Assembly (NCBI GenBank): GCA_027484985.1
Contig: JAIXRW010000029.1
Span: forward strand, 1 to 64,000
Source: Rhodobacter sp.
GTDB taxonomy: Bacteria; Pseudomonadota; Alphaproteobacteria; Rhodobacterales; Rhodobacteraceae
DNA: 64,000 nt
Reading direction: 5' to 3'
The notes under the pieces were generated by a model, which saw nothing but the letters and a program-made list of their open reading frames with translations, was not told the DNA's origin and searched no databases. This document shows positions 1 to 64,000 of the stretch, piece after piece (the stretch's first letter is position 1; each line of letters opens with the position of its first letter). Made by a program: the position numbers and the translations under genes.

Positions 1-1267
1 AACCCGCCGTGGCAGGTTCTTTCTTCTTGGCTTCGGTATAGACAAGGATCGGCTTGGCTTCGACCGCGTTCACCGCCTCGTCGTTCACCACCACTTCCTC
101 GACCCCGTCCATGCCCGGCAGTTCGAACATGGTATCGAGCAGGATATCCTCCATGATCGAGCGCAGGCCGCGCGCGCCGGTCTTGCGCTTGATGGCGCGT
201 TTGGCGATGGCGATCAGCGCGTCGGGCGTGAAGGTCAGCTTGACGCCCTCGATCTCGAACAGGCGCTGGTATTGCTTGACCAAGGCGTTCTTCGGTTCGG
301 TCAGGATCGTGACCAAGGCCGCCTCGTCCAGATCGGTCAGGGTGGCGATCACCGGAAGGCGGCCGACGAATTCGGGAATAAGGCCGAATTTCAGCAGGTC
401 TTCGGGTTCCAGTTCCTTGAACAGTTCCCCCACACCGCGCGCATCGGGGTCTTTCACATCGGCGCCGAACCCGATGCCCGACCCTTTGTTGCGCTGCGCG
501 ATGATCTTTTCCAGACCCGCGAAGGCGCCGCCGCAGATGAACAGGATGTTCGTGGTGTCCACTTGCAGGAATTCCTGCTGCGGGTGCTTGCGGCCGCCCT
601 GCGGCGGAACCGATGCAACGGTGCCTTCCATGATCTTCAGAAGCGCCTGTTGAACGCCCTCACCGCTCACATCGCGGGTGATGCTGGGATTGTCCGACTT
701 GCGGGTGATCTTGTCCACTTCGTCGATATAGACGATGCCGCGCTGTGCCCGTTCGACGTTGTATTCCGATGCCTGCAACAGCTTGAGGATGATGTTTTCC
801 ACATCCTCGCCCACATAGCCCGCTTCGGTCAGCGTGGTCGCGTCGGCCATTGTGAAGGGCACATCAAGGATGCGCGCCAGCGTCTGAGCCAGCAGGGTCT
901 TGCCGCAGCCGGTGGGGCCGATCAGCAGGATGTTCGATTTCGACAGTTCGATATCGGTCTTGGACGAATGGTTCAGCCGTTTGTAGTGGTTGTGAACCGC
1001 CACCGAAAGCACGCGCTTGGCATGGATCTGGCCGATCACGTAATCGTCCAGCACCTTGCAGATTTCGCGCGGGGTGGGCACGCCGTCGGAGGATTTCAGC
1101 CCCGTCGATTTCGTTTCTTCACGGATGATGTCCATGCACAGTTCGACGCATTCGTCACAGATGAACACCGTCGGACCCGCGATCAGTTTTCTGACCTCGT
1201 GCTGGCTTTTGCCGCAGAACGAACAGTAAAGGGTGTTCTTGCTGTCGCTGCCAGAGTTGTTCGCCAT
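1..1267 (-). CDS. clpX: ATP-dependent Clp protease ATP-binding subunit ClpX (C-terminus beyond left edge)
   Basis: Reverse translation from ATG at 1267: [32 protein letters not shown]..., zinc-binding domain, Walker [17 protein letters not shown]; runs off the window so absent from the ORF track. Confidence 0.97.
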
Positions 1268-1392
1268 CGTCTTCCTCTGCGTCGCAACCCCGCGGGGCGC
1301 TGTTCGGGTCCATTGCGCGAAAGTCTAGGACAAGCCCTTTCCCCCCACAATGCCAAATCGCCCCCCGCGCCAGCGGGCGGGAGGCGGCTAAA

Positions 1393-2025
1393 TCACTTCG
1401 ACGGATCGTCGGCCTTGCCGCGGCTTTCCACGATCTCGTCGATCAGGCCCCATGCCTTGGCATCTTCGGCCGACATGAAGTTGTCGCGCTCGAGTGCGGC
1501 TTCCACGGTGGCAAGGTCATTGCCGGTGTGTTTGACGTAAATCTCGTTCAGGCGACGCTTGAGCTTTTCAGTCTCGCGCGCGTGGATCATGATGTCGGTC
1601 GCCTGCCCCTGGTAGCCGCCGGAAGGCTGATGGACCATGACGCGGCTGTTGGGCAGCGAGAAGCGCATCCCCTTTTCGCCCGCCGTCAGCAACAGCGACC
1701 CCATCGAAGCCGCCTGCCCGATCACAAGGGTCGAGACCTTGGGCTTGATGTATTGCATCGTGTCATAGATCGACAGCCCGCTTGTCACCACGCCGCCGGG
1801 GCTGTTGATATACATGCTGATTTCCTTCGAGGGGTTTTCCGCCTCGAGAAACAGCAACTGGGCGCAGATCAGGCTGGACATGCCGTCATGCACGGGGCCC
1901 GACATGAAGATGATCCGTTCCTTCAGCATGCGGCTGAAGATGTCATAGGCGCGCTCGCCGCGGCTGGTCTGTTCGACCACCATCGGGACGAGGGTGTTCA
2001 TGTAGTGATCAACGGGATCGCGCAT
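1393..2025 (-). CDS. clpP: ATP-dependent Clp protease proteolytic subunit ClpP
   Basis: Translation contains [11 protein letters not shown] (catalytic Ser) and [16 protein letters not shown]; located directly upstream of clpX. Confidence 0.98.
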
Positions 2026-2218
2026 CTCGTCCGGCCTCTTCCAAAAGGGATACTCTGTTGACCAGAGTCTTAGTGGTGCTGGCGGGGGGCTGCAAGGGCA
2101 CCTGCCCCGTTATCTCTTGGCCCGTCCGTCGCGCCACCCGCGCCCGCCTGTTCCAAAGGACGACCGCAGCGCCCCAGACTTGAGCGTGAGGGGTAAAGAA
2201 ATCTGCAACAGGGCCGGT

Positions 2219-2836
2219 CTAATGTGGCCCGCCAAACCGCCCGCGCGCCAGAAAAACGCGCGACAGCGCCGTCAGCAGGCACAGGGCGGCAAAGACCCAA
2301 GCGGCCGAGGCAAAGCCTGCGGGCCACAGCGTGACCAGCACGAAAAAGCCAATGGTTTCGGTGCCTTCCAGCAAGCCCGCGCTGAAGTAGAGCGATTTTT
2401 CGCCGCGCGAGCGGGTTTCAAGCCCGCGCTTTTCGGCCAGCACGGCAAAGCCCAGAAAGGTTGCACCATTTATGTAGAAACTGGCCAGCAAGGCCGCCCC
2501 TGCCACCCCGTTCGCTGCCGGATCGCGCAACACGAAGGCCAGCGGGATCGCGGCGTAAAAGGCGAAATCGCACACGATATCGAGATAGCCGCCGAAATCG
2601 GATTTTTGGCGCGCGCGCGCCACGGCGCCATCGAGCCCGTCGCAGAGGCGGCTGGCCAGCAACAGCGCCAGCGCCACCCAGACCGGCCCCGCAAGTGCGA
2701 TCACCGCCGCCGCCGCAAGCCCCAGCGCAAAACCGGCCAGCGTGACCGCATCGGCGCCGATCCCGCCTGCGGCAAGCGCCCGTCCGGCCTTGGCAAGCGC
2801 GGGTTCGATCAGGCGGCGCATCACCCCGTCAAGCAT
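2219..2836 (-). CDS. CDP-alcohol phosphatidyltransferase family membrane protein (YnjF-like)
   Basis: CDP-alcohol phosphatidyltransferase motif region DGLDGAVARARQKSDFGGYLD; hydrophobic; divergent from ynjBCD-type operon. Confidence 0.85.
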   Translation of the reverse strand: MLDGVMRRLIEPALAKAGRALAAGGIGADAVTLAGFALGLAAAAVIALAGPVWVALALLLASRLCDGLDGAVARARQKSDFGGYLDIVCDFAFYAAIPLAFVLRDPAANGVAGAALLASFYINGATFLGFAVLAEKRGLETRSRGEKSLYFSAGLLEGTETIGFFVLVTLWPAGFASAAWVFAALCLLTALSRVFLARGRFGGPH

Positions 2837-2929
2837 CGTTCACCTTTTTGCACCGCGCGGAAGTTCCTGTTGCCCTGCCCCGTGGCGGTCCCATATCGAA
2901 GGGGAAAGAGTTAAGCCAAAGGCATTGCA

Positions 2930-4141
2930 ATGCAAAGACGAGACTTCGGCCGCCTGCTTTCCGGCCTTGCACTGACCCCGCTGTTGCCCCGCCGCGCCCG
3001 CGCCGCCGGGTGGGAGGCGACGCTGGACGAGGCACGCGGCCAGACTGTCTATTTCCACGCATGGGGCGGTGATCCCAAGATCAACGCCTTTCTTGAATGG
3101 GTGGGCGGGCAGGCGCAAGACCGCTATGGCGTGGGTCTGGTTCAGGTCAAACTGGCCGCCACCACCGATGCCGTGGCACGGGTGCAGGCCGAACAGGCGG
3201 CGGGCATCGTGACGGGCGGGGCGGTGGACCTTGTCTGGATCAATGGCGAGAATTTCGCGGCGATGAAACAGGCAGGGCTGCTTTACGGCCCCTTTGCGCA
3301 AGGCCTGCCGAACTGGCCGCTGGTGGATACCGCCGGCAAGCCCGCAACGATGACGGATTTCACCCTGCCGACCGAAGGCTTCGAATCGCCCTGGGCCATG
3401 GCGCAACTGGTGTTCGAATATGACGCGGCGCGCGTAAAGGTTCCGCCGCAAACCCTTGTGGCGTTTGAACAATGGATCACCGACAATCCGGGGCGGTTCA
3501 CCTATCCGCAGCCGCCCGATTATCTGGGGGTGACCTTTCTCAAACAGTTGCTTTACGGCTTGATGAAAGACGCATCGGTGTTGCAAAGCCCGGTGGATGA
3601 AGCGGCCTATCCCGCGCTGACCGCCCCGCTTTGGGCCCTGCTCGACCGCATCCACCCCGCACTGTGGCGGTCGGGGCGGGCCTTTCCGGCCAACGAGCCC
3701 GCACTGGGCCAGTTGCTGGCGGATGGCGAGGTGTTCATCGGCTTTTCGTTCAACCCCGGCCGGGCCAGCGCCGAGATTGCGGCGGGCAATCTGGCCCGTA
3801 CGGTGCGGACCTTTACCCTGACGGGCGGAACCATCGGCAATGCGTCTTTCGTGGCGATTCCCTTCAATGCCGCCCATCGCGCGGGGGCGGAGGTGATCGC
3901 CAACCTTCTGCTCGAGCCCGAGGTGCAGGCCCGCGCGCAAGACCCCGCCGTGCTGGGCTTTCAGACCGTGTTGGACCTTGCCGCGCTGCCGCCCGAGGAC
4001 CGCGCGCGGTTCGACGCGCTGGATCTTGGCCTTGCGACATTGCCGCCCGACCAGTTGGGGCCTGCGCTGCTCGAATCCCATGCCAGCTGGACGACGCGCC
4101 TTGCCGCCGATTGGACGCGCCGCTTCGGGGTCGCGCAGTGA
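2930..4141 (+). CDS. ABC transporter substrate-binding protein, YnjB-like
   Basis: N-terminal Tat-like signal MQRRDFGRLLSGLALTPLLPRRARA; followed by fused permease and ATPase in the ynjBCD order. Confidence 0.88.
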   Translation: MQRRDFGRLLSGLALTPLLPRRARAAGWEATLDEARGQTVYFHAWGGDPKINAFLEWVGGQAQDRYGVGLVQVKLAATTDAVARVQAEQAAGIVTGGAVDLVWINGENFAAMKQAGLLYGPFAQGLPNWPLVDTAGKPATMTDFTLPTEGFESPWAMAQLVFEYDAARVKVPPQTLVAFEQWITDNPGRFTYPQPPDYLGVTFLKQLLYGLMKDASVLQSPVDEAAYPALTAPLWALLDRIHPALWRSGRAFPANEPALGQLLADGEVFIGFSFNPGRASAEIAAGNLARTVRTFTLTGGTIGNASFVAIPFNAAHRAGAEVIANLLLEPEVQARAQDPAVLGFQTVLDLAALPPEDRARFDALDLGLATLPPDQLGPALLESHASWTTRLAADWTRRFGVAQ

Positions 4142-5793
4142 TCCTTGCCGCCCTGCCGCGCCTGACCTTGGCGCTGATGGCGCTGCCGGTGCTGGCGGGG
4201 CTGGCCGGAACGGTCGGTCCGGCGCTGGCGGGGGGCGGGGCGGGGTTTCGTGCCCTGCTGGGCTGGCCGGGGCTGGGGCAGGCGGCGGCGCTGTCGCTGG
4301 TGACGGGGCTGGGGTCAACCCTGCTGGCGCTGGGGCTGTGCCTGCTGCTGCTGGCGGCCCTGTACGGCACGCCCGGTTTCGCGCCGTTGCGGCGGCTGTT
4401 GGCGCCCTTGCTGGCGCTGCCCCATGCGGCGGCGGCGCTGGCGCTGGCCTTTCTGGTGGCGCCGTCGGGCTGGGTGCTGCGGCTGGTATCGCCCTGGGCC
4501 ACCGGCTGGACCGATCCGCCCGACCTGTTGCTGCTGAACGACCCGATGGGCATCGCGCTGATGCTGGGGCTGACGGTCAAGGAACTGCCCTTTCTGCTTT
4601 TGATGGCGCTGGCCGCGCTGCGGCAGGACCGGACCGAACGGCTGATGACCGTGGCCGCAACGCTGGGTCATGGCCGTGTGGCGGGCTTTGTGCTGACGGT
4701 GTGGCCGGGGCTTTACCCGCAGTTGCGCCTGCCGGTCTATGCCGTGCTGGCCTATGCGATGACATCGGTTGACATGGCGATGATCCTTGGCCCGACATTG
4801 CCGCCCACGCTGTCGCAACAGGTGGCGCTGTGGCAGATGGCGCCCGATCTGGCGCAGGGCCCGCTTGCCGCCGCAGGGGCGCTGACCCAGTTGGCGCTGG
4901 TGCTGGGCGCGCTGGGCCTGTGGCGCGGGGCCGAGGCGCTGGGGCGGGCCGCTGTTGCGGCATGGGCGGTATCGGGGCGGCGGTCGGTCTGGCTGGATGC
5001 GCCGGCGCGGCGCTTGGCGCTGGCCACGGCGGGGGGGCTGTGGCTGGGCCTTGCGGCAGGGATCGCGGCCTTGGCGCTGTGGTCGGTCGCGGCGGAATGG
5101 CGCTTTCCCGATGCCCTGCCCGCGCGGCTGACATCCGCGGGCTGGACCGCCGCGCTGCCCGGGCTGATTCCGGCCCTTAGCGCCACGCTGATGGTTGCCC
5201 TTGCGGCCAGCCTGCCCGCGCTGGTGCTGGTGCTGGGCTGTCTCGAGGCGGAAACCCGCCACGGGCTGACTGCTACCCCCCGCGCCATGGCGCTGCTTTA
5301 CCTGCCGCTGCTGGTGCCGCAGATCGCCTTTCTGCCGGGGTTACAACGCCTTGCGCTGGCTACCGGTGCCGAAGGCACTTGGCCCGCGGTGGCCGCCGCC
5401 CATCTGGCCTTTGTGCTGCCCTATGTGTTCCTGTCGCTGTCGGGGCCCTATCGCGGGCTGGATGCGCGCCTGTCTCTGGCCGGTCGCAGCCTTGGCGCAT
5501 CCGAGCAACGGCTGTTCTGGCGGTTGCGGCTGCCGCTGCTGCTGGCCCCGCTGTTGACCGCGCTGGCGGTGGGAATCGCCGTGTCGATCGGCCAGTATCT
5601 GCCCACGCTGCTGATCGGCGGCGGGCGGGTTGTCACCGTGACGACCGAGGCGGTGGCCCTGTCATCAGGCGGCAACCGCCGCTTCACGGGGGCTTTTGCG
5701 CTATTGCAGATGCTGCTGCCCGCGCTGGCCTTTGGAATTGCCATCGCGGTGCCGCGGGTGCTGTGGCGCAACCGGCGGGGGATGCGGGCATGA
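4138..5793 (+). CDS. ABC transporter permease with two fused transmembrane domains (YnjC-like)
   Basis: Long hydrophobic protein; GTG start at 4138 overlapping the preceding stop (ORF track start 3631 is too far upstream). Confidence 0.87.
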   Translation: MILAALPRLTLALMALPVLAGLAGTVGPALAGGGAGFRALLGWPGLGQAAALSLVTGLGSTLLALGLCLLLLAALYGTPGFAPLRRLLAPLLALPHAAAALALAFLVAPSGWVLRLVSPWATGWTDPPDLLLLNDPMGIALMLGLTVKELPFLLLMALAALRQDRTERLMTVAATLGHGRVAGFVLTVWPGLYPQLRLPVYAVLAYAMTSVDMAMILGPTLPPTLSQQVALWQMAPDLAQGPLAAAGALTQLALVLGALGLWRGAEALGRAAVAAWAVSGRRSVWLDAPARRLALATAGGLWLGLAAGIAALALWSVAAEWRFPDALPARLTSAGWTAALPGLIPALSATLMVALAASLPALVLVLGCLEAETRHGLTATPRAMALLYLPLLVPQIAFLPGLQRLALATGAEGTWPAVAAAHLAFVLPYVFLSLSGPYRGLDARLSLAGRSLGASEQRLFWRLRLPLLLAPLLTALAVGIAVSIGQYLPTLLIGGGRVVTVTTEAVALSSGGNRRFTGAFALLQMLLPALAFGIAIAVPRVLWRNRRGMRA

Positions 5794-6428
5794 CGCTGGT
5801 TCTTGACGCGCTGACCGTGACCTTGGGTGACAGGCCCATCGCGCGCCTGTCGGCCACGGTGCGGGGCGGCGAGGTCTTGACGCTGATGGCGCCTTCGGGG
5901 GCGGGGAAATCCTCGGCCCTGGGGGCGATCATCGGCAGTTTGCCTGCGGTATTTGGCGTGACGGGGCGGGTGCTGCTGGAGGGGGCGGATGTAACGGCGC
6001 TGCCCACGCGGCTGCGCCGGATCGGGCTGTTGTTTCAGGAAGATACGCTGTTTCCGCACCTGTCGGTGGCGGGCAATCTGGCCTTTGCCCTGCCCGCAGC
6101 CCGCCCCGACCGCGCCGCCCGTATCGCGGCGGCGCTGGACAGCGCGGGGCTTTCGGGTTTTGGCGGGCGCGACCCTGCCACCCTGTCGGGGGGCGAAAAG
6201 GCGCGGGTCGCGTTGATGCGGTGCCTGCTGGCCGAACCGCGCGCGCTGCTGCTGGATGAACCCTTCTCGCGGCTGGATGCGGCGCTGCGCGACCAGATCC
6301 GCCGATTTGTCTTTGATCGTGCCCGCAGCCTTGGCCTGCCCGTGATTCTTGTCACCCATGATGCCGAGGATGCCCGCGCCGCGGGCGGCCCCGTGATCGA
6401 CCCGTTCGGACGCAGTATTAACCCGTGA
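5790..6428 (+). CDS. ABC transporter ATP-binding protein (YnjD-like)
   Basis: MTLVLDALTVTLGDRPIARLSATVRGGEVLTLMAPSGAGKSSALGAI; LSGGEKARVAL signature; ATGA overlap with permease. Confidence 0.9.
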   Translation: MTLVLDALTVTLGDRPIARLSATVRGGEVLTLMAPSGAGKSSALGAIIGSLPAVFGVTGRVLLEGADVTALPTRLRRIGLLFQEDTLFPHLSVAGNLAFALPAARPDRAARIAAALDSAGLSGFGGRDPATLSGGEKARVALMRCLLAEPRALLLDEPFSRLDAALRDQIRRFVFDRARSLGLPVILVTHDAEDARAAGGPVIDPFGRSINP

Positions 6429-6450
6429 TCCTGTTCAGAAAGGCCCCGAG

Positions 6451-6936
6451 ATGATGCCCCGACCCGTTCAGCGCCTTGTCGCCGCAACCGCCCTTGCCTT
6501 GCTGCTGGCCAGCCCTGCTTTGCCTTGCGAGGTGCCCGCCAATGCGGCGGCCCTGCGGTCTGAGGTGATTGCCCTGACCAATCTGCAACGCAAGAAACAG
6601 GGCCTTGCCCCCGTGGCGGAACAGGCCGCGCTGGCCAAGGCGGCACAGGCTCATGCCTGCGACAATGCCACCACGCGCACCATGTCGCATCGCGGATCAG
6701 ACGGATCGGCCCTGCCCGACCGGCTGGCCCGCGTGGGCTATCACTACCGCGCGGCGGCCGAGAATGTGGCGGCAGGCTTTCGCGATGCGCCTTCGGTCAT
6801 GTCGGGCTGGATGGGATCTTCGGGCCACCGCCGCAACATCCTGACCGGACCGATGCGCGACATCGGCATCGGCGTGGCACGCGGGGCGGACGGGCAGCTT
6901 TACTGGGCGATGAACCTTGGCCGCAGTGGCGGCTGA
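6451..6936 (+). CDS. CAP (SCP/PR1-like) domain secreted protein
   Basis: Signal peptide; HRGSDGS...AAENVAAGF...SSGHRRNILTGPMRDIGIGVA typical CAP motifs. Confidence 0.9.
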   Translation: MMPRPVQRLVAATALALLLASPALPCEVPANAAALRSEVIALTNLQRKKQGLAPVAEQAALAKAAQAHACDNATTRTMSHRGSDGSALPDRLARVGYHYRAAAENVAAGFRDAPSVMSGWMGSSGHRRNILTGPMRDIGIGVARGADGQLYWAMNLGRSGG

Positions 6937-8265
6937 TCAGCGCGCGATCACCAGTTCGGCGCAAAGGCCACCCAGCGCCTCGCTTCGGCCAAGGCGCAGC
7001 GTGCCGCCATGGCTGCGGGCGATGTCCGAGGCGATCGACAGACCCAGCCCCGCCCCGCCGCCGCGATTGGGGTCGCGCGCCTCGTCCAGACGGGCAAAGG
7101 GGGCAAGCGCCTGGTCACGCTGATGCGCGGGTATGCCGGGCCCGTCATCCTCGACCGTAAAGCGCAGCGTGCGCTCGGCCAGCATGACGCCGACCACCGC
7201 TTTCGTTCCGTGGCGCAGCGCGTTGCCGACAAGGTTTTCGAGCGCCCGCGTCACCGCCTGCGGGCGCATCTGCACGCGCATCCCGCCCGCATCCCCCCGC
7301 AACGTCACATCCCCCCCCGTCCGCACCGCGTTTTCCACCACGCGGCGGGCGATGGCGGCGGGATCGACGGGCGCGGTTTCCTCGGTCGCGTCGCCACGGG
7401 CGAAGGACAGGAATTCATCGACCAGCCGCTCCATATCGGCCACATCGCCCAGCAGGGCCGCCGTCTCGTCATCTTCCGGCAGCATCGACAGGCCCAGCCG
7501 CAACCGCGTGATCGGGGTGCGAAGATCATGGCTGACGCCCGACAGCATAAGCGTGCGCTGTTCGATCTGGCGTTCGATCCGCGCACGCATTTCAAGAAAG
7601 GCGTTGCCAGCGGCGCGCACCTCGGTTGCGCCGCGGGGACGATAGGGGATGACCTGCCCCTTGCCAAAGGCATCGGCCGCTTCGGCCAGCAGTTTGATCG
7701 GGCGCAACTGGTTCGACAGGAACAGGAAGGCGATGATGGTCAACAGCACCGAAGCCACGATCATCAGCACCAGCAACTGGTGCGGATTGCTGGCCGAAAA
7801 ACGGCTGCGGTCGATCTGGAGCACAAGATCGCCCCAACGGGTGGGAAGCCGCAGGTTCACATCGCCCTGCGTGACAAGATCGACCGCCCCCAGCCCCTGT
7901 ATCCCGTCGCGCAGCGTGGCGATGACCACCCGCCCCGAAAGATCATAAACCTCGCGCCGGTCCTGGCCCGCGCCCGAACCCGACCCGTCCCCTGCCGGGG
8001 CGAGGGCTGCTTGCATCTGCAAGGCATCGGCCAGTTCTGCCAGCCGCGCCACGGCGGCCGTGCGGGTGGGGCGCAGGTCAACCTCGGCCTGCATCAGGCG
8101 CAATTCGGCAATCGCGCCGCTGGTCAGCTGGCGGGTGACCTTTTCGAAATGGCGCTGGATGAAGGTGACCGAAACGACAAGCTGGATCGTGACGATGGGC
8201 ACGATCAGGATCAGGGCGGCGCGGCCATAAAGTCCGCGGGGCATGATGGATTTCAGCGAGAACAT
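6937..8265 (-). CDS. EnvZ-like sensor histidine kinase (start 8265 or 8244)
   Basis: TM helix, HAMP, H-box SGVSHDLRTPITRLRLGLSML, G-box DDGPGIPAHQRDQAL...GAGLGLSIA. Confidence 0.92.
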   Translation of the reverse strand: MFSLKSIMPRGLYGRAALILIVPIVTIQLVVSVTFIQRHFEKVTRQLTSGAIAELRLMQAEVDLRPTRTAAVARLAELADALQMQAALAPAGDGSGSGAGQDRREVYDLSGRVVIATLRDGIQGLGAVDLVTQGDVNLRLPTRWGDLVLQIDRSRFSASNPHQLLVLMIVASVLLTIIAFLFLSNQLRPIKLLAEAADAFGKGQVIPYRPRGATEVRAAGNAFLEMRARIERQIEQRTLMLSGVSHDLRTPITRLRLGLSMLPEDDETAALLGDVADMERLVDEFLSFARGDATEETAPVDPAAIARRVVENAVRTGGDVTLRGDAGGMRVQMRPQAVTRALENLVGNALRHGTKAVVGVMLAERTLRFTVEDDGPGIPAHQRDQALAPFARLDEARDPNRGGGAGLGLSIASDIARSHGGTLRLGRSEALGGLCAELVIAR

Positions 8266-9181
8266 GCGCCAGACTAACCCCGCCACGCCCGCAAGGAAAG
8301 CCGAACCCGTGACCGGATGCCCGCCGCTGCGCTGCCTTGTCGCCCCCAACCCCTCGGCCCTGACAGGCGCGGGGACGAATAGTTATATCGTCGGAAGCGG
8401 CGCGGTCGCGGTGATCGATCCGGGGCCCGACGATGCGGGCCATCTGGCTGCGATCCTGTCGGCCTTGCGCCCGGGCGAGCGGGTGGCGCAGATCGTCGTG
8501 ACCCATGCCCATCTGGACCATTCCGCCCTAGCCCCGCGGCTGGCGGCCGTTACCGGCGCCCCTGTCGCCGCCTTTGGCACGGCGACCGACGGGCGCAGCG
8601 CCGCCATGGCCGCCCTTGCCGCCGCAGGCTATCCCGATGGCGGCGAGGGGCTGGACCGCGCCTTCCGCCCCGACCAATGCCTGCGGGATGGCGACGTGCT
8701 GTCAGGCCCGGACTGGACGCTGGATGTGCTGCACATGCCCGGACATCTGGGCGGGCATCTGTGCCTTGCCACGGGCGGGGGCGTGCTGTTCAGCGGCGAT
8801 CATGTGATGGGTTGGTCCACCAGCGTGGTCGCCCCGCCCGATGGCGATATGGGCGATTACATGGCCTCGTTGGCGCGGCTGGCGCGGGGGGCATGGACAC
8901 GGCTTTTGCCCGGCCATGGCGCGCCGGTGGACGACCCGGCCGCGCGTCTGGCCGAGCTGATCCGCCACCGCGAGGACCGCGCAGGCCAGATCCTGTCGGC
9001 CCTGCGCGACGCCCCTGCCGACGCCGCAACGCTGGCGCGCAGGGTCTATCACGGCCTCGCCCCCGCCCTGCTGCCCGCGGCCACCGCGAATGTGATGGCC
9101 CATCTTGTTGATTTCACGGCGAAAGGGCTGGCCCAGACCACATCCCCGCTACGCCCCGCCAGCCGGTTCACCGCGCTGTGA
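8264..9181 (+). CDS. MBL-fold metallo-hydrolase
   Basis: THAHLDHSALAPRL (HxHxDH), GHLGGHLCL, SGDHVMGW, LLPGHGAPV; start 8264 (ATG) or 8243. Confidence 0.9.
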   Translation: MRQTNPATPARKAEPVTGCPPLRCLVAPNPSALTGAGTNSYIVGSGAVAVIDPGPDDAGHLAAILSALRPGERVAQIVVTHAHLDHSALAPRLAAVTGAPVAAFGTATDGRSAAMAALAAAGYPDGGEGLDRAFRPDQCLRDGDVLSGPDWTLDVLHMPGHLGGHLCLATGGGVLFSGDHVMGWSTSVVAPPDGDMGDYMASLARLARGAWTRLLPGHGAPVDDPAARLAELIRHREDRAGQILSALRDAPADAATLARRVYHGLAPALLPAATANVMAHLVDFTAKGLAQTTSPLRPASRFTAL

Positions 9182-9239
9182 CAATTCTGCGCTTTTCCCC
9201 TTTACGCCCCCCCAACCCGTTGCTATAGACCCCCCGTGT

Positions 9240-9314
9240 TCCGGCGTAGCTCAGCGGTAGAGCAGTTGACTGTTAATCAATTGGTCGTAGGTTCGATCCC
9301 TACCGCCGGAGCCA
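9240..9314 (+). tRNA. tRNA-Asn (anticodon GTT) with encoded 3' CCA
   Basis: tccggcgtagctcagcggtagagcagttgactGTTaatcaattggtcgtaggttcgatccctaccgccggagcca; acceptor stem TCCGGCG/CGCCGGA, D, anticodon and T arms present. Confidence 0.96.
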
Positions 9315-9397
9315 ATTATCCCTGATTTCATTAGGAAAATTGGCACAACACAAAATCTACTAACAACGTACCGCTAGAAAAAAACAGCCCTTCGTTG

Positions 9398-9829
9398 CTA
9401 GGTTAGCTTCCATTCATCAGGTCCGACGTAGCCCCGCGAAGCCTTGGCAAAGTCTTGAGCGGCGGCACGGTCGTTGATGTAGTGCGAGTGAAATTCGGCG
9501 AATGTGTTGCCTTCGCGCGGGCGTTCCATCACGTAGAAGTCACAGTATTGATCGCACAGGCGGCAAGAGTGCGACCAATAGTTGTCGGACGTGTCGAAGT
9601 ACCCCCGTGCGCCGTCTACCAGTTCGTGCAACCCCACGATGTGATAGCCAGCACCTTGGGGCAGCATCTTTTCAATTCGTGGCGCGCGAATATCGCACAT
9701 GGTCGCCCAGCCAAAGAACGTATTCCAGTGCCGCCGAATTTGCAGCGTGTAGGAATAGCCGTTCCAAATCATTGATTTTAGCCTCATGCGAACCCCCGAA
9801 GCAACTTCCCACACTATGCAGCGTGTCAA
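9398..9829 (-). CDS. hypothetical protein (lower-GC, island gene)
   Basis: Open 143-aa ORF in a locally AT-richer segment; no recognised domain. Confidence 0.5.
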   Translation of the reverse strand: MTRCIVWEVASGVRMRLKSMIWNGYSYTLQIRRHWNTFFGWATMCDIRAPRIEKMLPQGAGYHIVGLHELVDGARGYFDTSDNYWSHSCRLCDQYCDFYVMERPREGNTFAEFHSHYINDRAAAQDFAKASRGYVGPDEWKLT

Positions 9830-9892
9830 TCACTTGCGGCAAGCGCGCATGTAAGGGCAAAATGCGGTATAGGATTTAGGGATGGTGCGGCA

Positions 9893-10093
9893 ATGGCGAT
9901 GATACCCGAAAACACAAACGAAGACCGACCGGGGTACTTCTACGTCATACCAAAGCGCGGCAACGATTGGGAAGTTTGGATGTGGACGGGGCATAAATGG
10001 TACGAACCGGGCGAAGCTGAACCGCGCGACCCGCCGCATTGGCGCCATAGGATACCGCAAGCGCCCCACCCCGACGATGTGCCAGGCCAATGA
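9893..10093 (+). CDS. small Trp/Pro-rich hypothetical protein
   Basis: 66-aa ORF, divergent from 9829, followed by a GC-rich hairpin at 10098-10126. Confidence 0.45.
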   Translation: MAMIPENTNEDRPGYFYVIPKRGNDWEVWMWTGHKWYEPGEAEPRDPPHWRHRIPQAPHPDDVPGQ

Positions 10094-10097
10094 AGAA

Positions 10098-10126
10098 GCC
10101 CCGGCCAGCTTGACGCCAACCGGGGC
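10098..10126 (+). terminator. GC-rich hairpin, possible terminator
   Basis: GCCCCGG (10098-10104) / CCGGGGC (10120-10126), 5 nt after the stop of the 66-aa ORF; no T-tract. Confidence 0.4.
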
Positions 10127-10659
10127 CTGTGGCCGGGCGCAACCCCAGAAACGTATGGTGGCACGGGGTAAGGGGGGTTGGTGGCTCACGTCGTCGCGCC
10201 TGCCCCGGCCCCAAGGCACAGGGCGCATAGCCTTTGGCCCTAGACGTTTGGCGGGCGGGTATCGTCACCCGCCCGCCCGTGACCGAAGCAGGGGGCAGTA
10301 CCAGTGCCCCGCCTCGGCCAACCTCACAACATAGGCAGTTCGGGCGCTACCCGGCTGCGTGTGACTGTATCAAAGGCGTACTGGGGCACGGCAAGCACGC
10401 CCCGCGTCGCAAGGTCCAGACTGCCAAGACCGGCGGCGGTCAAGGCTTGCCGAATGGTCGTTACAGGGGTCGCAAGCCCGACGATGACAATAGCCGGAAA
10501 GCCTACGTCGGGTGCATACGGCGCTTGCTGCGCTTTCCAAATGATATGTTCGACGCGTTCGAACAAGGCCGGTTGCCCCGTCGCAGGGGTTAGGTTGATA
10601 CCCGCGCTAACGGCTTGCGGCGTGAAAATCGGCAAGACGCCTTTGGCGCACAGGGGTTC

Positions 10660-11600
10660 AACGTCTGGGTCAGGGCGATGCCCTGCTTCTCGGCCCAGGT
10701 CATCAGCGTGGAACTGACGTATTCCGGGCCATTGTCGACTCTGATCGCCAAAGGCCTGCCGCGCCATTGGATGATCTGGTTCAGGGATCGGACGACCCGC
10801 TCGGCAGGCAGCGAGAAATCAATCTCGATGCCCAGGCCTTCGCGGTTGAAGTCGTCCAGCACATTCAGAAGCCGGAATTGCCCCCATCCGCCAGCCGGTC
10901 AGCCATAAAATCCATCGACCAGACCAGGTTCGGGGCATCCGGCACGGCCAGTTCCTCGGGCTTCTCGCGCTTCAGCCGCCGCCTTGGCTTGATCCGTAGG
11001 TTCAGTTCCAGCTCGCAGTCGATCCGGTGGACCCGCTTGTGGTTGCAGACATGCCCCTTGACGTTGCGCAGGTGCAGGACGCACAGGCCGAAGCCCTACG
11101 TCTTGTGGAGGTTGGTCAACCCCACCAACAGGTCGGCGATCATCTCGTTCTCGCCGTCGCACTTCGGGCTGTAGCGAAAACAGGTCTCGCTGATGCCGAA
11201 CGCACGACAGGCTAGTACAATGCTGACCCCTTTCGTCGCAACCGCCTTTGCGGCCAACACCCGGCGCTGAACTGGCCGCGTCACTTTTTTCCGAGAGCCT
11301 CTCGAAGTAGATCGGCCTGCATGCTGAAATCCGCAAACATGCGCTTCAGCCGCTGGTTCTCGTCCCCCGGCGCCTTCATCTGGCTTATCATGGACGCATC
11401 CATGCCGCCATACTTGGCCCGCCATTTGTAAAACGGCGCGCTGCTGATCCCATGTTCACGGCACAGCGCTGGCACGGGCATACCGCCCTCAGCCTGACGC
11501 GGCACGACCATGATCTGGGCTTGGGTGAAACGGCTCTTTTGCATCGGAATCTCCTCGTTCATCCTGCCGAGAAAATTCTATGTCTGCATCCCCTTAACCA
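10660..11600 (-). mobile_element. decayed IS3-family (IS407-like) insertion sequence remnant
   Basis: OrfA MQKSRFTQAQIMVVPRQAEGGMPVPALCREHGISSAPFYKWRAKYGGMDASMISQ (11281-11562, minus); OrfB pieces in different frames ([68 protein letters not shown]); C-terminal end missing near 10660; ends approximate. Confidence 0.85.
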
Positions 11601-11603
11601 TCG

Positions 11604-13045
11604 GGAGGATTACCGTCCATAACCACCCCTATCACGGCGCCGGCCACACGACCGATTTCGCCATTGTGGTGCCGGACTTTTTCCAGAACCGGCTGGTCGG
11701 GTTTGCGGGCAACACGGCGCAGCACGTCGATATCGGGGCGGCCACGCCCGGCCTGATCATAGACGTTCCCGATGTCTATGCCGAAGGCATGCTGTTTGCG
11801 GGCACAAGGCTTTACCGCAAGGGCGCGCCGAACAACGCCATCTGGAACTACATCCGCAGGAACAGCCGCGCGGCCCAGCAATTGGTCGCCGATATCGAAG
11901 CGCGGATCGCCTCGGCCCGGCTGGGGGCCAAGCGGTTTGCCGAACTGCTTGAAAAATACGGCGAGGCCACGGTCTTTGCCGGCGCGAACCAGTTGATGGA
12001 TTACGCCGAACGCATGGCGCGCCAGCGCATCAGCGACATTCCCGATGGTGATTACAGCGCCGAAAGCTGGCTTGATGACGATGGCCGCAACCGTGACAGG
12101 CAGCTGAAGGTCAAAGTTACCGTGCGCGTGCGCGGCGACGAGGTCGATGTTGACCTGACAGGGTCAGCCGACCAGACCCCCACCGCCTGTAACGTGCCCT
12201 TCGAAGGATCGACCAAGGCGGCCGCCGATGCGGGTTTTCGCAAGCTGTTGCCCGATGCGGCCACTTCCGATTTGCGCGTGCCGTCGAACGAAGGGTCGTT
12301 CCGCCCGATTAAGGTAACGGCCCCACTCGGGTCTATCTTCAACCCCCGCGCCCTTGCCCCCGTCATGCCCGAAAAGGTGATCGCGGGTTCATCGGCCTCG
12401 GTCAGTTTTGCCGCCTATTCGGGGGTGCGGCCTTCGGGCGATTACTGGGTGTTTCTTGAGGTGAACGAAGGCGCCTATGGCGGGCGGCCGCGGGCGGACG
12501 GGCCCGATTGCATTGACAACCTGACGGCCAATACCCGCAACAATCCGCTGGAAGACCTTGCCATGCATATCCTCATGATCTGCGACCGCTACGAATTGCG
12601 CGATGATATGCCCCCCGGCGCGGGTGAATTTCGCGGCGGGATCGGGGTGGTCAAGGCGCAGCGGGTGCTGACCCCCGCCTTCATCACCCACGAATCCGAA
12701 CGCCATACCGACGCGCCTTGGGGCATCTTTGGCGGGCAGGATGGCACGGTCGGGCGCTGCACCATCACCAACCCGAACCGGCCGGACGAGGTGCGCGACA
12801 TGCCGTCGAAATTCTCGGGCCTTGCGGTCGGGGCGGATGACGTGATGACCTGTGACAGCCCCAATGGCGGCGGCTATGGCAACCCGCTGAACCGCCCGTC
12901 GGTCAAGGTGCTGGAAGATGTGCTGGACGGGTTCTGCACGGCGCAAGCCGCCCGCGATGTCTATGGCGTGGTTGTCGATGTGGAGGCCGAAACCGTGGAC
13001 ATGGCTGCGACCGACCGGTTGCGCCAGACGATGGGCAAGGCCTGA
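11604..13045 (+). pseudogene. 5'-truncated, internally deleted hydantoinase B/oxoprolinase family gene
   Basis: Translation ITVHNHPYHGAGHTTDFAIVVPDF...GGGYGNPLNRPSVKVLEDV aligns by eye to the intact HyuB at 39628-41403 but lacks its N-terminal ~90 aa and about 23 aa after SIFNP. Confidence 0.85.
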
Positions 13046-13066
13046 TCGCGCGGTTGGTGGCTTATA

Positions 13067-13109
13067 GCGCAAGGCGGCGCTGGTCCCGCCGGGGCCGGCC
13101 GCCTTGCGC
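13067..13109 (+). terminator. long inverted repeat, probable terminator hairpin
   Basis: 12-bp perfect arms GCGCAAGGCGGC (13067-13078) / GCCGCCTTGCGC (13098-13109), 22 nt after the hyuB-pseudogene stop. Confidence 0.5.
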
Positions 13110-13190
13110 GCATATTAGCTTGCGCGCAAAGGCACTTTCGCTGGTTGCCGCGCCCCGCTAGCGTGAGAGCGAATAGAGCAGGGCGGCGCC

Positions 13191-13724
13191 ATGTCTTTCT
13201 ACACCGTCACCATCCCGCGCCTTGAAACGCCCCGTTTTCTGCTGCGCGAATATCGCGAAACCGATTTCGAGGATTTCTCGGCCTTTTACGACACGGAACG
13301 CTCGCGCTTCATCGGCGGCCCCCTGACGCGCGAGATGGCTTGGCGCGGCCTTGCCACGCATCTGGGCCACTGGGCGCTGCGCGGATACGGGTTCTGGGCC
13401 GTCGAGGATAAGGCGACAGGCGCGTTCTGCGGGCATGTCGGCCTGTGGTTTCCCGAGGGCTGGTATGCGCCCGAAATCGGCTGGGTGATGATGCAGCATG
13501 CCGAAGGACGGGGTGTCGCCTACGAAGCCGCGCTGGCCGCCCGCGCCCATGCCTATGACACTTTGGGTTGGACAACCGCTGTCAGCATGATCGACCCCGG
13601 CAATGCCCGCTCGGTCCGCCTGGCCCAGCGTCTGGGCTGTCGCCATGAAGGATTGTTCACCCACAGCCGCCTTGGCCCGATGCAAATCTGGCGTCACCCG
13701 CCGCCCCTGTCGGGGCAGGAATGA
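13191..13724 (+). CDS. GNAT family N-acetyltransferase
   Basis: IPRLETPRFLLREYRETDFEDFSAFY...WVMMQHAEGRGVAYEAALAARAHAYDTLGWTTAVSMIDPGNARSVRLAQRLG. Confidence 0.93.
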   Translation: MSFYTVTIPRLETPRFLLREYRETDFEDFSAFYDTERSRFIGGPLTREMAWRGLATHLGHWALRGYGFWAVEDKATGAFCGHVGLWFPEGWYAPEIGWVMMQHAEGRGVAYEAALAARAHAYDTLGWTTAVSMIDPGNARSVRLAQRLGCRHEGLFTHSRLGPMQIWRHPPPLSGQE

Positions 13725-13736
13725 AAGGAAGCCCCG

Positions 13737-14402
13737 ATGCCGAAGGAACAGGCCACCAGCATCACCCATATCGATGATGACCGTTTCCGTGTGACCGAAT
13801 GGCGCTTTGCAGCAGGGGCGGAAACGGGCTGGCATGTGCACGGGCATGATTATGTCATCGTGCCGCTGACCGATGGCACGCTTGGCCTTGATGTGCCCGA
13901 TGGCGCGCCCTTTACCGCCACGCTGACCCAGGGTGTCCCCTATTCGCGCCGCCAAGGGGTGCATCACAACGTCACGAATGCCGGAGCCGCGCCGCTGGCC
14001 TTTCTGGAAATCGAAACCGTTGCCGATGCGGTGGCCCACCGCCGCCGTGACACGCTGGTGCGGTTCATGGCGGCGTGGAATGCCCGCGATGTCGATGGGT
14101 TGATGGCCTGTATGGCGGCCGATTGCGCCTTTCACGGCTCGGCCGGGCCGGATGCCAAAGGCCGCCGCTTCATCGGCCGCGATGCAGTGCGTGCCGCCTA
14201 TGCCGCGATGTTCGACACCTTTCCCCAAGCGGCCTGGACCGCAGATAGCCACCATGTCAGCGGGGAAATCGGCCTGTCGGAATGGCGTTTCATCGGCACC
14301 GACAGCAACGGCAAGACCGTAGATGTGCAGGGCTGCGACATTTTCCGCTTTGACGGCGACCTGATCGCGCTGAAGGACAGCTACCGCAAGAACCGCAGCT
14401 AA
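13737..14402 (+). CDS. cupin domain / NTF2-SnoaL-like two-domain protein
   Basis: N-terminal cupin GWHVHGHDYVIVPLTDG; C-terminal SnoaL-like FMAAWNARDVDGLMACMAADCAFHG. Confidence 0.85.
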   Translation: MPKEQATSITHIDDDRFRVTEWRFAAGAETGWHVHGHDYVIVPLTDGTLGLDVPDGAPFTATLTQGVPYSRRQGVHHNVTNAGAAPLAFLEIETVADAVAHRRRDTLVRFMAAWNARDVDGLMACMAADCAFHGSAGPDAKGRRFIGRDAVRAAYAAMFDTFPQAAWTADSHHVSGEIGLSEWRFIGTDSNGKTVDVQGCDIFRFDGDLIALKDSYRKNRS

Positions 14403-14481
14403 CATTCTGTTTTCTCGAAAGTAAACGCGCCCTGCCCCGCGTCTTTTGACAGCGTATCAACGACCTGCGCCTAAGGCCGGG

Positions 14482-15456
14482 TCAAAACGGCCGCGTCGGG
14501 GACAAAAACCGCCGCATAGATCGGCCCAGGTCTTCGGGCCGGTAGCCGCGTCCGATAAAGACGATGCTGTTGTCGCTGCGGCTTGCGCCCTGATCGGGCA
14601 GGATTTCGGGCGATTGAACAACCTTGCGCACGGTTTGCAGCAACAACCGCCCCGCCGGAGTGCGAAGCACCCCCTTCACGCGCACCAGATCATCGCCCCG
14701 CGCATGCAGCAGCGCCGAAAGCCACAGGGTAAAGGCCGACCAGTCCAGATCGGGCGGCACGGCAAGATGGGTAGGTGTGATCGGGCCGCGCGCGTCTTCT
14801 TCGGTCAGGGCGGGCAAATCCGCCACCTCTGCGCCGGGCGAAAGCGGGGGCAAGGCAACGCTATCGCCCAGCACCGCCGCCGAAACCGTGGCATGGGCGT
14901 TCAGCCGCGCCAGCGTGGCGCGCAACCGGTCCAAAGCCGCCGGATCGCAGGCATCAACCTTGGTCAGCACCATCCGGTCCGCCGCACCAATCTGGCGCCG
15001 GCCCAAGGGTTCGGTCGCAAGCTGCGACAGGGCATGCAGCGCATCGACGGCGACGATGGTTTCCTCGATCACGATATGGTTGACCAGAACGGGATCGGTC
15101 TGGATGGCGTTCACAATCGCGGCCGGATCGGCAAGCCCGCTGGTTTCCAGAACGATCCTGTCCAGCCGTGCTACTTGCGACGACTGGCGGCTGCGCGCAT
15201 CGCACAACTGGCGCAGGGCGGCCACCAGATCGCCGCGTCCGGCACAGCAGCAGCAGCCCCCCGCCAGCAGCGTCATGCCCTCCTGCGCCCCGGACAAAAG
15301 CGCATCATCCACCGGGGTTTCGGCAGCCTCGTTCACGATGACATGCACGCGCGGACCAAAACTTTCGGCATGCAACTGGTGGCGCAGCCATGTTGTCTTG
15401 CCTGATCCGAGATAGCCGCCCAGCAAGGTCAGCCGAAGCCGCGCGTCAGAAGCCAT
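14482..15456 (-). CDS. CobW/COG0523-family GTP-binding metallochaperone
   Basis: LLGGYLGSGKTTWLRH (Walker A), GGCCCCAGRGDLVAAL (CxCC), ETSGLADPAAI, TKVDA. Confidence 0.92.
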   Translation of the reverse strand: MASDARLRLTLLGGYLGSGKTTWLRHQLHAESFGPRVHVIVNEAAETPVDDALLSGAQEGMTLLAGGCCCCAGRGDLVAALRQLCDARSRQSSQVARLDRIVLETSGLADPAAIVNAIQTDPVLVNHIVIEETIVAVDALHALSQLATEPLGRRQIGAADRMVLTKVDACDPAALDRLRATLARLNAHATVSAAVLGDSVALPPLSPGAEVADLPALTEEDARGPITPTHLAVPPDLDWSAFTLWLSALLHARGDDLVRVKGVLRTPAGRLLLQTVRKVVQSPEILPDQGASRSDNSIVFIGRGYRPEDLGRSMRRFLSPTRPF

Positions 15457-15739
15457 CCAGATACCGCGCATCCAGCGGGTCAATCGGCGCGCCGTTCAGC
15501 CGTTCCGCCTCGGCCCAAAGTTCGGTCAGGTTCTCGACGATCATGCTTGCACCCGCGCGATTGCCCAGCTGGATACCCGGAACCACGCCGCCATCATGGG
15601 CCATCAGGCCATAGGGGCGCAAAATCTCGTCCAGCACCCGGGCGCGGTGGAAGCGGGCGCGCAGCCGGTCACCCGGCGTGGCGGCCCCTGCCTCGGTCCA
15701 GTGGCCGGGGGCGGCGGGGTTGCCGCAGGCGTTGCACAT
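15446..15739 (-). CDS. small uncharacterised protein with N-terminal CNAC motif, coupled to CobW
   Basis: 97-aa ORF with AAAGGAGG Shine-Dalgarno upstream, 11-nt overlap with the cobW start. Confidence 0.7.
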   Translation of the reverse strand: MCNACGNPAAPGHWTEAGAATPGDRLRARFHRARVLDEILRPYGLMAHDGGVVPGIQLGNRAGASMIVENLTELWAEAERLNGAPIDPLDARYLDGF

Positions 15740-15758
15740 AGAAGCCTCCTTTGGGGAA

Positions 15759-15780
15759 CGGGGGGCCTTTGCGCCCCCCG
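15759..15780 (-). terminator. GC hairpin downstream of the deacetylase gene
   Basis: CGGGGGGC / GCCCCCCG, 8-bp perfect stem, 6-nt loop; no T-tract. Confidence 0.45.
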
Positions 15781-15787
15781 AGCCGGA

Positions 15788-16690
15788 TCAGATCACTTCG
15801 GGGCGCGCGGTGCCGCCAAAGGGATAGCGCTTGCGGAAGTCATCGGCGATGTCTTCAAAGGTCGCCCATTCCACGCCCGAATGTTTCGAGATGTATTCGA
15901 TCAGGCGTTCCAGCATCAGCAGCACCTGCGGACGGCCCGCCACATCGGGGTGGATGGTAAAGGCGAACACGGCGTAATCCATTTCGCGATAGACCCAGTC
16001 GAACTGGTCGCGCCACATTTCCTCGATATCGCGGGGATTGACGAAGCCGTGGCTGTTCGGCGCCTTCTTCATGAACATCATGGGCGGCAGGTCATCGACA
16101 TACCAGTTGGCCGCGATATCGACGAGGTCGATTTCCTTGCCATGCTTGAGGGGATGCATCCATTCCTTGGCGGTCTTGGAATAGTCGATGGTGTTCCAGC
16201 TGTCGCCCACCTTGGCATAGAAGGGCTGGAAGTCGCGATACCCCTGGCTGTGGTCATAGGTAAAGCCGTGCTTGAGCAGCAGCGCCGCGGTCGAGTTGGA
16301 CATTTCCCACCACGGGGCCACATAGCCGCGCGGGGCCTGACCGGTCAGGCCCTTGATCAGCTCGATCGACTTGACCAGCACATCTTCTTCCTGCGTGGGG
16401 GTCATGGCGATCGGGTTTTCGTGCAGATAGCCATGCGCGCCAACCTCGTGGCCGTCCTTGACGATCATCTCCATTTCCTTGGGGAAGGTTTCAAGGCTGT
16501 GGCCCGGAATGAAGAACGAGGTCTTGAGGTCGTATTTCTTGAACAAGCGCAGCAGGCGCGGCACGCCCACTTCGGTTGCGAAGATGCCGCGCTGGATGTC
16601 GGACGGGCTGTCACCCCCCCCATAGGACCCGATCCAGCCCGCCACCGAGTCGATATCGGTGCCGAACGCACACATGATCTTTTTCGCCAT
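15788..16690 (-). CDS. polysaccharide-deacetylase (NodB/PuuE-like) family hydrolase
   Basis: [70 protein letters not shown]...[12 protein letters not shown]. Confidence 0.9.
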
Positions 16691-16736
16691 CAGTCTATCC
16701 TCCTGTTGAGAAGTCGTTTTTTTTCGGTACGCGGAC

Positions 16737-18086
16737 CTAACCGCGGATCGTCGCCTCAAGCGCAAGCCCCGCCGCCAGAAGCGCCGCGTCGCGGCCATGG
16801 TGGGCGCAGACCATCAGCGCGATGGGCATGCCATCGGCATCGGCGCCGTTCGGAATGGACAGGCCGCACCAGTCAAGGAAATTGCCGATGGCCGTGTTGC
16901 GAAGCGTGCGGAAGTTGTGGTGGAAGAACAGCTCGACATCCGCTTCCAGCGGGGCGGTGGGCATCGCCACACTGGGTGTGGTGGGGCAAATCAGCAGCGC
17001 ATCGCCCAGCCGGTCATTCAGCCGCGCGATCATGCGGTTGCGGCCTTCGTGCAGGCGGATCAGGTCAACCGCCGTCATCTTGTCGCCCATGCGGATACGG
17101 CGCACCACGCGGGCATCCATCTGCGCGGCATCCGGCCCCTGCAGCCGTTCCCAATGCACCTCGAGGGCCTCGGCCGATGTCAGCGGTCCATAGCGGGCCA
17201 TCAGCGCGACCGTCTCGGCCAGTTCGGGCAACGCGATCCGCCGCACCCGCGCGCCCGCCGCCGCAAGACGCGCCACCGTCGCCTCGAAAGCCGCTGCGAC
17301 AGCGGGGTCGAGATCGTCGAACATCACCGCATCGGGTACGACCAGATCAAGCGCTGCCACATCGGCGGCCCGCACCTGCGGCATGGCAAGCCCGCGCAGC
17401 GCGGCGTCAACCAGCACGCAATCCTCGACCGTATTGGCCAGCGGACCCAGCGTATCAAGAGTGCGCGAAAGCGGGAAAACCCCGTCCATCGGATGGTGCC
17501 CGGTCGAGGTCTTGTAGCCCACGACCCCGTTGAAGGCGGCAGGAATACGGATCGACCCGCCAGTATCAGTGCCGATGGCCAAGGGCACGATGCCCGCCGC
17601 CACCACCGCCCCGCTTCCCGACGAAGACCCGCCGGGTGAACGGGCGACACGGGCATCGCGCGGGTTGCGCGGCGTGCCGTAATGCGGGTTCAGCCCGATA
17701 CCCGAATAGGCAAACTCGGTCATGTTGACCGCCCCAACCGTTACCAGCCCTGCCCGCAGGCCTGCCCGCACCAAGGCGGCGTCCGCCGTTGCGGGGGCCG
17801 CCCCGCGCAGCACGGCCGACCCTGCGGTCGTCACTGTGCCTTTCAGGTCGAACAGGTCTTTCCATGCCAGTGGCACGCCATCCAGCAGGCTGGCCGGATG
17901 CCCCGCCCGCAGCCGTTCACGCGCGGCGCGGGCCTCGGCCTCGGCACGGTCGCGGGTCAGTCGGATGAACAGCGCGGCATCGTCATGGGCGGTGATGCGG
18001 TCATAAACCTGCGCCACCAGATCGACGGGATCCTTGCGCCCTGCGCGCAGGTCTTCGGCCAGTGCCTTTGCGGTTTCAACAGCCAT
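16737..18086 (-). CDS. amidase (amidase signature family)
   Basis: [48 protein letters not shown]. Confidence 0.95.
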
Positions 18087-18090
18087 GGCG

Positions 18091-19194
18091 TTACTGCGCG
18101 ATCAGCGTGGTATCGGCCGGATTCCACGCGACATAGCCCGCCGCCCCCGCCTGAAGCGTGTCACGATACTTGTCGGCATGCCCCTCGAGCGAGACAGCCT
18201 CGCCACTGGGCAGTGTCATTCCGATTTGCAGGATATGCCCGACGAGTTGCAAGCGGTTGATCTGGCAGGGAACCACATTGCCGCCATGCCGTGCCCGCAC
18301 CTCGGCCTCGGACATTGTGCCGGGCAGGACATGCATCGCCTCGGCCGGCAGGACGATCGAGGCTGCCGCCCCCGTGGTGATGGCGCTGGCGGGCGGTTCG
18401 GCCAGCAAGGCGCCAAAGGGCGTGTCAAGGCTGACGGTCCCGCCATCAATATTGCGGACCTTGCCTGAAATCAGCGTGTTGGCCCCGATGAAACGGGCCA
18501 CGAAAATGCTTTGCGGGCGGGTATAAAGCTCGCGCGGGGGGCTGATCTGTTCGATGCGGCCCGCGTTCATCACCACGATCCGATCCGACAGCGCCAAGGC
18601 TTCGGATTGCGCATGGGTCACAAAGACAAAGGTGATGCCAAGGTCGCGTTGCAGCAGCTTCAATTCGTTCTGGATCGATTTGCGCAGGTTGGCGTCAAGC
18701 GCACCCAAGGGCTCGTCCAGCAGCAGGATGTCGGGTTCCACCACCAAGGACCGCGCCAGCGCGATGCGTTGGCGCTGCCCGCCCGAAAGCCGCGTGGGGC
18801 GCACATCCGCCACTTCGGTCAGGCCAAGCTTGTCTAGGATGCGGTCCACCTTGCGGTTCGCCTCGGGCAAGGGCAGGCCCTTTACCTCAAGGCCGAACAT
18901 CACATTCTGGCGCACCGTCATATGTGGAAACAGCGCGTAGTTCTGGAAGATCATCGAGGTGGGGCGCTTTTCGGGTTGCAGGTCATTGACCCGCTTGCCG
19001 CGGATCATCAGATCGCCCGAAGTGATCGATTCGAACCCCGCAATCATGCGCAGCGTCGTGGTCTTGCCGCAGCCCGACGGGCCCAGAAAGGCGATGAATT
19101 CGCCCTTGTCCACGTCAAGGTTGAAATCGATCACGGCAGGTGTGCCGTTGTCGTAAACCTTGCCGATATGCGAAAGCTGCAGGTCGTAGGCCAC
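18091..19194 (-). CDS. ABC transporter ATP-binding protein (PotA-like)
   Basis: [39 protein letters not shown] start about 19194 (start uncertain). Confidence 0.92.
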   Translation of the reverse strand: MAYDLQLSHIGKVYDNGTPAVIDFNLDVDKGEFIAFLGPSGCGKTTTLRMIAGFESITSGDLMIRGKRVNDLQPEKRPTSMIFQNYALFPHMTVRQNVMFGLEVKGLPLPEANRKVDRILDKLGLTEVADVRPTRLSGGQRQRIALARSLVVEPDILLLDEPLGALDANLRKSIQNELKLLQRDLGITFVFVTHAQSEALALSDRIVVMNAGRIEQISPPRELYTRPQSIFVARFIGANTLISGKVRNIDGGTVSLDTPFGALLAEPPASAITTGAAASIVLPAEAMHVLPGTMSEAEVRARHGGNVVPCQINRLQLVGHILQIGMTLPSGEAVSLEGHADKYRDTLQAGAAGYVAWNPADTTLIAQ

Positions 19195-19264
19195 TTGAAA
19201 GTCCCCGGTTGTCGGTTGGGTGCGGCCGGAGCGGGACGCTCCGGCCACGGGTTTCAAATGTCGA

Positions 19265-20485
19265 TCAAGCCGACAGGAATTCGTCCCACTTCGAGATCAG
19301 CAGGTCGTATTCATCCGGCCACTGGTGCCAGTAGGCGACATTCGCTGCACGGGTGGCCAAAGAGCCGCCGTCGCGCAGATCGCCTTCCTTGATGCCGCGT
19401 TCTTCCGCGCCGACCCACGGTGCGCCCTCGTACCAGAAGGCGTACTTTTCGGGGGCCATGACGCCCTTGACCTTGTCGTTGGGCGAATAGTAGCCCTGTT
19501 CCGACACGGCCACCGCCGGACCACCCGACAGCCAGTAATCGGCATAGGCGGTGACAGCATCAAGGTTGGGCGAGGATTTCAGCGCCGAAACGCCGATGGC
19601 CCAGCCGCGATAGCCCGTCTTCATGGTGGCGTAAGAGCACTGGACGCCCTGTGCCTTGACGGCCATGACGGCAGGCTGCCACGCATCGGCAAGGATCATC
19701 TCGCCCGAGGCAAGCAGGTTGACGAGTTCACCGAAATCACCCCACAGGGCGCGGAACTGGCCTTCCTTCTTCTTCGAGATCAGGAACTTTGCCGCTTCTT
19801 CGATGGCCGCCGCATCCGGGTTGCCGGGGTTCTTCACCTCGAGCAGGCCCAGTTCGTTCATGGCCATGACGGCCTGACCAAAGGCGATCAGCGGGTCAAC
19901 GTTCAGGCCGGTCTTGCCCTTGAACTTGGGATCGAACAGCGAGGACCACATCGACGCTTCTTCCGCCGAGACGAGGTCGGGGCGGTAGCCGATCGAGTCA
20001 AAGTTATAGACGGTCGGCACCATGTTCAGCGCCGTCATCGACTCGTCGGTATAGATCTGGCCGACGATCTGGGCCTTGGCGTCCCATTTCGGGTCGGCCT
20101 TGAGGAAGCTTTCCCCGATCCCCGTCCAGTTGGTCAGCGCCGAGGTGGCGATGGGCGACACAAGATCGGTCTGCACGATCGACGGCAGACGCTCGCCAAT
20201 GGTTTCCCAGCAGTCATACGCGGTCGAGCCCGACAAAAGTTCGGTCTGGGTGTTGGGGAAGATATCGGCCTTGCCCGACACGGCCTTGACGCCCGAGGCC
20301 GCCTTGAAGTCTGCCAGAATACGGTCCTGCACCGTCACCGAAAGACCGACGGTCCGCAGTTCCTGCGAGGCGAGGTCGGCGGCAAAGGCCTGTTGCGCGC
20401 CAAAGGGAATACCCCCGGCGGCAAGTGCTGCAACACCCGCAGAACCCTGCAAGAACTTGCGGCGCGATAGCGACATATCTTTCAT
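19265..20485 (-). CDS. extracellular substrate-binding protein (PotD-like), Tat-exported
   Basis: MKDMSLSRRKFLQGSAGVAALAAGGIPFGAQQAFA Tat signal; VPTVYNFDSIGYRPDL; EQGYYSPNDKVK. Confidence 0.92.
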   Translation of the reverse strand: MKDMSLSRRKFLQGSAGVAALAAGGIPFGAQQAFAADLASQELRTVGLSVTVQDRILADFKAASGVKAVSGKADIFPNTQTELLSGSTAYDCWETIGERLPSIVQTDLVSPIATSALTNWTGIGESFLKADPKWDAKAQIVGQIYTDESMTALNMVPTVYNFDSIGYRPDLVSAEEASMWSSLFDPKFKGKTGLNVDPLIAFGQAVMAMNELGLLEVKNPGNPDAAAIEEAAKFLISKKKEGQFRALWGDFGELVNLLASGEMILADAWQPAVMAVKAQGVQCSYATMKTGYRGWAIGVSALKSSPNLDAVTAYADYWLSGGPAVAVSEQGYYSPNDKVKGVMAPEKYAFWYEGAPWVGAEERGIKEGDLRDGGSLATRAANVAYWHQWPDEYDLLISKWDEFLSA

Positions 20486-20541
20486 ATGTAGTACCTCCTG
20501 TTACGTCTGTTGTGTCTTGTCTTCTTCTTTGTCCCGCCGGA

Positions 20542-21297
20542 TCAGTAGCGCCCGACGAGCAATCCTCCGTCCACGACCACGACCTGTCCGGTCATGTATC
20601 GGGCGCCGTTGGATGCCAGGAAAAGGATCACATCCGCGATTTCATCCGGCTCGCCAATGCGACCCATCGGGATGAATTCGCCCGCCTTTTCAGCCCCTTC
20701 GGGCCCCAGCGAATGTTCCTTCGATAACAGTTGCGCGGTGCGGATATAGCCCGGCGCCACGCCATTCACGCGGATACCGTCGCGCGCCAGTTCCACCGCA
20801 AGGCCGCGCACCAGCCCCACCACGCCGGCCTTGGCGGCCGAGTAATGCACATGTTCGTCCCAGCCGTAAGCCACGCCCATGATTGACGACAGCGCGACGA
20901 CGGCGCCCTTCTTGCGGGCCTTCATCCCGGCCAAGGCCGGACGGACCACGCGGAAAATGCCCTTCAGGTCGATGTCAAAGGTGTGGTCCCATTTGTCATC
21001 AGTCAGCGCGGGCAAGGGCACCTTGTGGGCGATGCCCGCATTGGCAACGATCACGTCGATCCCGCCCCGTGCGGCCTCGATCCTTGCGACCAGCGCATCT
21101 GCATCGGCGGTCGAACGCACGTCGAGCCGGTGAAATTCGGCACTTCCCCCCGCCGCCGCGATCTCGGCCACGCAGGACTGCCCTTCGGCATCCAGCACAT
21201 CGGTCACGACCACATGATAGCCCGCAGCGGCAAAGGCCTTGGCGGCGGCGCGGCCGATGCCGATGCCGGCACCCGTGATAAGGACGGTTTCGGTCAT
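20542..21297 (-). CDS. SDR family oxidoreductase
   Basis: TGAGIGIGRAAAKAFAAAGYHVVVTD; YSAAKAGVVGLVRGLAVELA. Confidence 0.93.
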   Translation of the reverse strand: MTETVLITGAGIGIGRAAAKAFAAAGYHVVVTDVLDAEGQSCVAEIAAAGGSAEFHRLDVRSTADADALVARIEAARGGIDVIVANAGIAHKVPLPALTDDKWDHTFDIDLKGIFRVVRPALAGMKARKKGAVVALSSIMGVAYGWDEHVHYSAAKAGVVGLVRGLAVELARDGIRVNGVAPGYIRTAQLLSKEHSLGPEGAEKAGEFIPMGRIGEPDEIADVILFLASNGARYMTGQVVVVDGGLLVGRY

Positions 21298-22028
21298 AGC
21301 ATCACATCTCCGGAATTCGGCCCCAGCGTCTGGCCGACGAACAGCGCAGCCGCGGGCGAGCAAAGAAAGGATACGGCTTCGGCCACTTCGTCGGGTTCCC
21401 CGAACCGGCCCAACGGCAGTTCGGCGGCCTTGGCGCGCTGCCAGTCTTGCGACAGGCTTCGCACAAGCGGTGTGTTGATCGGTCCGGGGGCGACCGCATT
21501 CACGCGGATGCCCTGCGCCGACACCTCGCGCGCCAAGGCCTTGGTCATGCCGATGATCCCTGCCTTGGCGGCGGAATAGTGCACCAGTTCAAGCCCGCCG
21601 ATCTGGCCAAGCTGCGAGGCGATGTTGACGATCACCCCCGATTTGCGCGCCAGCATCCCGCCGATCACCGCGCGGCTGCACAGGAACGTGCCGCGCAGAT
21701 GCACCGCGACCATTCGGTCGAAATCCTCGACCGTCAGGTCCTGGAAGCGCGCCTGATGCACATGGCCCGCGCAGTTCACCAGATGCGTCACCGCGCCAAA
21801 GGCAGCCTCGGTTTCCGCGACCATCGCGGCCACGTCATCCGCATCCGATACGTCGCCGCCTAGGCTGCGCGCCTGCGCCCCGATTTCCGCCGCAACGGCA
21901 CTTGCCGCCGCAGCGCGAAAATCATTGACCATTACCTTGTAGCCATCGGCGGCCAGCCGCAGCGCAATGGCCCGACCGATGCCCGACCCTGAACCCGTGA
22001 CAATCGCTGTTCCGGCGGTCCGGGTCAT
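21294..22028 (-). CDS. SDR family oxidoreductase
   Basis: TGSGSGIGRAIALRLAADGYKVMVND; YSAAKAGIIGMTKALA; ATGA overlap with the downstream SDR. Confidence 0.93.
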   Translation of the reverse strand: MTRTAGTAIVTGSGSGIGRAIALRLAADGYKVMVNDFRAAAASAVAAEIGAQARSLGGDVSDADDVAAMVAETEAAFGAVTHLVNCAGHVHQARFQDLTVEDFDRMVAVHLRGTFLCSRAVIGGMLARKSGVIVNIASQLGQIGGLELVHYSAAKAGIIGMTKALAREVSAQGIRVNAVAPGPINTPLVRSLSQDWQRAKAAELPLGRFGEPDEVAEAVSFLCSPAAALFVGQTLGPNSGDVML

Positions 22029-22876
22029 GCAATGTCCTCCTGCATGGCCATTTTCTTGGCACGCCGGACCGACAGCGCCATGAGGATGCCGTAAACCGAC
22101 AACAGCGCAAAGGAAAACAGGGTGGTCAGCACGCCGAAGGCAAAGATGTTGGGATGGATCTCGACCGAGAAGGTGCCGTAGATCGCCAAGGGCAATGTCT
22201 GGTCACGCCCCGAAGCAAACAGCGTGCGCGGAAATTCGTCCAGCGATAGCGTGAAAGCAAACAGCATGGCCGACAGCACGCCCGGAAAGATCAGCGGAAA
22301 GGTCACCTTGCGAAAGGTGGTCCACGGATCAACGCCCAAAGACCACGCCGCTTCCTCGACCGAACTGTCAAAGCGGTTCAGGATCGCCAGCATGACAAGA
22401 AAGGCGAAGGGGAAGGTATAGGCGACATGGGTGGCAAAGGCGGTGGTGTACCAGTGCCGTTCGATCCCGATGATGTTGTTGGCCAGAAGCGATGTGCCCA
22501 GACCGGTCAGCACGCCCGGCACCATCATGCCCAGCACGATCAGGTAAAACACAAAGGTCGAACCCTTGAAACTGCGCCGGAAGGCCTGCGCCGACATCAC
22601 GCCCAGCACGGTGGAAACCACCATTGTCATCAGCGCCAGCACAAGCGACCGGATCAGCGCCTCGCCAAAGGGCAAGGGCGCGATGCGCGACGGCGGGGTC
22701 AGGCCGAAGACCTGACGGTACCAATAGGTTGACCATTCGACGATCGGGAATTGCGGCCCGCCATCCGGCCCCTGCTGGAACGAGATGATCGTCAGCACCA
22801 CGAAAGGACCGTACAGGAACAGCACGAACAGCGCGACGTAAACGCCAAGCGCGGGTTTGATGAAACGCGATTCCAT
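22025..22876 (-). CDS. ABC transporter permease (PotC-like)
   Basis: Hydrophobic; EEAAWSLGVDPWTTFRKVTFPLIFPGVLSAML EAA loop. Confidence 0.92.
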   Translation of the reverse strand: MESRFIKPALGVYVALFVLFLYGPFVVLTIISFQQGPDGGPQFPIVEWSTYWYRQVFGLTPPSRIAPLPFGEALIRSLVLALMTMVVSTVLGVMSAQAFRRSFKGSTFVFYLIVLGMMVPGVLTGLGTSLLANNIIGIERHWYTTAFATHVAYTFPFAFLVMLAILNRFDSSVEEAAWSLGVDPWTTFRKVTFPLIFPGVLSAMLFAFTLSLDEFPRTLFASGRDQTLPLAIYGTFSVEIHPNIFAFGVLTTLFSFALLSVYGILMALSVRRAKKMAMQEDIA

Positions 22877-22879
22877 GGA

Positions 22880-23752
22880 TCAGAGCTCCCGCTTGAGATC
22901 GACGATGCGCAGAAGCCCCGCGATCACGACCCCCATCACGATGGTCAGCACCACCCCCACGACCGAAGCCATGGCCCATTTCAGCGAGCCGACCTGCGTG
23001 ACGATGATGTTGCCCAACAGGTTGACCTTGCGCCCCGACAGCGCGCCCGAGGTGGCAAACTCGCCCAGGACCATGACCGACACGAAGATCGCCCCGACCA
23101 CGACCCCTGGCAGCGACAGCGGGAAAATGATCTTCCAGAAGATGCGCCCGAACCCCGCCCCCAGATCTCGCGCCGCTTCGATGATGTTGCGGTCAATGCG
23201 CGACAGCATAAAGGCGATGGGGCCGACCATGAACACGCAGTAAATCTGCGTCATGCCGATGATGACCGACAGTTCGGTGAACAACAGCACCTCGATCGGT
23301 TGCTGGATGATGCCCAGCTTCAACAGCACGATGTTGATCGCGCCTTCCTTGCCCAGCATCGGGCGCCATGCCAGCACGCGGATCAGGAATGATGTCCAGA
23401 ACGGGATGACACAGACCACCAGAAGCACGGTCGAAAGCGTTTTCGACTTGACGAACAGCCCCACGAAAAGCGCCGTCGGATAGCCCACGATAAAGGTCGT
23501 TGCCAGCACGATCAGCCAGATGCGGATCGTGGTCCAAAGCGAACCGGTATAGGTATCGGACGAGAAGAACTGCTTCCAGCTGGCCAGCGTCGGATCGGAC
23601 GAGATGTTGAAGGTCGTCTGCGTCCAGAACGAGACATAGACGATCATCGCGATGGGCACGACAAGGAACAGCGACATCCATACGATGCCGGGAACCAGCA
23701 GCCAGCGCGTCACTTTCGACTGGCGATCCTGAATGGTGACGGTGCTGCTCAT
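22880..23752 (-). CDS. ABC transporter permease (PotB-like)
   Basis: Hydrophobic; EAARDLGAGFGRIFWKIIFPLSLPGVVVG EAA loop. Confidence 0.92.
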   Translation of the reverse strand: MSSTVTIQDRQSKVTRWLLVPGIVWMSLFLVVPIAMIVYVSFWTQTTFNISSDPTLASWKQFFSSDTYTGSLWTTIRIWLIVLATTFIVGYPTALFVGLFVKSKTLSTVLLVVCVIPFWTSFLIRVLAWRPMLGKEGAINIVLLKLGIIQQPIEVLLFTELSVIIGMTQIYCVFMVGPIAFMLSRIDRNIIEAARDLGAGFGRIFWKIIFPLSLPGVVVGAIFVSVMVLGEFATSGALSGRKVNLLGNIIVTQVGSLKWAMASVVGVVLTIVMGVVIAGLLRIVDLKREL

Positions 23753-24834
23753 ATCGCTGCCTCGCGGCCGAAGACGATGGCCTGTTCCGGGTTCCAGGTC
23801 AGCAGGTAGTCCTGCCTTGGTTCATAGGTTTCGGGGGCGCCAAGGCTCAGATGGTGTTCCATCTCGATCAGATGGCCCTGCCCTGCATCGAAAAAGCTCA
23901 TGATCGACGATCCGAGATATTCCGAAGCGATGTATGTGGCCTTCAGCGCCGGGCCGTCGGCAGGCTTTGCCGACAGGGGAAGAACCTTCACGCGGTCATA
24001 GCGAACGGCATAACAATCGCGGTCGGCGCGGGTGGCCGCGGGGGCACGGATCGTGCCGAAACTTGCCGAAAAACTGCCGTTCGACAGCGTCCCCTCGAAC
24101 AGATTGAATCGGTTCAGGAAATGCGCGACATCGGGCGAAGCGGGGCGGTCATAGATTTCGCCCGGCGTACCGGTCTGGATGATGGTGCCACGGTCCAGCA
24201 CGACAACGCGGTCGCCCATCGCCAAGGCCTCGGTCTCGCTGCCGGTTACGTGCAGGAAGGTCACGCCCAGCCGTTCGCGGATCGCCCGCAACTCGTTTCG
24301 CATCCGCGACCGCAGGTTTGCATCCAAAGCGCCAAGCGGTTCGTCCAGCAAGACAAGCCGCGGCTTCATCGCCAGCGTGCGCGCCAAGGCCACGCGCTGG
24401 CGCTGGCCACCGGAGATCTGGTCAACGCCGCGCCCTTCCATGCCCGAAAGGCCGACAAGTTCGATCATCTCGGCCGCGCGGCCTTCAGCCTCGGGGGTCG
24501 GCACGCGGGTTTTGCCGTTGGTCAGGCCAAAGGCAACGTTCTGCATAACCGTCAGATGCGGAAACAGCGCGAAGTTCTGGAAAACAAAGCCGATTCCGCG
24601 TTCATGCGCCTGAACGTTCGTGATATCGCGCCCGTCGAAAAAGATGCGCCCCGTCTCGGGCGCCTCGAACCCGGCAATGACCCGCAGCAGCGTTGTCTTG
24701 CCCGATCCGGACGGGCCAAGGAACGACAGGTATTCGTTCGCCCCGACTTCGAGCGACGCATCGTTAAGCGCGACCAAATCGCCGTAGCGCTTGGTCACGC
24801 CTTCCAGTCTGAAGACCGACGTGTCCACTGTAAC
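23749..24834 (-). CDS. ABC transporter ATP-binding protein (PotA-like, second ATPase)
   Basis: [39 protein letters not shown] start about 24834 (ATG at 24873 also possible). Confidence 0.9.
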   Translation of the reverse strand, partial: VTVDTSVFRLEGVTKRYGDLVALNDASLEVGANEYLSFLGPSGSGKTTLLRVIAGFEAPETGRIFFDGRDITNVQAHERGIGFVFQNFALFPHLTVMQNVAFGLTNGKTRVPTPEAEGRAAEMIELVGLSGMEGRGVDQISGGQRQRVALARTLAMKPRLVLLDEPLGALDANLRSRMRNELRAIRERLGVTFLHVTGSETEALAMGDRVVVLDRGTIIQTGTPGEIYDRPASPDVAHFLNRFNLFEGTLSNGSFSASFGTIRAPAATRADRDCYAVRYDRVKVLPLSAKPADGPALKATYIASEYLGSSIMSFFDAGQGHLIEMEHHLSLGAPETYEPRQDYLLTWNPEQAIVFGREAAI

Positions 24835-25089
24835 CTCGCCTGGAGTTCGATCCGCCCTCGTGGGGTGGATCATTTTTCTTGGTTCACACCGAGGTATGCA
24901 TCCGTGCACATAGCTAACGGTGAAAACTGTACTTCGTATAACATAGGTGATTTTCACACCTGTCAACTGGTTATTAAATTACGGAATTACGCTTTTTTGG
25001 GCAAGTTAATCAATAAACAGCCCAGTTTCCGCGCAGAAAGCGAAGCGCCTCATGCGGAATGTTATGAATATTGCGTACTGTATTCGTCT

Positions 25090-26073
25090 TTATTGCGGGC
25101 TCAGATAGGGCGCGAAAGAACCGGTTTCGTCGATCACCGCCACGATCTTCATCCGCGCCAGATAGCGCCGCGCGGTGATCGACAGGTGGTAGCGCAGATA
25201 TTCACACGCGGAATCAATGGGATGGTGCGTGATCAGATCAAGCAGGGTCTGGTATTGCTCGATCGTATCCTCGTCCCGCGGCAGGCCCAGCAGGATCAGC
25301 GCGCGGTCCACGGATGACAAAAGCAGGCGGTTTGACCGGATCATCTCGACCAAGGCTGCGTTTGGTGCCTGCGCAATACAAAGTTCAAGCAGCGCATCGC
25401 CAAGGTATTGGGGGGTGATCTCGGGATCGGTGCCGATCCGGCCCAGCAGGGCCTCGACTTCGGCATAACGGATATGCGGGCCGGCAAGCCGCAGGGCCGC
25501 GGGCTCCATGATCTCGCGCAGCTGGAACTTGTCACTGACGGTGCGCGCCGTCAGTGGCCCCGCAATCCAGTGCGAGCTAGGGCTTTTGCGCACCAGCCCG
25601 CGTTCCTGCAACCGCGCCAGCACATCGCGCACCACCGTGCGGCTGACACCCAAATGATCGGCCAGTTCGGTTTCGACGATTCGGAACTCGCCGAAAATCT
25701 GGCAAGAGGCCACCTCGTCCTCGACCTTGTCATAGACATGGCGCCATGTGCCGCGCGTTTGCAGCGCCTGATCGACGACCTGCGGAATATCCAGATCAAG
25801 CTCGCGGATGTCGCGCCGGATCGGAACGACCGCTTCGCCGCCCTTGCCCACCAGATAGCCGCGCCCGTCAAAACGGTGGATCAGCCCCTCGTCCAGCAAC
25901 TGGCGCAAGGCCGATTGCACCGGAACGCGGCTGGTCTGCATCACCGCCGCAATCGGCCCTTCCAACAGCACGAAACCCGGCGGCAGCACGCCCGACAGGA
26001 TGTTTTCGCGCAGCACGCGCCCGATCAGTTCATAGCGCGGCTCTTGTGCAAGGGGGTTAACCGACCGGATCAT
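25090..26073 (-). CDS. GntR-family regulator with two wHTH domains and C-terminal FCD-like domain
   Basis: First wHTH YELIGRVLRENILSGVLPPGFVLLEGPIAAVMQTSRVPVQSALRQLLDEGLI; second WRHVYDKVEDEVASCQIFGEFRIVETELADHLGVSRTVVRDVLARLQERGLV. Confidence 0.85.
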   Translation of the reverse strand: MIRSVNPLAQEPRYELIGRVLRENILSGVLPPGFVLLEGPIAAVMQTSRVPVQSALRQLLDEGLIHRFDGRGYLVGKGGEAVVPIRRDIRELDLDIPQVVDQALQTRGTWRHVYDKVEDEVASCQIFGEFRIVETELADHLGVSRTVVRDVLARLQERGLVRKSPSSHWIAGPLTARTVSDKFQLREIMEPAALRLAGPHIRYAEVEALLGRIGTDPEITPQYLGDALLELCIAQAPNAALVEMIRSNRLLLSSVDRALILLGLPRDEDTIEQYQTLLDLITHHPIDSACEYLRYHLSITARRYLARMKIVAVIDETGSFAPYLSPQ

Positions 26074-27302
26074 GCCGCCACCCCCTGATTGACGCGGCGC
26101 ACGAACCGTTCCCATGCCCGCGCGGCATAGTTGTATTCGTCCATGACCGTGTTCCAGATCACGATGCGCCGCGCCCTGTCGATATAGGGGCCGCCCGCCC
26201 GCCGCTCGCCCGTCTTGACGACAATGGCGCCGTCCGGCCCGGCCAGATCGCGCGGGGCGGCCGCCCCTTCGTACCAATAGGCCCATTCCTCGGGTGCCAG
26301 CCATTCCCGCGTCCGCTGCGGGTTCGAGATGTAATAGCCCTGCCGCGCCATTACCGCCCCGGCATAGCCCGACAGCCACCAGTTCAGATATTCATAGGCC
26401 ATGTCGAGTTCCGCGCCGCGCAGATGGCGCGACAGGCTGGCGCCGCCATGCCACGCGCGATAGCCCTCGGACGGGGCCGATTCCACGAAATGCTGGCGCG
26501 CCTTGCCCAGCTTGCCATAGACCGGCGACCACATGCTTTGCACCGCGACCTTGCCGCCTTCGGCCAGATCGGCCGCTTCGATCCCGTCGCGCCATGTGCC
26601 GCAGAAATAGCCTTCGACACGGCGGTCTTCCAGCAGCGCCATCAGGGCGTTGATCTCTTCGATGGTCATGTTGCCGATATCGGCAAATTCGATCTCGCCG
26701 GTCGCCTCGGCGGCAAGCGCCGCGTCGAAAAAGCCGATGGCGGGTTCGTCCACCAGCGCGATCCGCCCCTTGGCCCGCCGGTCCAGCAGCCAGGCCCAGC
26801 TTGGCCGCACATCCGGCCCGGTACCGAAAACGCGGGCATCGTAGCCAAAACTGTCCATGTTATGCACGGTGGGCAGCATGCTGATATAGCGGGTCGGTTT
26901 CGGCCCAAGAAACCCGCCCGGCTGCACATACAGCTTCTTGGCCGGCGCATCCCCCCGCCCCCGCCCCGCGTATTTGCTGACACCGCCCAGCTTTACGAGG
27001 TCAGAGACATTGTCCCATTCCGGCACGCGCCCGATATCGATGGGCTGCAAGGCGCCCCAGAACCACACGATATCAAGGTTGTGGAAGCACTGTTCATAGA
27101 CATCGTAACTGTCGGGCTGCATTGCGGCCCAACGCTGGCAGGTCGGGAAATCCTTCTTCTCGAAGGCGATGTCAAAACCCAGATCGGCCCGCGCCCTTTC
27201 GCGGACAGGGTCAACCAGGGTGATCGAGGTTCCCAGCACCCGCAACCTGCGACGCGGGACCACAAGCGGCGTTGCAAGTTGGGGTTTCGTGTCGTCCTGC
27301 AT
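26070..27302 (-). CDS. PotD-like substrate-binding protein paralog without an evident signal peptide
   Basis: LPTVHNMDSFGYDARVF and YLNWWLSGYAGAVMARQGYYISNPQ...EWAYWYEGA match the SBP at 19265-20485; N-terminus MQDDTKPQLATPLVVPRRRLRVLG is not a signal peptide. Confidence 0.85.
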   Translation of the reverse strand: MQDDTKPQLATPLVVPRRRLRVLGTSITLVDPVRERARADLGFDIAFEKKDFPTCQRWAAMQPDSYDVYEQCFHNLDIVWFWGALQPIDIGRVPEWDNVSDLVKLGGVSKYAGRGRGDAPAKKLYVQPGGFLGPKPTRYISMLPTVHNMDSFGYDARVFGTGPDVRPSWAWLLDRRAKGRIALVDEPAIGFFDAALAAEATGEIEFADIGNMTIEEINALMALLEDRRVEGYFCGTWRDGIEAADLAEGGKVAVQSMWSPVYGKLGKARQHFVESAPSEGYRAWHGGASLSRHLRGAELDMAYEYLNWWLSGYAGAVMARQGYYISNPQRTREWLAPEEWAYWYEGAAAPRDLAGPDGAIVVKTGERRAGGPYIDRARRIVIWNTVMDEYNYAARAWERFVRRVNQGVAA

Positions 27303-27321
27303 CGTCCCTCGCATCGGGTAT

Positions 27322-27350
27322 GGACGGGGGCTTTGCGTCAGCCCCCGTCC
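27322..27350 (-). terminator. perfect 11-bp hairpin between pxpC-like gene and the SBP-like/gntR pair
   Basis: GGACGGGGGCT / AGCCCCCGTCC with 7-nt loop; no T-tract; could be terminator or attenuator. Confidence 0.5.
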
Positions 27351-27366
27351 CGTTTCGGATGCCCCC

Positions 27367-28338
27367 TTAGACCAGCGCGGCACCGATGGCGTCAAACACA
27401 GCCTTGCGATCGTGACGCGCCTGAATCGCCTCGTCCATCGTCACCTTAACAAAACGCGTGGGCGTATGGGGCTGCAATTGCCCGATCAGGTCCATATCGG
27501 CGGAAACCACCGTGCCAAGCATGAAATACCCCCCGCCCGAAACCGCATCGCGGTGCAGCACGATGGGTTCGGTCCCACCGGGCACCTGCACCGACCCATA
27601 GGGATAGCAGGCATCCACGATGTTCGACGGGTCAGACCCCGCACCAAAGGGCTGATCGCGCGCCACGAATTCAAGCGGATGCCCCGCCTTGAACCGGTAT
27701 CCGATGCGGTCCGCTTCGGGGGCGACCTTCCATGTATCGTCAAAAAAGGTCTTGCCGGCCGCTTCGGTGATCCGGTGCCAATAAAGGCCCGGCAACATCC
27801 GCAATTCGGCGGGCAGGCCCGGCTTGCGGCGCAGCGCATCGGGCAGGCTGCGCCCTTCGGCCACGGCATGGCCTGCCCCGACCGGCAGCGCATCGCCCGC
27901 TTCCAGCTTGCGGCCCTTGAACCCGCCCAGCGCCCCCAGCGTATAGGTGGACCGCGATCCCAGCACGACAGGCACGTCGATGCCGCCCGACACGGCGATA
28001 TAGGCCCGCGCCCCTGCCCTGAGGAAGCCGAACGACAGGACCTGCCCCTTTTTCACCTTGAACGCGGTCCAGCCTGCCCGTTCGTCGCCATCCACCTTGG
28101 GCGGCATGTCGGCGCCGGTCACGGCGACCATGGCATCGGCGGTAAATTCCAACTCCGGCCCAAGGAACACCGCTTCAAGCACCGCAGCGCCCGCATCATT
28201 GCCAACCAGCAGGTTCGCCGCCGCCAAGGACAGCGTGTCCATCCCGCCCGAGGTGGGAATGCCCAGATGGTAATAGCCCGGACGGCCAAGGTCTTGCACC
28301 GTTGTCGAAAGGCCCGGCTTGATGACATTAATGGCCAT
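27367..28338 (-). CDS. pxpC: 5-oxoprolinase subunit C-like / biotin-dependent carboxyltransferase family (KipA)
   Basis: MAINVIKPGLSTTVQDLGRPGYYHLGIPTSGGMD. Confidence 0.92.
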   Translation of the reverse strand: MAINVIKPGLSTTVQDLGRPGYYHLGIPTSGGMDTLSLAAANLLVGNDAGAAVLEAVFLGPELEFTADAMVAVTGADMPPKVDGDERAGWTAFKVKKGQVLSFGFLRAGARAYIAVSGGIDVPVVLGSRSTYTLGALGGFKGRKLEAGDALPVGAGHAVAEGRSLPDALRRKPGLPAELRMLPGLYWHRITEAAGKTFFDDTWKVAPEADRIGYRFKAGHPLEFVARDQPFGAGSDPSNIVDACYPYGSVQVPGGTEPIVLHRDAVSGGGYFMLGTVVSADMDLIGQLQPHTPTRFVKVTMDEAIQARHDRKAVFDAIGAALV

Positions 28339-29203
28339 TGAGAGCCTCCATGATACGCGCGTTTGTCCCGTCGATATCCTTCTGGAATTCCGACAGCGAG
28401 AAGGTCACAGGCGCGATGCGCGGCATCCAGCGGCCGGCATCCACCTCGGCAACGGTGTGGTCATATTCGGCGCGGTCGATCGGCTTCCATTTCACGATAT
28501 CGCCGGGGCTGAACAGGCACATGAAGTCGCGCAGATAGGGAACCGTCTGGTTAGGGTCATAGATCGGCATCGGGGTAATGCCGAACATCTGGTAGCCCCC
28601 CGCCCCCCGCACGGAATAGATGCAGGCAAAGCAGCCGCCATGCCCCACGGTCAGCCGCGGCGTATCGGTGCGCGGGCGCAGATATTTGGGCGACTGGATC
28701 TGCCGCTTGCGGTCAACCATCTGGTAAAGGAAGGGCAGACCCGCGACGAAACCTACCATCGACACGAACCACGGCGCACCCGAATGGGCCTTTACGAACC
28801 CGTCCACCCCGTCAAGGTTGTTGATCCGTGCCGTGTATTCGATATCGGTCGAGGTCGGGTCCTGATGGCGTTCGCGAAAGCGCATCAGCGTCTCGTGCGT
28901 CCATGGATCGTTGTAGAGCACCGGCACTTCGATGATCCGCGTCTGCAAGGTCGAAGGGGCCGCCTGCGCCGCCGCTTCGAGCGCCTTCAATTCGGCCATC
29001 ATCGCGTCGGGCGAGATCACGTCGGGATCGAAACGCACCTGAAACGAGGCATTGGCAGGGCAAATCTCGGTCACGCCCCTGATCTTGGCCTCGCGCAGGG
29101 CGCTGGTGATCGACATGCCCTTGAAAAAGGCTTCGAGCGACATTTCCTCATCACATTCGACAAAGATATGTTCGTCGCCGCCAAAGGAGTATCTGGTCGT
29201 CAT
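28328..29203 (-). CDS. pxpB: 5-oxoprolinase subunit B-like (KipI / carboxyltransferase domain 1)
   Basis: GFVAGLPFLYQ, GHGGCFACIYSVRGAGGYQMFGITPMPIYDP. Confidence 0.9.
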   Translation of the reverse strand: MTTRYSFGGDEHIFVECDEEMSLEAFFKGMSITSALREAKIRGVTEICPANASFQVRFDPDVISPDAMMAELKALEAAAQAAPSTLQTRIIEVPVLYNDPWTHETLMRFRERHQDPTSTDIEYTARINNLDGVDGFVKAHSGAPWFVSMVGFVAGLPFLYQMVDRKRQIQSPKYLRPRTDTPRLTVGHGGCFACIYSVRGAGGYQMFGITPMPIYDPNQTVPYLRDFMCLFSPGDIVKWKPIDRAEYDHTVAEVDAGRWMPRIAPVTFSLSEFQKDIDGTNARIMEALNGH

Positions 29204-30576
29204 TTCGGGGTCTCCTCAAGCCGGTGTGCGTTCCGCTCAAGCCAGGGTTCCAGCCAGCGCGTGTGGAAATCGGCCCGCGCCACATCGGCATCGCGGGCAA
29301 GGGCCATGTGCAGGGGCCGCGTGGTGGGCAGGCCTTCGACCGCCAGTTCGTCAAGCGCCCGCGCCATGCGGGCAAGCGCCGCGGGACGGTCCTCATCCCA
29401 GACAATCAGCTTGCCCAGAAGCGAGTCGTAAAAGGGCGGCACGGTGTAGCCCTGATACAGCATGGTATCGAAACGCACCCCCGCCCCCCCGGGAACCCGC
29501 AGCGCCGCAACCGTGCCGGGTGCGGGCTGGAACCCCTTGGACGGGTCTTCGGCGCAAATCCGCACTTCGATGGCATGGCCTTTCAGGCGGATGTCCTCTT
29601 GCCGGTAGCGCAACGGTTCGCCCCCTGCGATGCGGATCATCTCGCGCACGAGGTCAAGGCCCGTGACCATTTCGGTGACGGGATGTTCGACCTGAATCCG
29701 GGTGTTCATCTCGATGAAGTAGAACTGCCCCGAGGCATCGTCATACAGGTATTCCAGCGTTCCCGCGCCGCGATAGCCCACCGCTTCGGCCAGGGCGACC
29801 GCCGAGGCGCACAGCCTTTCGCGCATCGCCTGCGGCAGGCTGGCCGAGGGCGCTTCTTCCCACACCTTCTGCCGCCGCCGTTGCAGCGAACATTCCCGTT
29901 CGAAGCAATGCACCGCCCGCGAGCCGTCGCCCAGCACCTGCACCTCGATATGGCGGGCGCGTTCGATGACCTTTTCCATATACAGGCCGCCATCGCCAAA
30001 GGCGGCTTTCGCCTCGGCGCTGGCCTGCGGCATGAGGCGTTCGAATTCTTCCAAGTCATGGGCTATGCGGATGCCACGGCCGCCCCCGCCCGCCGCCGCC
30101 TTGATCATCACCGGAAAACCGATGGAAAGCGCCAAGGCCCGGGCCTGATCGGGGTCGTCGATGCGGCCATCCGATCCGGGCACCACCGGCACGCCCGCTG
30201 CCTTGGCGGCGATGCGGGCGGCGACCTTGTCGCCCATCACGCGGATGCTGTCGCCCTTGGGCCCGACCCAGACCATACCCGCCGCTTCCACCGCATCGGC
30301 AAAATCGGCGTTTTCTGCCAGAAAGCCATAACCCGGATGCACCGCATCAGCCCCTGTCTGCCGCGCGGCTTCAAGGATCGCGTCGATCTTCAGGTATGAT
30401 TTCGACGCCGCAGGCGGCCCGATCGGCACCGCCTCGTCCGCCAGTTTCACCGCCAGACTGTCGGCATCGGCAAGGCTGTGCACCTGCACCGTGGCAAGGC
30501 CCAACTCCTTGGCCGCGCGGATGATCCTGACCGCGATCTCGCCCCGGTTGGCGACGAGAAGTTTCCTGATCGCCAT
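29200..30576 (-). CDS. biotin carboxylase (AccC-like)
   Basis: KLLVANRGEIAVRIIRAAKELGLATV; AAGGGGRGIRIA; FIEMNTRIQVEHPVTEMVTGLDLV. Confidence 0.96.
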   Translation of the reverse strand: MAIRKLLVANRGEIAVRIIRAAKELGLATVQVHSLADADSLAVKLADEAVPIGPPAASKSYLKIDAILEAARQTGADAVHPGYGFLAENADFADAVEAAGMVWVGPKGDSIRVMGDKVAARIAAKAAGVPVVPGSDGRIDDPDQARALALSIGFPVMIKAAAGGGGRGIRIAHDLEEFERLMPQASAEAKAAFGDGGLYMEKVIERARHIEVQVLGDGSRAVHCFERECSLQRRRQKVWEEAPSASLPQAMRERLCASAVALAEAVGYRGAGTLEYLYDDASGQFYFIEMNTRIQVEHPVTEMVTGLDLVREMIRIAGGEPLRYRQEDIRLKGHAIEVRICAEDPSKGFQPAPGTVAALRVPGGAGVRFDTMLYQGYTVPPFYDSLLGKLIVWDEDRPAALARMARALDELAVEGLPTTRPLHMALARDADVARADFHTRWLEPWLERNAHRLEETPK

Positions 30577-30579
30577 TGT

Positions 30580-30816
30580 TCAGCCCAACTCGACCAGCGG
30601 CTGACCGGCCATCACGGGTTCTTCATCATCGGCCGGAAAGGCCGTGATCACGCCCGCCTGATCGGCGGCGACTTCGTTGAACGATTTCATCACCTCGATC
30701 AACCCGATCACGTCGCCCACCGCCACGGTGTCGCCCACCTCCTTGTATGCGGGCTTGTCGGGCGCGGGGCGGCGATAGAACGTGCCGGGCAGCGGGGAAA
30801 GAATTTGCTTGGCCAT
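30580..30816 (-). CDS. biotin carboxyl carrier protein
   Basis: 78 aa, biotinylation motif IEVMKSFNEV. Confidence 0.93.
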   Translation of the reverse strand: MAKQILSPLPGTFYRRPAPDKPAYKEVGDTVAVGDVIGLIEVMKSFNEVAADQAGVITAFPADDEEPVMAGQPLVELG

Positions 30817-30835
30817 TGTCTTGTCCTTTTCGGTT

Positions 30836-31555
30836 TCAGGCTGCCGCTTTCACCGCAGAGCGCACCGCTTGGGCGACCTGAACGGCATTCGGCGTGTCAG
30901 AGTGAACGCAAATCGCATCGGCGCGGACGGCGACATCGACACCGCCAACCGACCGCACCACGCCCTCGCGCATCGCCCGCAGACAGGCGGCGGCGGCGGC
31001 GGCCGGATCGGTGGCCGCATGTTCGCGCGTGATGATAAGACCGCCCTGATCATTGTAATCAAGATCGGCATAGAATTCCGACACGAAGGCATGGCCCCGC
31101 GCGGTATAGACGGTTTCGTGCAGCGTGCCGGCCATCCCGTAAAGCGGCACGCGGAAGATATCGGCCACATCGGCCATGGCATGGGCCACATCCTCCATCC
31201 GCGCGGCCATGCCATAGAGCGACCCGTGCGGCTTGATGTGGTTCAGTTCGACCCCTTCGGCCTGCAAAAAGCCCTTCAGCGCGCCGATCTGGTAGATCAT
31301 GCAGTTGACCAGTTCCTCGCGCCCGATCTTCATCTCGCGCCGGCCAAAGCCCTGAAGGTCGGGCAAGGACGGATGCGCCCCCACCTTGACGCCGCACCGC
31401 TTGGCAAGCTGGACGGTCCGGCGCATGTGGTTGAAATCCGACGCATGAAAACCGCAGGCCACATTGGCCACATCGATCAGCGGCATCAGCCCTTCGTCAT
31501 CGCCAATGCGGTAAAGACCGAAGCCTTCGCCCATATCGCAGTTGATGATGGTCAT
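30836..31555 (-). CDS. pxpA: LamB/YcsF family protein (5-oxoprolinase subunit A-like)
   Basis: INCDMGEGFGLYRIGDDEGLMPLIDVANVACGFHASD; GAHPSLPDLQGFGRR. Confidence 0.94.
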   Translation of the reverse strand: MTIINCDMGEGFGLYRIGDDEGLMPLIDVANVACGFHASDFNHMRRTVQLAKRCGVKVGAHPSLPDLQGFGRREMKIGREELVNCMIYQIGALKGFLQAEGVELNHIKPHGSLYGMAARMEDVAHAMADVADIFRVPLYGMAGTLHETVYTARGHAFVSEFYADLDYNDQGGLIITREHAATDPAAAAAACLRAMREGVVRSVGGVDVAVRADAICVHSDTPNAVQVAQAVRSAVKAAA

Positions 31556-33645
31556 GCCGCGGCCCCCCCGCCCGTGTAATCCAGCAGATAGACACCGGTT
31601 TCCGTCAGCTCCGCCGTCCAGCCCGGTTCGACCACCAAGGTGGTGGTCACTTCCTCGATCACCGCGGGGCCGACGATCCGGTCGCCTGCGCCCAGCTTGG
31701 CGCCGGAATAGACGGGCGTTTCGCGCGGCGTGCCGTCTGCAGCAAAGATCATCGACCGCGTTCCGGCCTGTGCCGCGGCAGCACCCGTTCCCTTGGCAAT
31801 GGTCATGCGGCGGGGTTTGTCCACCCGGCCCGAGATGGCACTTTCGACATTCACCACCTCGACCATGCTTGCCGGTTCGGAATAGGTGTAAAGCTCTTCG
31901 TGGCGCGCGTGGAAGGCCGCCTTCAACCGTTCAAGCGCGGCCTCGTCCAGCGGGAAGGGGTCAACATCGACCGTGCATTCATGCACCTGACCGACATAGC
32001 GCATGTCAAGGCTGCGGCGCACCGAGATGCGGTCCTCGGTAAAGCCGTCCTTGGTCAGGTCGTCCCGGCCACGCGTTTCCAGCCCCTTGAACAGCCCGTC
32101 AAGTTTTGCTGCCGCCGCCGCCCCTTCCAGCCGGACGGGCGCGGGCGCCATGTAGTTGTATTTCACGTCCGAAATGATCTGCCCATAAGCACACAGCCCC
32201 GATGCGAGTTTCGAGACCAGAACCCGCGTGATCCCCATCTCGCGGGCCAGCGCCGTGATATGCGCCCCCGTCGCCCCGCCCGCGCAGTTCAGCACGAAAT
32301 CGCGCGGGTCATAGCCCCGTTCGACCGACACGCGGCGGATGGCATTGACCATGTTGTTGTTCACGATCGTGAACATACCATAAGCCGCCTGTTCCACGCT
32401 CAGACCCAGCGGTTGGGCAAGATGGGTCGCAATCGCCTTGGTCGCCTTTTGCACGGCCAGCGGCAAACGCCCCCCCACCAGACCATCGGGGTTCAGATAG
32501 CCCAGCACCAGATTGGCATCCGTGGTCGTCGGCTTCTCGCCGCCTTGGTCATAGGAGGCAGGCCCCGGTTCCGACCCCGCCGATTGCGGGCCCATCTGCA
32601 ACAGTCCCATCGAGTCGATCCAGCCGATCGACCCGCCGCCTGCGCCCAGTGTTTCGACCTGGATCATCGGAATCCCGATGCGATAGCGCAGGAAGTCGAT
32701 GTTTTTCGACACATTCGCCCGCCCGTCCCGCGTCAGCGTGATGTCAAAGGACGTACCGCCCATATCGACCGTGATGATGTTCTTCAGCCCCCACGGCTCT
32801 CCGATATACAGCGCCGCCTGCGGGGCCGAGGCGGGGCCCGAGTTGATGGCATAGACCGACTGGTCCGATACCACCGACCCCAGCGCCAGCCCGCCGTTCG
32901 ACTGGAAATACCGCACGGGGTTCTTGGCACCAAGGCTGCGGAAATAGCCGTCCACCGCTTCGACATAGCGCGACAGGATGGGGGCAAGATAGGCGTTCAC
33001 GATGGCGGTCGAGGTGCGGGTATATTCGCGCACCTGCGGATAAAGCAGGCTGCCCACGGTCAGCCGCACGCCCGGCATCATCTCGCGGACGATTTCGGCG
33101 GCGCGCAATTCGTGGTCGGGGTGCAGCACCGACCACACAAAGCTGATGGCAACTGAATCCACCCCCTCGCGCAGGAAATGGCGGCAGGCGTCACGCACGT
33201 CATCCTCGTGCAGCGGGGTATGGACGGCCCCCGTGGAAACCACCCGCTCGCGCACGCCGCGCCGCAGGTAGCGCGGCACCAGCATGCGGGCGGGCGGGTA
33301 TTCGGGATCGTAGCGATAGCCGTCCTCTTTATGGCCCAGACGGATTTCAATGCTGTCCTCGTGCCCTGCCGTGGCGATCAGCCCCGTGCGCGCCCCCTTG
33401 TGCTGGATCAGCGCGTTCAGGCCCACGGTCGTGCCGTTGATGCACAGATCAGCGTTCGACACGATCTCGGTCGCGGTGATGCCCGTTTCCTCTTCGATCA
33501 GCGCAAGCCCGTTGCGGATGGCTTGGGTCGGGTCTTGCGGGGTGGACAGCGCCTTGAAGATCCGCACCTCGCCATTGCGGTCGGCAAGGATGAAGTCGGT
33601 AAAGGTGCCGCCGGCATCGATGCCAAGACGATAGGTGTTCTGCAT
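31552..33645 (-). CDS. hydantoinase/oxoprolinase family protein, HyuA type
   Basis: YRLGIDAGGTFTDFILAD; NGTTVGLNALIQHKGARTGLIAT; VDMGGTSFDITL. Confidence 0.95.
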   Translation of the reverse strand: MQNTYRLGIDAGGTFTDFILADRNGEVRIFKALSTPQDPTQAIRNGLALIEEETGITATEIVSNADLCINGTTVGLNALIQHKGARTGLIATAGHEDSIEIRLGHKEDGYRYDPEYPPARMLVPRYLRRGVRERVVSTGAVHTPLHEDDVRDACRHFLREGVDSVAISFVWSVLHPDHELRAAEIVREMMPGVRLTVGSLLYPQVREYTRTSTAIVNAYLAPILSRYVEAVDGYFRSLGAKNPVRYFQSNGGLALGSVVSDQSVYAINSGPASAPQAALYIGEPWGLKNIITVDMGGTSFDITLTRDGRANVSKNIDFLRYRIGIPMIQVETLGAGGGSIGWIDSMGLLQMGPQSAGSEPGPASYDQGGEKPTTTDANLVLGYLNPDGLVGGRLPLAVQKATKAIATHLAQPLGLSVEQAAYGMFTIVNNNMVNAIRRVSVERGYDPRDFVLNCAGGATGAHITALAREMGITRVLVSKLASGLCAYGQIISDVKYNYMAPAPVRLEGAAAAAKLDGLFKGLETRGRDDLTKDGFTEDRISVRRSLDMRYVGQVHECTVDVDPFPLDEAALERLKAAFHARHEELYTYSEPASMVEVVNVESAISGRVDKPRRMTIAKGTGAAAAQAGTRSMIFAADGTPRETPVYSGAKLGAGDRIVGPAVIEEVTTTLVVEPGWTAELTETGVYLLDYTGGGAAA

Positions 33646-33663
33646 GGTGTTCTTCCTTGTCCG

Positions 33664-35418
33664 TCAGGCAGCGGTTGCGCGCAGGGCGGCGGTGGCAGCC
33701 GCATCGACCGCCAGCGTGTCGCGGTCGGTGATCACCACGCCATAGTCGAGCCGCGCCCCTTCAAGGCTGACCAGACCGTTCCTCACATCCTCGACCACTT
33801 TTTGCACATCGCGTTCAAAGGCGTTGCCATAGCCCCCGCCGCCGGGGTTCTTGTTGGCGGCGCGCTCTCCGGGCTGGATGGTTTCGATCACGTTGTCGGT
33901 GATGATCTGGGTCGCGCCGTTGCGGGTGACTTCCAGTCGCCCGACCTTTTTCGACACCATGGCCGATTTCGCCCCCGCCGCCCCCATCGCCGGAATCCGC
34001 CGCCCCTCGCCAAAGGTGATCAGCGTCATCGGTGTATCTAGTGGTTCAACCTCCCAGCAGGTGCCGGACCCGCCGCGGTTCTTGCCCGCACCGCCGCTGT
34101 CTTCCATCAGCGAATAGCGGTGGATGATGATCGGATAGCTGTGTTCCAGCATCTCGATATCGCCGCTGGTCAGGGCGCCAAAGCAGCATTCCGGCCCCAC
34201 CGCGTGCCAGCCATCCGCCTGTGCCGTGGCCCCCGCCCCCGAGATGATCGAGGCCAGCACCATGGTCACATATTCCTCGTCATGGCGCTTGTCCCAGCCT
34301 GCGATGTTGCAGCCATTGGCATGGCCCCAGCTTGCCGAAACCTTGTGCGGGGCGGCCTGTTCAAAAGCCAGACGCACCGCATCGGTCAGGGTTTCCATCG
34401 GGGTCGTGGTGCAGTTCATATGCGGCGCAGGGGATTTGGCGTTGCACAGCGTCCCCTTCGGCCCCATGTCGGTGCTGACACAGCGATAGAGCCCCTCGTT
34501 ATAGGGCGGCGGCAACTGGGCGAACATCATCAGCCCCAGATACACGCCCGAATGGCTGTTTCCTTCGTAGCTGTTGATGAAATAGGGAATTTGCGGCGGC
34601 GACTGGATGGCGATATGGCAGCCATCGCCCTTGATCGTCACGGTGGCGGTAATCTCGAAATCGCCATAACCATGGCCCGCATCCTCAAGGATCGCGGTGC
34701 CGGTATAGGTGCCATCGGGCACTTCCGCGATCAGGGACCGCATGTGGTGTTCGGCCATGTCCAGCAGTTCCGCGATGCAGTCCTGCACCATCGCCTTGCC
34801 ATAGCGGTCCATCAGCCGCTTGAGGTTGCGCGCCCCCACCTGACAGGCCCCGATCAGCGCGTTGAAATCGCCTTCCTGGTCGCGGCGCGCGCGCATGTTG
34901 GACAGGATCATGTTCATCACATCATGACGCGGCTTGCCCTGATCCCAGATCTTGATCGGCGGGATACGCAGCCCTTCGGCATAAATCTCGGTCGCGTTGG
35001 GGTTATAGCCCGCAGGCACAGGCCCGCCGATATCGGTCAGGTGGCCCTTGCACACCGTCCAGAACACCAGTTCGCCCTCATAGAACACGGGCATGTACAT
35101 GCAGGTGTCGATGATATGCGACCCGCCATAGGACGGATCGTTGTGCAGCATCAGATCGCCATCATGGATGTCGCCTTCGAAATACTTGGCCACCGATTTC
35201 ATCGCCGGGATCAGACTGCCCAGATGGATCGGAATGTCCTGCCCCTGCAAAATCATCTCGGGCGCGTGGTTGAACAGGGCGGTCGAATAGTCATGGGCAA
35301 GGTTGAACACCGACGACCGCGCGGTCTGTTCCAGCGCAAGGGTCATCTCGCGCTGGGTGGTCTCAAGGACCCCCCGCACCACCGAAAGCGTGATCGGATC
35401 GACGTTCCGTTTGGCCAT
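33664..35418 (-). CDS. hydantoinase B/oxoprolinase family protein, HyuB type
   Basis: MAKRNVDPITLSVVRGVLETTQREM...NDPSYGGSHIIDTCMYMPVF...NPGGGGYGNAFERD. Confidence 0.94.
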   Translation of the reverse strand: MAKRNVDPITLSVVRGVLETTQREMTLALEQTARSSVFNLAHDYSTALFNHAPEMILQGQDIPIHLGSLIPAMKSVAKYFEGDIHDGDLMLHNDPSYGGSHIIDTCMYMPVFYEGELVFWTVCKGHLTDIGGPVPAGYNPNATEIYAEGLRIPPIKIWDQGKPRHDVMNMILSNMRARRDQEGDFNALIGACQVGARNLKRLMDRYGKAMVQDCIAELLDMAEHHMRSLIAEVPDGTYTGTAILEDAGHGYGDFEITATVTIKGDGCHIAIQSPPQIPYFINSYEGNSHSGVYLGLMMFAQLPPPYNEGLYRCVSTDMGPKGTLCNAKSPAPHMNCTTTPMETLTDAVRLAFEQAAPHKVSASWGHANGCNIAGWDKRHDEEYVTMVLASIISGAGATAQADGWHAVGPECCFGALTSGDIEMLEHSYPIIIHRYSLMEDSGGAGKNRGGSGTCWEVEPLDTPMTLITFGEGRRIPAMGAAGAKSAMVSKKVGRLEVTRNGATQIITDNVIETIQPGERAANKNPGGGGYGNAFERDVQKVVEDVRNGLVSLEGARLDYGVVITDRDTLAVDAAATAALRATAA

Positions 35419-35660
35419 TCCCGTCTCCTGTTGCTGCCGATTGCCAGCCACAGGCCAGCCGCCCGCGCCCGAAGGCGGGGGAATGGCGGTCTTTCCCCGT
35501 TGCTGGCCGAATCCCGGCCTTATCCTTATTGTCGGTCAGGTTGCCCCCTTCGCCGCCGCCCGTCTTGACGCCCAGCGCACAAGCATTTGTCATCCAGCGC
35601 GCCCGGCGACGGCGGCAGCGCCATCTGCGGCAAAGGGGCAGGTGACTTGGCGGTCTGGAA

Positions 35661-35690
35661 TTGACTTCCCGCCCGCAAGGACGATGTTAC
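35661..35690 (+). promoter_or_regulatory. predicted promoter for the araC-type gene (TTGACT-N18-TGTTAC)
   Basis: -35 TTGACT at 35661-35666, 18-nt spacer, -10-like TGTTAC at 35685-35690, upstream of GTG start at 35718. Confidence 0.45.
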
Positions 35691-35717
35691 AGGGATGCGA
35701 CATGGGCGGACGCGAAC

Positions 35718-36677
35718 GTGACCAACGGGACGCACAGCACAGAGCTTTTGCCAGCCTCGGCCCGCGCCGATCACTGGAACGCGGTGATCGCCCAGGCCTA
35801 TTTCCCGCTTGACCTGACCTTCCGCGATGCCGCGCGTTTCGAAGGCAGGCTTGATGTCGGCACGCTGGGCGGGCTGTCGCTGTCGCGGTTGCAAACCGAA
35901 CCCGTGCAATATGAACGGCATCGCCGCCACATCTCGCGCGGGACCGAAGAGCAATACCTGATCACCATCCCGCGCCAGTCGCCGGTCGATTTCAGCCAGT
36001 CGGGCCGCGAGGTGCGCTGCGATCCGGGGGGCTTCATTCTGGAACGCGGGGACGAACCCTACCGCTTTTCCTATGGTGCGGCGAACGATCTGTGCGTGAT
36101 CAAGGTGGCAAAGCCCATTCTGGCCGAAAAACTGCGCAATCCCGACCGGTTCTGCGCCATCGTCTTTAACGGGCGCGAAGGGATCGGTTCGCTGTTCACC
36201 AGCCTTGCGCAGCAGATACAGCAGCAAACCACTGCCGGAAGCACCGTCGATCCGGTGGCGGGCACGGTTCTGGGGCGGCATCTGGTCGAGCTTCTGGCGC
36301 TGACGCTTGACCGCAGCAGCGATGTGGAAAGCGGCGCCGCGTCATCCGTGCGCGAAGGCCATCGCCGCCGCGCGCAATCGGTGATCCTGTCGAACCTGTC
36401 GCATCCCGACCTGTCGCCCGAATTCGTGGCCGAACGGATCGGTATCTCGAAACGCTACCTGCATGAACTGTTCGCCGAGGTGAATTGCACGGTTTCGCAA
36501 TCGATCCGCGAACAGCGCCTGCATGCGGCGCGCGATCTTTTGCAAATGGCCAATCCGGGGCCGCTTTCTGACATTGCATATCGGTTCGGCTTTGCCGATC
36601 AGGCGCAGTTCTCGCGCCTGTTCCGGGCGATGTTCGGCCAGACGCCCAGCAGCTATCGCGCCAGCCGCACGCCCTAG
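35718..36677 (+). CDS. AraC family transcriptional regulator
   Basis: C-terminal HTH ERIGISKRYLHELFAEVNCTVSQSIREQRLHAARDLL...SDIAYRFGFADQAQFSRLFRAMFGQTPSSYRASR; ORF-track start at 35661 overlaps a promoter-like -35. Confidence 0.93.
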   Translation: MTNGTHSTELLPASARADHWNAVIAQAYFPLDLTFRDAARFEGRLDVGTLGGLSLSRLQTEPVQYERHRRHISRGTEEQYLITIPRQSPVDFSQSGREVRCDPGGFILERGDEPYRFSYGAANDLCVIKVAKPILAEKLRNPDRFCAIVFNGREGIGSLFTSLAQQIQQQTTAGSTVDPVAGTVLGRHLVELLALTLDRSSDVESGAASSVREGHRRRAQSVILSNLSHPDLSPEFVAERIGISKRYLHELFAEVNCTVSQSIREQRLHAARDLLQMANPGPLSDIAYRFGFADQAQFSRLFRAMFGQTPSSYRASRTP

Positions 36678-37492
36678 CAGGCCTGCCCCGCCATCGTGAC
36701 AGGCCCCCCCACGCGCCGCACGCGCAGCGCCAGACCGGCCGCATCGGGGTAAGCCTCGACAACCGCGTTTTGCCCCAGCGTCAGGGGCGACAAACCGCGA
36801 TAGACAAATCGGTTCAGCCCCCGCCCCAGCATGCGGTCGGCCAGAACCATCATCGCCACCGCCTGCAACGGGCCATGCACCACAAGCCCCGTATAGCCTT
36901 CGACCTGCCGGGCGTAATCGGCATCGTAATGGATGCGGTGGCCGTTGAATGTCATCGCCGAAAAGCGGAACAGGCGCACCGGATCGGCCAGCAGGGGCAT
37001 GCTGGCCAGCGGTGGCCCAAGGTCAGGGGCATCGGGGTAAACCGGGGGCGGCGCGCCCGCGAAAGGGTCTTCGCGGTAAACCAGATCCTGCCGCTCGGAC
37101 AGGATCATCGCCCCGCCCACCAGATAATCGTGCCGGACCGACACAAAGATCAGCGGCCCCGTCGATCCGGTCTTGTCCGCGATCCGCTCAATCCGGCTGT
37201 CGCGCGTCACCTCATCCCCGGCATGGAAAGCGCCGTGAAAGGTGATCTCGCCCCCCGCCCACATCCGCCGCTTTAGCGGCAGGGGCGGCAATTCCAGCCC
37301 TAGCCGCGGATGCCCGTCACGCCCCAGTTCTTCGGGCGGATAGGCATCGGGCGACAGCGCCCAGAACAGGCCCAGCGGCACCTCGCCCGTCGCAAGATCG
37401 GGCAAAGTGGCCCGATATTGCGCGATCAGGCGCGGCGACAGCGTATCAACCCGCCGCGACCCGCGCCCGATCCAGTCGTCGAACAAACCCAT
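36674..37492 (-). CDS. MaoC/FAS1-like dehydratase (mesaconyl-C4-CoA hydratase-like) family protein
   Basis: PLKRRMWAGGEITFHGAFHAGDEVTRDSRIERIADKTGSTGPLIFVSVRHDY...HRIHYDADYARQVEGYTGLVVHGPLQA. Confidence 0.85.
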   Translation of the reverse strand: MGLFDDWIGRGSRRVDTLSPRLIAQYRATLPDLATGEVPLGLFWALSPDAYPPEELGRDGHPRLGLELPPLPLKRRMWAGGEITFHGAFHAGDEVTRDSRIERIADKTGSTGPLIFVSVRHDYLVGGAMILSERQDLVYREDPFAGAPPPVYPDAPDLGPPLASMPLLADPVRLFRFSAMTFNGHRIHYDADYARQVEGYTGLVVHGPLQAVAMMVLADRMLGRGLNRFVYRGLSPLTLGQNAVVEAYPDAAGLALRVRRVGGPVTMAGQAC

Positions 37493-37504
37493 GCGCCCTC
37501 TGCC

Positions 37505-38686
37505 TTATGGTTGCGGCCATTCGGGATCGACCAGACCCGTCGCATAGGCCAGCCCGAAATCGAGCGGCGGCTGCACCACATATTTCCGGTCGAACGGCAG
37601 CCACGGATAGCTTGCCCCCGACCGCACGATATAGGGCCAGTCGGGATGGGCAAATAGCGGGCGACCCAGCGCCACCATATCGGCCGCCCCCGATGTCAGC
37701 GCCGCTTCGGCCTGCGCGCCTTCGGCAATGCCGCCATTGGTGATGACAGGCTTGCCCGAGGCGCGCTTGAGCACCGTCGGCATCGGCGTGGGGTCGGCCG
37801 GAAAGCGGTTGTCGAGATAGTTGAAACTGGCCCAATGCAGCGCGTCATAGGCCGACTCTTTCAGCGCGGCCCCGATAGCCTCGGCATAGGCGGTGCCGCC
37901 GGGCCATGCGCCGGTGAAATCATCCACCCCGTCCTGCGACAGGCGCAGGATCAGCAATTTGTCCCGTCCGATGGCGGCGCGGATCTTTTCGCCCACCAGC
38001 TTGGCGAAGCGCACATTGTTTTCGGGGCTGCCGCCGAATTCATCGGTGCGAAGGTTGGTTTTGGGCGTGATGAACTGCCAGATCAGATAGCCGTTCGCGC
38101 CATGCACCTCGACCCCGTCCGCGCCCGCCTCGACCGCCCGCTTGGCCCCTGCGGCAAAACCGTCGGCCACGGCATGCAGCTCTGCCACACTCAATTCACG
38201 GGCGGGCGGAAAGGTCACTTTGGGCCAATCGCCCTTGATGTTGCGGATGGTCTTTTCATCGTCGGAATCGGTGTAAAGCACCCAGCCCCCGCTTTGCGTG
38301 GCCGAGGCGCTGACCGGAGGCTTGCCCCCCAGCGTGCGCGGATCGCAGACCCGCCCGCCATGCATCAGCTGGATTACGATCTTGGCGCCATGGTCATGGA
38401 CCGCATCACACACCTTTTTCCAGCCCGCCACATGGGCCGCATTGGCAATGCCCGGCTGTGACAGATAGGCCCGCGACTGGAACGCATCCTGTTCGTAGGT
38501 GCCTTCGGTCACGATCAGCCCCAGCCCGCCCCGCGCGCGGCGGGCGTAATAGGCGGCCATTTCGTCCGTCGGCGTGCCGTCGGCATCGGCCATCTGCCGC
38601 GTCAGGGGCGCCATCGCGATGCGGTTGCGCAAGATGACGCGCCCCAGCGTGACGGGGGAAAACAGGGTCGGGAATGTTTCGGCCAT
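37505..38686 (-). CDS. Old Yellow Enzyme-type alkene reductase (NemA-like)
   Basis: NRIAMAPLTRQMADADGTPTDEMAAYYARRARGGLGLIVTEGT; GVEVHGANGYLIWQFITPKTNLRTDEFGGSPENNVRF. Confidence 0.95.
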   Translation of the reverse strand: MAETFPTLFSPVTLGRVILRNRIAMAPLTRQMADADGTPTDEMAAYYARRARGGLGLIVTEGTYEQDAFQSRAYLSQPGIANAAHVAGWKKVCDAVHDHGAKIVIQLMHGGRVCDPRTLGGKPPVSASATQSGGWVLYTDSDDEKTIRNIKGDWPKVTFPPARELSVAELHAVADGFAAGAKRAVEAGADGVEVHGANGYLIWQFITPKTNLRTDEFGGSPENNVRFAKLVGEKIRAAIGRDKLLILRLSQDGVDDFTGAWPGGTAYAEAIGAALKESAYDALHWASFNYLDNRFPADPTPMPTVLKRASGKPVITNGGIAEGAQAEAALTSGAADMVALGRPLFAHPDWPYIVRSGASYPWLPFDRKYVVQPPLDFGLAYATGLVDPEWPQP

Positions 38687-38703
38687 GTGTCGAACTCCTT
38701 GAA

Positions 38704-39624
38704 TTACAGCCGTCCGTCCCAGAGGCCGGAACGGACAAGATCGGAAATCTGCGTGCGGATCAGCCGCACCACCGCTTTTGTGACGGGGGCCGCCGCGCGA
38801 TGGGGCGCATGGGCAAGGATCAGTTCGCGGCTGATGATGGGCGCGATCCGGCGCGCCACCAGAAGGCCTGCCTGCAATTCGCGCCGCACGGCGGTCAGCG
38901 GCAGAACGGTCTGGATGCCACCGGTGGCGACAAGGTCCAGGATCGTGGGCAGCGTTTCCAGCTCCATCGCCACATTCAGCGTGACAGCGCCCCGTGCCGC
39001 CGCCTCTTCGACCAGCACGCGCAGCCCGTGCGGCAATCCCGGCAAGACCAGTTCCACCCCGCCCAGCGCGGCCAAATCCACATCCGAACCCGCGCCTGCG
39101 GGCGGCGCATCGGGCGCCGAAATCAGGAACAGGTCTTCGAACAGCAGATGTTCGGCATCCAGAAGCGAGCTCGACTTCATCTTGTAAAGCACGGCAAGGT
39201 CCACCTTGCCCGCCGCCAGCCAGTCGGCCACATGGCCGCTGAACCCTTCCATTACGCGCATCTTTACCCGTGGCAGTTCGGCCCTGATCTGGCGCAACAG
39301 CGGCGCGAGCAACACCAGCCCGACCGAAGGCGGCACGGCCAGTTTGACCGTTCCGTCCAGTTCGCCGGCCGAGGCGCGCATGTCCTGACGAAGCGCCTCG
39401 CGATCGGCCAGCAAGCCGCGCGCCCGGGTCAGGAACACCTCGCCCGCATCGGTCAGAACCACGCCGCGGCCGTTGCGATAGAACAGCGCCGTGCCCAGTT
39501 CCGCCTCAAGGTCGCGCACGCGCCGGCTCAGCGCCGATTGCGCCATGTTGTTCTGCAAGGCCGATTTGCTGAAACTGCCCGTCTCAGCAATGCTGACAAA
39601 ATAGTGCAGGTCCAGAAATTCCAC
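38704..39624 (-). CDS. LysR family transcriptional regulator
   Basis: MEFLDLHYFVSIAETGSFSKSALQNNMAQSALSRRVRDLEAELGTALFYRNGRGVVLTDAG. Confidence 0.95.
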   Translation of the reverse strand: MEFLDLHYFVSIAETGSFSKSALQNNMAQSALSRRVRDLEAELGTALFYRNGRGVVLTDAGEVFLTRARGLLADREALRQDMRASAGELDGTVKLAVPPSVGLVLLAPLLRQIRAELPRVKMRVMEGFSGHVADWLAAGKVDLAVLYKMKSSSLLDAEHLLFEDLFLISAPDAPPAGAGSDVDLAALGGVELVLPGLPHGLRVLVEEAAARGAVTLNVAMELETLPTILDLVATGGIQTVLPLTAVRRELQAGLLVARRIAPIISRELILAHAPHRAAAPVTKAVVRLIRTQISDLVRSGLWDGRL

Positions 39625-39627
39625 CGG

Positions 39628-41403
39628 TCAGGCTGCCCGCATCCGTGCCCGCAGGTCGCGCGTTGCCGCGTCGTCCAGCCCCCAGCCATAGCCGTTCTGC
39701 ACCGGACAGAACACCACGCCATAAACATCGCGGGCATGGTCAGCCGTGATGAAACCGTCCAACAGGTCATCGAGCACCTTGGCCGGATCGCGGTTGAGCG
39801 GATGGCCATACCCCCCGCCACAAGGCGAAAGATAGGTCACAACGTCACCCAGTTCGGCCCGCATGCCGGAAAACTTGGCATCGACATCGCGCGACGGCTG
39901 GCCGCTTGCCGCGTTCTCGATCCGCACGATGGCGGTCGCCCCTTCGGACCCGCCAAAGATTCCCCATGGCACATCTTCGTTGCGGTCGCTTTCATGCGTC
40001 ATGAAGCCCGGCGTCTGGAAGCGCTGCGATTTCACCACGCCCATCCCGCCCCTGTATTCGCCCGCGCCGGGGAACACATCGTCGCGGATTTCGTAGCGGT
40101 CGCAGATCATCGGCAGATGCATGCCAAGGTCTTCCAGCGGGTTGTTGCGGGTGTTCCGCATCAGCTCCTCGATGGTGTCCGGCCCGTCAGAACGGGGGCG
40201 CGCGCCCATCGCGGCCTCGTTCACCTCGATCAACACCCAGTAATCGCCGCTGTCGCGCAGCCCGGAATAGGAGGCGAAAGACAGGCAGGCCGCATTACCT
40301 GCCGTGCATTTGTCGGGCAGCACGGGGGCCAGCGCCTTGATGATCAGATCGACCACGCGCTGAATCTGGTTGAACCGCGCCTCGCAGGCCGCAGGCGCGA
40401 TGGGGTTGAAGATCGACCCCAGCGGCGCCGTCACCTTGACGGGGCGGAAAGATCCTTCGTTCTGCGGAATGTATTCCTGATGCGTATAGGTATCCAAGAG
40501 CAGCGCGCGAAACGCGAAATAGCAGGCCACCTTGGTCGAGCCTTCGAAGGGCACGTTGAACGCGGTGGGCACCTGCGGCGACGATCCGGTCAGGTCCACC
40601 TCGACATCGTCGCCGCGCACCCGCACCGTCACCTTGATCGGCAGACGCACGCCGCGCGTGCGGCCATCGTCATCCATGAACCCTTCGGCGGTGTAATCGC
40701 CATCCGGTATCTTGGCGATTTCGCGGCGCAGCATGGTTTCGGAATAGTCCATCAACTGGCTGGCCGCCTGTTCCACCGTATCGCGGCCATAGCTATCCAT
40801 CAGGTCGCAATACCGCCGCACACCCAGTTCGGCCGAGGCAATCTGCGCTTCCAGATCGCGCATCACCAGCCCCGGCACCCGTGTGTTGCCACTGATGTAA
40901 CGCCACAACGTTTCGTTGCGCTTTCCGGCCTCGAACAGCTTCAGCCCGTTCAGCAGCATCCCTTCGGCAAAGACATCGGGGACGTCGATGATCAGCCCCG
41001 GCGTGGCTGCCCCGATATCCAGATGATGCGCGGTGTTGGCGGAAAATCCGACCAGTTCGCCATGGTAGAAGATCGGCATGACAATACCGATATCGGGCGA
41101 ATGGCTGGCCCCGAAATAGGGGTGGTTGTGGATCACCACATCGCCTTCGCGCCAGTCGGTTTTCGGAATGCTCTTTTCGATACCGCGCAGATAACCGGGG
41201 ATCGACCCGATATGCATAGGCGTGGAATCGCTTTCGCACAGGGTGTTGTAATCCAGATCGAACAGCCCCGCGCCAAGGTCCTGGCTTTCGCGGATGATCG
41301 ACGAATAGGACATGCGATACAGCACGTTGCCCATCTGCTCGGCAATGGCGTGCAGCGCGCCGCCGATGACCTGAAGCGTGATTGGATCGATGGTCTTGGG
41401 CAT
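39628..41403 (-). CDS. hydantoinase B/oxoprolinase family protein, HyuB type
   Basis: MPKTIDPITLQVIGGALHAIAEQMGNVLYRMSYSSIIRESQDLGAGLFD...HNHPYFGASHSPDIGIVMPIFYHGELVGFSANTAHHLDIG. Confidence 0.95.
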   Translation of the reverse strand: MPKTIDPITLQVIGGALHAIAEQMGNVLYRMSYSSIIRESQDLGAGLFDLDYNTLCESDSTPMHIGSIPGYLRGIEKSIPKTDWREGDVVIHNHPYFGASHSPDIGIVMPIFYHGELVGFSANTAHHLDIGAATPGLIIDVPDVFAEGMLLNGLKLFEAGKRNETLWRYISGNTRVPGLVMRDLEAQIASAELGVRRYCDLMDSYGRDTVEQAASQLMDYSETMLRREIAKIPDGDYTAEGFMDDDGRTRGVRLPIKVTVRVRGDDVEVDLTGSSPQVPTAFNVPFEGSTKVACYFAFRALLLDTYTHQEYIPQNEGSFRPVKVTAPLGSIFNPIAPAACEARFNQIQRVVDLIIKALAPVLPDKCTAGNAACLSFASYSGLRDSGDYWVLIEVNEAAMGARPRSDGPDTIEELMRNTRNNPLEDLGMHLPMICDRYEIRDDVFPGAGEYRGGMGVVKSQRFQTPGFMTHESDRNEDVPWGIFGGSEGATAIVRIENAASGQPSRDVDAKFSGMRAELGDVVTYLSPCGGGYGHPLNRDPAKVLDDLLDGFITADHARDVYGVVFCPVQNGYGWGLDDAATRDLRARMRAA

Positions 41404-41406
41404 GTC

Positions 41407-43506
41407 TCAGACCTCCCCTTCCGCGCGGGCGATCACCAGATCACCCAGTTTCATCACAGTGGCAACAAAGCCCGGCGGCACGATGGTGGTCGAGTTTTGC
41501 TGCACAATTACCGCAGGCCCCGCCACCACATCCTGCGCGCGCAGTTTCAGCCGGTCAAAGCGCGGGGTCTGGATCGTCTCGCCATCGTCAAAAGTGGTGG
41601 GGCGTGCATAAAGCGCCGCTTCCGAAGGATTGCGCCGCCCGCCTTTTTCCAGCAGGGGCAAGCGCAGCGTGTCCGACCGCGATGATCCGATCACGCGCAG
41701 CGTCACCATCTGCACGGCCTGATCCTCAAAGGCGTGGCCGTATTCGGTGCGGTGCACGGCAAAGAAGCGCCGCGCCATTTCCTGCGCGGTGGCGGCGGTA
41801 AAGGGGCCGTCGGGCACCGCCACGCGCAATTCGAACCCCTGCCCGACATAGCGACATTCCGCGATCCGCTCGAACCGTTGCGCTTGGGGGGCGATGCCAT
41901 CGGCGGCCAATTGTGCCGCCGCTTCCGCCTGCAACCGGCCAAAGGCCGCGTTCACGGCCGAAAAATCCGCGTCCGACCCCGATTGCAGGATCGTCAGCGA
42001 CGACTGCGTATATTCATAGCGCGGTTCGGTGACCAAAAGCCCCATCGCCGCCGTGATGCCCGGATGCAGGGGTGCGATCACGTTCTTGGCCGCGATCATC
42101 TCGCCCAGCGCCACGCCATGCAGGGGGCCCGCGCCGCCAAAGGCCATCAGGCTGTAATTGCGCGGGTCGATCCCCCGCGCCACCGAGTTCGAGGCAATCG
42201 CCAGCGCCATGTTGTTGTTGATGATCCGCAGCACGCCCAACGCGGCCTGCTTTACGGTCAGGCCCAGCGGTTCGGCCAGATGGGTGCGGATCGCCTGTTC
42301 CGAAAGCGCGGGGTCGATATGCAGCCCACCGCCAAGGAAATGTTCGGCATCCAGACGCCCCAGCACCACCTGTGCATCCGTCACTGTCGGCAGCAGACCG
42401 CCGCGCCCGTAGCAGGCGGGGCCGGGTTCGGCCCCTGCCGATTTCGGCCCCACGCGGAAAGCGCCGCCGCTATCGACATAGGCGATGGACCCGCCCCCTG
42501 CACCGATGGCGTCGATGTCGATCATCGGCACCAGAACGGGCATATGGGCGACCTCGGTGTCACGCGGGTTCTTGATGGTCAGCTCGCCGTTCCGGATTAC
42601 GCTGATATCGGCCGATGTGCCGCCGATGTCGATGGTGATGATCTCGCGCTGGTCACAGGCCTCGCCGGTCCAGCGCCCGCCGATCACGCCGCCCGCAGGG
42701 CCCGACAGCAGCAGCCCAACGGGGTTGCGGCTGGCCTGTTCCACCGTGGTCACGCCGCCATTCGACTGCATGATCCGCACAAAGGCGTTCACCCCCGCCT
42801 CGGCCAGACGCCGTTTAAGGTTGTCAAGATAGCGCGCCACCTTCGGCCCGATATAGGCGTTCATCGCGGCGGTCGAGAAGCGTTCGTATTCGCGGATGGT
42901 GTTGACCACCTCGGACGAGGTGCAGACAAAGGCATCGGGCAGCACGCGGCGCACGATCTCGGCGGCCCTGACCTCGTGTTCGGGGTTCACGAAGGAATAA
43001 AGAAACCCGATCACCACCGCATCCAGCCCACGGGCGGCAAACAACTCGGCCGCCGCTTCGACCTGATCCAGCGCCAAGGGCGTTTCCACCCGCCCGTCCG
43101 GCGGCAGGATGCGTTCATCCACCACGATCCGGTTGCGCCGCCTGATCAGGGGCGCGCTTTGCCATGGCACGTCGAATTGCAGGCTGAAGTTATGCGGCCG
43201 CTTGTGGCGCCCCATATGCAGGATGTCACGAAAGCCGCGCGTGGTGATCATGCCCACCTCGGCCCCGTTGCGTTCGATCACGATATTGGTGGCAACCGTG
43301 GTGCCATGAAACAGCGCATCGATCTGCGATGGCTGCACGCCCGCTATGGCGCACAGCTCGACCACGCCTTGCACAACCGCAATGGACTGGTCCGCGATGG
43401 TCGAAGATACCTTGTGCGTAAAGACGCGCTGCGCCCCGTCCGGGCTGGCCTGTTCCAGCACAAGGTCCGTGAACGTCCCGCCGACATCGACACCGACACG
43501 TATCAT
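41407..43506 (-). CDS. hydantoinase/oxoprolinase family protein, HyuA type
   Basis: MIRVGVDVGGTFTDLVLEQ; FHGTTVATNIVIERNGAEVGMITTRGFRDILHMGRHKRP; IDIGGTSADISV. Confidence 0.95.
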   Translation of the reverse strand: MIRVGVDVGGTFTDLVLEQASPDGAQRVFTHKVSSTIADQSIAVVQGVVELCAIAGVQPSQIDALFHGTTVATNIVIERNGAEVGMITTRGFRDILHMGRHKRPHNFSLQFDVPWQSAPLIRRRNRIVVDERILPPDGRVETPLALDQVEAAAELFAARGLDAVVIGFLYSFVNPEHEVRAAEIVRRVLPDAFVCTSSEVVNTIREYERFSTAAMNAYIGPKVARYLDNLKRRLAEAGVNAFVRIMQSNGGVTTVEQASRNPVGLLLSGPAGGVIGGRWTGEACDQREIITIDIGGTSADISVIRNGELTIKNPRDTEVAHMPVLVPMIDIDAIGAGGGSIAYVDSGGAFRVGPKSAGAEPGPACYGRGGLLPTVTDAQVVLGRLDAEHFLGGGLHIDPALSEQAIRTHLAEPLGLTVKQAALGVLRIINNNMALAIASNSVARGIDPRNYSLMAFGGAGPLHGVALGEMIAAKNVIAPLHPGITAAMGLLVTEPRYEYTQSSLTILQSGSDADFSAVNAAFGRLQAEAAAQLAADGIAPQAQRFERIAECRYVGQGFELRVAVPDGPFTAATAQEMARRFFAVHRTEYGHAFEDQAVQMVTLRVIGSSRSDTLRLPLLEKGGRRNPSEAALYARPTTFDDGETIQTPRFDRLKLRAQDVVAGPAVIVQQNSTTIVPPGFVATVMKLGDLVIARAEGEV

Positions 43507-43626
43507 CCCACACCCCGCTGACTGGCTTCGTCTTGCGGATTGAGACATGGAACCGCCCGCGCACAAAGCGGATTTTGCATGCCATTCGCACTGGCACCCG
43601 ATGCGCGCCAAAAGGCCTTTGCCCGA

Positions 43627-43651
43627 AAATTCCTTGTGAAAACAGGAATTT
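43627..43651 (-). promoter_or_regulatory. inverted repeat AAATTCCT-N9-AGGAATTT, candidate LysR box (TTCC-N11-GGAA)
   Basis: Arms 43627-43634 and 43644-43651, about 120-145 nt upstream of hyuA start 43506. Confidence 0.4.
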
Positions 43652-43834
43652 CATGCGTCTGCTATGCGCCAAAGGCACAGCCTGTCGCCGCGTCATGCGT
43701 CACTGAGATAACTGGTTTCGCCCAAAAGCCGCCTTTGGTGCACAAGATGCAGGCCAAAGCAGGCCTTTGGCAGGGGCCTGCCGGCGCCGCGCCCCGCCCT
43801 CAACCCGCCCTATCCGGGTGATCGACCGGCAGCC

Positions 43835-44956
43835 TCAGGAAAACTCGCGCCGCAATGCCGCGCCGTGCTGGTCTTTCGCGGGCACCGGCCCCGTGCCGAT
43901 GCCGCCATCGCCAAAGCGCACCCCGCGCCCCATCATCCGCACCGGACCGGACGGGCTATCCACCGTCACATGCCGCGCCTGCGGATGGGCCTGAAGATCG
44001 TCAAGGTCCGAAATCCGCCCGCAGGCTATTCCGGCCGCCTGCAACAGCCGCATCGCGCCCTCGCGGTCCAAGGCCGCCAGAACCGGCGCGATCAACGCCT
44101 CGACCTCGGCGCGATGGGCGACACGGGCGACATTGGTGGCATAGCGCGGGTCTTGGCCCAGTTCGGGCCGCCCCAGCGCATGGGTTGCCAGCGCCACCCA
44201 TTCGCGGTCGCTTTGCACCGCAAGCAGCACCTCGCGCCCATCGGCGCAGGCAAAGGCGGCATAGGGGGCAATCGACGGGTGCCGCATCCCCAGACGCCCC
44301 GGCGCCACACCGCCATAGGCGGCTTGCAGATAGGGCACGTTCATCCAGTCGGCCATGGTGTGGAACAAGGACACCTCGACCAGCCGCCCCTGCCCCGTCC
44401 GCCCCCGCGCGATCAGCGATTGCAGGATGGCGGCATAGGCGGTTTCCCCCGCAGCGATATCGCAAACCGATATGCCCACCCGCGCCGCGCCCTCGGGGGT
44501 GCCGTTGATCGACAACAGCCCGCTTTCACCCTGTATCAGCATGTCATAGGCCTTGGCATCGCGATAAGGCCCGTCCTCGCCATAGCCCGAGATCGACACA
44601 TAGATCAGCGCCGGATGCGCCGCCCGCATCGCCGCCGCCCCCACGCCCAGCCTGTCAGCAGCCCCCGGTGCAAGGTTCTGGACGAAGATGTCGGCCTTCG
44701 CGATCATCCGGTGCAGCACCGCCATGTCCGTAGGCTGCCGAAGGTCAAGGCAGATCGATTCCTTGCCACGATTGATCCAGACGAAATAGGCGCTTTCGCC
44801 ATGCACCAGCCGGTCATACCCGCGCGAGAAATCCCCCTCGGGCCGTTCGATCTTGATGACACGGGCGCCCGCATCGGCCAGCCGCGCCGTGGCCAACGGG
44901 GCGGCCACCGCCTGTTCCAGCGCAACGACCACCACCCCGTCCAGATCGCGCGCCAT
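43835..44956 (-). CDS. CaiB/BaiF family CoA-transferase
   Basis: VVVVALEQAVAAPLATARLADAGARVIKIERPEGDFSRGYD...YFVWINRGKESICLDLRQPTD. Confidence 0.96.
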   Translation of the reverse strand: MARDLDGVVVVALEQAVAAPLATARLADAGARVIKIERPEGDFSRGYDRLVHGESAYFVWINRGKESICLDLRQPTDMAVLHRMIAKADIFVQNLAPGAADRLGVGAAAMRAAHPALIYVSISGYGEDGPYRDAKAYDMLIQGESGLLSINGTPEGAARVGISVCDIAAGETAYAAILQSLIARGRTGQGRLVEVSLFHTMADWMNVPYLQAAYGGVAPGRLGMRHPSIAPYAAFACADGREVLLAVQSDREWVALATHALGRPELGQDPRYATNVARVAHRAEVEALIAPVLAALDREGAMRLLQAAGIACGRISDLDDLQAHPQARHVTVDSPSGPVRMMGRGVRFGDGGIGTGPVPAKDQHGAALRREFS

Positions 44957-46128
44957 CACGCCTGCCCATAGCTTTTGGGCAGGCCCAGCACCTGCTCGGC
45001 GATATAGCACAGGATCATGTTGGTCGAAATCGGTGCCACCTGATACAGCCGCGCCTCGCGGAACTTGCGTTCGACGTCATATTCCTCGGCAAAGCCGAAA
45101 CCGCCATGGGTTTGCAGGCAGGCCTCGGCCGCCTCCCAGCTCGCATCGGCGGCCAGCATCTTGGCCGCATTCGCCTCGACCCCGGGGTTCTGCCCCGCAT
45201 CATAAAGCGCCGCCGCCCGATAGACGACCGCTTCGGCCGCCAGCATATGGGCGTAAGACCGGGCCAGCGGGAACTGCACCCCCTGGTTCTTGCCGATGGG
45301 CGCGCCGAACACCTGCCGCTCGCGGGCATAGGCAGCGCCCTTGTCCACGAACCATTTGGCATCCCCGATACATTCCGCCGCGATCAGGATGCGTTCGGCA
45401 TTCATCCCCGAAAGGATGTAGCGAAACCCCTTGCCTTCCTCTCCGATCAACGCATCGGCCGGAACACGCACGTTTTCAAAGAAAACCTCGGTCGTCGCGT
45501 GGTTCATCATCGTGCGGATCGGCCGGATCGTGATGCCGTTGCCAACCAGCCCGCGCAGATCGATCAGAAAGACCGACAAGCCGTCGGTGCGTGACTTGGC
45601 CTGATCACGCGGGGTGGTGCGTGCCAAAAGCACCATCAGGTCCGAATGTTCGGCACGGCTGGTCCATATCTTTTGCCCGTTGATCACATAACTGTCGCCG
45701 TCGCGCCGCGCCGTGGTTTGCAGCGACAGCGTATCGGTTCCGCTGGTCGGTTCGGTCACGCCAAAGGCCTGCAACCGCAACTGGCCCGCCGCAATCTGCG
45801 GCAGATAGTGGCGCTTCTGGGCCTCGGACCCGTGGCGCAGCACCGTGCCCATCGTGTACATCTGCGCGTGACAGGCCGCCGCGTTGCAGCCCTGACGGTG
45901 AATCTCTTCCAGGATCACCGCAGCTGCCGTCAGGCTAAGCCCCGAACCGCCATATTCCTCGGGGATCATCGCGGCCAGCCATCCCTCGCGCATCAAGGCC
46001 GCGACAAAGGCTTCGGGATAGGCCCGCCGCGCATCAAGGTCGCGCCAGTAGCTACCCGGAAATCCGGCACAGACCGCCGCCACGCCCGCGCGCAGATCGT
46101 CATATCCTTCGGTCGGGTGCAATGTCAT
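44956..46128 (-). CDS. acyl-CoA dehydrogenase
   Basis: FGVTEPTSGTDTLSLQTTARRDGDSYVINGQKIWTSRAEHSD...QTHGGFGFAEEYDVERKFREARLYQVAPISTNMIL. Confidence 0.96.
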   Translation of the reverse strand: MTLHPTEGYDDLRAGVAAVCAGFPGSYWRDLDARRAYPEAFVAALMREGWLAAMIPEEYGGSGLSLTAAAVILEEIHRQGCNAAACHAQMYTMGTVLRHGSEAQKRHYLPQIAAGQLRLQAFGVTEPTSGTDTLSLQTTARRDGDSYVINGQKIWTSRAEHSDLMVLLARTTPRDQAKSRTDGLSVFLIDLRGLVGNGITIRPIRTMMNHATTEVFFENVRVPADALIGEEGKGFRYILSGMNAERILIAAECIGDAKWFVDKGAAYARERQVFGAPIGKNQGVQFPLARSYAHMLAAEAVVYRAAALYDAGQNPGVEANAAKMLAADASWEAAEACLQTHGGFGFAEEYDVERKFREARLYQVAPISTNMILCYIAEQVLGLPKSYGQA

Positions 46129-46303
46129 CCGCGTCCCCTTGGTTTCACCTTTCGTTGTGCCAGAGGAAGGCAAGCGCCCGATACTGGTATCGCACGCATC
46201 CAGTTATCCCCTGCCGACATAGGCAAGGCCCTGATGCCACAGACCAGCCGCCTTGGTGCCTTCCTCCGGTCTTGCCCCGTGGGTCGCGCCGGGTCAGCGC
46301 GGG

Positions 46304-47305
46304 CTAAAGCCCCGCGGATGACGCCCGCACGATCAGCTTCACCGGCGAACGGGTGTCGGGCACGGGTTTTGCGCCCTCGCTCAGCCATGCCATCAGCCGG
46401 GCTGCCATGTCCTGCCCGAATTCTGCGATGCCGCATTGCACCGATGACAGCGGTGGATAGCTTTGCGCTGCCTCCTCGATATCGTCGAACCCGACAAGAC
46501 GGAAATCGCGCCCGACCACACGGCCACGGCTGGCAAAGCCCGAAATCACGCCCAGCGCCACAAGATCGTTGAAACAGACCGCCGCGTCGCAGTCCAATTC
46601 GTCGATGAACCGCCCCGCCGCCTCGCGGCCAAAGGCGCGGGTGGGCCGCCCCTGCACCAGCAAGGGTTCGATGCCATGTGCGGCCAGCACTTCAAGATAG
46701 CCCGATTGCCGCTCTGCCGTGACGCTGCGCCCCTCGATCCCGCCGACAAAGGCGATGCGCCGCGCACCCGTCGCAATCAGATGTTCCGCCGCCAGCCGCC
46801 CCCCCGCCGCATAATCGGGCGAGGCGAAGGGGAACAGGTCGGTGCGCGGGCTGACCCGGCGCAAGACCTGCATCGCCGCGATTCCGGCACGTTCCAGCTG
46901 GCCGAAACTTGCCTCCTCGTCGCCATAGACGGGCGAGATGATCAGTCCCGACACCCCGTGTTCGATCATCGCGGCAATGGTGCGGGCCTGAAGCGCGGGG
47001 TCTTCATCGGTATTGGCCACCACAGCGGCATAGCCCGCTTCGGATATGGCCATTTGCACGGCGGTGGCGAATTCGGTGAAAAAGGGGTTTTTCAGGTCAT
47101 TGATCACCAGCCCGATCAGCCCGATCTGCGCCGACCGCAAATTAGCCGCCGCACGGTTATAGACATAACCCAGTTCCGCCATGGCGCGGCGCACATCTTC
47201 CCGCGTGCGGTCGCTGACCGAAGGGCTGTTCTGCAAGACCAGACTGACGGTCGATTTCGAAACCCCCGCCGCCCGTGCCACATCGATGATCGTCGGTCTT
47301 CCCAT
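46304..47305 (-). CDS. LacI family transcriptional regulator
   Basis: MGRPTIIDVARAAGVSKSTVSLVLQNSPSVSDRTREDVRRAMAELGYVYNRAA. Confidence 0.96.
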   Translation of the reverse strand: MGRPTIIDVARAAGVSKSTVSLVLQNSPSVSDRTREDVRRAMAELGYVYNRAAANLRSAQIGLIGLVINDLKNPFFTEFATAVQMAISEAGYAAVVANTDEDPALQARTIAAMIEHGVSGLIISPVYGDEEASFGQLERAGIAAMQVLRRVSPRTDLFPFASPDYAAGGRLAAEHLIATGARRIAFVGGIEGRSVTAERQSGYLEVLAAHGIEPLLVQGRPTRAFGREAAGRFIDELDCDAAVCFNDLVALGVISGFASRGRVVGRDFRLVGFDDIEEAAQSYPPLSSVQCGIAEFGQDMAARLMAWLSEGAKPVPDTRSPVKLIVRASSAGL

Positions 47306-47343
47306 AGATCGCACTCCAACCCACGATCCGGTCTTACGGACTG

Positions 47344-47652
47344 TCAGCCGCCCGTTGCAAGGTCGAAGACAAGGATGCCGTCGATCCCGCCTTCGGCATG
47401 GGCCACCAGCCCTGTGCCAAATTCCTTGTGCCCCGCATCGGCCTGATAGGCGGCAAGCGCCTGCCAATCGGCGAAATCGGCCACGAAACCGTGCAGATAG
47501 CCCCGCTCGATCTGTTCGGGGCTTTCGCTTTTGCCCCAGGTCGCGGCAAAGCCCAGCCGCGCCGACAAGGAGCCCAGCGGGGCCAGCAGTTCTGCCGCCT
47601 TCGCCTCGGTCACATCGGCGCGAAAGCGGATCAGGACGATATGGCGGATCAT
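47344..47652 (-). CDS. Dabb (stress-responsive A/B barrel) family protein
   Basis: MIRHIVLIRFRADVTEAKAAELLAPLGSL...GYLHGFVADFADWQALAAYQADAGHKEFGTGLV. Confidence 0.88.
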   Translation of the reverse strand: MIRHIVLIRFRADVTEAKAAELLAPLGSLSARLGFAATWGKSESPEQIERGYLHGFVADFADWQALAAYQADAGHKEFGTGLVAHAEGGIDGILVFDLATGG

Positions 47653-49226
47653 GCGGCCCCCTTGATCATGTCTGCGGCTTTTTCAGCGATCATGATGGTC
47701 GCCGCGTTGGTGTTCGACGACACGACCTGCGGCATGACCGATGCATCGACCACCCGCAACCCCGCGATCCCGTTGAAGCGCAGCGTCGGATCGACCACCG
47801 CCCCCGCATCGGCCCCCATGCGGCAGGTGCCGGCGGGGTGATGGTCGGTCTTGGCGTGGCGGCAGGCATAGGCAAAGTAATCCTCGTCCGTCCGCACATC
47901 TGGGCCTGGCAGACGCTCGGCCTTGACAAATGGCGCCAGCGCATCCTGCCGCATGATCTCTTGCGCCAGTTTCAGCCCCTTGATCGACATGTCGCGGTCA
48001 TAGGGGTCTTGCCAGTAATTCGGGTCGATCAATGGGGCGGCCAGCGGGTCGGCGCTGGCCAGCCGCACCGTGCCCCGCGACCTTGGCCGCAGAAAGGCCG
48101 AGTTGAGCGTGACACCCCCCTGCGGCATGGCAGCCACCCCCGCCTCGATCCCCGATCCAAGGCCAAGGTGGAACTGGATATCGGGCGACCGCGCCGCCGT
48201 GTCGGCCCACCAGAAACCGCCCGTCTCGAACAGGCTCGATGCGACCGGCCCCTTGCGCGTGGCCAGATATTGCAACCCCGCCAAGGCCGACCACAGCGGT
48301 TTCGCGTAGCGGTCATAGGTATGCGGCCCCGTGCATTCCGCGATCACGAACAGGTCGAGATGGTCGTGGAAATTCGCCCCAACATTGGGTTGGTCGAACA
48401 CCACCGGAATGCCCAGCCCTCGCAGATGATCGGCAGGCCCGATGCCCGACAGTTGCAACAGGCGGGGCGAGCCGATGGCGCCCGAGGACAGGATCACCTC
48501 GCGTTCCGCCCGCAACACACCATGTCGTGCCAGTTCCACCCCCACGGCGCGGCCCTGTTCCACCACGATCCGCAGCACCTGCGCGCCCGTCATCACCGAA
48601 AGGTTCGACCGCTGCCGCTCCACCGGCCCCAGATAGGCCCTTGAGGTGGACGACCGCCGCACCTTACGTTGGGTCAGCTGGTAATAGCCCACGCCTTCCG
48701 GCGTCTCGCTCGTCAGGTCGCGGTTGGTGGGAATGCCGATCTGCCCCGCGGCGGCAAAATACGCCTCGCAAATCGGCAAGGGTGCCGCAGGTTTGCTAAC
48801 GCCAAGGGGGCCGCCCTTGCCGTGCCAGCGGTTATCCCATGTGTCATTATCCTCGGCCTTGCGGAAATAGGGCAGGACATCCTCGTAACTCCACCCCGTG
48901 CAGCCCGCCTGCCGCCATTCGTCATAATCCAAGGGATGGCCGCGCGTGTAGATCTGCGCGTTCACCGTCGATCCGCCGCCCAGCACCTTGGCTTGGGTGA
49001 AGCGGATCTGCATGTTCCGCATTTGCCTTTGCGGCACGGTCTGCCAGCCCCATGATCCGATGCCCTTGGTCATCTTCGCGAAACCCGCAGGAATGGCATA
49101 GAACGGGTGCCAGTCGCGCGGCCCCGCCTCCAGCAGCAGCACCCGCAAATGCGGGTCTTCCGACAGGCGGGCGGCCAGCACTGAACCCGCCGATCCGCCC
49201 CCCACGATGATGTAATCCCAAGGCAT
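47649..49226 (-). CDS. GMC family oxidoreductase (choline dehydrogenase-like)
   Basis: YIIVGGGSAGSVLAARLSEDPHLRVLLLEAGP; KVLGGGSTVNAQIYTRGHPLDYDEW; HPAGTCRMGAD. Confidence 0.95.
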   Translation of the reverse strand: MPWDYIIVGGGSAGSVLAARLSEDPHLRVLLLEAGPRDWHPFYAIPAGFAKMTKGIGSWGWQTVPQRQMRNMQIRFTQAKVLGGGSTVNAQIYTRGHPLDYDEWRQAGCTGWSYEDVLPYFRKAEDNDTWDNRWHGKGGPLGVSKPAAPLPICEAYFAAAGQIGIPTNRDLTSETPEGVGYYQLTQRKVRRSSTSRAYLGPVERQRSNLSVMTGAQVLRIVVEQGRAVGVELARHGVLRAEREVILSSGAIGSPRLLQLSGIGPADHLRGLGIPVVFDQPNVGANFHDHLDLFVIAECTGPHTYDRYAKPLWSALAGLQYLATRKGPVASSLFETGGFWWADTAARSPDIQFHLGLGSGIEAGVAAMPQGGVTLNSAFLRPRSRGTVRLASADPLAAPLIDPNYWQDPYDRDMSIKGLKLAQEIMRQDALAPFVKAERLPGPDVRTDEDYFAYACRHAKTDHHPAGTCRMGADAGAVVDPTLRFNGIAGLRVVDASVMPQVVSSNTNAATIMIAEKAADMIKGAA

Positions 49227-49238
49227 CGGACCGCTCCT

Positions 49239-50726
49239 TCAGGCAGGCTTGTCGCGCAAATGGTGCCCCAGCCGCAGCGCGAGCGCCGCCACGGTCAGCG
49301 ACGGGTTCACCGCGGCCGAGGTCGGCAGGACCGAGGCATCCGCGATGAAAAGATTTTGCAGGTCATGCGCCTTCAGGTCGGCATCGACGACCGAGGCCGC
49401 CGGATCGCTGCCCATCCGCGCCGTGCCGCATTGGTGGCTGGGTTTCGATTTCGGAAAGCCCTTGGCCAGCGTCACAGGCCAGCCCGCCCGTCGCATCGCC
49501 GCTTTCAGCTTGGCGACCAGCAGGTCATGCGCCGCCACGTTGGTCTTGCGCCAGTCCAGCACGATCTGCCCATCCTTCAGCATCACACGGCTGTCGGGGT
49601 CTGGCAGGTCTTCCGACATGGCCATGATATGGATCGACCGTTCCGCCAGATAATCGGCCAGCCACAACGGCAGGCCACTTTCCCCCGCAAGGATCGGCCC
49701 CGTCACGCGGCCCAGCATCTGGATATTGCCCAAGGGTTCGCCCTGCGGTCCACCCGTCAGGTAAAAGTCATTGAACTGGATGGTCTTTTCATAAACCGTC
49801 CGGTTCCGGCGCAGCGGGTTGAAGGCGATCATGGCCGTCAGGTTGTGGTTCATGAAATTGCGCCCCACCTGATCCGAACGGTTCGCCAGCCCCGTGGAAT
49901 GGTCCGCATTGGCCGAAGCCAGCAGCAGCGCCGCCGTCATCACCGCCCCTGCGCACAGGCACACCCTGCCCGCCGTCAGCGTGGCCCGCCCTTGCGGCCC
50001 CTCGACCTGAACGCCCGTCACGCGGCCTCCTTCGGTGACCAGCCGCTCGGCCCGCGTTCCGGTCAAAAGCCGCACGTTGGGGTATTTCAGCGCTTCGGCC
50101 AGCCCGCAGCTTTCGGCATCCGATTTCGCCCCCGTGCTGTCGGGAAAGGCGTCCCATGTGGTAGGGGCGCGTTTCAGCCAGCTTTCGATATCCACCCCCA
50201 AGGGCAGCGCCGAAGGGTGCAGCCCCTGTGCCACAAAGGCACGGCGCAGCGCGGCGATATCGGGTTCATCCGGCACGGGCGGAAAGGGATAGGGCGCGGA
50301 ATGGGGCGGTTCGGTCGGGTCGCCCGTGGCATCGCCCCGCACGCGATAAAGCTGTTCGGCCTGACTGTAGAACGGCTCCAGCACCTCGTATCCGATGGGC
50401 CAACCCGGTGTGACGCCATCCATATGGCGCAGGGGGCGGAAATCCTCGGCCCGATAGCGCAGCAGGACCGCGCCGTAGAATTTCGTATTGCCGCCGACAA
50501 ATGCGTAATTGCCGGGGTTGAACGGCACGCCCGCCGCATCGAGCCATGTTTCCTTGGGCTTGAAATGCCCGCGCCGGAAAATGGCCGTGGGGTCGCGCGC
50601 CTCGGGGCTGTCGGCCAGCCGTTCGCCGCGCTCCAGGATCAGTATCCTTTGTCCTGTCGGCGCCAGCGCAGCCGCCAGCGTGGCCCCGCCCATGCCGGAG
50701 CCGACGATGATGTAATCCGCATCCAT
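49239..50726 (-). CDS. GMC family oxidoreductase (glucose-methanol-choline, second type)
   Basis: YIIVGSGMGGATLAAALAPTGQRILILERGERL; C-terminal HQCGTARMGSDPAASVVDADLKAHDLQNLFIADASVLPTSAAVNPSLTVAALALRLG. Confidence 0.93.
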   Translation of the reverse strand: MDADYIIVGSGMGGATLAAALAPTGQRILILERGERLADSPEARDPTAIFRRGHFKPKETWLDAAGVPFNPGNYAFVGGNTKFYGAVLLRYRAEDFRPLRHMDGVTPGWPIGYEVLEPFYSQAEQLYRVRGDATGDPTEPPHSAPYPFPPVPDEPDIAALRRAFVAQGLHPSALPLGVDIESWLKRAPTTWDAFPDSTGAKSDAESCGLAEALKYPNVRLLTGTRAERLVTEGGRVTGVQVEGPQGRATLTAGRVCLCAGAVMTAALLLASANADHSTGLANRSDQVGRNFMNHNLTAMIAFNPLRRNRTVYEKTIQFNDFYLTGGPQGEPLGNIQMLGRVTGPILAGESGLPLWLADYLAERSIHIMAMSEDLPDPDSRVMLKDGQIVLDWRKTNVAAHDLLVAKLKAAMRRAGWPVTLAKGFPKSKPSHQCGTARMGSDPAASVVDADLKAHDLQNLFIADASVLPTSAAVNPSLTVAALALRLGHHLRDKPA

Positions 50727-51838
50727 CAGGGAGCGATCCTTCCTTCGGTAGCCGGATCGAAGGCCACCGCCTTTTCCATGTTGACCGCAAATTCATAGAT
50801 TTGCCCGGCCGACACTGCCGCATCCGCCCGCATGCGCGCAATGGCATCGCGCCCGCCCAAGGTCATGGTCACGAAAGTGTCCGAACCCGCAGGTTCGGTT
50901 ACGGTGACACGGTTCGCCAAGGGCTGGATATTGCCAGATTTGCGGTCGGCCCCTTCGGGATCGGTAATCGCCTCGGGCCGGATCCCGAGCAGGATGTCGC
51001 GCCCGTCCCATGCCGCAAGATTGGCTTGGGAAAAGCGCAACAGGCGCGGCGCCCCATCGGCATCGGTCAGCGCGGCATGGGGCACACCATCCACCAGCTT
51101 TACCCGTGCGGGGATGATGTTCATGGCGGGGCTGCCCATGAAGGTCGCCACGAACAGATTGGCGGGCGTGTCGTAAATCTCTTTCGGGGTGCCCAGTTGC
51201 TGCACGAAGCCCTTGTTCATCACCGCGATGCGGGTCGAAAGCGTCATCGCCTCGATCTGGTCATGGGTGACATAGACGATCGTCGTTTTCAGCTTCTGGT
51301 GCAGCTTCTTGATCTCGGTCCGCATATCGACGCGCAGCTTGGCGTCAAGGTTCGATAGCGGTTCGTCGAACAAAAACACATCGGGGTTGCGCACAAGCGC
51401 CCGCCCCATCGCCACGCGCTGGCGCTGCCCGCCCGACAATTGCCCCGGCTTGCGGTCTAGCAGATGGTCGATCTGCAACAGCTTGGCCACATCGGCCAAA
51501 GCGCGGTCCCGCTCGGCCTTGGGCACGCCGTGCATTTCAAGGCCAAAGGTCATGTTCTGGCCCACCGTCATATTGGGGTAAAGCGCGTAGGACTGGAACA
51601 CCATGGCGATGTTGCGCTTTGACGGATGCACGCCGTTCACCACGCGGCCCTTGATGGCAATCTCGCCCGCCGAGATGCCCTCAAGCCCCGCGATCATGTT
51701 CAAAAGCGTGGATTTGCCACAGCCCGAAGGACCGACCAGCACAAGGAACTCGCCTTCCTCTACAGCGATATCGACACGGTGCAGCACTTCGACCTGCCCG
51801 TAAGCCTTGGTCACGTTGCGGATATCGAGAAAGCCCAT
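50726..51838 (-). CDS. carbohydrate-type ABC transporter ATP-binding protein (UgpC/MsmK-like)
   Basis: [99 protein letters not shown]. Confidence 0.96.
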
Positions 51839-51865
51839 GGCTTACCTCCGGCCTGTTGGTTTGAC

Positions 51866-51913
51866 GCCAAGAATTTTCGAAAATTCTTGGCAAAATTCTT
51901 CGAAGAATTTTGC
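51866..51913. repeat. two overlapping perfect palindromes in the ATPase-permease gap
   Basis: GCCAAGAATTTTCGAAAATTCTTGGC (51866-51891) and GCAAAATTCTTCGAAGAATTTTGC (51890-51913), sharing GC. Confidence 0.95.
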
Positions 51914-51924
51914 GGCGACTGCGG

Positions 51925-52806
51925 TCATCCCTTGACACTCCCCGCCATCAGCCCGCGCACGAAATAGCGGCCCGCGACGAAATAGACGAACAGGGTGGGC
52001 AGCGCGGCAAGGATCGCGCCCGCGAAGTGGACGTTGTATTCTTTCACCCCTGTCGAGGACTGGACAAGGTTGTTCAAGGCCACCGTCATCGGCTGGCTGG
52101 TGCCGCCAAAGGACGCGCCGAACAGGAAATCATTCCAGATATTGGTAAATTGCCAGATCACCGAAACCACCGCGATGGGCCCCGAGACGGGCAGCAGGAT
52201 ACGCCAGAAAATCTGGAAAAACCCCGCCCCGTCGATCTGCGCCGCGCGCACCAGTTCGGTCGGAAAGGCGGCATAGTAGTTGCGGAAGTAAAGCGTGGTG
52301 AACCCGATGCCATAGACCACATGCACCAGCACCAGCCCCGGCACGGTTCCGGCCAGCCCCAGCTTGCCCAGCACCATCGCCATCGGGATAAGAACGATCT
52401 GGAACGGGATGAAGCAGGAAAACAGCATCAGCCCGAACACCCATGTATCGCCGCGAAAGCGCCATTTGGTCAGCACGTAACCGTTCAGCGCCCCCACGAT
52501 GGTGGAAATGGCCACCGCAGGCACCACCATCAGGATCGAGTTCAGGAAATAGGGCTTCAACCCCGTCGGCTCGACCCCGATCTGCGCGGTGGACCATGCC
52601 GAACGCCACGGGTCCAGCGTCCAGACCTGCGGCAGCGCCATCATGTTGCCGCCCGTGATCTCGGCCAAGGGTTTCACCGAATTGATGCCCATCACGTAAA
52701 GCGGCAGCAGGTAGAACAGCGCGAACAGCAGCAGCAGCAGGTAGATGAACACCCGCGCAATGCGGCCCATGCTGACGGCGGTATCCTGCGTGACGGCAGC
52801 CATCAC
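51925..52806 (-). CDS. carbohydrate ABC transporter permease (MalG-type)
   Basis: Hydrophobic; ELVRAAQIDGAGFFQIFWRILLPVSGPIAVVSVI. Confidence 0.95.
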   Translation of the reverse strand: MMAAVTQDTAVSMGRIARVFIYLLLLLFALFYLLPLYVMGINSVKPLAEITGGNMMALPQVWTLDPWRSAWSTAQIGVEPTGLKPYFLNSILMVVPAVAISTIVGALNGYVLTKWRFRGDTWVFGLMLFSCFIPFQIVLIPMAMVLGKLGLAGTVPGLVLVHVVYGIGFTTLYFRNYYAAFPTELVRAAQIDGAGFFQIFWRILLPVSGPIAVVSVIWQFTNIWNDFLFGASFGGTSQPMTVALNNLVQSSTGVKEYNVHFAGAILAALPTLFVYFVAGRYFVRGLMAGSVKG

Positions 52807-53690
52807 TTCTTCTCCTTCAGCTCGGCGTAAAGATAGGGGACCATGATCGCGGCAATCGTCATCAGCATGATCACGGCGGATGAGGCCCCGATCCCCATCT
52901 GGTTACGGGTGAAGGTGTAGGAATACATGAAGGTCGCGGGCATCTCGGTCGCCCGTCCCGGCCCGCCCCCCGTGAGGGCGACGACAAGGTCATAGGATTT
53001 GATGGCCAAATGGCTCAGGATCACGAAGGCCGACAGGAACGCAGGCCGCAGCAGCGGAATGACGATGCGGCGGTAAAGCTGCCAGTTCGACGCCCCATCG
53101 ATCTGCGCGGCCTTCAAAATCTCGTTGTCGATCCCGCGCAATCCGGCCAGAAACATCGCCATGACGAAACCGGATGTCTGCCAGACCGCGGCGATGACGA
53201 TCGTATAGATCGCCATGTCGCCATCCTTGATCCAGGTGAAGGAAAAACTCTCCCACCCCCACAGATGCATGACCTTTTCCAGCCCGATGCCGGGGTCGAG
53301 GAACCATTTCCACGCCGTTCCCGTGACGATGAAGGACAGCGCCATGGGATACAGGTAGATGGGGCGCAACACCCCCTCGCCCCGTATCTTCTGGTCAAGA
53401 AAGATCGCCAGCGCCAAGCCCACGGCGGTGCAGATGATGATGTAGAGGCTGGCGAAGATCGCGATATTGACGATCGCGGTATTCCACGCGGGCAAGGCCC
53501 ACAGCTTCTGGTAATTCAGCCAGCCCACGAAATTGTAGCTGGGCAGCATCTTCGATCCGGTAAAGGACAAAAGCACGGTAAAGGCGATGAAGCCGTAAAC
53601 GAAGAGCAGCGTCACGGCGAAGGACGGGGCCAGCACCAGCTTGGGCAGCCAGTCCTGCAATCGCGTGCGGAAATCGGGTGCGGTGGACAT
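52803..53690 (-). CDS. carbohydrate ABC transporter permease (MalF-type)
   Basis: Hydrophobic; EILKAAQIDGASNWQLYRRIVIPLLRPAFLSAFVI; start MSTAPDFRTRL at 53690. Confidence 0.94.
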   Translation of the reverse strand: MSTAPDFRTRLQDWLPKLVLAPSFAVTLLFVYGFIAFTVLLSFTGSKMLPSYNFVGWLNYQKLWALPAWNTAIVNIAIFASLYIIICTAVGLALAIFLDQKIRGEGVLRPIYLYPMALSFIVTGTAWKWFLDPGIGLEKVMHLWGWESFSFTWIKDGDMAIYTIVIAAVWQTSGFVMAMFLAGLRGIDNEILKAAQIDGASNWQLYRRIVIPLLRPAFLSAFVILSHLAIKSYDLVVALTGGGPGRATEMPATFMYSYTFTRNQMGIGASSAVIMLMTIAAIMVPYLYAELKEKK

Positions 53691-53710
53691 TGGCTTTCCA
53701 GTCGGTGCAG

Positions 53711-53757
53711 GCAAAAGTTTTTGAAAACTTTTGCAAATTCCTTTCAAAGGAATTTGC
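53711..53757. repeat. two overlapping near-perfect palindromes in the permease-SBP gap
   Basis: GCAAAAGTTTTTGAAAACTTTTGC (53711-53734) and GCAAATTCCTTTCAAAGGAATTTGC (53733-53757), sharing GC. Confidence 0.95.
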
Positions 53758-53802
53758 GCGAAAGGTCGGGGGGCGGCGCGATTGCCGCCCCCTTTCGTCC
53801 GG

Positions 53803-55056
53803 TCACTGCGCGGCGGCGACGGCTTCGGCCAGCGCCTTGGCGGCGGCGGCGCCATCGGCATATTCGCCGTTGAAGGCCGCCGTGATCACGTCATAGGTCG
53901 CGTTCTTCACCGCTGCCGGTGCAGCATGGCCATGCGCCATCGACCCGTAAAGCGTGCTGTTGGTATTGGCTTCGGCAAGGTCCGCCATGCCCTTTTTGCC
54001 ACAATCGTCAAAGGCGTCGTTGGGCACATCGGTGCGGGCCGGAACCGACCCTTTCACCACGTTGAAGGCCGACTGGAACGCGGGGTCCATGATCGCCTTG
54101 GCCATGTTGACCTGCGCTTCCTGCTTGGCCGCATCGGTCTGGTTGAACATGGCGAACTGGTCCGAGTTGAACGTGACCGACCCTTGGGTGCCAGGGAAGC
54201 GGATGCAGACGAAATCGGTGCCCGGCTTCTTGCCCGCCTTCAGGAATTCGCCCTTGGCCCAGTCGCCCATCATCTGCATGCCCGCCTCGCCATTGATCAC
54301 CATGGCCGAAGCAAGGTTCCAGTCACGACCCGAGAAGTTATCGTCCACATAGGACCGCAGCTTGATCAGGTGATCGAAAGCGGTCGCCATTTGCTCGCCG
54401 CCCAGCGCCGCGGGGTCAAGGTCGATGAACGCCTTCTGGTAGAAATCGCCACCCATCGACAGCACGATCCCGTCGAACACGGTTGCTTCCTGCCACGGCT
54501 GGCCCCCATGGGCGAGCGGGGTGATCCCGTTTTCTTTCATCTTGTCCAGCACGGCGACCAGTTCGTCCCAGGTGGTCGGCGCGGCAAGGCCGGTGGCATC
54601 AAGGGCGGCTTTGTTGATCCAGACCCAGTTGGTCGAATGCACGTTCACAGGGGCCGCAACCCATTTGCCGTCATAGGTCGAGAATTTCTGCAAGGCTGCG
54701 GGAACCACCTTGTCCCAGCCCTCGGCCTGCGCCGTGGCGGTCAGGTCGGCCAGCGCGCCCTGTTCGGCCCAGTCCTGGATATCAAAGCCCAGCATCTGCA
54801 CGGCGGTGGGCGGATCGCCCGCAGTGACGCGCGCGCGCAGCGCGGTCATCGCCGCCTCGCCACCGCCCCCCGCCACAGGCATATCGACCCAGCCGGTGCC
54901 GCCCGTGGCAAGGTTGTCCTTTAGCACGTTCAGCGCAGCAGCCTCGCCGCCGCTGGTCCACCAGTGCAGCACTTCCACATCGGCGGCTTTCGCCAGCGAG
55001 GTGGTCATGGCCAGCACGGCAGCGGCCTTGATCATCGTCTTCCATCCGGAACGCAT
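53803..55056 (-). CDS. carbohydrate ABC transporter substrate-binding protein
   Basis: [50 protein letters not shown]...[21 protein letters not shown]. Confidence 0.96.
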
Positions 55057-55103
55057 CGTGTTTCCTCCCATGTTGCGTTTTGCTTGCCGCCTTGCGCTGT
55101 TGC

Positions 55104-56633
55104 TCAGCCTTGGCGGGTCTTCACCCAGTTCGCCCGCGTGCGCCCGATGCGCATCACGACCGACTTGATCTCAAGGAATTCCTCAAGCCCGTAGCGCCCG
55201 ATCTCGCGCCCCTGACCCGATTGCTTGACCCCGCCGAAGGTGACTTCGGGAAAGCCGTCCATCCATGTGTTGGTCCAGACGGTGCCCGCCTGCGCGGCCC
55301 GCGCAAAGCGCAGGCAGGTATGGACATTCTGGCTCCACACCCCCGCCGACAGGCCGTAATCGGCATCGTTGCATAGAGCGATGGCCTCGGCCTCCGTGCG
55401 GAAGGTCAGCACGGTCAGCACGGGGCCGAACACCTCGTCCCGGGCGATCGCCATGTCGGGGGTCACGCCCGTCACCACGGTGGGGCGGTAGAATTGCGCG
55501 CCAAGGCCCGGCACAGAAAGCGGCCCGCCGCCCAGCACGACCTTTGCCCCCTCCGCCACCGCGCCCTGCACGTAACCGTCAATCTTCGCGCCATGTTCGG
55601 GCGTCACGATGGCCCCGACCTGCGTTTCGGGGTCGAGCGGGTCGCCGAACGCCACATGGCGCGACAGGGCCACCACCTTGGCCGTGAACGCCTCGGCGAT
55701 ATCCTCGTGCACGATGATCCGGCTGCCGGAATTGCAGCATTGCCCCACGTTGAAATAGACACCGAACACCACCGCATCGGCGGCGCTGTCCAGATCGGCA
55801 TCGGGAAAGATCACCTGCGGGTTCTTGCCCCCCAGTTCCAGCGCCACCTTCTTCAGGTTATCCGCCGCGATCCGGCTGATCGTCTTGCCCACGGCCGTGG
55901 ACCCGGTAAAGGTGACCATGTCCACCTGCGCATCTGCCGCCAGCACCGCCCCCACTGGCTGGCCATAGCCCAGCACGATATTGACCACCCCCGCCGGCAG
56001 CCCCGCCTGATCCAGCAACTCGCCCAGCATCGCCGTGGTCGAGGGCGTCATTTCCGACGGCTTCACCACACAGGTGCAACCGGCCGCCAGCGCAAAGGGC
56101 AGCTTCTGCGACAGGATCCAGAACGGGAAATTCCACGGCGTGATGATCGACACCACCCCGATGGGTTCTTTCAGCACCGTGGCCAGCATGTCCGGCCCCA
56201 GCCCGTTGAAACTGTCGCCCTCGACCGTCCGCGCCAAGGCGGCGGCATAGCGCCAAAGGTCGGCAGCCCCGCCCACCTCGCCCCGCGACTGGTTGATCGG
56301 CTTGCCCGATTCCAGCGTTTCGATCATGGCAAAGCGGTCCACATTCGCCTCGATCAGGTCGGCCACGCGCAACAGCACCGCCGCCCGTTCCTTGGCCGCC
56401 AGCCGCGACCAGCGCCCGTCATCGAATGCCGCCCGTGCCGCCGCGATGGCGGCCTGCGCATCGGCGGCGGTTCCCTTGGCCGAACGGCTGACCACCACTC
56501 CGTGCGAGGGCGAGATGCGGTCCGACAGTTCCGCCCCGTCGCGCCAAGCGCCGCCGATCCAGTGGCGGTTCACCCGCAGTTCGGGAAGCACAACCGCGCT
56601 GCGCGGTATCACGGTCATTTCGGTCATGCTCAT
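55104..56633 (-). CDS. aldehyde dehydrogenase family protein
   Basis: [67 protein letters not shown]. Confidence 0.97.
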
Positions 56634-57397
56634 ATCCCCGGAAATTCGGCTTTGCGCTTTGCGCGAAAGGCGGCCACGCCTTCATCACGGTCGGCGCTTG
56701 CGGCAATGGCGGCGCTGCCCAGCGCCTCGATCAGGGCGGCGGCATCCTCGCCCCTGCCTGCATGGATCATCGACTTGGTGATCTCGACCGCCCGCGGCGA
56801 CAGGTCCAGCACCCGCGCGGCAATCGCCTCGGCCGCAGCCCGCGCATCCTCGGCCACCTCGGCGGCGAAACCCATGGCAAGCGCACGATCAGCGGTGATG
56901 CGCCGCCCGAACAACGCCATTTCCTTGACCACGGCTTCCGGCAGTAACCGCGCCAGCCGCTGCGACCCCGACCAACCCGGAACGATGCCCACCTGCGCCT
57001 CGGGCAGGGCCAGCGTGGCCTTGGGCCCCATCACGCGGATATCGCAGGCCGCCGCCAGTTCCAGCCCGCCGCCAAAGGCATGCGCCTGCACCACGGCAAT
57101 CGTCGGCCGCGCCAGCCGCGCCAGACGGTCAAAGATGCGATGCCCGCCGCGCACCCAATGGCGGGCAAATTCGGCGGGCGTCAGATCGCCCCAACCGTTG
57201 ATATCGGCCCCCGCGCAGAACGCCTTGGCCTCGGCCGCTGTGACCAGCACGCAGGCGATATCCGCGCTGCGCTCGATCGTATCGAGATGCCCGGCCAGTT
57301 GCGCCAGCATCTCGACGGTAAAGGCATTCAGCTTGGCGGGGTTGTCCAGCCGCAACTCGGCCACGCGCCCGTTGATGTTGAAATGCACGCGGCTCAT
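56630..57397 (-). CDS. enoyl-CoA hydratase/isomerase family protein
   Basis: AFCAGADINGWGDL; AHAFGGGLELAAACDIRVMGPKATLALPEAQVGIVPGWSGSQRLARLL. Confidence 0.96.
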   Translation of the reverse strand: MSRVHFNINGRVAELRLDNPAKLNAFTVEMLAQLAGHLDTIERSADIACVLVTAAEAKAFCAGADINGWGDLTPAEFARHWVRGGHRIFDRLARLARPTIAVVQAHAFGGGLELAAACDIRVMGPKATLALPEAQVGIVPGWSGSQRLARLLPEAVVKEMALFGRRITADRALAMGFAAEVAEDARAAAEAIAARVLDLSPRAVEITKSMIHAGRGEDAAALIEALGSAAIAASADRDEGVAAFRAKRKAEFPGI

Positions 57398-58965
57398 GGC
57401 GACCACCCCATCGGGCCTTCGGCCAGCAGCGATTTGGGCAGCACTACCGCGTTTTCGGCCACCCGCACGCGGCCCCCGCTTGCCGCCACGATATCACGCG
57501 CAGGGTCGATCCCCGGCATGATCTCGAACGCGGTCAGCCCGCCCGCGCCCAGCAGCATCACGCAGCGTTCGGTGACGTAAAGCACCTCTTGCCCCTGTTC
57601 CCGCGCCCGTGCGCCGGAAAAGGTGACATGTTCCACCGCCTCGACCATCTTGGTGAACTTGCCGGGCGCCTCGACCCGTATCCCGTCCGCCGACAGCGCG
57701 ATCTTCGCCCCCGCCTCGAACCAGCCGGAAAACACGACCTTCCGCGCATGGGCGGTGATATCGACGAACCCGCCACATCCCGCCGTCAGATACGGCTTTT
57801 TCCCCAGTTTCGACACATTGACATTGCCTTCCACATCGACCTCGAGGAAGGACAGGAACGTCAGATCGAAACCGCCGCCCTGAAAATAGATGAACTGCTG
57901 GGGCGACGGCACGAAAGCATCGGCATTCGACGCGCAGCCAAAGGCGAAGCCTGTCAGCGGCATGCCCCCCACCGCGCCCTGTTCGATGGCCCAAGTCACC
58001 GCTTCGGGGTGGCCTTCCTCAAGCAAAATGCGCGGCACCATGGCCGAGATGCCAAAACCCAGATTGGCCGTCATGCCGCGCTTCAGCTCCATCGCGGCGC
58101 GGCGGGCGATCACCTTTTCCACCCCGTGCTCGGCCAGCGCAAAGCTGGACCACGGGCGCATGACCTGTCCGGAAATCGCGGGATCGTAAGGCGTCTCGCA
58201 GGTCTGCTTCTGGTCGGGGTCCACCACGACCACATCCACCAGATGCCCCGGCACGCGCACGTCATGGGGGCGCAAAGACCCCTTTGCCGTCACGCGGGAC
58301 ACTTGCGCGATCACCAGCCCGCCGTGGTTCTTGACACAGATCGCCTGTTCCAGCCCGCCCAGATAGGCGCCTTCGTGTTCATAGGTCAGATTGCCATGTT
58401 CATCGGCTGTGGTCGCCCGCAGGATGCAGACATCCGGCACGATGTTGGGAAAATGCAGCCATGTCTCACCGCCAAATTCCACCCGCGCCACGATGGGCGC
58501 CGCCGCCCCCTTGGTATTCATCGCGCAGCCTTCCCGGATGGGGTCGACAAAGGTTTGCAAACCCACCTTTGTCAGCACGCCCGCCCGCCGCGCCGCCGCC
58601 TCGCGATGCATGTCGAACAGAATACCCGAGGGCACGTTATAGGCCGGAATACGGTTTTCCGTGACCATCTTCCAGATTTCCGGCATCGGCAGGTTCGACG
58701 ACCCCGAGGGGTATGACCCCGCGATCACCCGCGCCAAAAGCCCATCCTGCGCGATATGGTCGATACCCTTGACGCCATACATGTCGCCCGCTGCAATCGG
58801 GTTGATCGAGGTGATCCCGCGCGGATGCCCCTCGACCCGAAAGCGCGCGCCGATGGCCTCCAGCACCTTGTCGGGACAGCCCAGCGCGGATGAGGATGAC
58901 ACCGTCACAACCGCCCCGTCCGCGATCAGCGCCGCAGCCTGTGCTGGCGAAACAACCTTAGACAT
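57394..58965 (-). CDS. acyl CoA:acetate/3-ketoacid CoA-transferase
   Basis: KVVSPAQAAALIADGAVVTVSSSSALGCPDKVLEAIGARF...LANLGFGISAMVPRILLEEG-type region; CVKNHGGLVIAQV. Confidence 0.93.
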   Translation of the reverse strand: MSKVVSPAQAAALIADGAVVTVSSSSALGCPDKVLEAIGARFRVEGHPRGITSINPIAAGDMYGVKGIDHIAQDGLLARVIAGSYPSGSSNLPMPEIWKMVTENRIPAYNVPSGILFDMHREAAARRAGVLTKVGLQTFVDPIREGCAMNTKGAAAPIVARVEFGGETWLHFPNIVPDVCILRATTADEHGNLTYEHEGAYLGGLEQAICVKNHGGLVIAQVSRVTAKGSLRPHDVRVPGHLVDVVVVDPDQKQTCETPYDPAISGQVMRPWSSFALAEHGVEKVIARRAAMELKRGMTANLGFGISAMVPRILLEEGHPEAVTWAIEQGAVGGMPLTGFAFGCASNADAFVPSPQQFIYFQGGGFDLTFLSFLEVDVEGNVNVSKLGKKPYLTAGCGGFVDITAHARKVVFSGWFEAGAKIALSADGIRVEAPGKFTKMVEAVEHVTFSGARAREQGQEVLYVTERCVMLLGAGGLTAFEIMPGIDPARDIVAASGGRVRVAENAVVLPKSLLAEGPMGWSP

Positions 58966-59053
58966 CCGCGCCACATACCCCCCGTGCAGGCACAGCCCGA
59001 CAGGTGCGGCAAATCACGGATTTGCACGCCAGCCTGCTCCGATTCCCGATTTA

Positions 59054-59096
59054 GGATCGTTCCAATGATTTACTGGAACGATCCATAATCTGTCAA
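59054..59096 (-). promoter_or_regulatory. predicted LacI-type repressible promoter upstream of the CoA-transferase operon
   Basis: Minus strand: TTGACA (59096-59091)-N18-TAAATC (59072-59067); operator-like TGGATCGTTCCA inside the spacer and TGGAACGATCC downstream; together a perfect 11-bp inverted repeat 59054-59064/59074-59084. Confidence 0.6.
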
Positions 59097-59129
59097 CCGA
59101 AAGAAATGCTCCGAAAAAGGGAAAAAGGA

Positions 59130-60077
59130 TCAGGGGGTTGGAACCAGCGGCGGCAGGTCCGCCAGCGTCTGTTTCGACGCCAGCGCCCCGTAATGGCGCA
59201 ACACGGCAGCGGCCATCATCTGCCCCGCCTGCACCGCCGAAGCGCCGCCCTGCCCCGTCACGCGCGCGGCAAGGTAGCCTGCATTGAACGCATCGCCCGC
59301 GCCTGTCGTATCGACGATGCCCGCAACCTCGGGCGTGGGAACAGGCAGGCTTTCGCCCCCCGCCCAATGCAGCACGGGCCCTGCCCCGTCTTTCACCACC
59401 ACTTCGCCCACGCCACAGCCCGCCATCCGCGCCACGGTCGCCCCTGCGTCCGCATCCCCGAAATGCTGCCGCTCGTCATCAAGGCTGGGCAGCGCGATGT
59501 CGGTCAATTCCAGCATCCGGCTGACCACCGCCCGCATTTCATCGGCCGACGGCCAAAGACGCAGGCGGATATTGGGGTCGAATGACACCACCCCGCCCCG
59601 CGCCCTATAATTTGCCAGCACGGCAAACAACCCCTCGCGCGCCGCGGGCGACAGGATGGCCAGGGTGATCCCCGACAAATGCGCCAGCCCCACCCCATCC
59701 AACGCCGCCGCCAGCGCCGCCCGGTCATCGGCCAGATGCCGCGCGGCCGAGGTTTCGCGCCAGTAATGGAAACCGCGCTCGACCCCGTTCAACTCGATCA
59801 TGTAAAGCCCCATGCGGCGGGCCGGATCGCGGGTTATGCCGTCCACGGCCAAACCGTCCGCCGCCATTCCGGCGACAAAGGCATCCGACAGGCTGTCATC
59901 GCCCACCCGTGTGACCAGCCCCACCTCTGCCGCTGGCCCCAGCCATTGCGCCATGTGCCACGCGGTGTTGTACGTATCGCCCGCAAAACCGCGCCGGTAT
60001 AGCCCATCGCCCACTGGGGCCATTTCCACCATCGCCTCGCCGATGGCCCGCACCGACCGCGTCGTGATCCGTTTCAT
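59130..60077 (-). CDS. PfkB-family sugar kinase (2-keto-3-deoxygluconate kinase-like)
   Basis: VRAIGEAMVEMAPVGDGLYRRGFAGDTYNTAWHMAQWLG; VDTTGAGDAFNAGYLAARV. Confidence 0.92.
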   Translation of the reverse strand: MKRITTRSVRAIGEAMVEMAPVGDGLYRRGFAGDTYNTAWHMAQWLGPAAEVGLVTRVGDDSLSDAFVAGMAADGLAVDGITRDPARRMGLYMIELNGVERGFHYWRETSAARHLADDRAALAAALDGVGLAHLSGITLAILSPAAREGLFAVLANYRARGGVVSFDPNIRLRLWPSADEMRAVVSRMLELTDIALPSLDDERQHFGDADAGATVARMAGCGVGEVVVKDGAGPVLHWAGGESLPVPTPEVAGIVDTTGAGDAFNAGYLAARVTGQGGASAVQAGQMMAAAVLRHYGALASKQTLADLPPLVPTP

Positions 60078-62143
60078 GCCCCGCCCTGTTCCGCCCGATA
60101 GACCCCGCCCGTCAGCCATGCCGGCCAGTCGCGTTCAAAGAACGGCCGCTCGGTCTGGTCCAGCGCCCGCGTCTTGCGCTCTCGGACCATGAAGCCGCCT
60201 TCGCCATGGCGCAACAGGATCTGGCGCTCGCGGTCTTCGCGCCGTTCCGACCGGAAGCGCACATCTTCCAGCGGCCCGCCCGCCGATACCGGCACGGCAT
60301 CGCCCGCAGGATCAAGGATCGCCCGCGCCCCGCGACTGCCGCCGCCCTGCGCGATGTAATGGTCAAGCGCGGTCAGCACCGCCTCGGAGGCCAGCGCCAT
60401 CTGCCGCCACTGCACCGCCCGCGCCACCTCGGACGGGCGGTCGATGGCGATGCCGTCATCCGCAATACGCCCGTTCAACGCCCGCGCTTCGGCCAGCGCC
60501 GCCCGCACCGCCCCCGCCTTGCACAGAATACCTGCCGCATCGCTCATCCGCGCCTGAACCTCGTCGCGCACGGCAGCCACCGTCAGACCGCTGCCCGCGC
60601 CAAGCCCCGCCAGAACCGCCGCCACGGCCTTTCCGGCACACTCCGCCACATCCCCCGCCACGTGATCGGCCAAAGTCGCCGCGATATGTTCCGCCGCCCG
60701 CGTGCCAAAGACCTGCCCCGCATTCAGCGCCGCCCCGCCGGGCCGCGTCACACCATGCGTCCCTGCCGCCTCGCCCACTGCATAGATCGCAGGATGCGAG
60801 CTTCGCCCCCAGATATCGACCGCCACCCCGCCATTCATATGCTGGTTGTTCACCGCAAATTCCAAAGGCTCGGCCGCGATATCCACCTTGTAGCGGCGGT
60901 AAAGTTCGATCGACAGCGGGTTCATGTGGCGTAACCGGTCAATGGGCTGCGCCTGAACCGCCCCCGCCTTGCCCAGATAGGCGCGCACGTCATCATCCAG
61001 GTCGTCCAGCGAAAATGCCGCTCCGCCCGCAACGGGCAAAGGATTGCGGTTGAAATCCATGAACACCCGCCGCCCCGAAGCCGACTCTCGTGCAATGGCA
61101 AGGTCGATCAGGCTTGACCCGAAATCCAGCATCCGCGTGGCGTGGAACGGCCACTGATACCCCTTGCGAAAGATGTTCGAAGCCAGTTCCCGCGTGGTCC
61201 GGTAATAGGCCCCAAGGAAATGGTGCTCATGCCCGTCCGCATCGACCGAATAGATGTGCGGCAGCGCCTGCACATAGGTGCCCGACAGGTTCCACGGAAA
61301 CCCTTCGCGCCGTGTGCCGATGCCGAACTGGCTTTCGGTCAGGTTCACAAGGTCCAGCCCCGCCTCGACCGCCAGCCCCAGCGTGCCGAAACAGCCGTTG
61401 GGATAGACGCTGTCGCGATACATCTCGCCCGGCCCCCCGCCCGCCAGAACGGTCACCGGCGCAAGGAACAGGCCCAGCCCATAGGGGTTGCCCGCCCCCC
61501 TGTCCCGCGCCCGCGCCAGCAGCGCGCCATGGCACCGCGCCCCCTCGACCAGCAGGCGCAGCACGGTCGTCTGGTTCAGGATCGGCACGCCCAGACGCAG
61601 CGCCTCGTCCGCCAGCACCCGCACCATCAGGCGCGATGTGCGTGGCCCGCAGCTTGTGGCGCGGCCCACCTCGTCATGGTCGGTCTGATAGCGCAGCGTG
61701 CCGCCCAAACCGTCTTGCGGCAGCGGCAGGCCCAGATATTGCAGCGATGCCATCGACCGCAGCGATCCCACCGCCTCGACATAGGCGGTGTCGGCATCCA
61801 TCGCCCCGCCAGCCGAGAGTGCCGCCGCCATGGCGTGGAAATCATCGCCCCGATCCGCCGTGTTGGCGGTGTGGATCGTCTGCTTGTCCGACCCCGAACA
61901 GGCCGAGGTGCCGCCCCATGCGCTTTGGCTGGCTACCGCGACCTGCACGCCGCGCCGCGCAAGTTCCACAGCCGCCCGCAACCCCGCAGCGCCCGACCCC
62001 ACGACCAGACAGGCCGCTCGGTAAACCGGCAGGTCCAGCCCGCCCAGCGCCAGCCGTTCCGCAACGCCCGCATCGGGCGGCAGGCGCGGCATTTCAACAT
62101 CGGTCAGCGCATCCAGAATATGCTGCGGCACTTCGATCGGCAT
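60074..62143 (-). CDS. FAD-binding fumarate reductase/succinate dehydrogenase-type flavoprotein
   Basis: ACLVVGSGAAGLRAAVELARRGVQVAVASQSAWGGTSACSGSDKQTIHT; HMNGGVAVDIWGRSSHPAIYAVGEAAGTHGVTRPGGAALNAGQVFG. Confidence 0.9.
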   Translation of the reverse strand: MPIEVPQHILDALTDVEMPRLPPDAGVAERLALGGLDLPVYRAACLVVGSGAAGLRAAVELARRGVQVAVASQSAWGGTSACSGSDKQTIHTANTADRGDDFHAMAAALSAGGAMDADTAYVEAVGSLRSMASLQYLGLPLPQDGLGGTLRYQTDHDEVGRATSCGPRTSRLMVRVLADEALRLGVPILNQTTVLRLLVEGARCHGALLARARDRGAGNPYGLGLFLAPVTVLAGGGPGEMYRDSVYPNGCFGTLGLAVEAGLDLVNLTESQFGIGTRREGFPWNLSGTYVQALPHIYSVDADGHEHHFLGAYYRTTRELASNIFRKGYQWPFHATRMLDFGSSLIDLAIARESASGRRVFMDFNRNPLPVAGGAAFSLDDLDDDVRAYLGKAGAVQAQPIDRLRHMNPLSIELYRRYKVDIAAEPLEFAVNNQHMNGGVAVDIWGRSSHPAIYAVGEAAGTHGVTRPGGAALNAGQVFGTRAAEHIAATLADHVAGDVAECAGKAVAAVLAGLGAGSGLTVAAVRDEVQARMSDAAGILCKAGAVRAALAEARALNGRIADDGIAIDRPSEVARAVQWRQMALASEAVLTALDHYIAQGGGSRGARAILDPAGDAVPVSAGGPLEDVRFRSERREDRERQILLRHGEGGFMVRERKTRALDQTERPFFERDWPAWLTGGVYRAEQGGA

Positions 62144-62146
62144 CGC

Positions 62147-63316
62147 TTACCCCGCCCGCCCGATATCGACCCAGGCGCGCCGCCGCGCGCTTTCCATCAC
62201 CGCATCGACGATCTGGCAGATGTGGTGCCCCGTCTCGAAGGTGGGCCACATCGGCACGCCCGTCACCACCGACCGCACCACCTCGGCCGCTTCGATGATC
62301 TTCGTCTCGTTATAGCCAAGCCCAAGATTGGCCAGCGGCAGAAAGGCGCGATAGGATGGATGGTCCGGCCCCGCATCGACGGCGCGAAAACCGCGCCGTC
62401 CTTCGGGATCGTCATTGCGGTAAAGCCGCAGGCGGCTGGTTTCGTCGTAATCATAGACGATGCTGCCCTTGGTGCCGTAAACCTCATAGCCTTGGCGGAA
62501 CTTGCGGCCCGTGGCCACGCGGCTGAAATCGACGATCCCGCTTGCCCCGTTCTCGAACCGGCACAGCATATGGGTCGCGTCAGGGTTCGTCACCTCGGCC
62601 CAGTCGCTGGCCGCAGCCCCTGCACCCGCGCCGAACCCCGCACCCGCCACAACGGGGCGCTTGGGCGTGATGACCATGTTCTCGGCGATCAGGCTTTGCA
62701 CCCGCCCGACCAGAAACTCCATGAAACTGAACACATGGCTTCCCGTATCGCCCACAATCCCCGTGGGCGCCTTGGCCCCGTCTGCCCGCCACATGAAGGG
62801 CGCCAAGGGATCACCGAACACATCGATATGCTGGCACCCCTTGAACAGCGTCACCTCGCCAATCTCGCCCGAGGTGATGATGTCGCGCGCGATGTCATGC
62901 ACCGGATTGCGCGGAAAGCCATGCGCCACGCGGGTGATCAGCCCCTTTGCCGCCGCGATATCGGCCAGTTCCCGCGCCTCGGCCGCCGTATCGGCCAAGG
63001 GCTTTTCGCAATTGACATGCTTGCCCGCCAGCAGCGCCGCCTTGGCCACTGGGTAATGCAGCGTGTCGGGCAGGCAGATGTCGATCAGGTCGATATCGGG
63101 GTCTGCCACCGCCTCGCGCCAGTCGGTCAGGATACGCGCACCCGGCGCCCGCAGCGCAAGGTCGGGGTCGGCGGCGGGGTCGTTCACCACCACCGCCACC
63201 ACCTCGGCCGTGCCCCCGTCCGAGCCGAAGAAATGCGGAAAGGTGCGAAAGGCCATCGTATGAACCTTGCCCATCCACCCCGATGCGCCCAGCACCGCCA
63301 CCCGAACTGCCGCCAT
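62147..63316 (-). CDS. Gfo/Idh/MocA family oxidoreductase
   Basis: VRVAVLGASGWMGKVHTMAFRTFPHFF; DLIDICLPDTLHYPVAKAALLAGKHVNCEKPLADTAAEA. Confidence 0.96.
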   Translation of the reverse strand: MAAVRVAVLGASGWMGKVHTMAFRTFPHFFGSDGGTAEVVAVVVNDPAADPDLALRAPGARILTDWREAVADPDIDLIDICLPDTLHYPVAKAALLAGKHVNCEKPLADTAAEARELADIAAAKGLITRVAHGFPRNPVHDIARDIITSGEIGEVTLFKGCQHIDVFGDPLAPFMWRADGAKAPTGIVGDTGSHVFSFMEFLVGRVQSLIAENMVITPKRPVVAGAGFGAGAGAAASDWAEVTNPDATHMLCRFENGASGIVDFSRVATGRKFRQGYEVYGTKGSIVYDYDETSRLRLYRNDDPEGRRGFRAVDAGPDHPSYRAFLPLANLGLGYNETKIIEAAEVVRSVVTGVPMWPTFETGHHICQIVDAVMESARRRAWVDIGRAG

Positions 63317-63350
63317 CGCCGCCCCCTTTCAGACCCGTAGCCCGCCTCTT

Positions 63351-63394
63351 TGGAACCTTCCAAAGGTCTTACTGGCACGTTCCAAATGCGTCAA
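63351..63394 (-). promoter_or_regulatory. predicted LacI-type repressible promoter upstream of the Gfo/Idh/MocA operon
   Basis: Minus strand: TTGACG (63394-63389)-N17-TAAGAC (63371-63366); operator-like TGGAACGTGCCA (63373-63384) inside the spacer and TGGAAGGTTCCA (63351-63362) downstream. Confidence 0.6.
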
Positions 63395-63433
63395 CCGCTT
63401 TGACGGCCCAATGGCAGGCCCGGCCTTGGCACC

Positions 63434-64000
63434 TCAGGGCGCGGGGGCAAGGGCCAGCGTGGCGGCAATGCCGCGCTGCACGGCGGGGCGGGCCTCCATC
63501 TCGGCAAACCAGCGCGCCAGCGCCGGACGGTCGGCAAAGCCGATACCGGCAAAATCGCGCCGCCAGAACCAGCCGAAATGGGCAATATCGGCAATGGTGT
63601 ATTCATCGCCCACAAACCAGCGATGCGTGCCAAGATGCGCGTCGATCAGATCGGCAAGGCGGTCGGATTCGGCCTTATAGCGGGCGATGGCGGCAGGGTT
63701 ACGGTCGCTCGCCAACCGTTGCCAATAGCCTGATTGGCCAAAGGCGGGCCCGGTTCCCGACAACTGCACGAACAGCCACTGAAAGGTGCGGGCGCGCAGA
63801 TGCGGCTCGACCGGCAGCAGGTGGCCGGTCTTTTCGGCCAGATGCACCAGAATCGCGCCCGATTCCGCCAGGACAAGGTCCCCGTCGATCAGCAAAGGCA
63901 CCTTGCCGTTCGGGTTCAGCGCCAGATAATCGGCCGATTTCTGCGCCCCCGCGCGGATGTTCACGGGGCGCAGATCATAGGCCAGCCCCAATTCCTCCAA
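63434..64000 (-). CDS. glutathione S-transferase family protein (N-terminus beyond right edge)
   Basis: NPNGKVPLLIDGDLVLAESGAILVHLAEKTGHLLP; GDEYTIADIAHFGWFWR; ORF open at window end. Confidence 0.93.
   Translation of the reverse strand: MEELGLAYDLRPVNIRAGAQKSADYLALNPNGKVPLLIDGDLVLAESGAILVHLAEKTGHLLPVEPHLRARTFQWLFVQLSGTGPAFGQSGYWQRLASDRNPAAIARYKAESDRLADLIDAHLGTHRWFVGDEYTIADIAHFGWFWRRDFAGIGFADRPALARWFAEMEARPAVQRGIAATLALAPAP

Follow-up and report, generated by a model that had tools for sequence, protein, structure and literature searches.

A predicted cytosolic solute-binding protein paired with a tandem winged-helix GntR regulator in Rhodobacter: a candidate two-protein metabolite switch

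LysR-type regulators and AraR join, in a single chain, a winged helix-turn-helix (wHTH) to a periplasmic-binding-protein fold, and the cyanobacterial NrtC and CmpC carry a cytosolic domain resembling a solute-binding protein (SBP), fused to an ABC ATPase and acting on transport. FCD domains of the FadR type are able to sense without a metal. To our knowledge, SBPs are regarded as extracytosolic by definition. Their use as co-sensors of histidine kinases is established, for example in the CuaD-CuaS-CuaR system of Ruminiclostridium cellulolyticum (PMC10384115). An SBP survey mentions cytosolic proteins of the SBP fold with other functions, and these were put aside there for manual curation (PMC9602780). 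In the FCD regulator TM0439, the metal ligands are His134, His174 and His196 (PMC4746285).

The locus analyzed here lies in a 64,000-nucleotide stretch of a Rhodobacter sp. contig (JAIXRW010000029.1; hereafter, the window) and consists of an SBP-like gene, sbpL, that overlaps the gene of a GntR-type regulator. Like CuaD-CuaS-CuaR, this pair may employ an SBP as the sensor for a separate regulatory protein controlling the matching uptake operon; unlike that system, sbpL lacks a signal peptide and is paired with a GntR-type DNA-binding protein of the cytosol instead of a membrane kinase. The kinase gene that adjoins the SBP gene in three-component systems is missing beside sbpL in the window, and is found beside the SBP genes of its sister clade. 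The regulator resembles members of the FadR/VanR subfamily (TM0439, VanR Atu1419, PmiR, CitO) in combining a wHTH with an FCD bundle, but it has two wHTHs per chain and a constant SBP-like partner, and the FCD metal site is degenerate in most of the sbpL-linked members. A binding-protein fold controlling a cytosolic wHTH domain would be analogous to LysR-type regulators and AraR; however, sbpL is a full-length protein of its own with an exported receptor as its ancestor, the two genes overlap instead of being fused, and the DNA-binding partner keeps its own FCD domain. The entire type II SBP fold is shared with PotF/YdcS/PotD-type ABC receptors, whereas the export signal and the tie to an ABC transporter are not. 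As with the NrtC/CmpC domain, sbpL would be an SBP-derived module in the cytosol, although free-standing and tied to a regulator. In the open-access literature, to which the search was confined, we found no pairing of a cytosolic SBP with a GntR regulator and no tandem-wHTH GntR regulator, so these negatives are weak. We consider it probable (roughly 0.6) that the two proteins act together as a metabolite switch, with sbpL as the ligand sensor or co-regulator in the cytosol.

The features of the locus are the following (window coordinates):

26070–27302, minus strand: sbpL, 410 residues, predicted cytosolic SBP-fold (PotF/YdcS-like, type II) protein without a signal peptide
25090–26073, minus strand: regulator, GntR-wHTH + GntR-wHTH + FCD, 327 residues
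26070–26073, minus strand: ATGA overlap of the sbpL stop and the regulator start
25849–26037, minus strand: regulator wHTH 1 (residues 13–75), from Pfam and the AlphaFold model
25561–25752, minus strand: regulator wHTH 2 (residues 108–171), the best conserved segment, from the alignment and the model
25138–25548, minus strand: regulator FCD helical bundle (residues 176–312), from the model
24924–24943, minus strand: predicted operator TGTTATACGAAGTACAGTTT, from a motif scan; sole high-scoring site in the 64 kb window
25071–25090, plus strand: second site resembling the operator, low-scoring (6.9), at the regulator stop, from the motif scan
24936–24966, minus strand: likely promoter of the transporter operon, TTGACA-17-TGTTAT; overlaps the predicted operator
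23749–24966, minus strand: ABC ATPase, gene 1 of the presumed target operon; ORF from an upstream TTG, start probably further downstream
22880–23752, minus strand: ABC permease 1, by synteny; named from sequence
22025–22876, minus strand: ABC permease 2, by synteny; named from sequence
21294–22028, minus strand: SDR oxidoreductase
20542–21363, minus strand: SDR oxidoreductase (long ORF)
19265–20485, minus strand: Tat-exported SBP of the adjacent transporter, distant sbpL homologue (28%)
18091–19257, minus strand: second ABC ATPase (long ORF), by synteny; named from sequence
16737–18086, minus strand: amidase (PF01425)
27367–28338, minus strand: PxpC-like carboxyltransferase A/B
28328–29203, minus strand: PxpB-like carboxyltransferase C/D
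29200–30576, minus strand: biotin carboxylase (AccC-like)
30836–31555, minus strand: PxpA-like LamB/YcsF protein
31552–33645, minus strand: hydantoinase/oxoprolinase A (HyuA)
33664–35451, minus strand: hydantoinase B/oxoprolinase (HyuB)

The coordinates that a sequence-only reading had given for the regulator and sbpL are exact. The pair is flanked by a catabolic cluster, with the HyuB, HyuA, PxpA-like, biotin carboxylase and PxpB-/PxpC-like genes upstream and the ABC transporter, two SDRs, the Tat-exported SBP, the second ATPase and the amidase downstream, and this arrangement is shared by numerous Rhodobacteraceae and Hyphomicrobiales. A gap (30577–30835) separates the biotin carboxylase gene from the PxpA-like gene, at a place where one would look for the gene of a small biotin carrier. 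Upstream of hyuB and divergent from it, a plus-strand ORF (35661–36677) looks AraC-type and may be a second regulator, controlling the upstream half of the cluster.

No Pfam family was matched by sbpL, which shows a weak match to YdcS; a profile search retrieved YdcS and PotF. Its model (pLDDT 89.7) is a complete two-lobed type II SBP whose best structural matches are PotF, YdcS and PotD (Foldseek E about 1e-17), with about 15–18% identity to receptors of this type. The first 17–24 residues are polar and unconserved. A twin-arginine followed by a hydrophobic stretch was found in none of the 62 sbpL orthologues (about 65 overall), upstream in-frame starts included, whereas all 19 exported alphaproteobacterial relatives scored identically have it; the claim that this protein has no evident signal peptide was thus confirmed. 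The in-frame extension of sbpL to 27395 is polar and enters the upstream gene, and this, together with the count in the orthologues, rules out a signal peptide on the longer ORF. A cytosolic location is well supported by these sequence comparisons. sbpL has the fold of a type II SBP, but not its export, nor its ABC permease partner, since it persists near MFS transporters with no ABC permease match. Fifty-seven alignment columns are conserved among the cytosolic, kinase-linked and ABC-linked forms, which argues for a working SBP core in sbpL. The residues invariant specifically in the cytosolic forms include Cys72, His74 and Asn75.

The sequence-only reading had described sbpL as a clear paralog of the adjacent Tat-exported SBP (19265–20485). 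Distant homology between the two stands (28% identity, E 6e-35), but a close relationship does not, as they fall in different clades in our trees, which also rule out a recent duplication of the adjacent SBP as the origin of sbpL. With so distant a relationship, paralogy does not imply a shared ligand, and the proposal that it reads the ligand imported by the transporter is plausible from gene context only. Identity to Tat-exported SBPs from other ABC operons is 32–40%, and the closest exported relatives (43–48%) belong to other classes within the phylum. Each of the 17 closer sister proteins that were fetched carries a Tat-like signal, and no ABC permease match was present within the 10–12.5 kb fetched around the 17 loci. 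The genes adjoining the exported sisters were histidine kinases in nine of the ten cases scanned, most of them hybrid with receiver domains, and a HAMP-PAS protein in the remaining one. All cytosolic forms group in a single clade (95/84), whose sister is the kinase-linked one, and the tree requires a single signal loss. Since the sister clade is Tat-exported, kinase-linked and without ABC permeases, these data suggest that a signalling SBP ceased, a single time, to be exported and that it now partners a GntR regulator; the nearest exported kin of sbpL are predicted to be signalling SBPs rather than transport SBPs.

Loci L101–L114 and L118–L120 encode these Tat-exported SBPs beside large, mostly hybrid histidine kinases, and apparently represent an SBP-kinase sensor family of other proteobacterial classes. 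The possibility that every strong sbpL match is a cytosolic sbpL was ruled out: the matches without a regulator, at 1e-98 to 1e-161, were Tat-exported where fetched.

For the regulator, Pfam detected two GntR stretches (PF00392, E 1.8e-21, 76 bits vs. a cut-off of 27); the FCD score, 22.8, was just under the cut-off of 24.3, which was exceeded in the relatives L055, L073 and L117. The AlphaFold model (pLDDT 86, pTM 0.62) contains two complete wHTH folds (residues 13–75 and 108–171) N-terminal to a six-helix FCD bundle, and the nearest solved folds are PmiR, VanR Atu1419 and TM0439. The presence of two GntR-like wHTHs ahead of an FCD-like region, proposed from the sequence, was therefore borne out by Pfam and the model, and a single true wHTH was ruled out. 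Both wHTHs are conserved in 49 aligned sequences, the second being nearly invariant. The protein has the GntR-type N-terminal wHTH and the all-helical C-terminal FCD of the FadR group, but two DNA-binding domains where that group has one; it belongs to a tandem-wHTH sub-branch of the FCD GntR group and is not a canonical member. The tandem wHTH is a trait of a wider subfamily, of which 13 further members were found without sbpL (L073–L079 and L095–L100); several of these adjoin SDR genes.

The stop codon of sbpL and the start codon of the regulator overlap as ATGA (−4), and this overlap is kept in 44 of the 46 loci with the same gene order, far above chance, in agreement with the coupling noted from the sequence. 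The exceptions are L043, with an overlap of 10, and L020, in which sbpL is broken. In the latter, a metagenome-assembled locus, sbpL (5389–6564, 391 residues) stops before its usual end, and the overlap was lost because the frame ends early; it is reported as either a pseudogene or an assembly error. At the genome level, 26 of the 27 genomes with a full-length cytosolic sbpL carry the tandem-wHTH regulator. The order sample (296 genomes) contributed 16 genomes with cytosolic sbpL, 15 of them with the regulator; the class sample added one (G390), where both genes are convergent; seven more with both genes lie behind the fetched loci; and the phylum sample supplied three, all with the regulator. 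The L056 genome, where sbpL is reduced to a C-terminal fragment and the regulator is missing, is outside this count. The regulator was absent from the phylum-sample genomes with exported sisters, and exported relatives are without it at their locus. In the single exception, G214 (L121, 14902–16095), a lone cytosolic sbpL is surrounded by transposase- and integrase-like ORFs, and the rest of the cluster is absent. It is likely a relic of a deleted cluster, and we dismissed it as a counter-example on account of its isolation among transposase-like genes. The conserved co-occurrence that had been proposed as a check on the pairing was thus observed in both the genomes and the overlaps.

The pair was found in five layouts: overlapping sbpL-regulator, regulator-sbpL (L069), convergent (L085), divergent adjacent (L055) and at the cluster ends (L080, L081). 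It also persists with four kinds of transporter, namely the window ABC system, a different Tat-SBP ABC system (L069), a Bmp-type SBP cluster (L055) and MFS transporters (L116, L117). Its occurrence beside MFS transporters and without ABC permease matches rules out that sbpL is a transporter subunit. The distances of regulator and sbpL correlate across 44 loci (r = 0.97), although such co-divergence can stem from common evolutionary rates. The partial correlation of regulator and sbpL given the transporter SBP is 0.85, and that of regulator and transporter SBP given sbpL is 0.30. The partnership is well supported by these comparative data, and the association within conserved clusters could partly mirror cluster inheritance. 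Two further loci deserve mention. In L115–L117, sbpL and the regulator are accompanied by an amidase, an MFS transporter and SDRs in place of the ABC system, with a CobW-type GTPase immediately upstream of sbpL. In L050, the sbpL cluster is in a record titled Mycobacterium sp. KBS0706, but its genes group with alphaproteobacterial ones, so a mislabelled record or a transfer is likely.

Motif discovery on 28 regulator-transporter intergenic regions revealed a 20-bp asymmetric motif, approximately TTkcATACnnnnnnCATTTT, with a log-likelihood of 261 vs. 67–72 in dinucleotide shuffles. The window site (24924–24943, minus strand) scores 26.7, and the next best in the 64 kb scores 13.2. In loci L004–L056, 56 of 61 sites lie between the regulator and the ATPase of the transporter operon, a count to be read with the caveat that the motif was trained on the same intergenic regions where most sites were then counted. 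In L069, outside the training set and with another transporter, two sites (17.5 and 15.5) were found next to the regulator; sites adjoin the regulator in L115 and L116 as well, and L085 has no motif match. A second, weaker site near the regulator stop is common in relatives. Such an asymmetric motif would suit a chain with two unlike heads. The TTGACA-17-TGTTAT element has a −10 box matching the consensus at four of six positions and is absent from the promoter-scan list; since the predicted operator overlaps this putative −10, repression is the simplest reading.

By profile alignment, His134, His174 and His196 of TM0439 correspond to regulator residues 229, 274 and 296. The three histidines plus acidic ligand of metal-dependent FCD sensors (TM0439/LldR type) are not present in the window regulator, where positions 225/229/274/296 are G/L/Y/H; that is, His229 is replaced by Leu and His274 by Tyr, and His296 is kept. 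Given that His296 is kept and that FadR-type FCDs can sense metal-free, the domain may still bind an effector. The E225-H229-H274-H296 set is intact in all 13 tandem-wHTH regulators without sbpL; in those with sbpL (n = 60), H229 is retained in 2 and H274 in 4. The full site coexists with sbpL only in L055, L085 and L115–L117, all deep branches of the partnership, and in these five regulators sbpL is therefore no mere replacement of the FCD site. The regulator tree, built without L115–L117, has one change in the full site; loss being one evolutionary event, its association with sbpL counts as one observation and not as statistical proof. The order of events that fits these alignments and trees would be the tandem regulator first, then acquisition of sbpL, then loss of the FCD site.

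A different role for sbpL in the same gene context would be that of a cytosolic carrier or buffer that passes the imported substrate to the amidase and the carboxylase, while the regulator senses through its FCD and the coupling reflects co-expression only. This is unlikely, but it has points in its favor: the catabolic clusters around sbpL include amidase, SDR, PxpABC and hydantoinase genes, the FCD His296 is kept, and the deep members retain the full FCD site. However, it is the regulator that stays the same while the enzymes change from locus to locus: PxpABC or Hyu genes are missing near sbpL in several loci, and L069 is without any of the window enzymes nearby. The linkage of the sister lineage to histidine kinases indicates signalling, and the FCD effector site has decayed in most sbpL-linked regulators. 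It is more doubtful still that sbpL is a pathway enzyme, a type II SBP fold turned catalytic in the cytosol. The SBP superfamily does include cytosolic proteins that serve other functions (PMC9602780), and Cys72, His74 and Asn75 are among the cytosolic-specific invariant residues, but the best fold matches are all PotF/YdcS-type transport receptors, no known enzyme family was matched, and sbpL tracks the regulator and no fixed enzyme set. It is very improbable that sbpL works on the transporter from the cytosol and, like the SBP-like domain of NrtC, slows uptake at high internal substrate: sbpL clusters with an ABC transporter in most loci, but it persists with MFS or other transporter types (L055, L115–L117), and the gene it overlaps is that of the regulator and not of any transporter component. 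That sbpL, having a receptor fold, is exported anyway as a second transporter receptor, by hitch-hiking on the Tat-exported SBP or from an overlooked start, is barely credible, because upstream starts give no signal in any orthologue, L115–L117 have sbpL without any ABC permease match, and the sister proteins all retain their own Tat signal.

The intracellular sensor or co-regulator role that had been suggested from the sequence is supported by the position of the sister clade beside histidine kinases, the co-travel of the pair across unrelated transporters and the loss of the FCD site, although it is a role that we still infer. As a possible mechanism, an SBP would have lost its Tat signal once, and sbpL would fold in the cytosol, keeping the conserved SBP core. 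Its ligand would be a small molecule that the linked pathway takes up or produces, and sbpL, in its open or closed form, would dock on the tandem-wHTH/FCD regulator. With its two different wHTHs, the regulator would occupy the asymmetric 20-bp operator at the −10 region of the transporter operon and would most likely keep that operon repressed until ligand-bound sbpL lifts the repression. In the main lineage, the FCD metal/effector site would have decayed because sensing moved to sbpL. The predicted cytosolic form, the two wHTHs, the overlap, the near-obligatory partnership, the putative operator and the loss of the FCD site are supported by comparative and modelling evidence; physical contact, ligand binding, the direction of control and the identity of the ligand are elements that we infer. 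A gene content that includes amidase, hydantoinase/oxoprolinase, PxpABC and deacetylase-like genes suggests, with low certainty, that the ligand is an amide, a cyclic amide or a related compound.

The chances seem to us about even that the pair represents a new class of switch, in which a full SBP from kinase co-sensor kin, moved to the cytosol, would be an obligate sensor subunit for a GntR regulator with tandem wHTHs, which acts on an asymmetric operator through two different DNA-binding heads and has mostly lost its own effector site. A conserved cytosolic SBP lineage bound to one transcription factor would mean that a receptor changed both its compartment and its output partner. The regulators form a natural series (intact FCD without sbpL, intact with sbpL, decayed with sbpL) for testing the transfer of sensing. 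If true, this would be a modular route for attaching SBP specificity to transcription, useful for biosensors.
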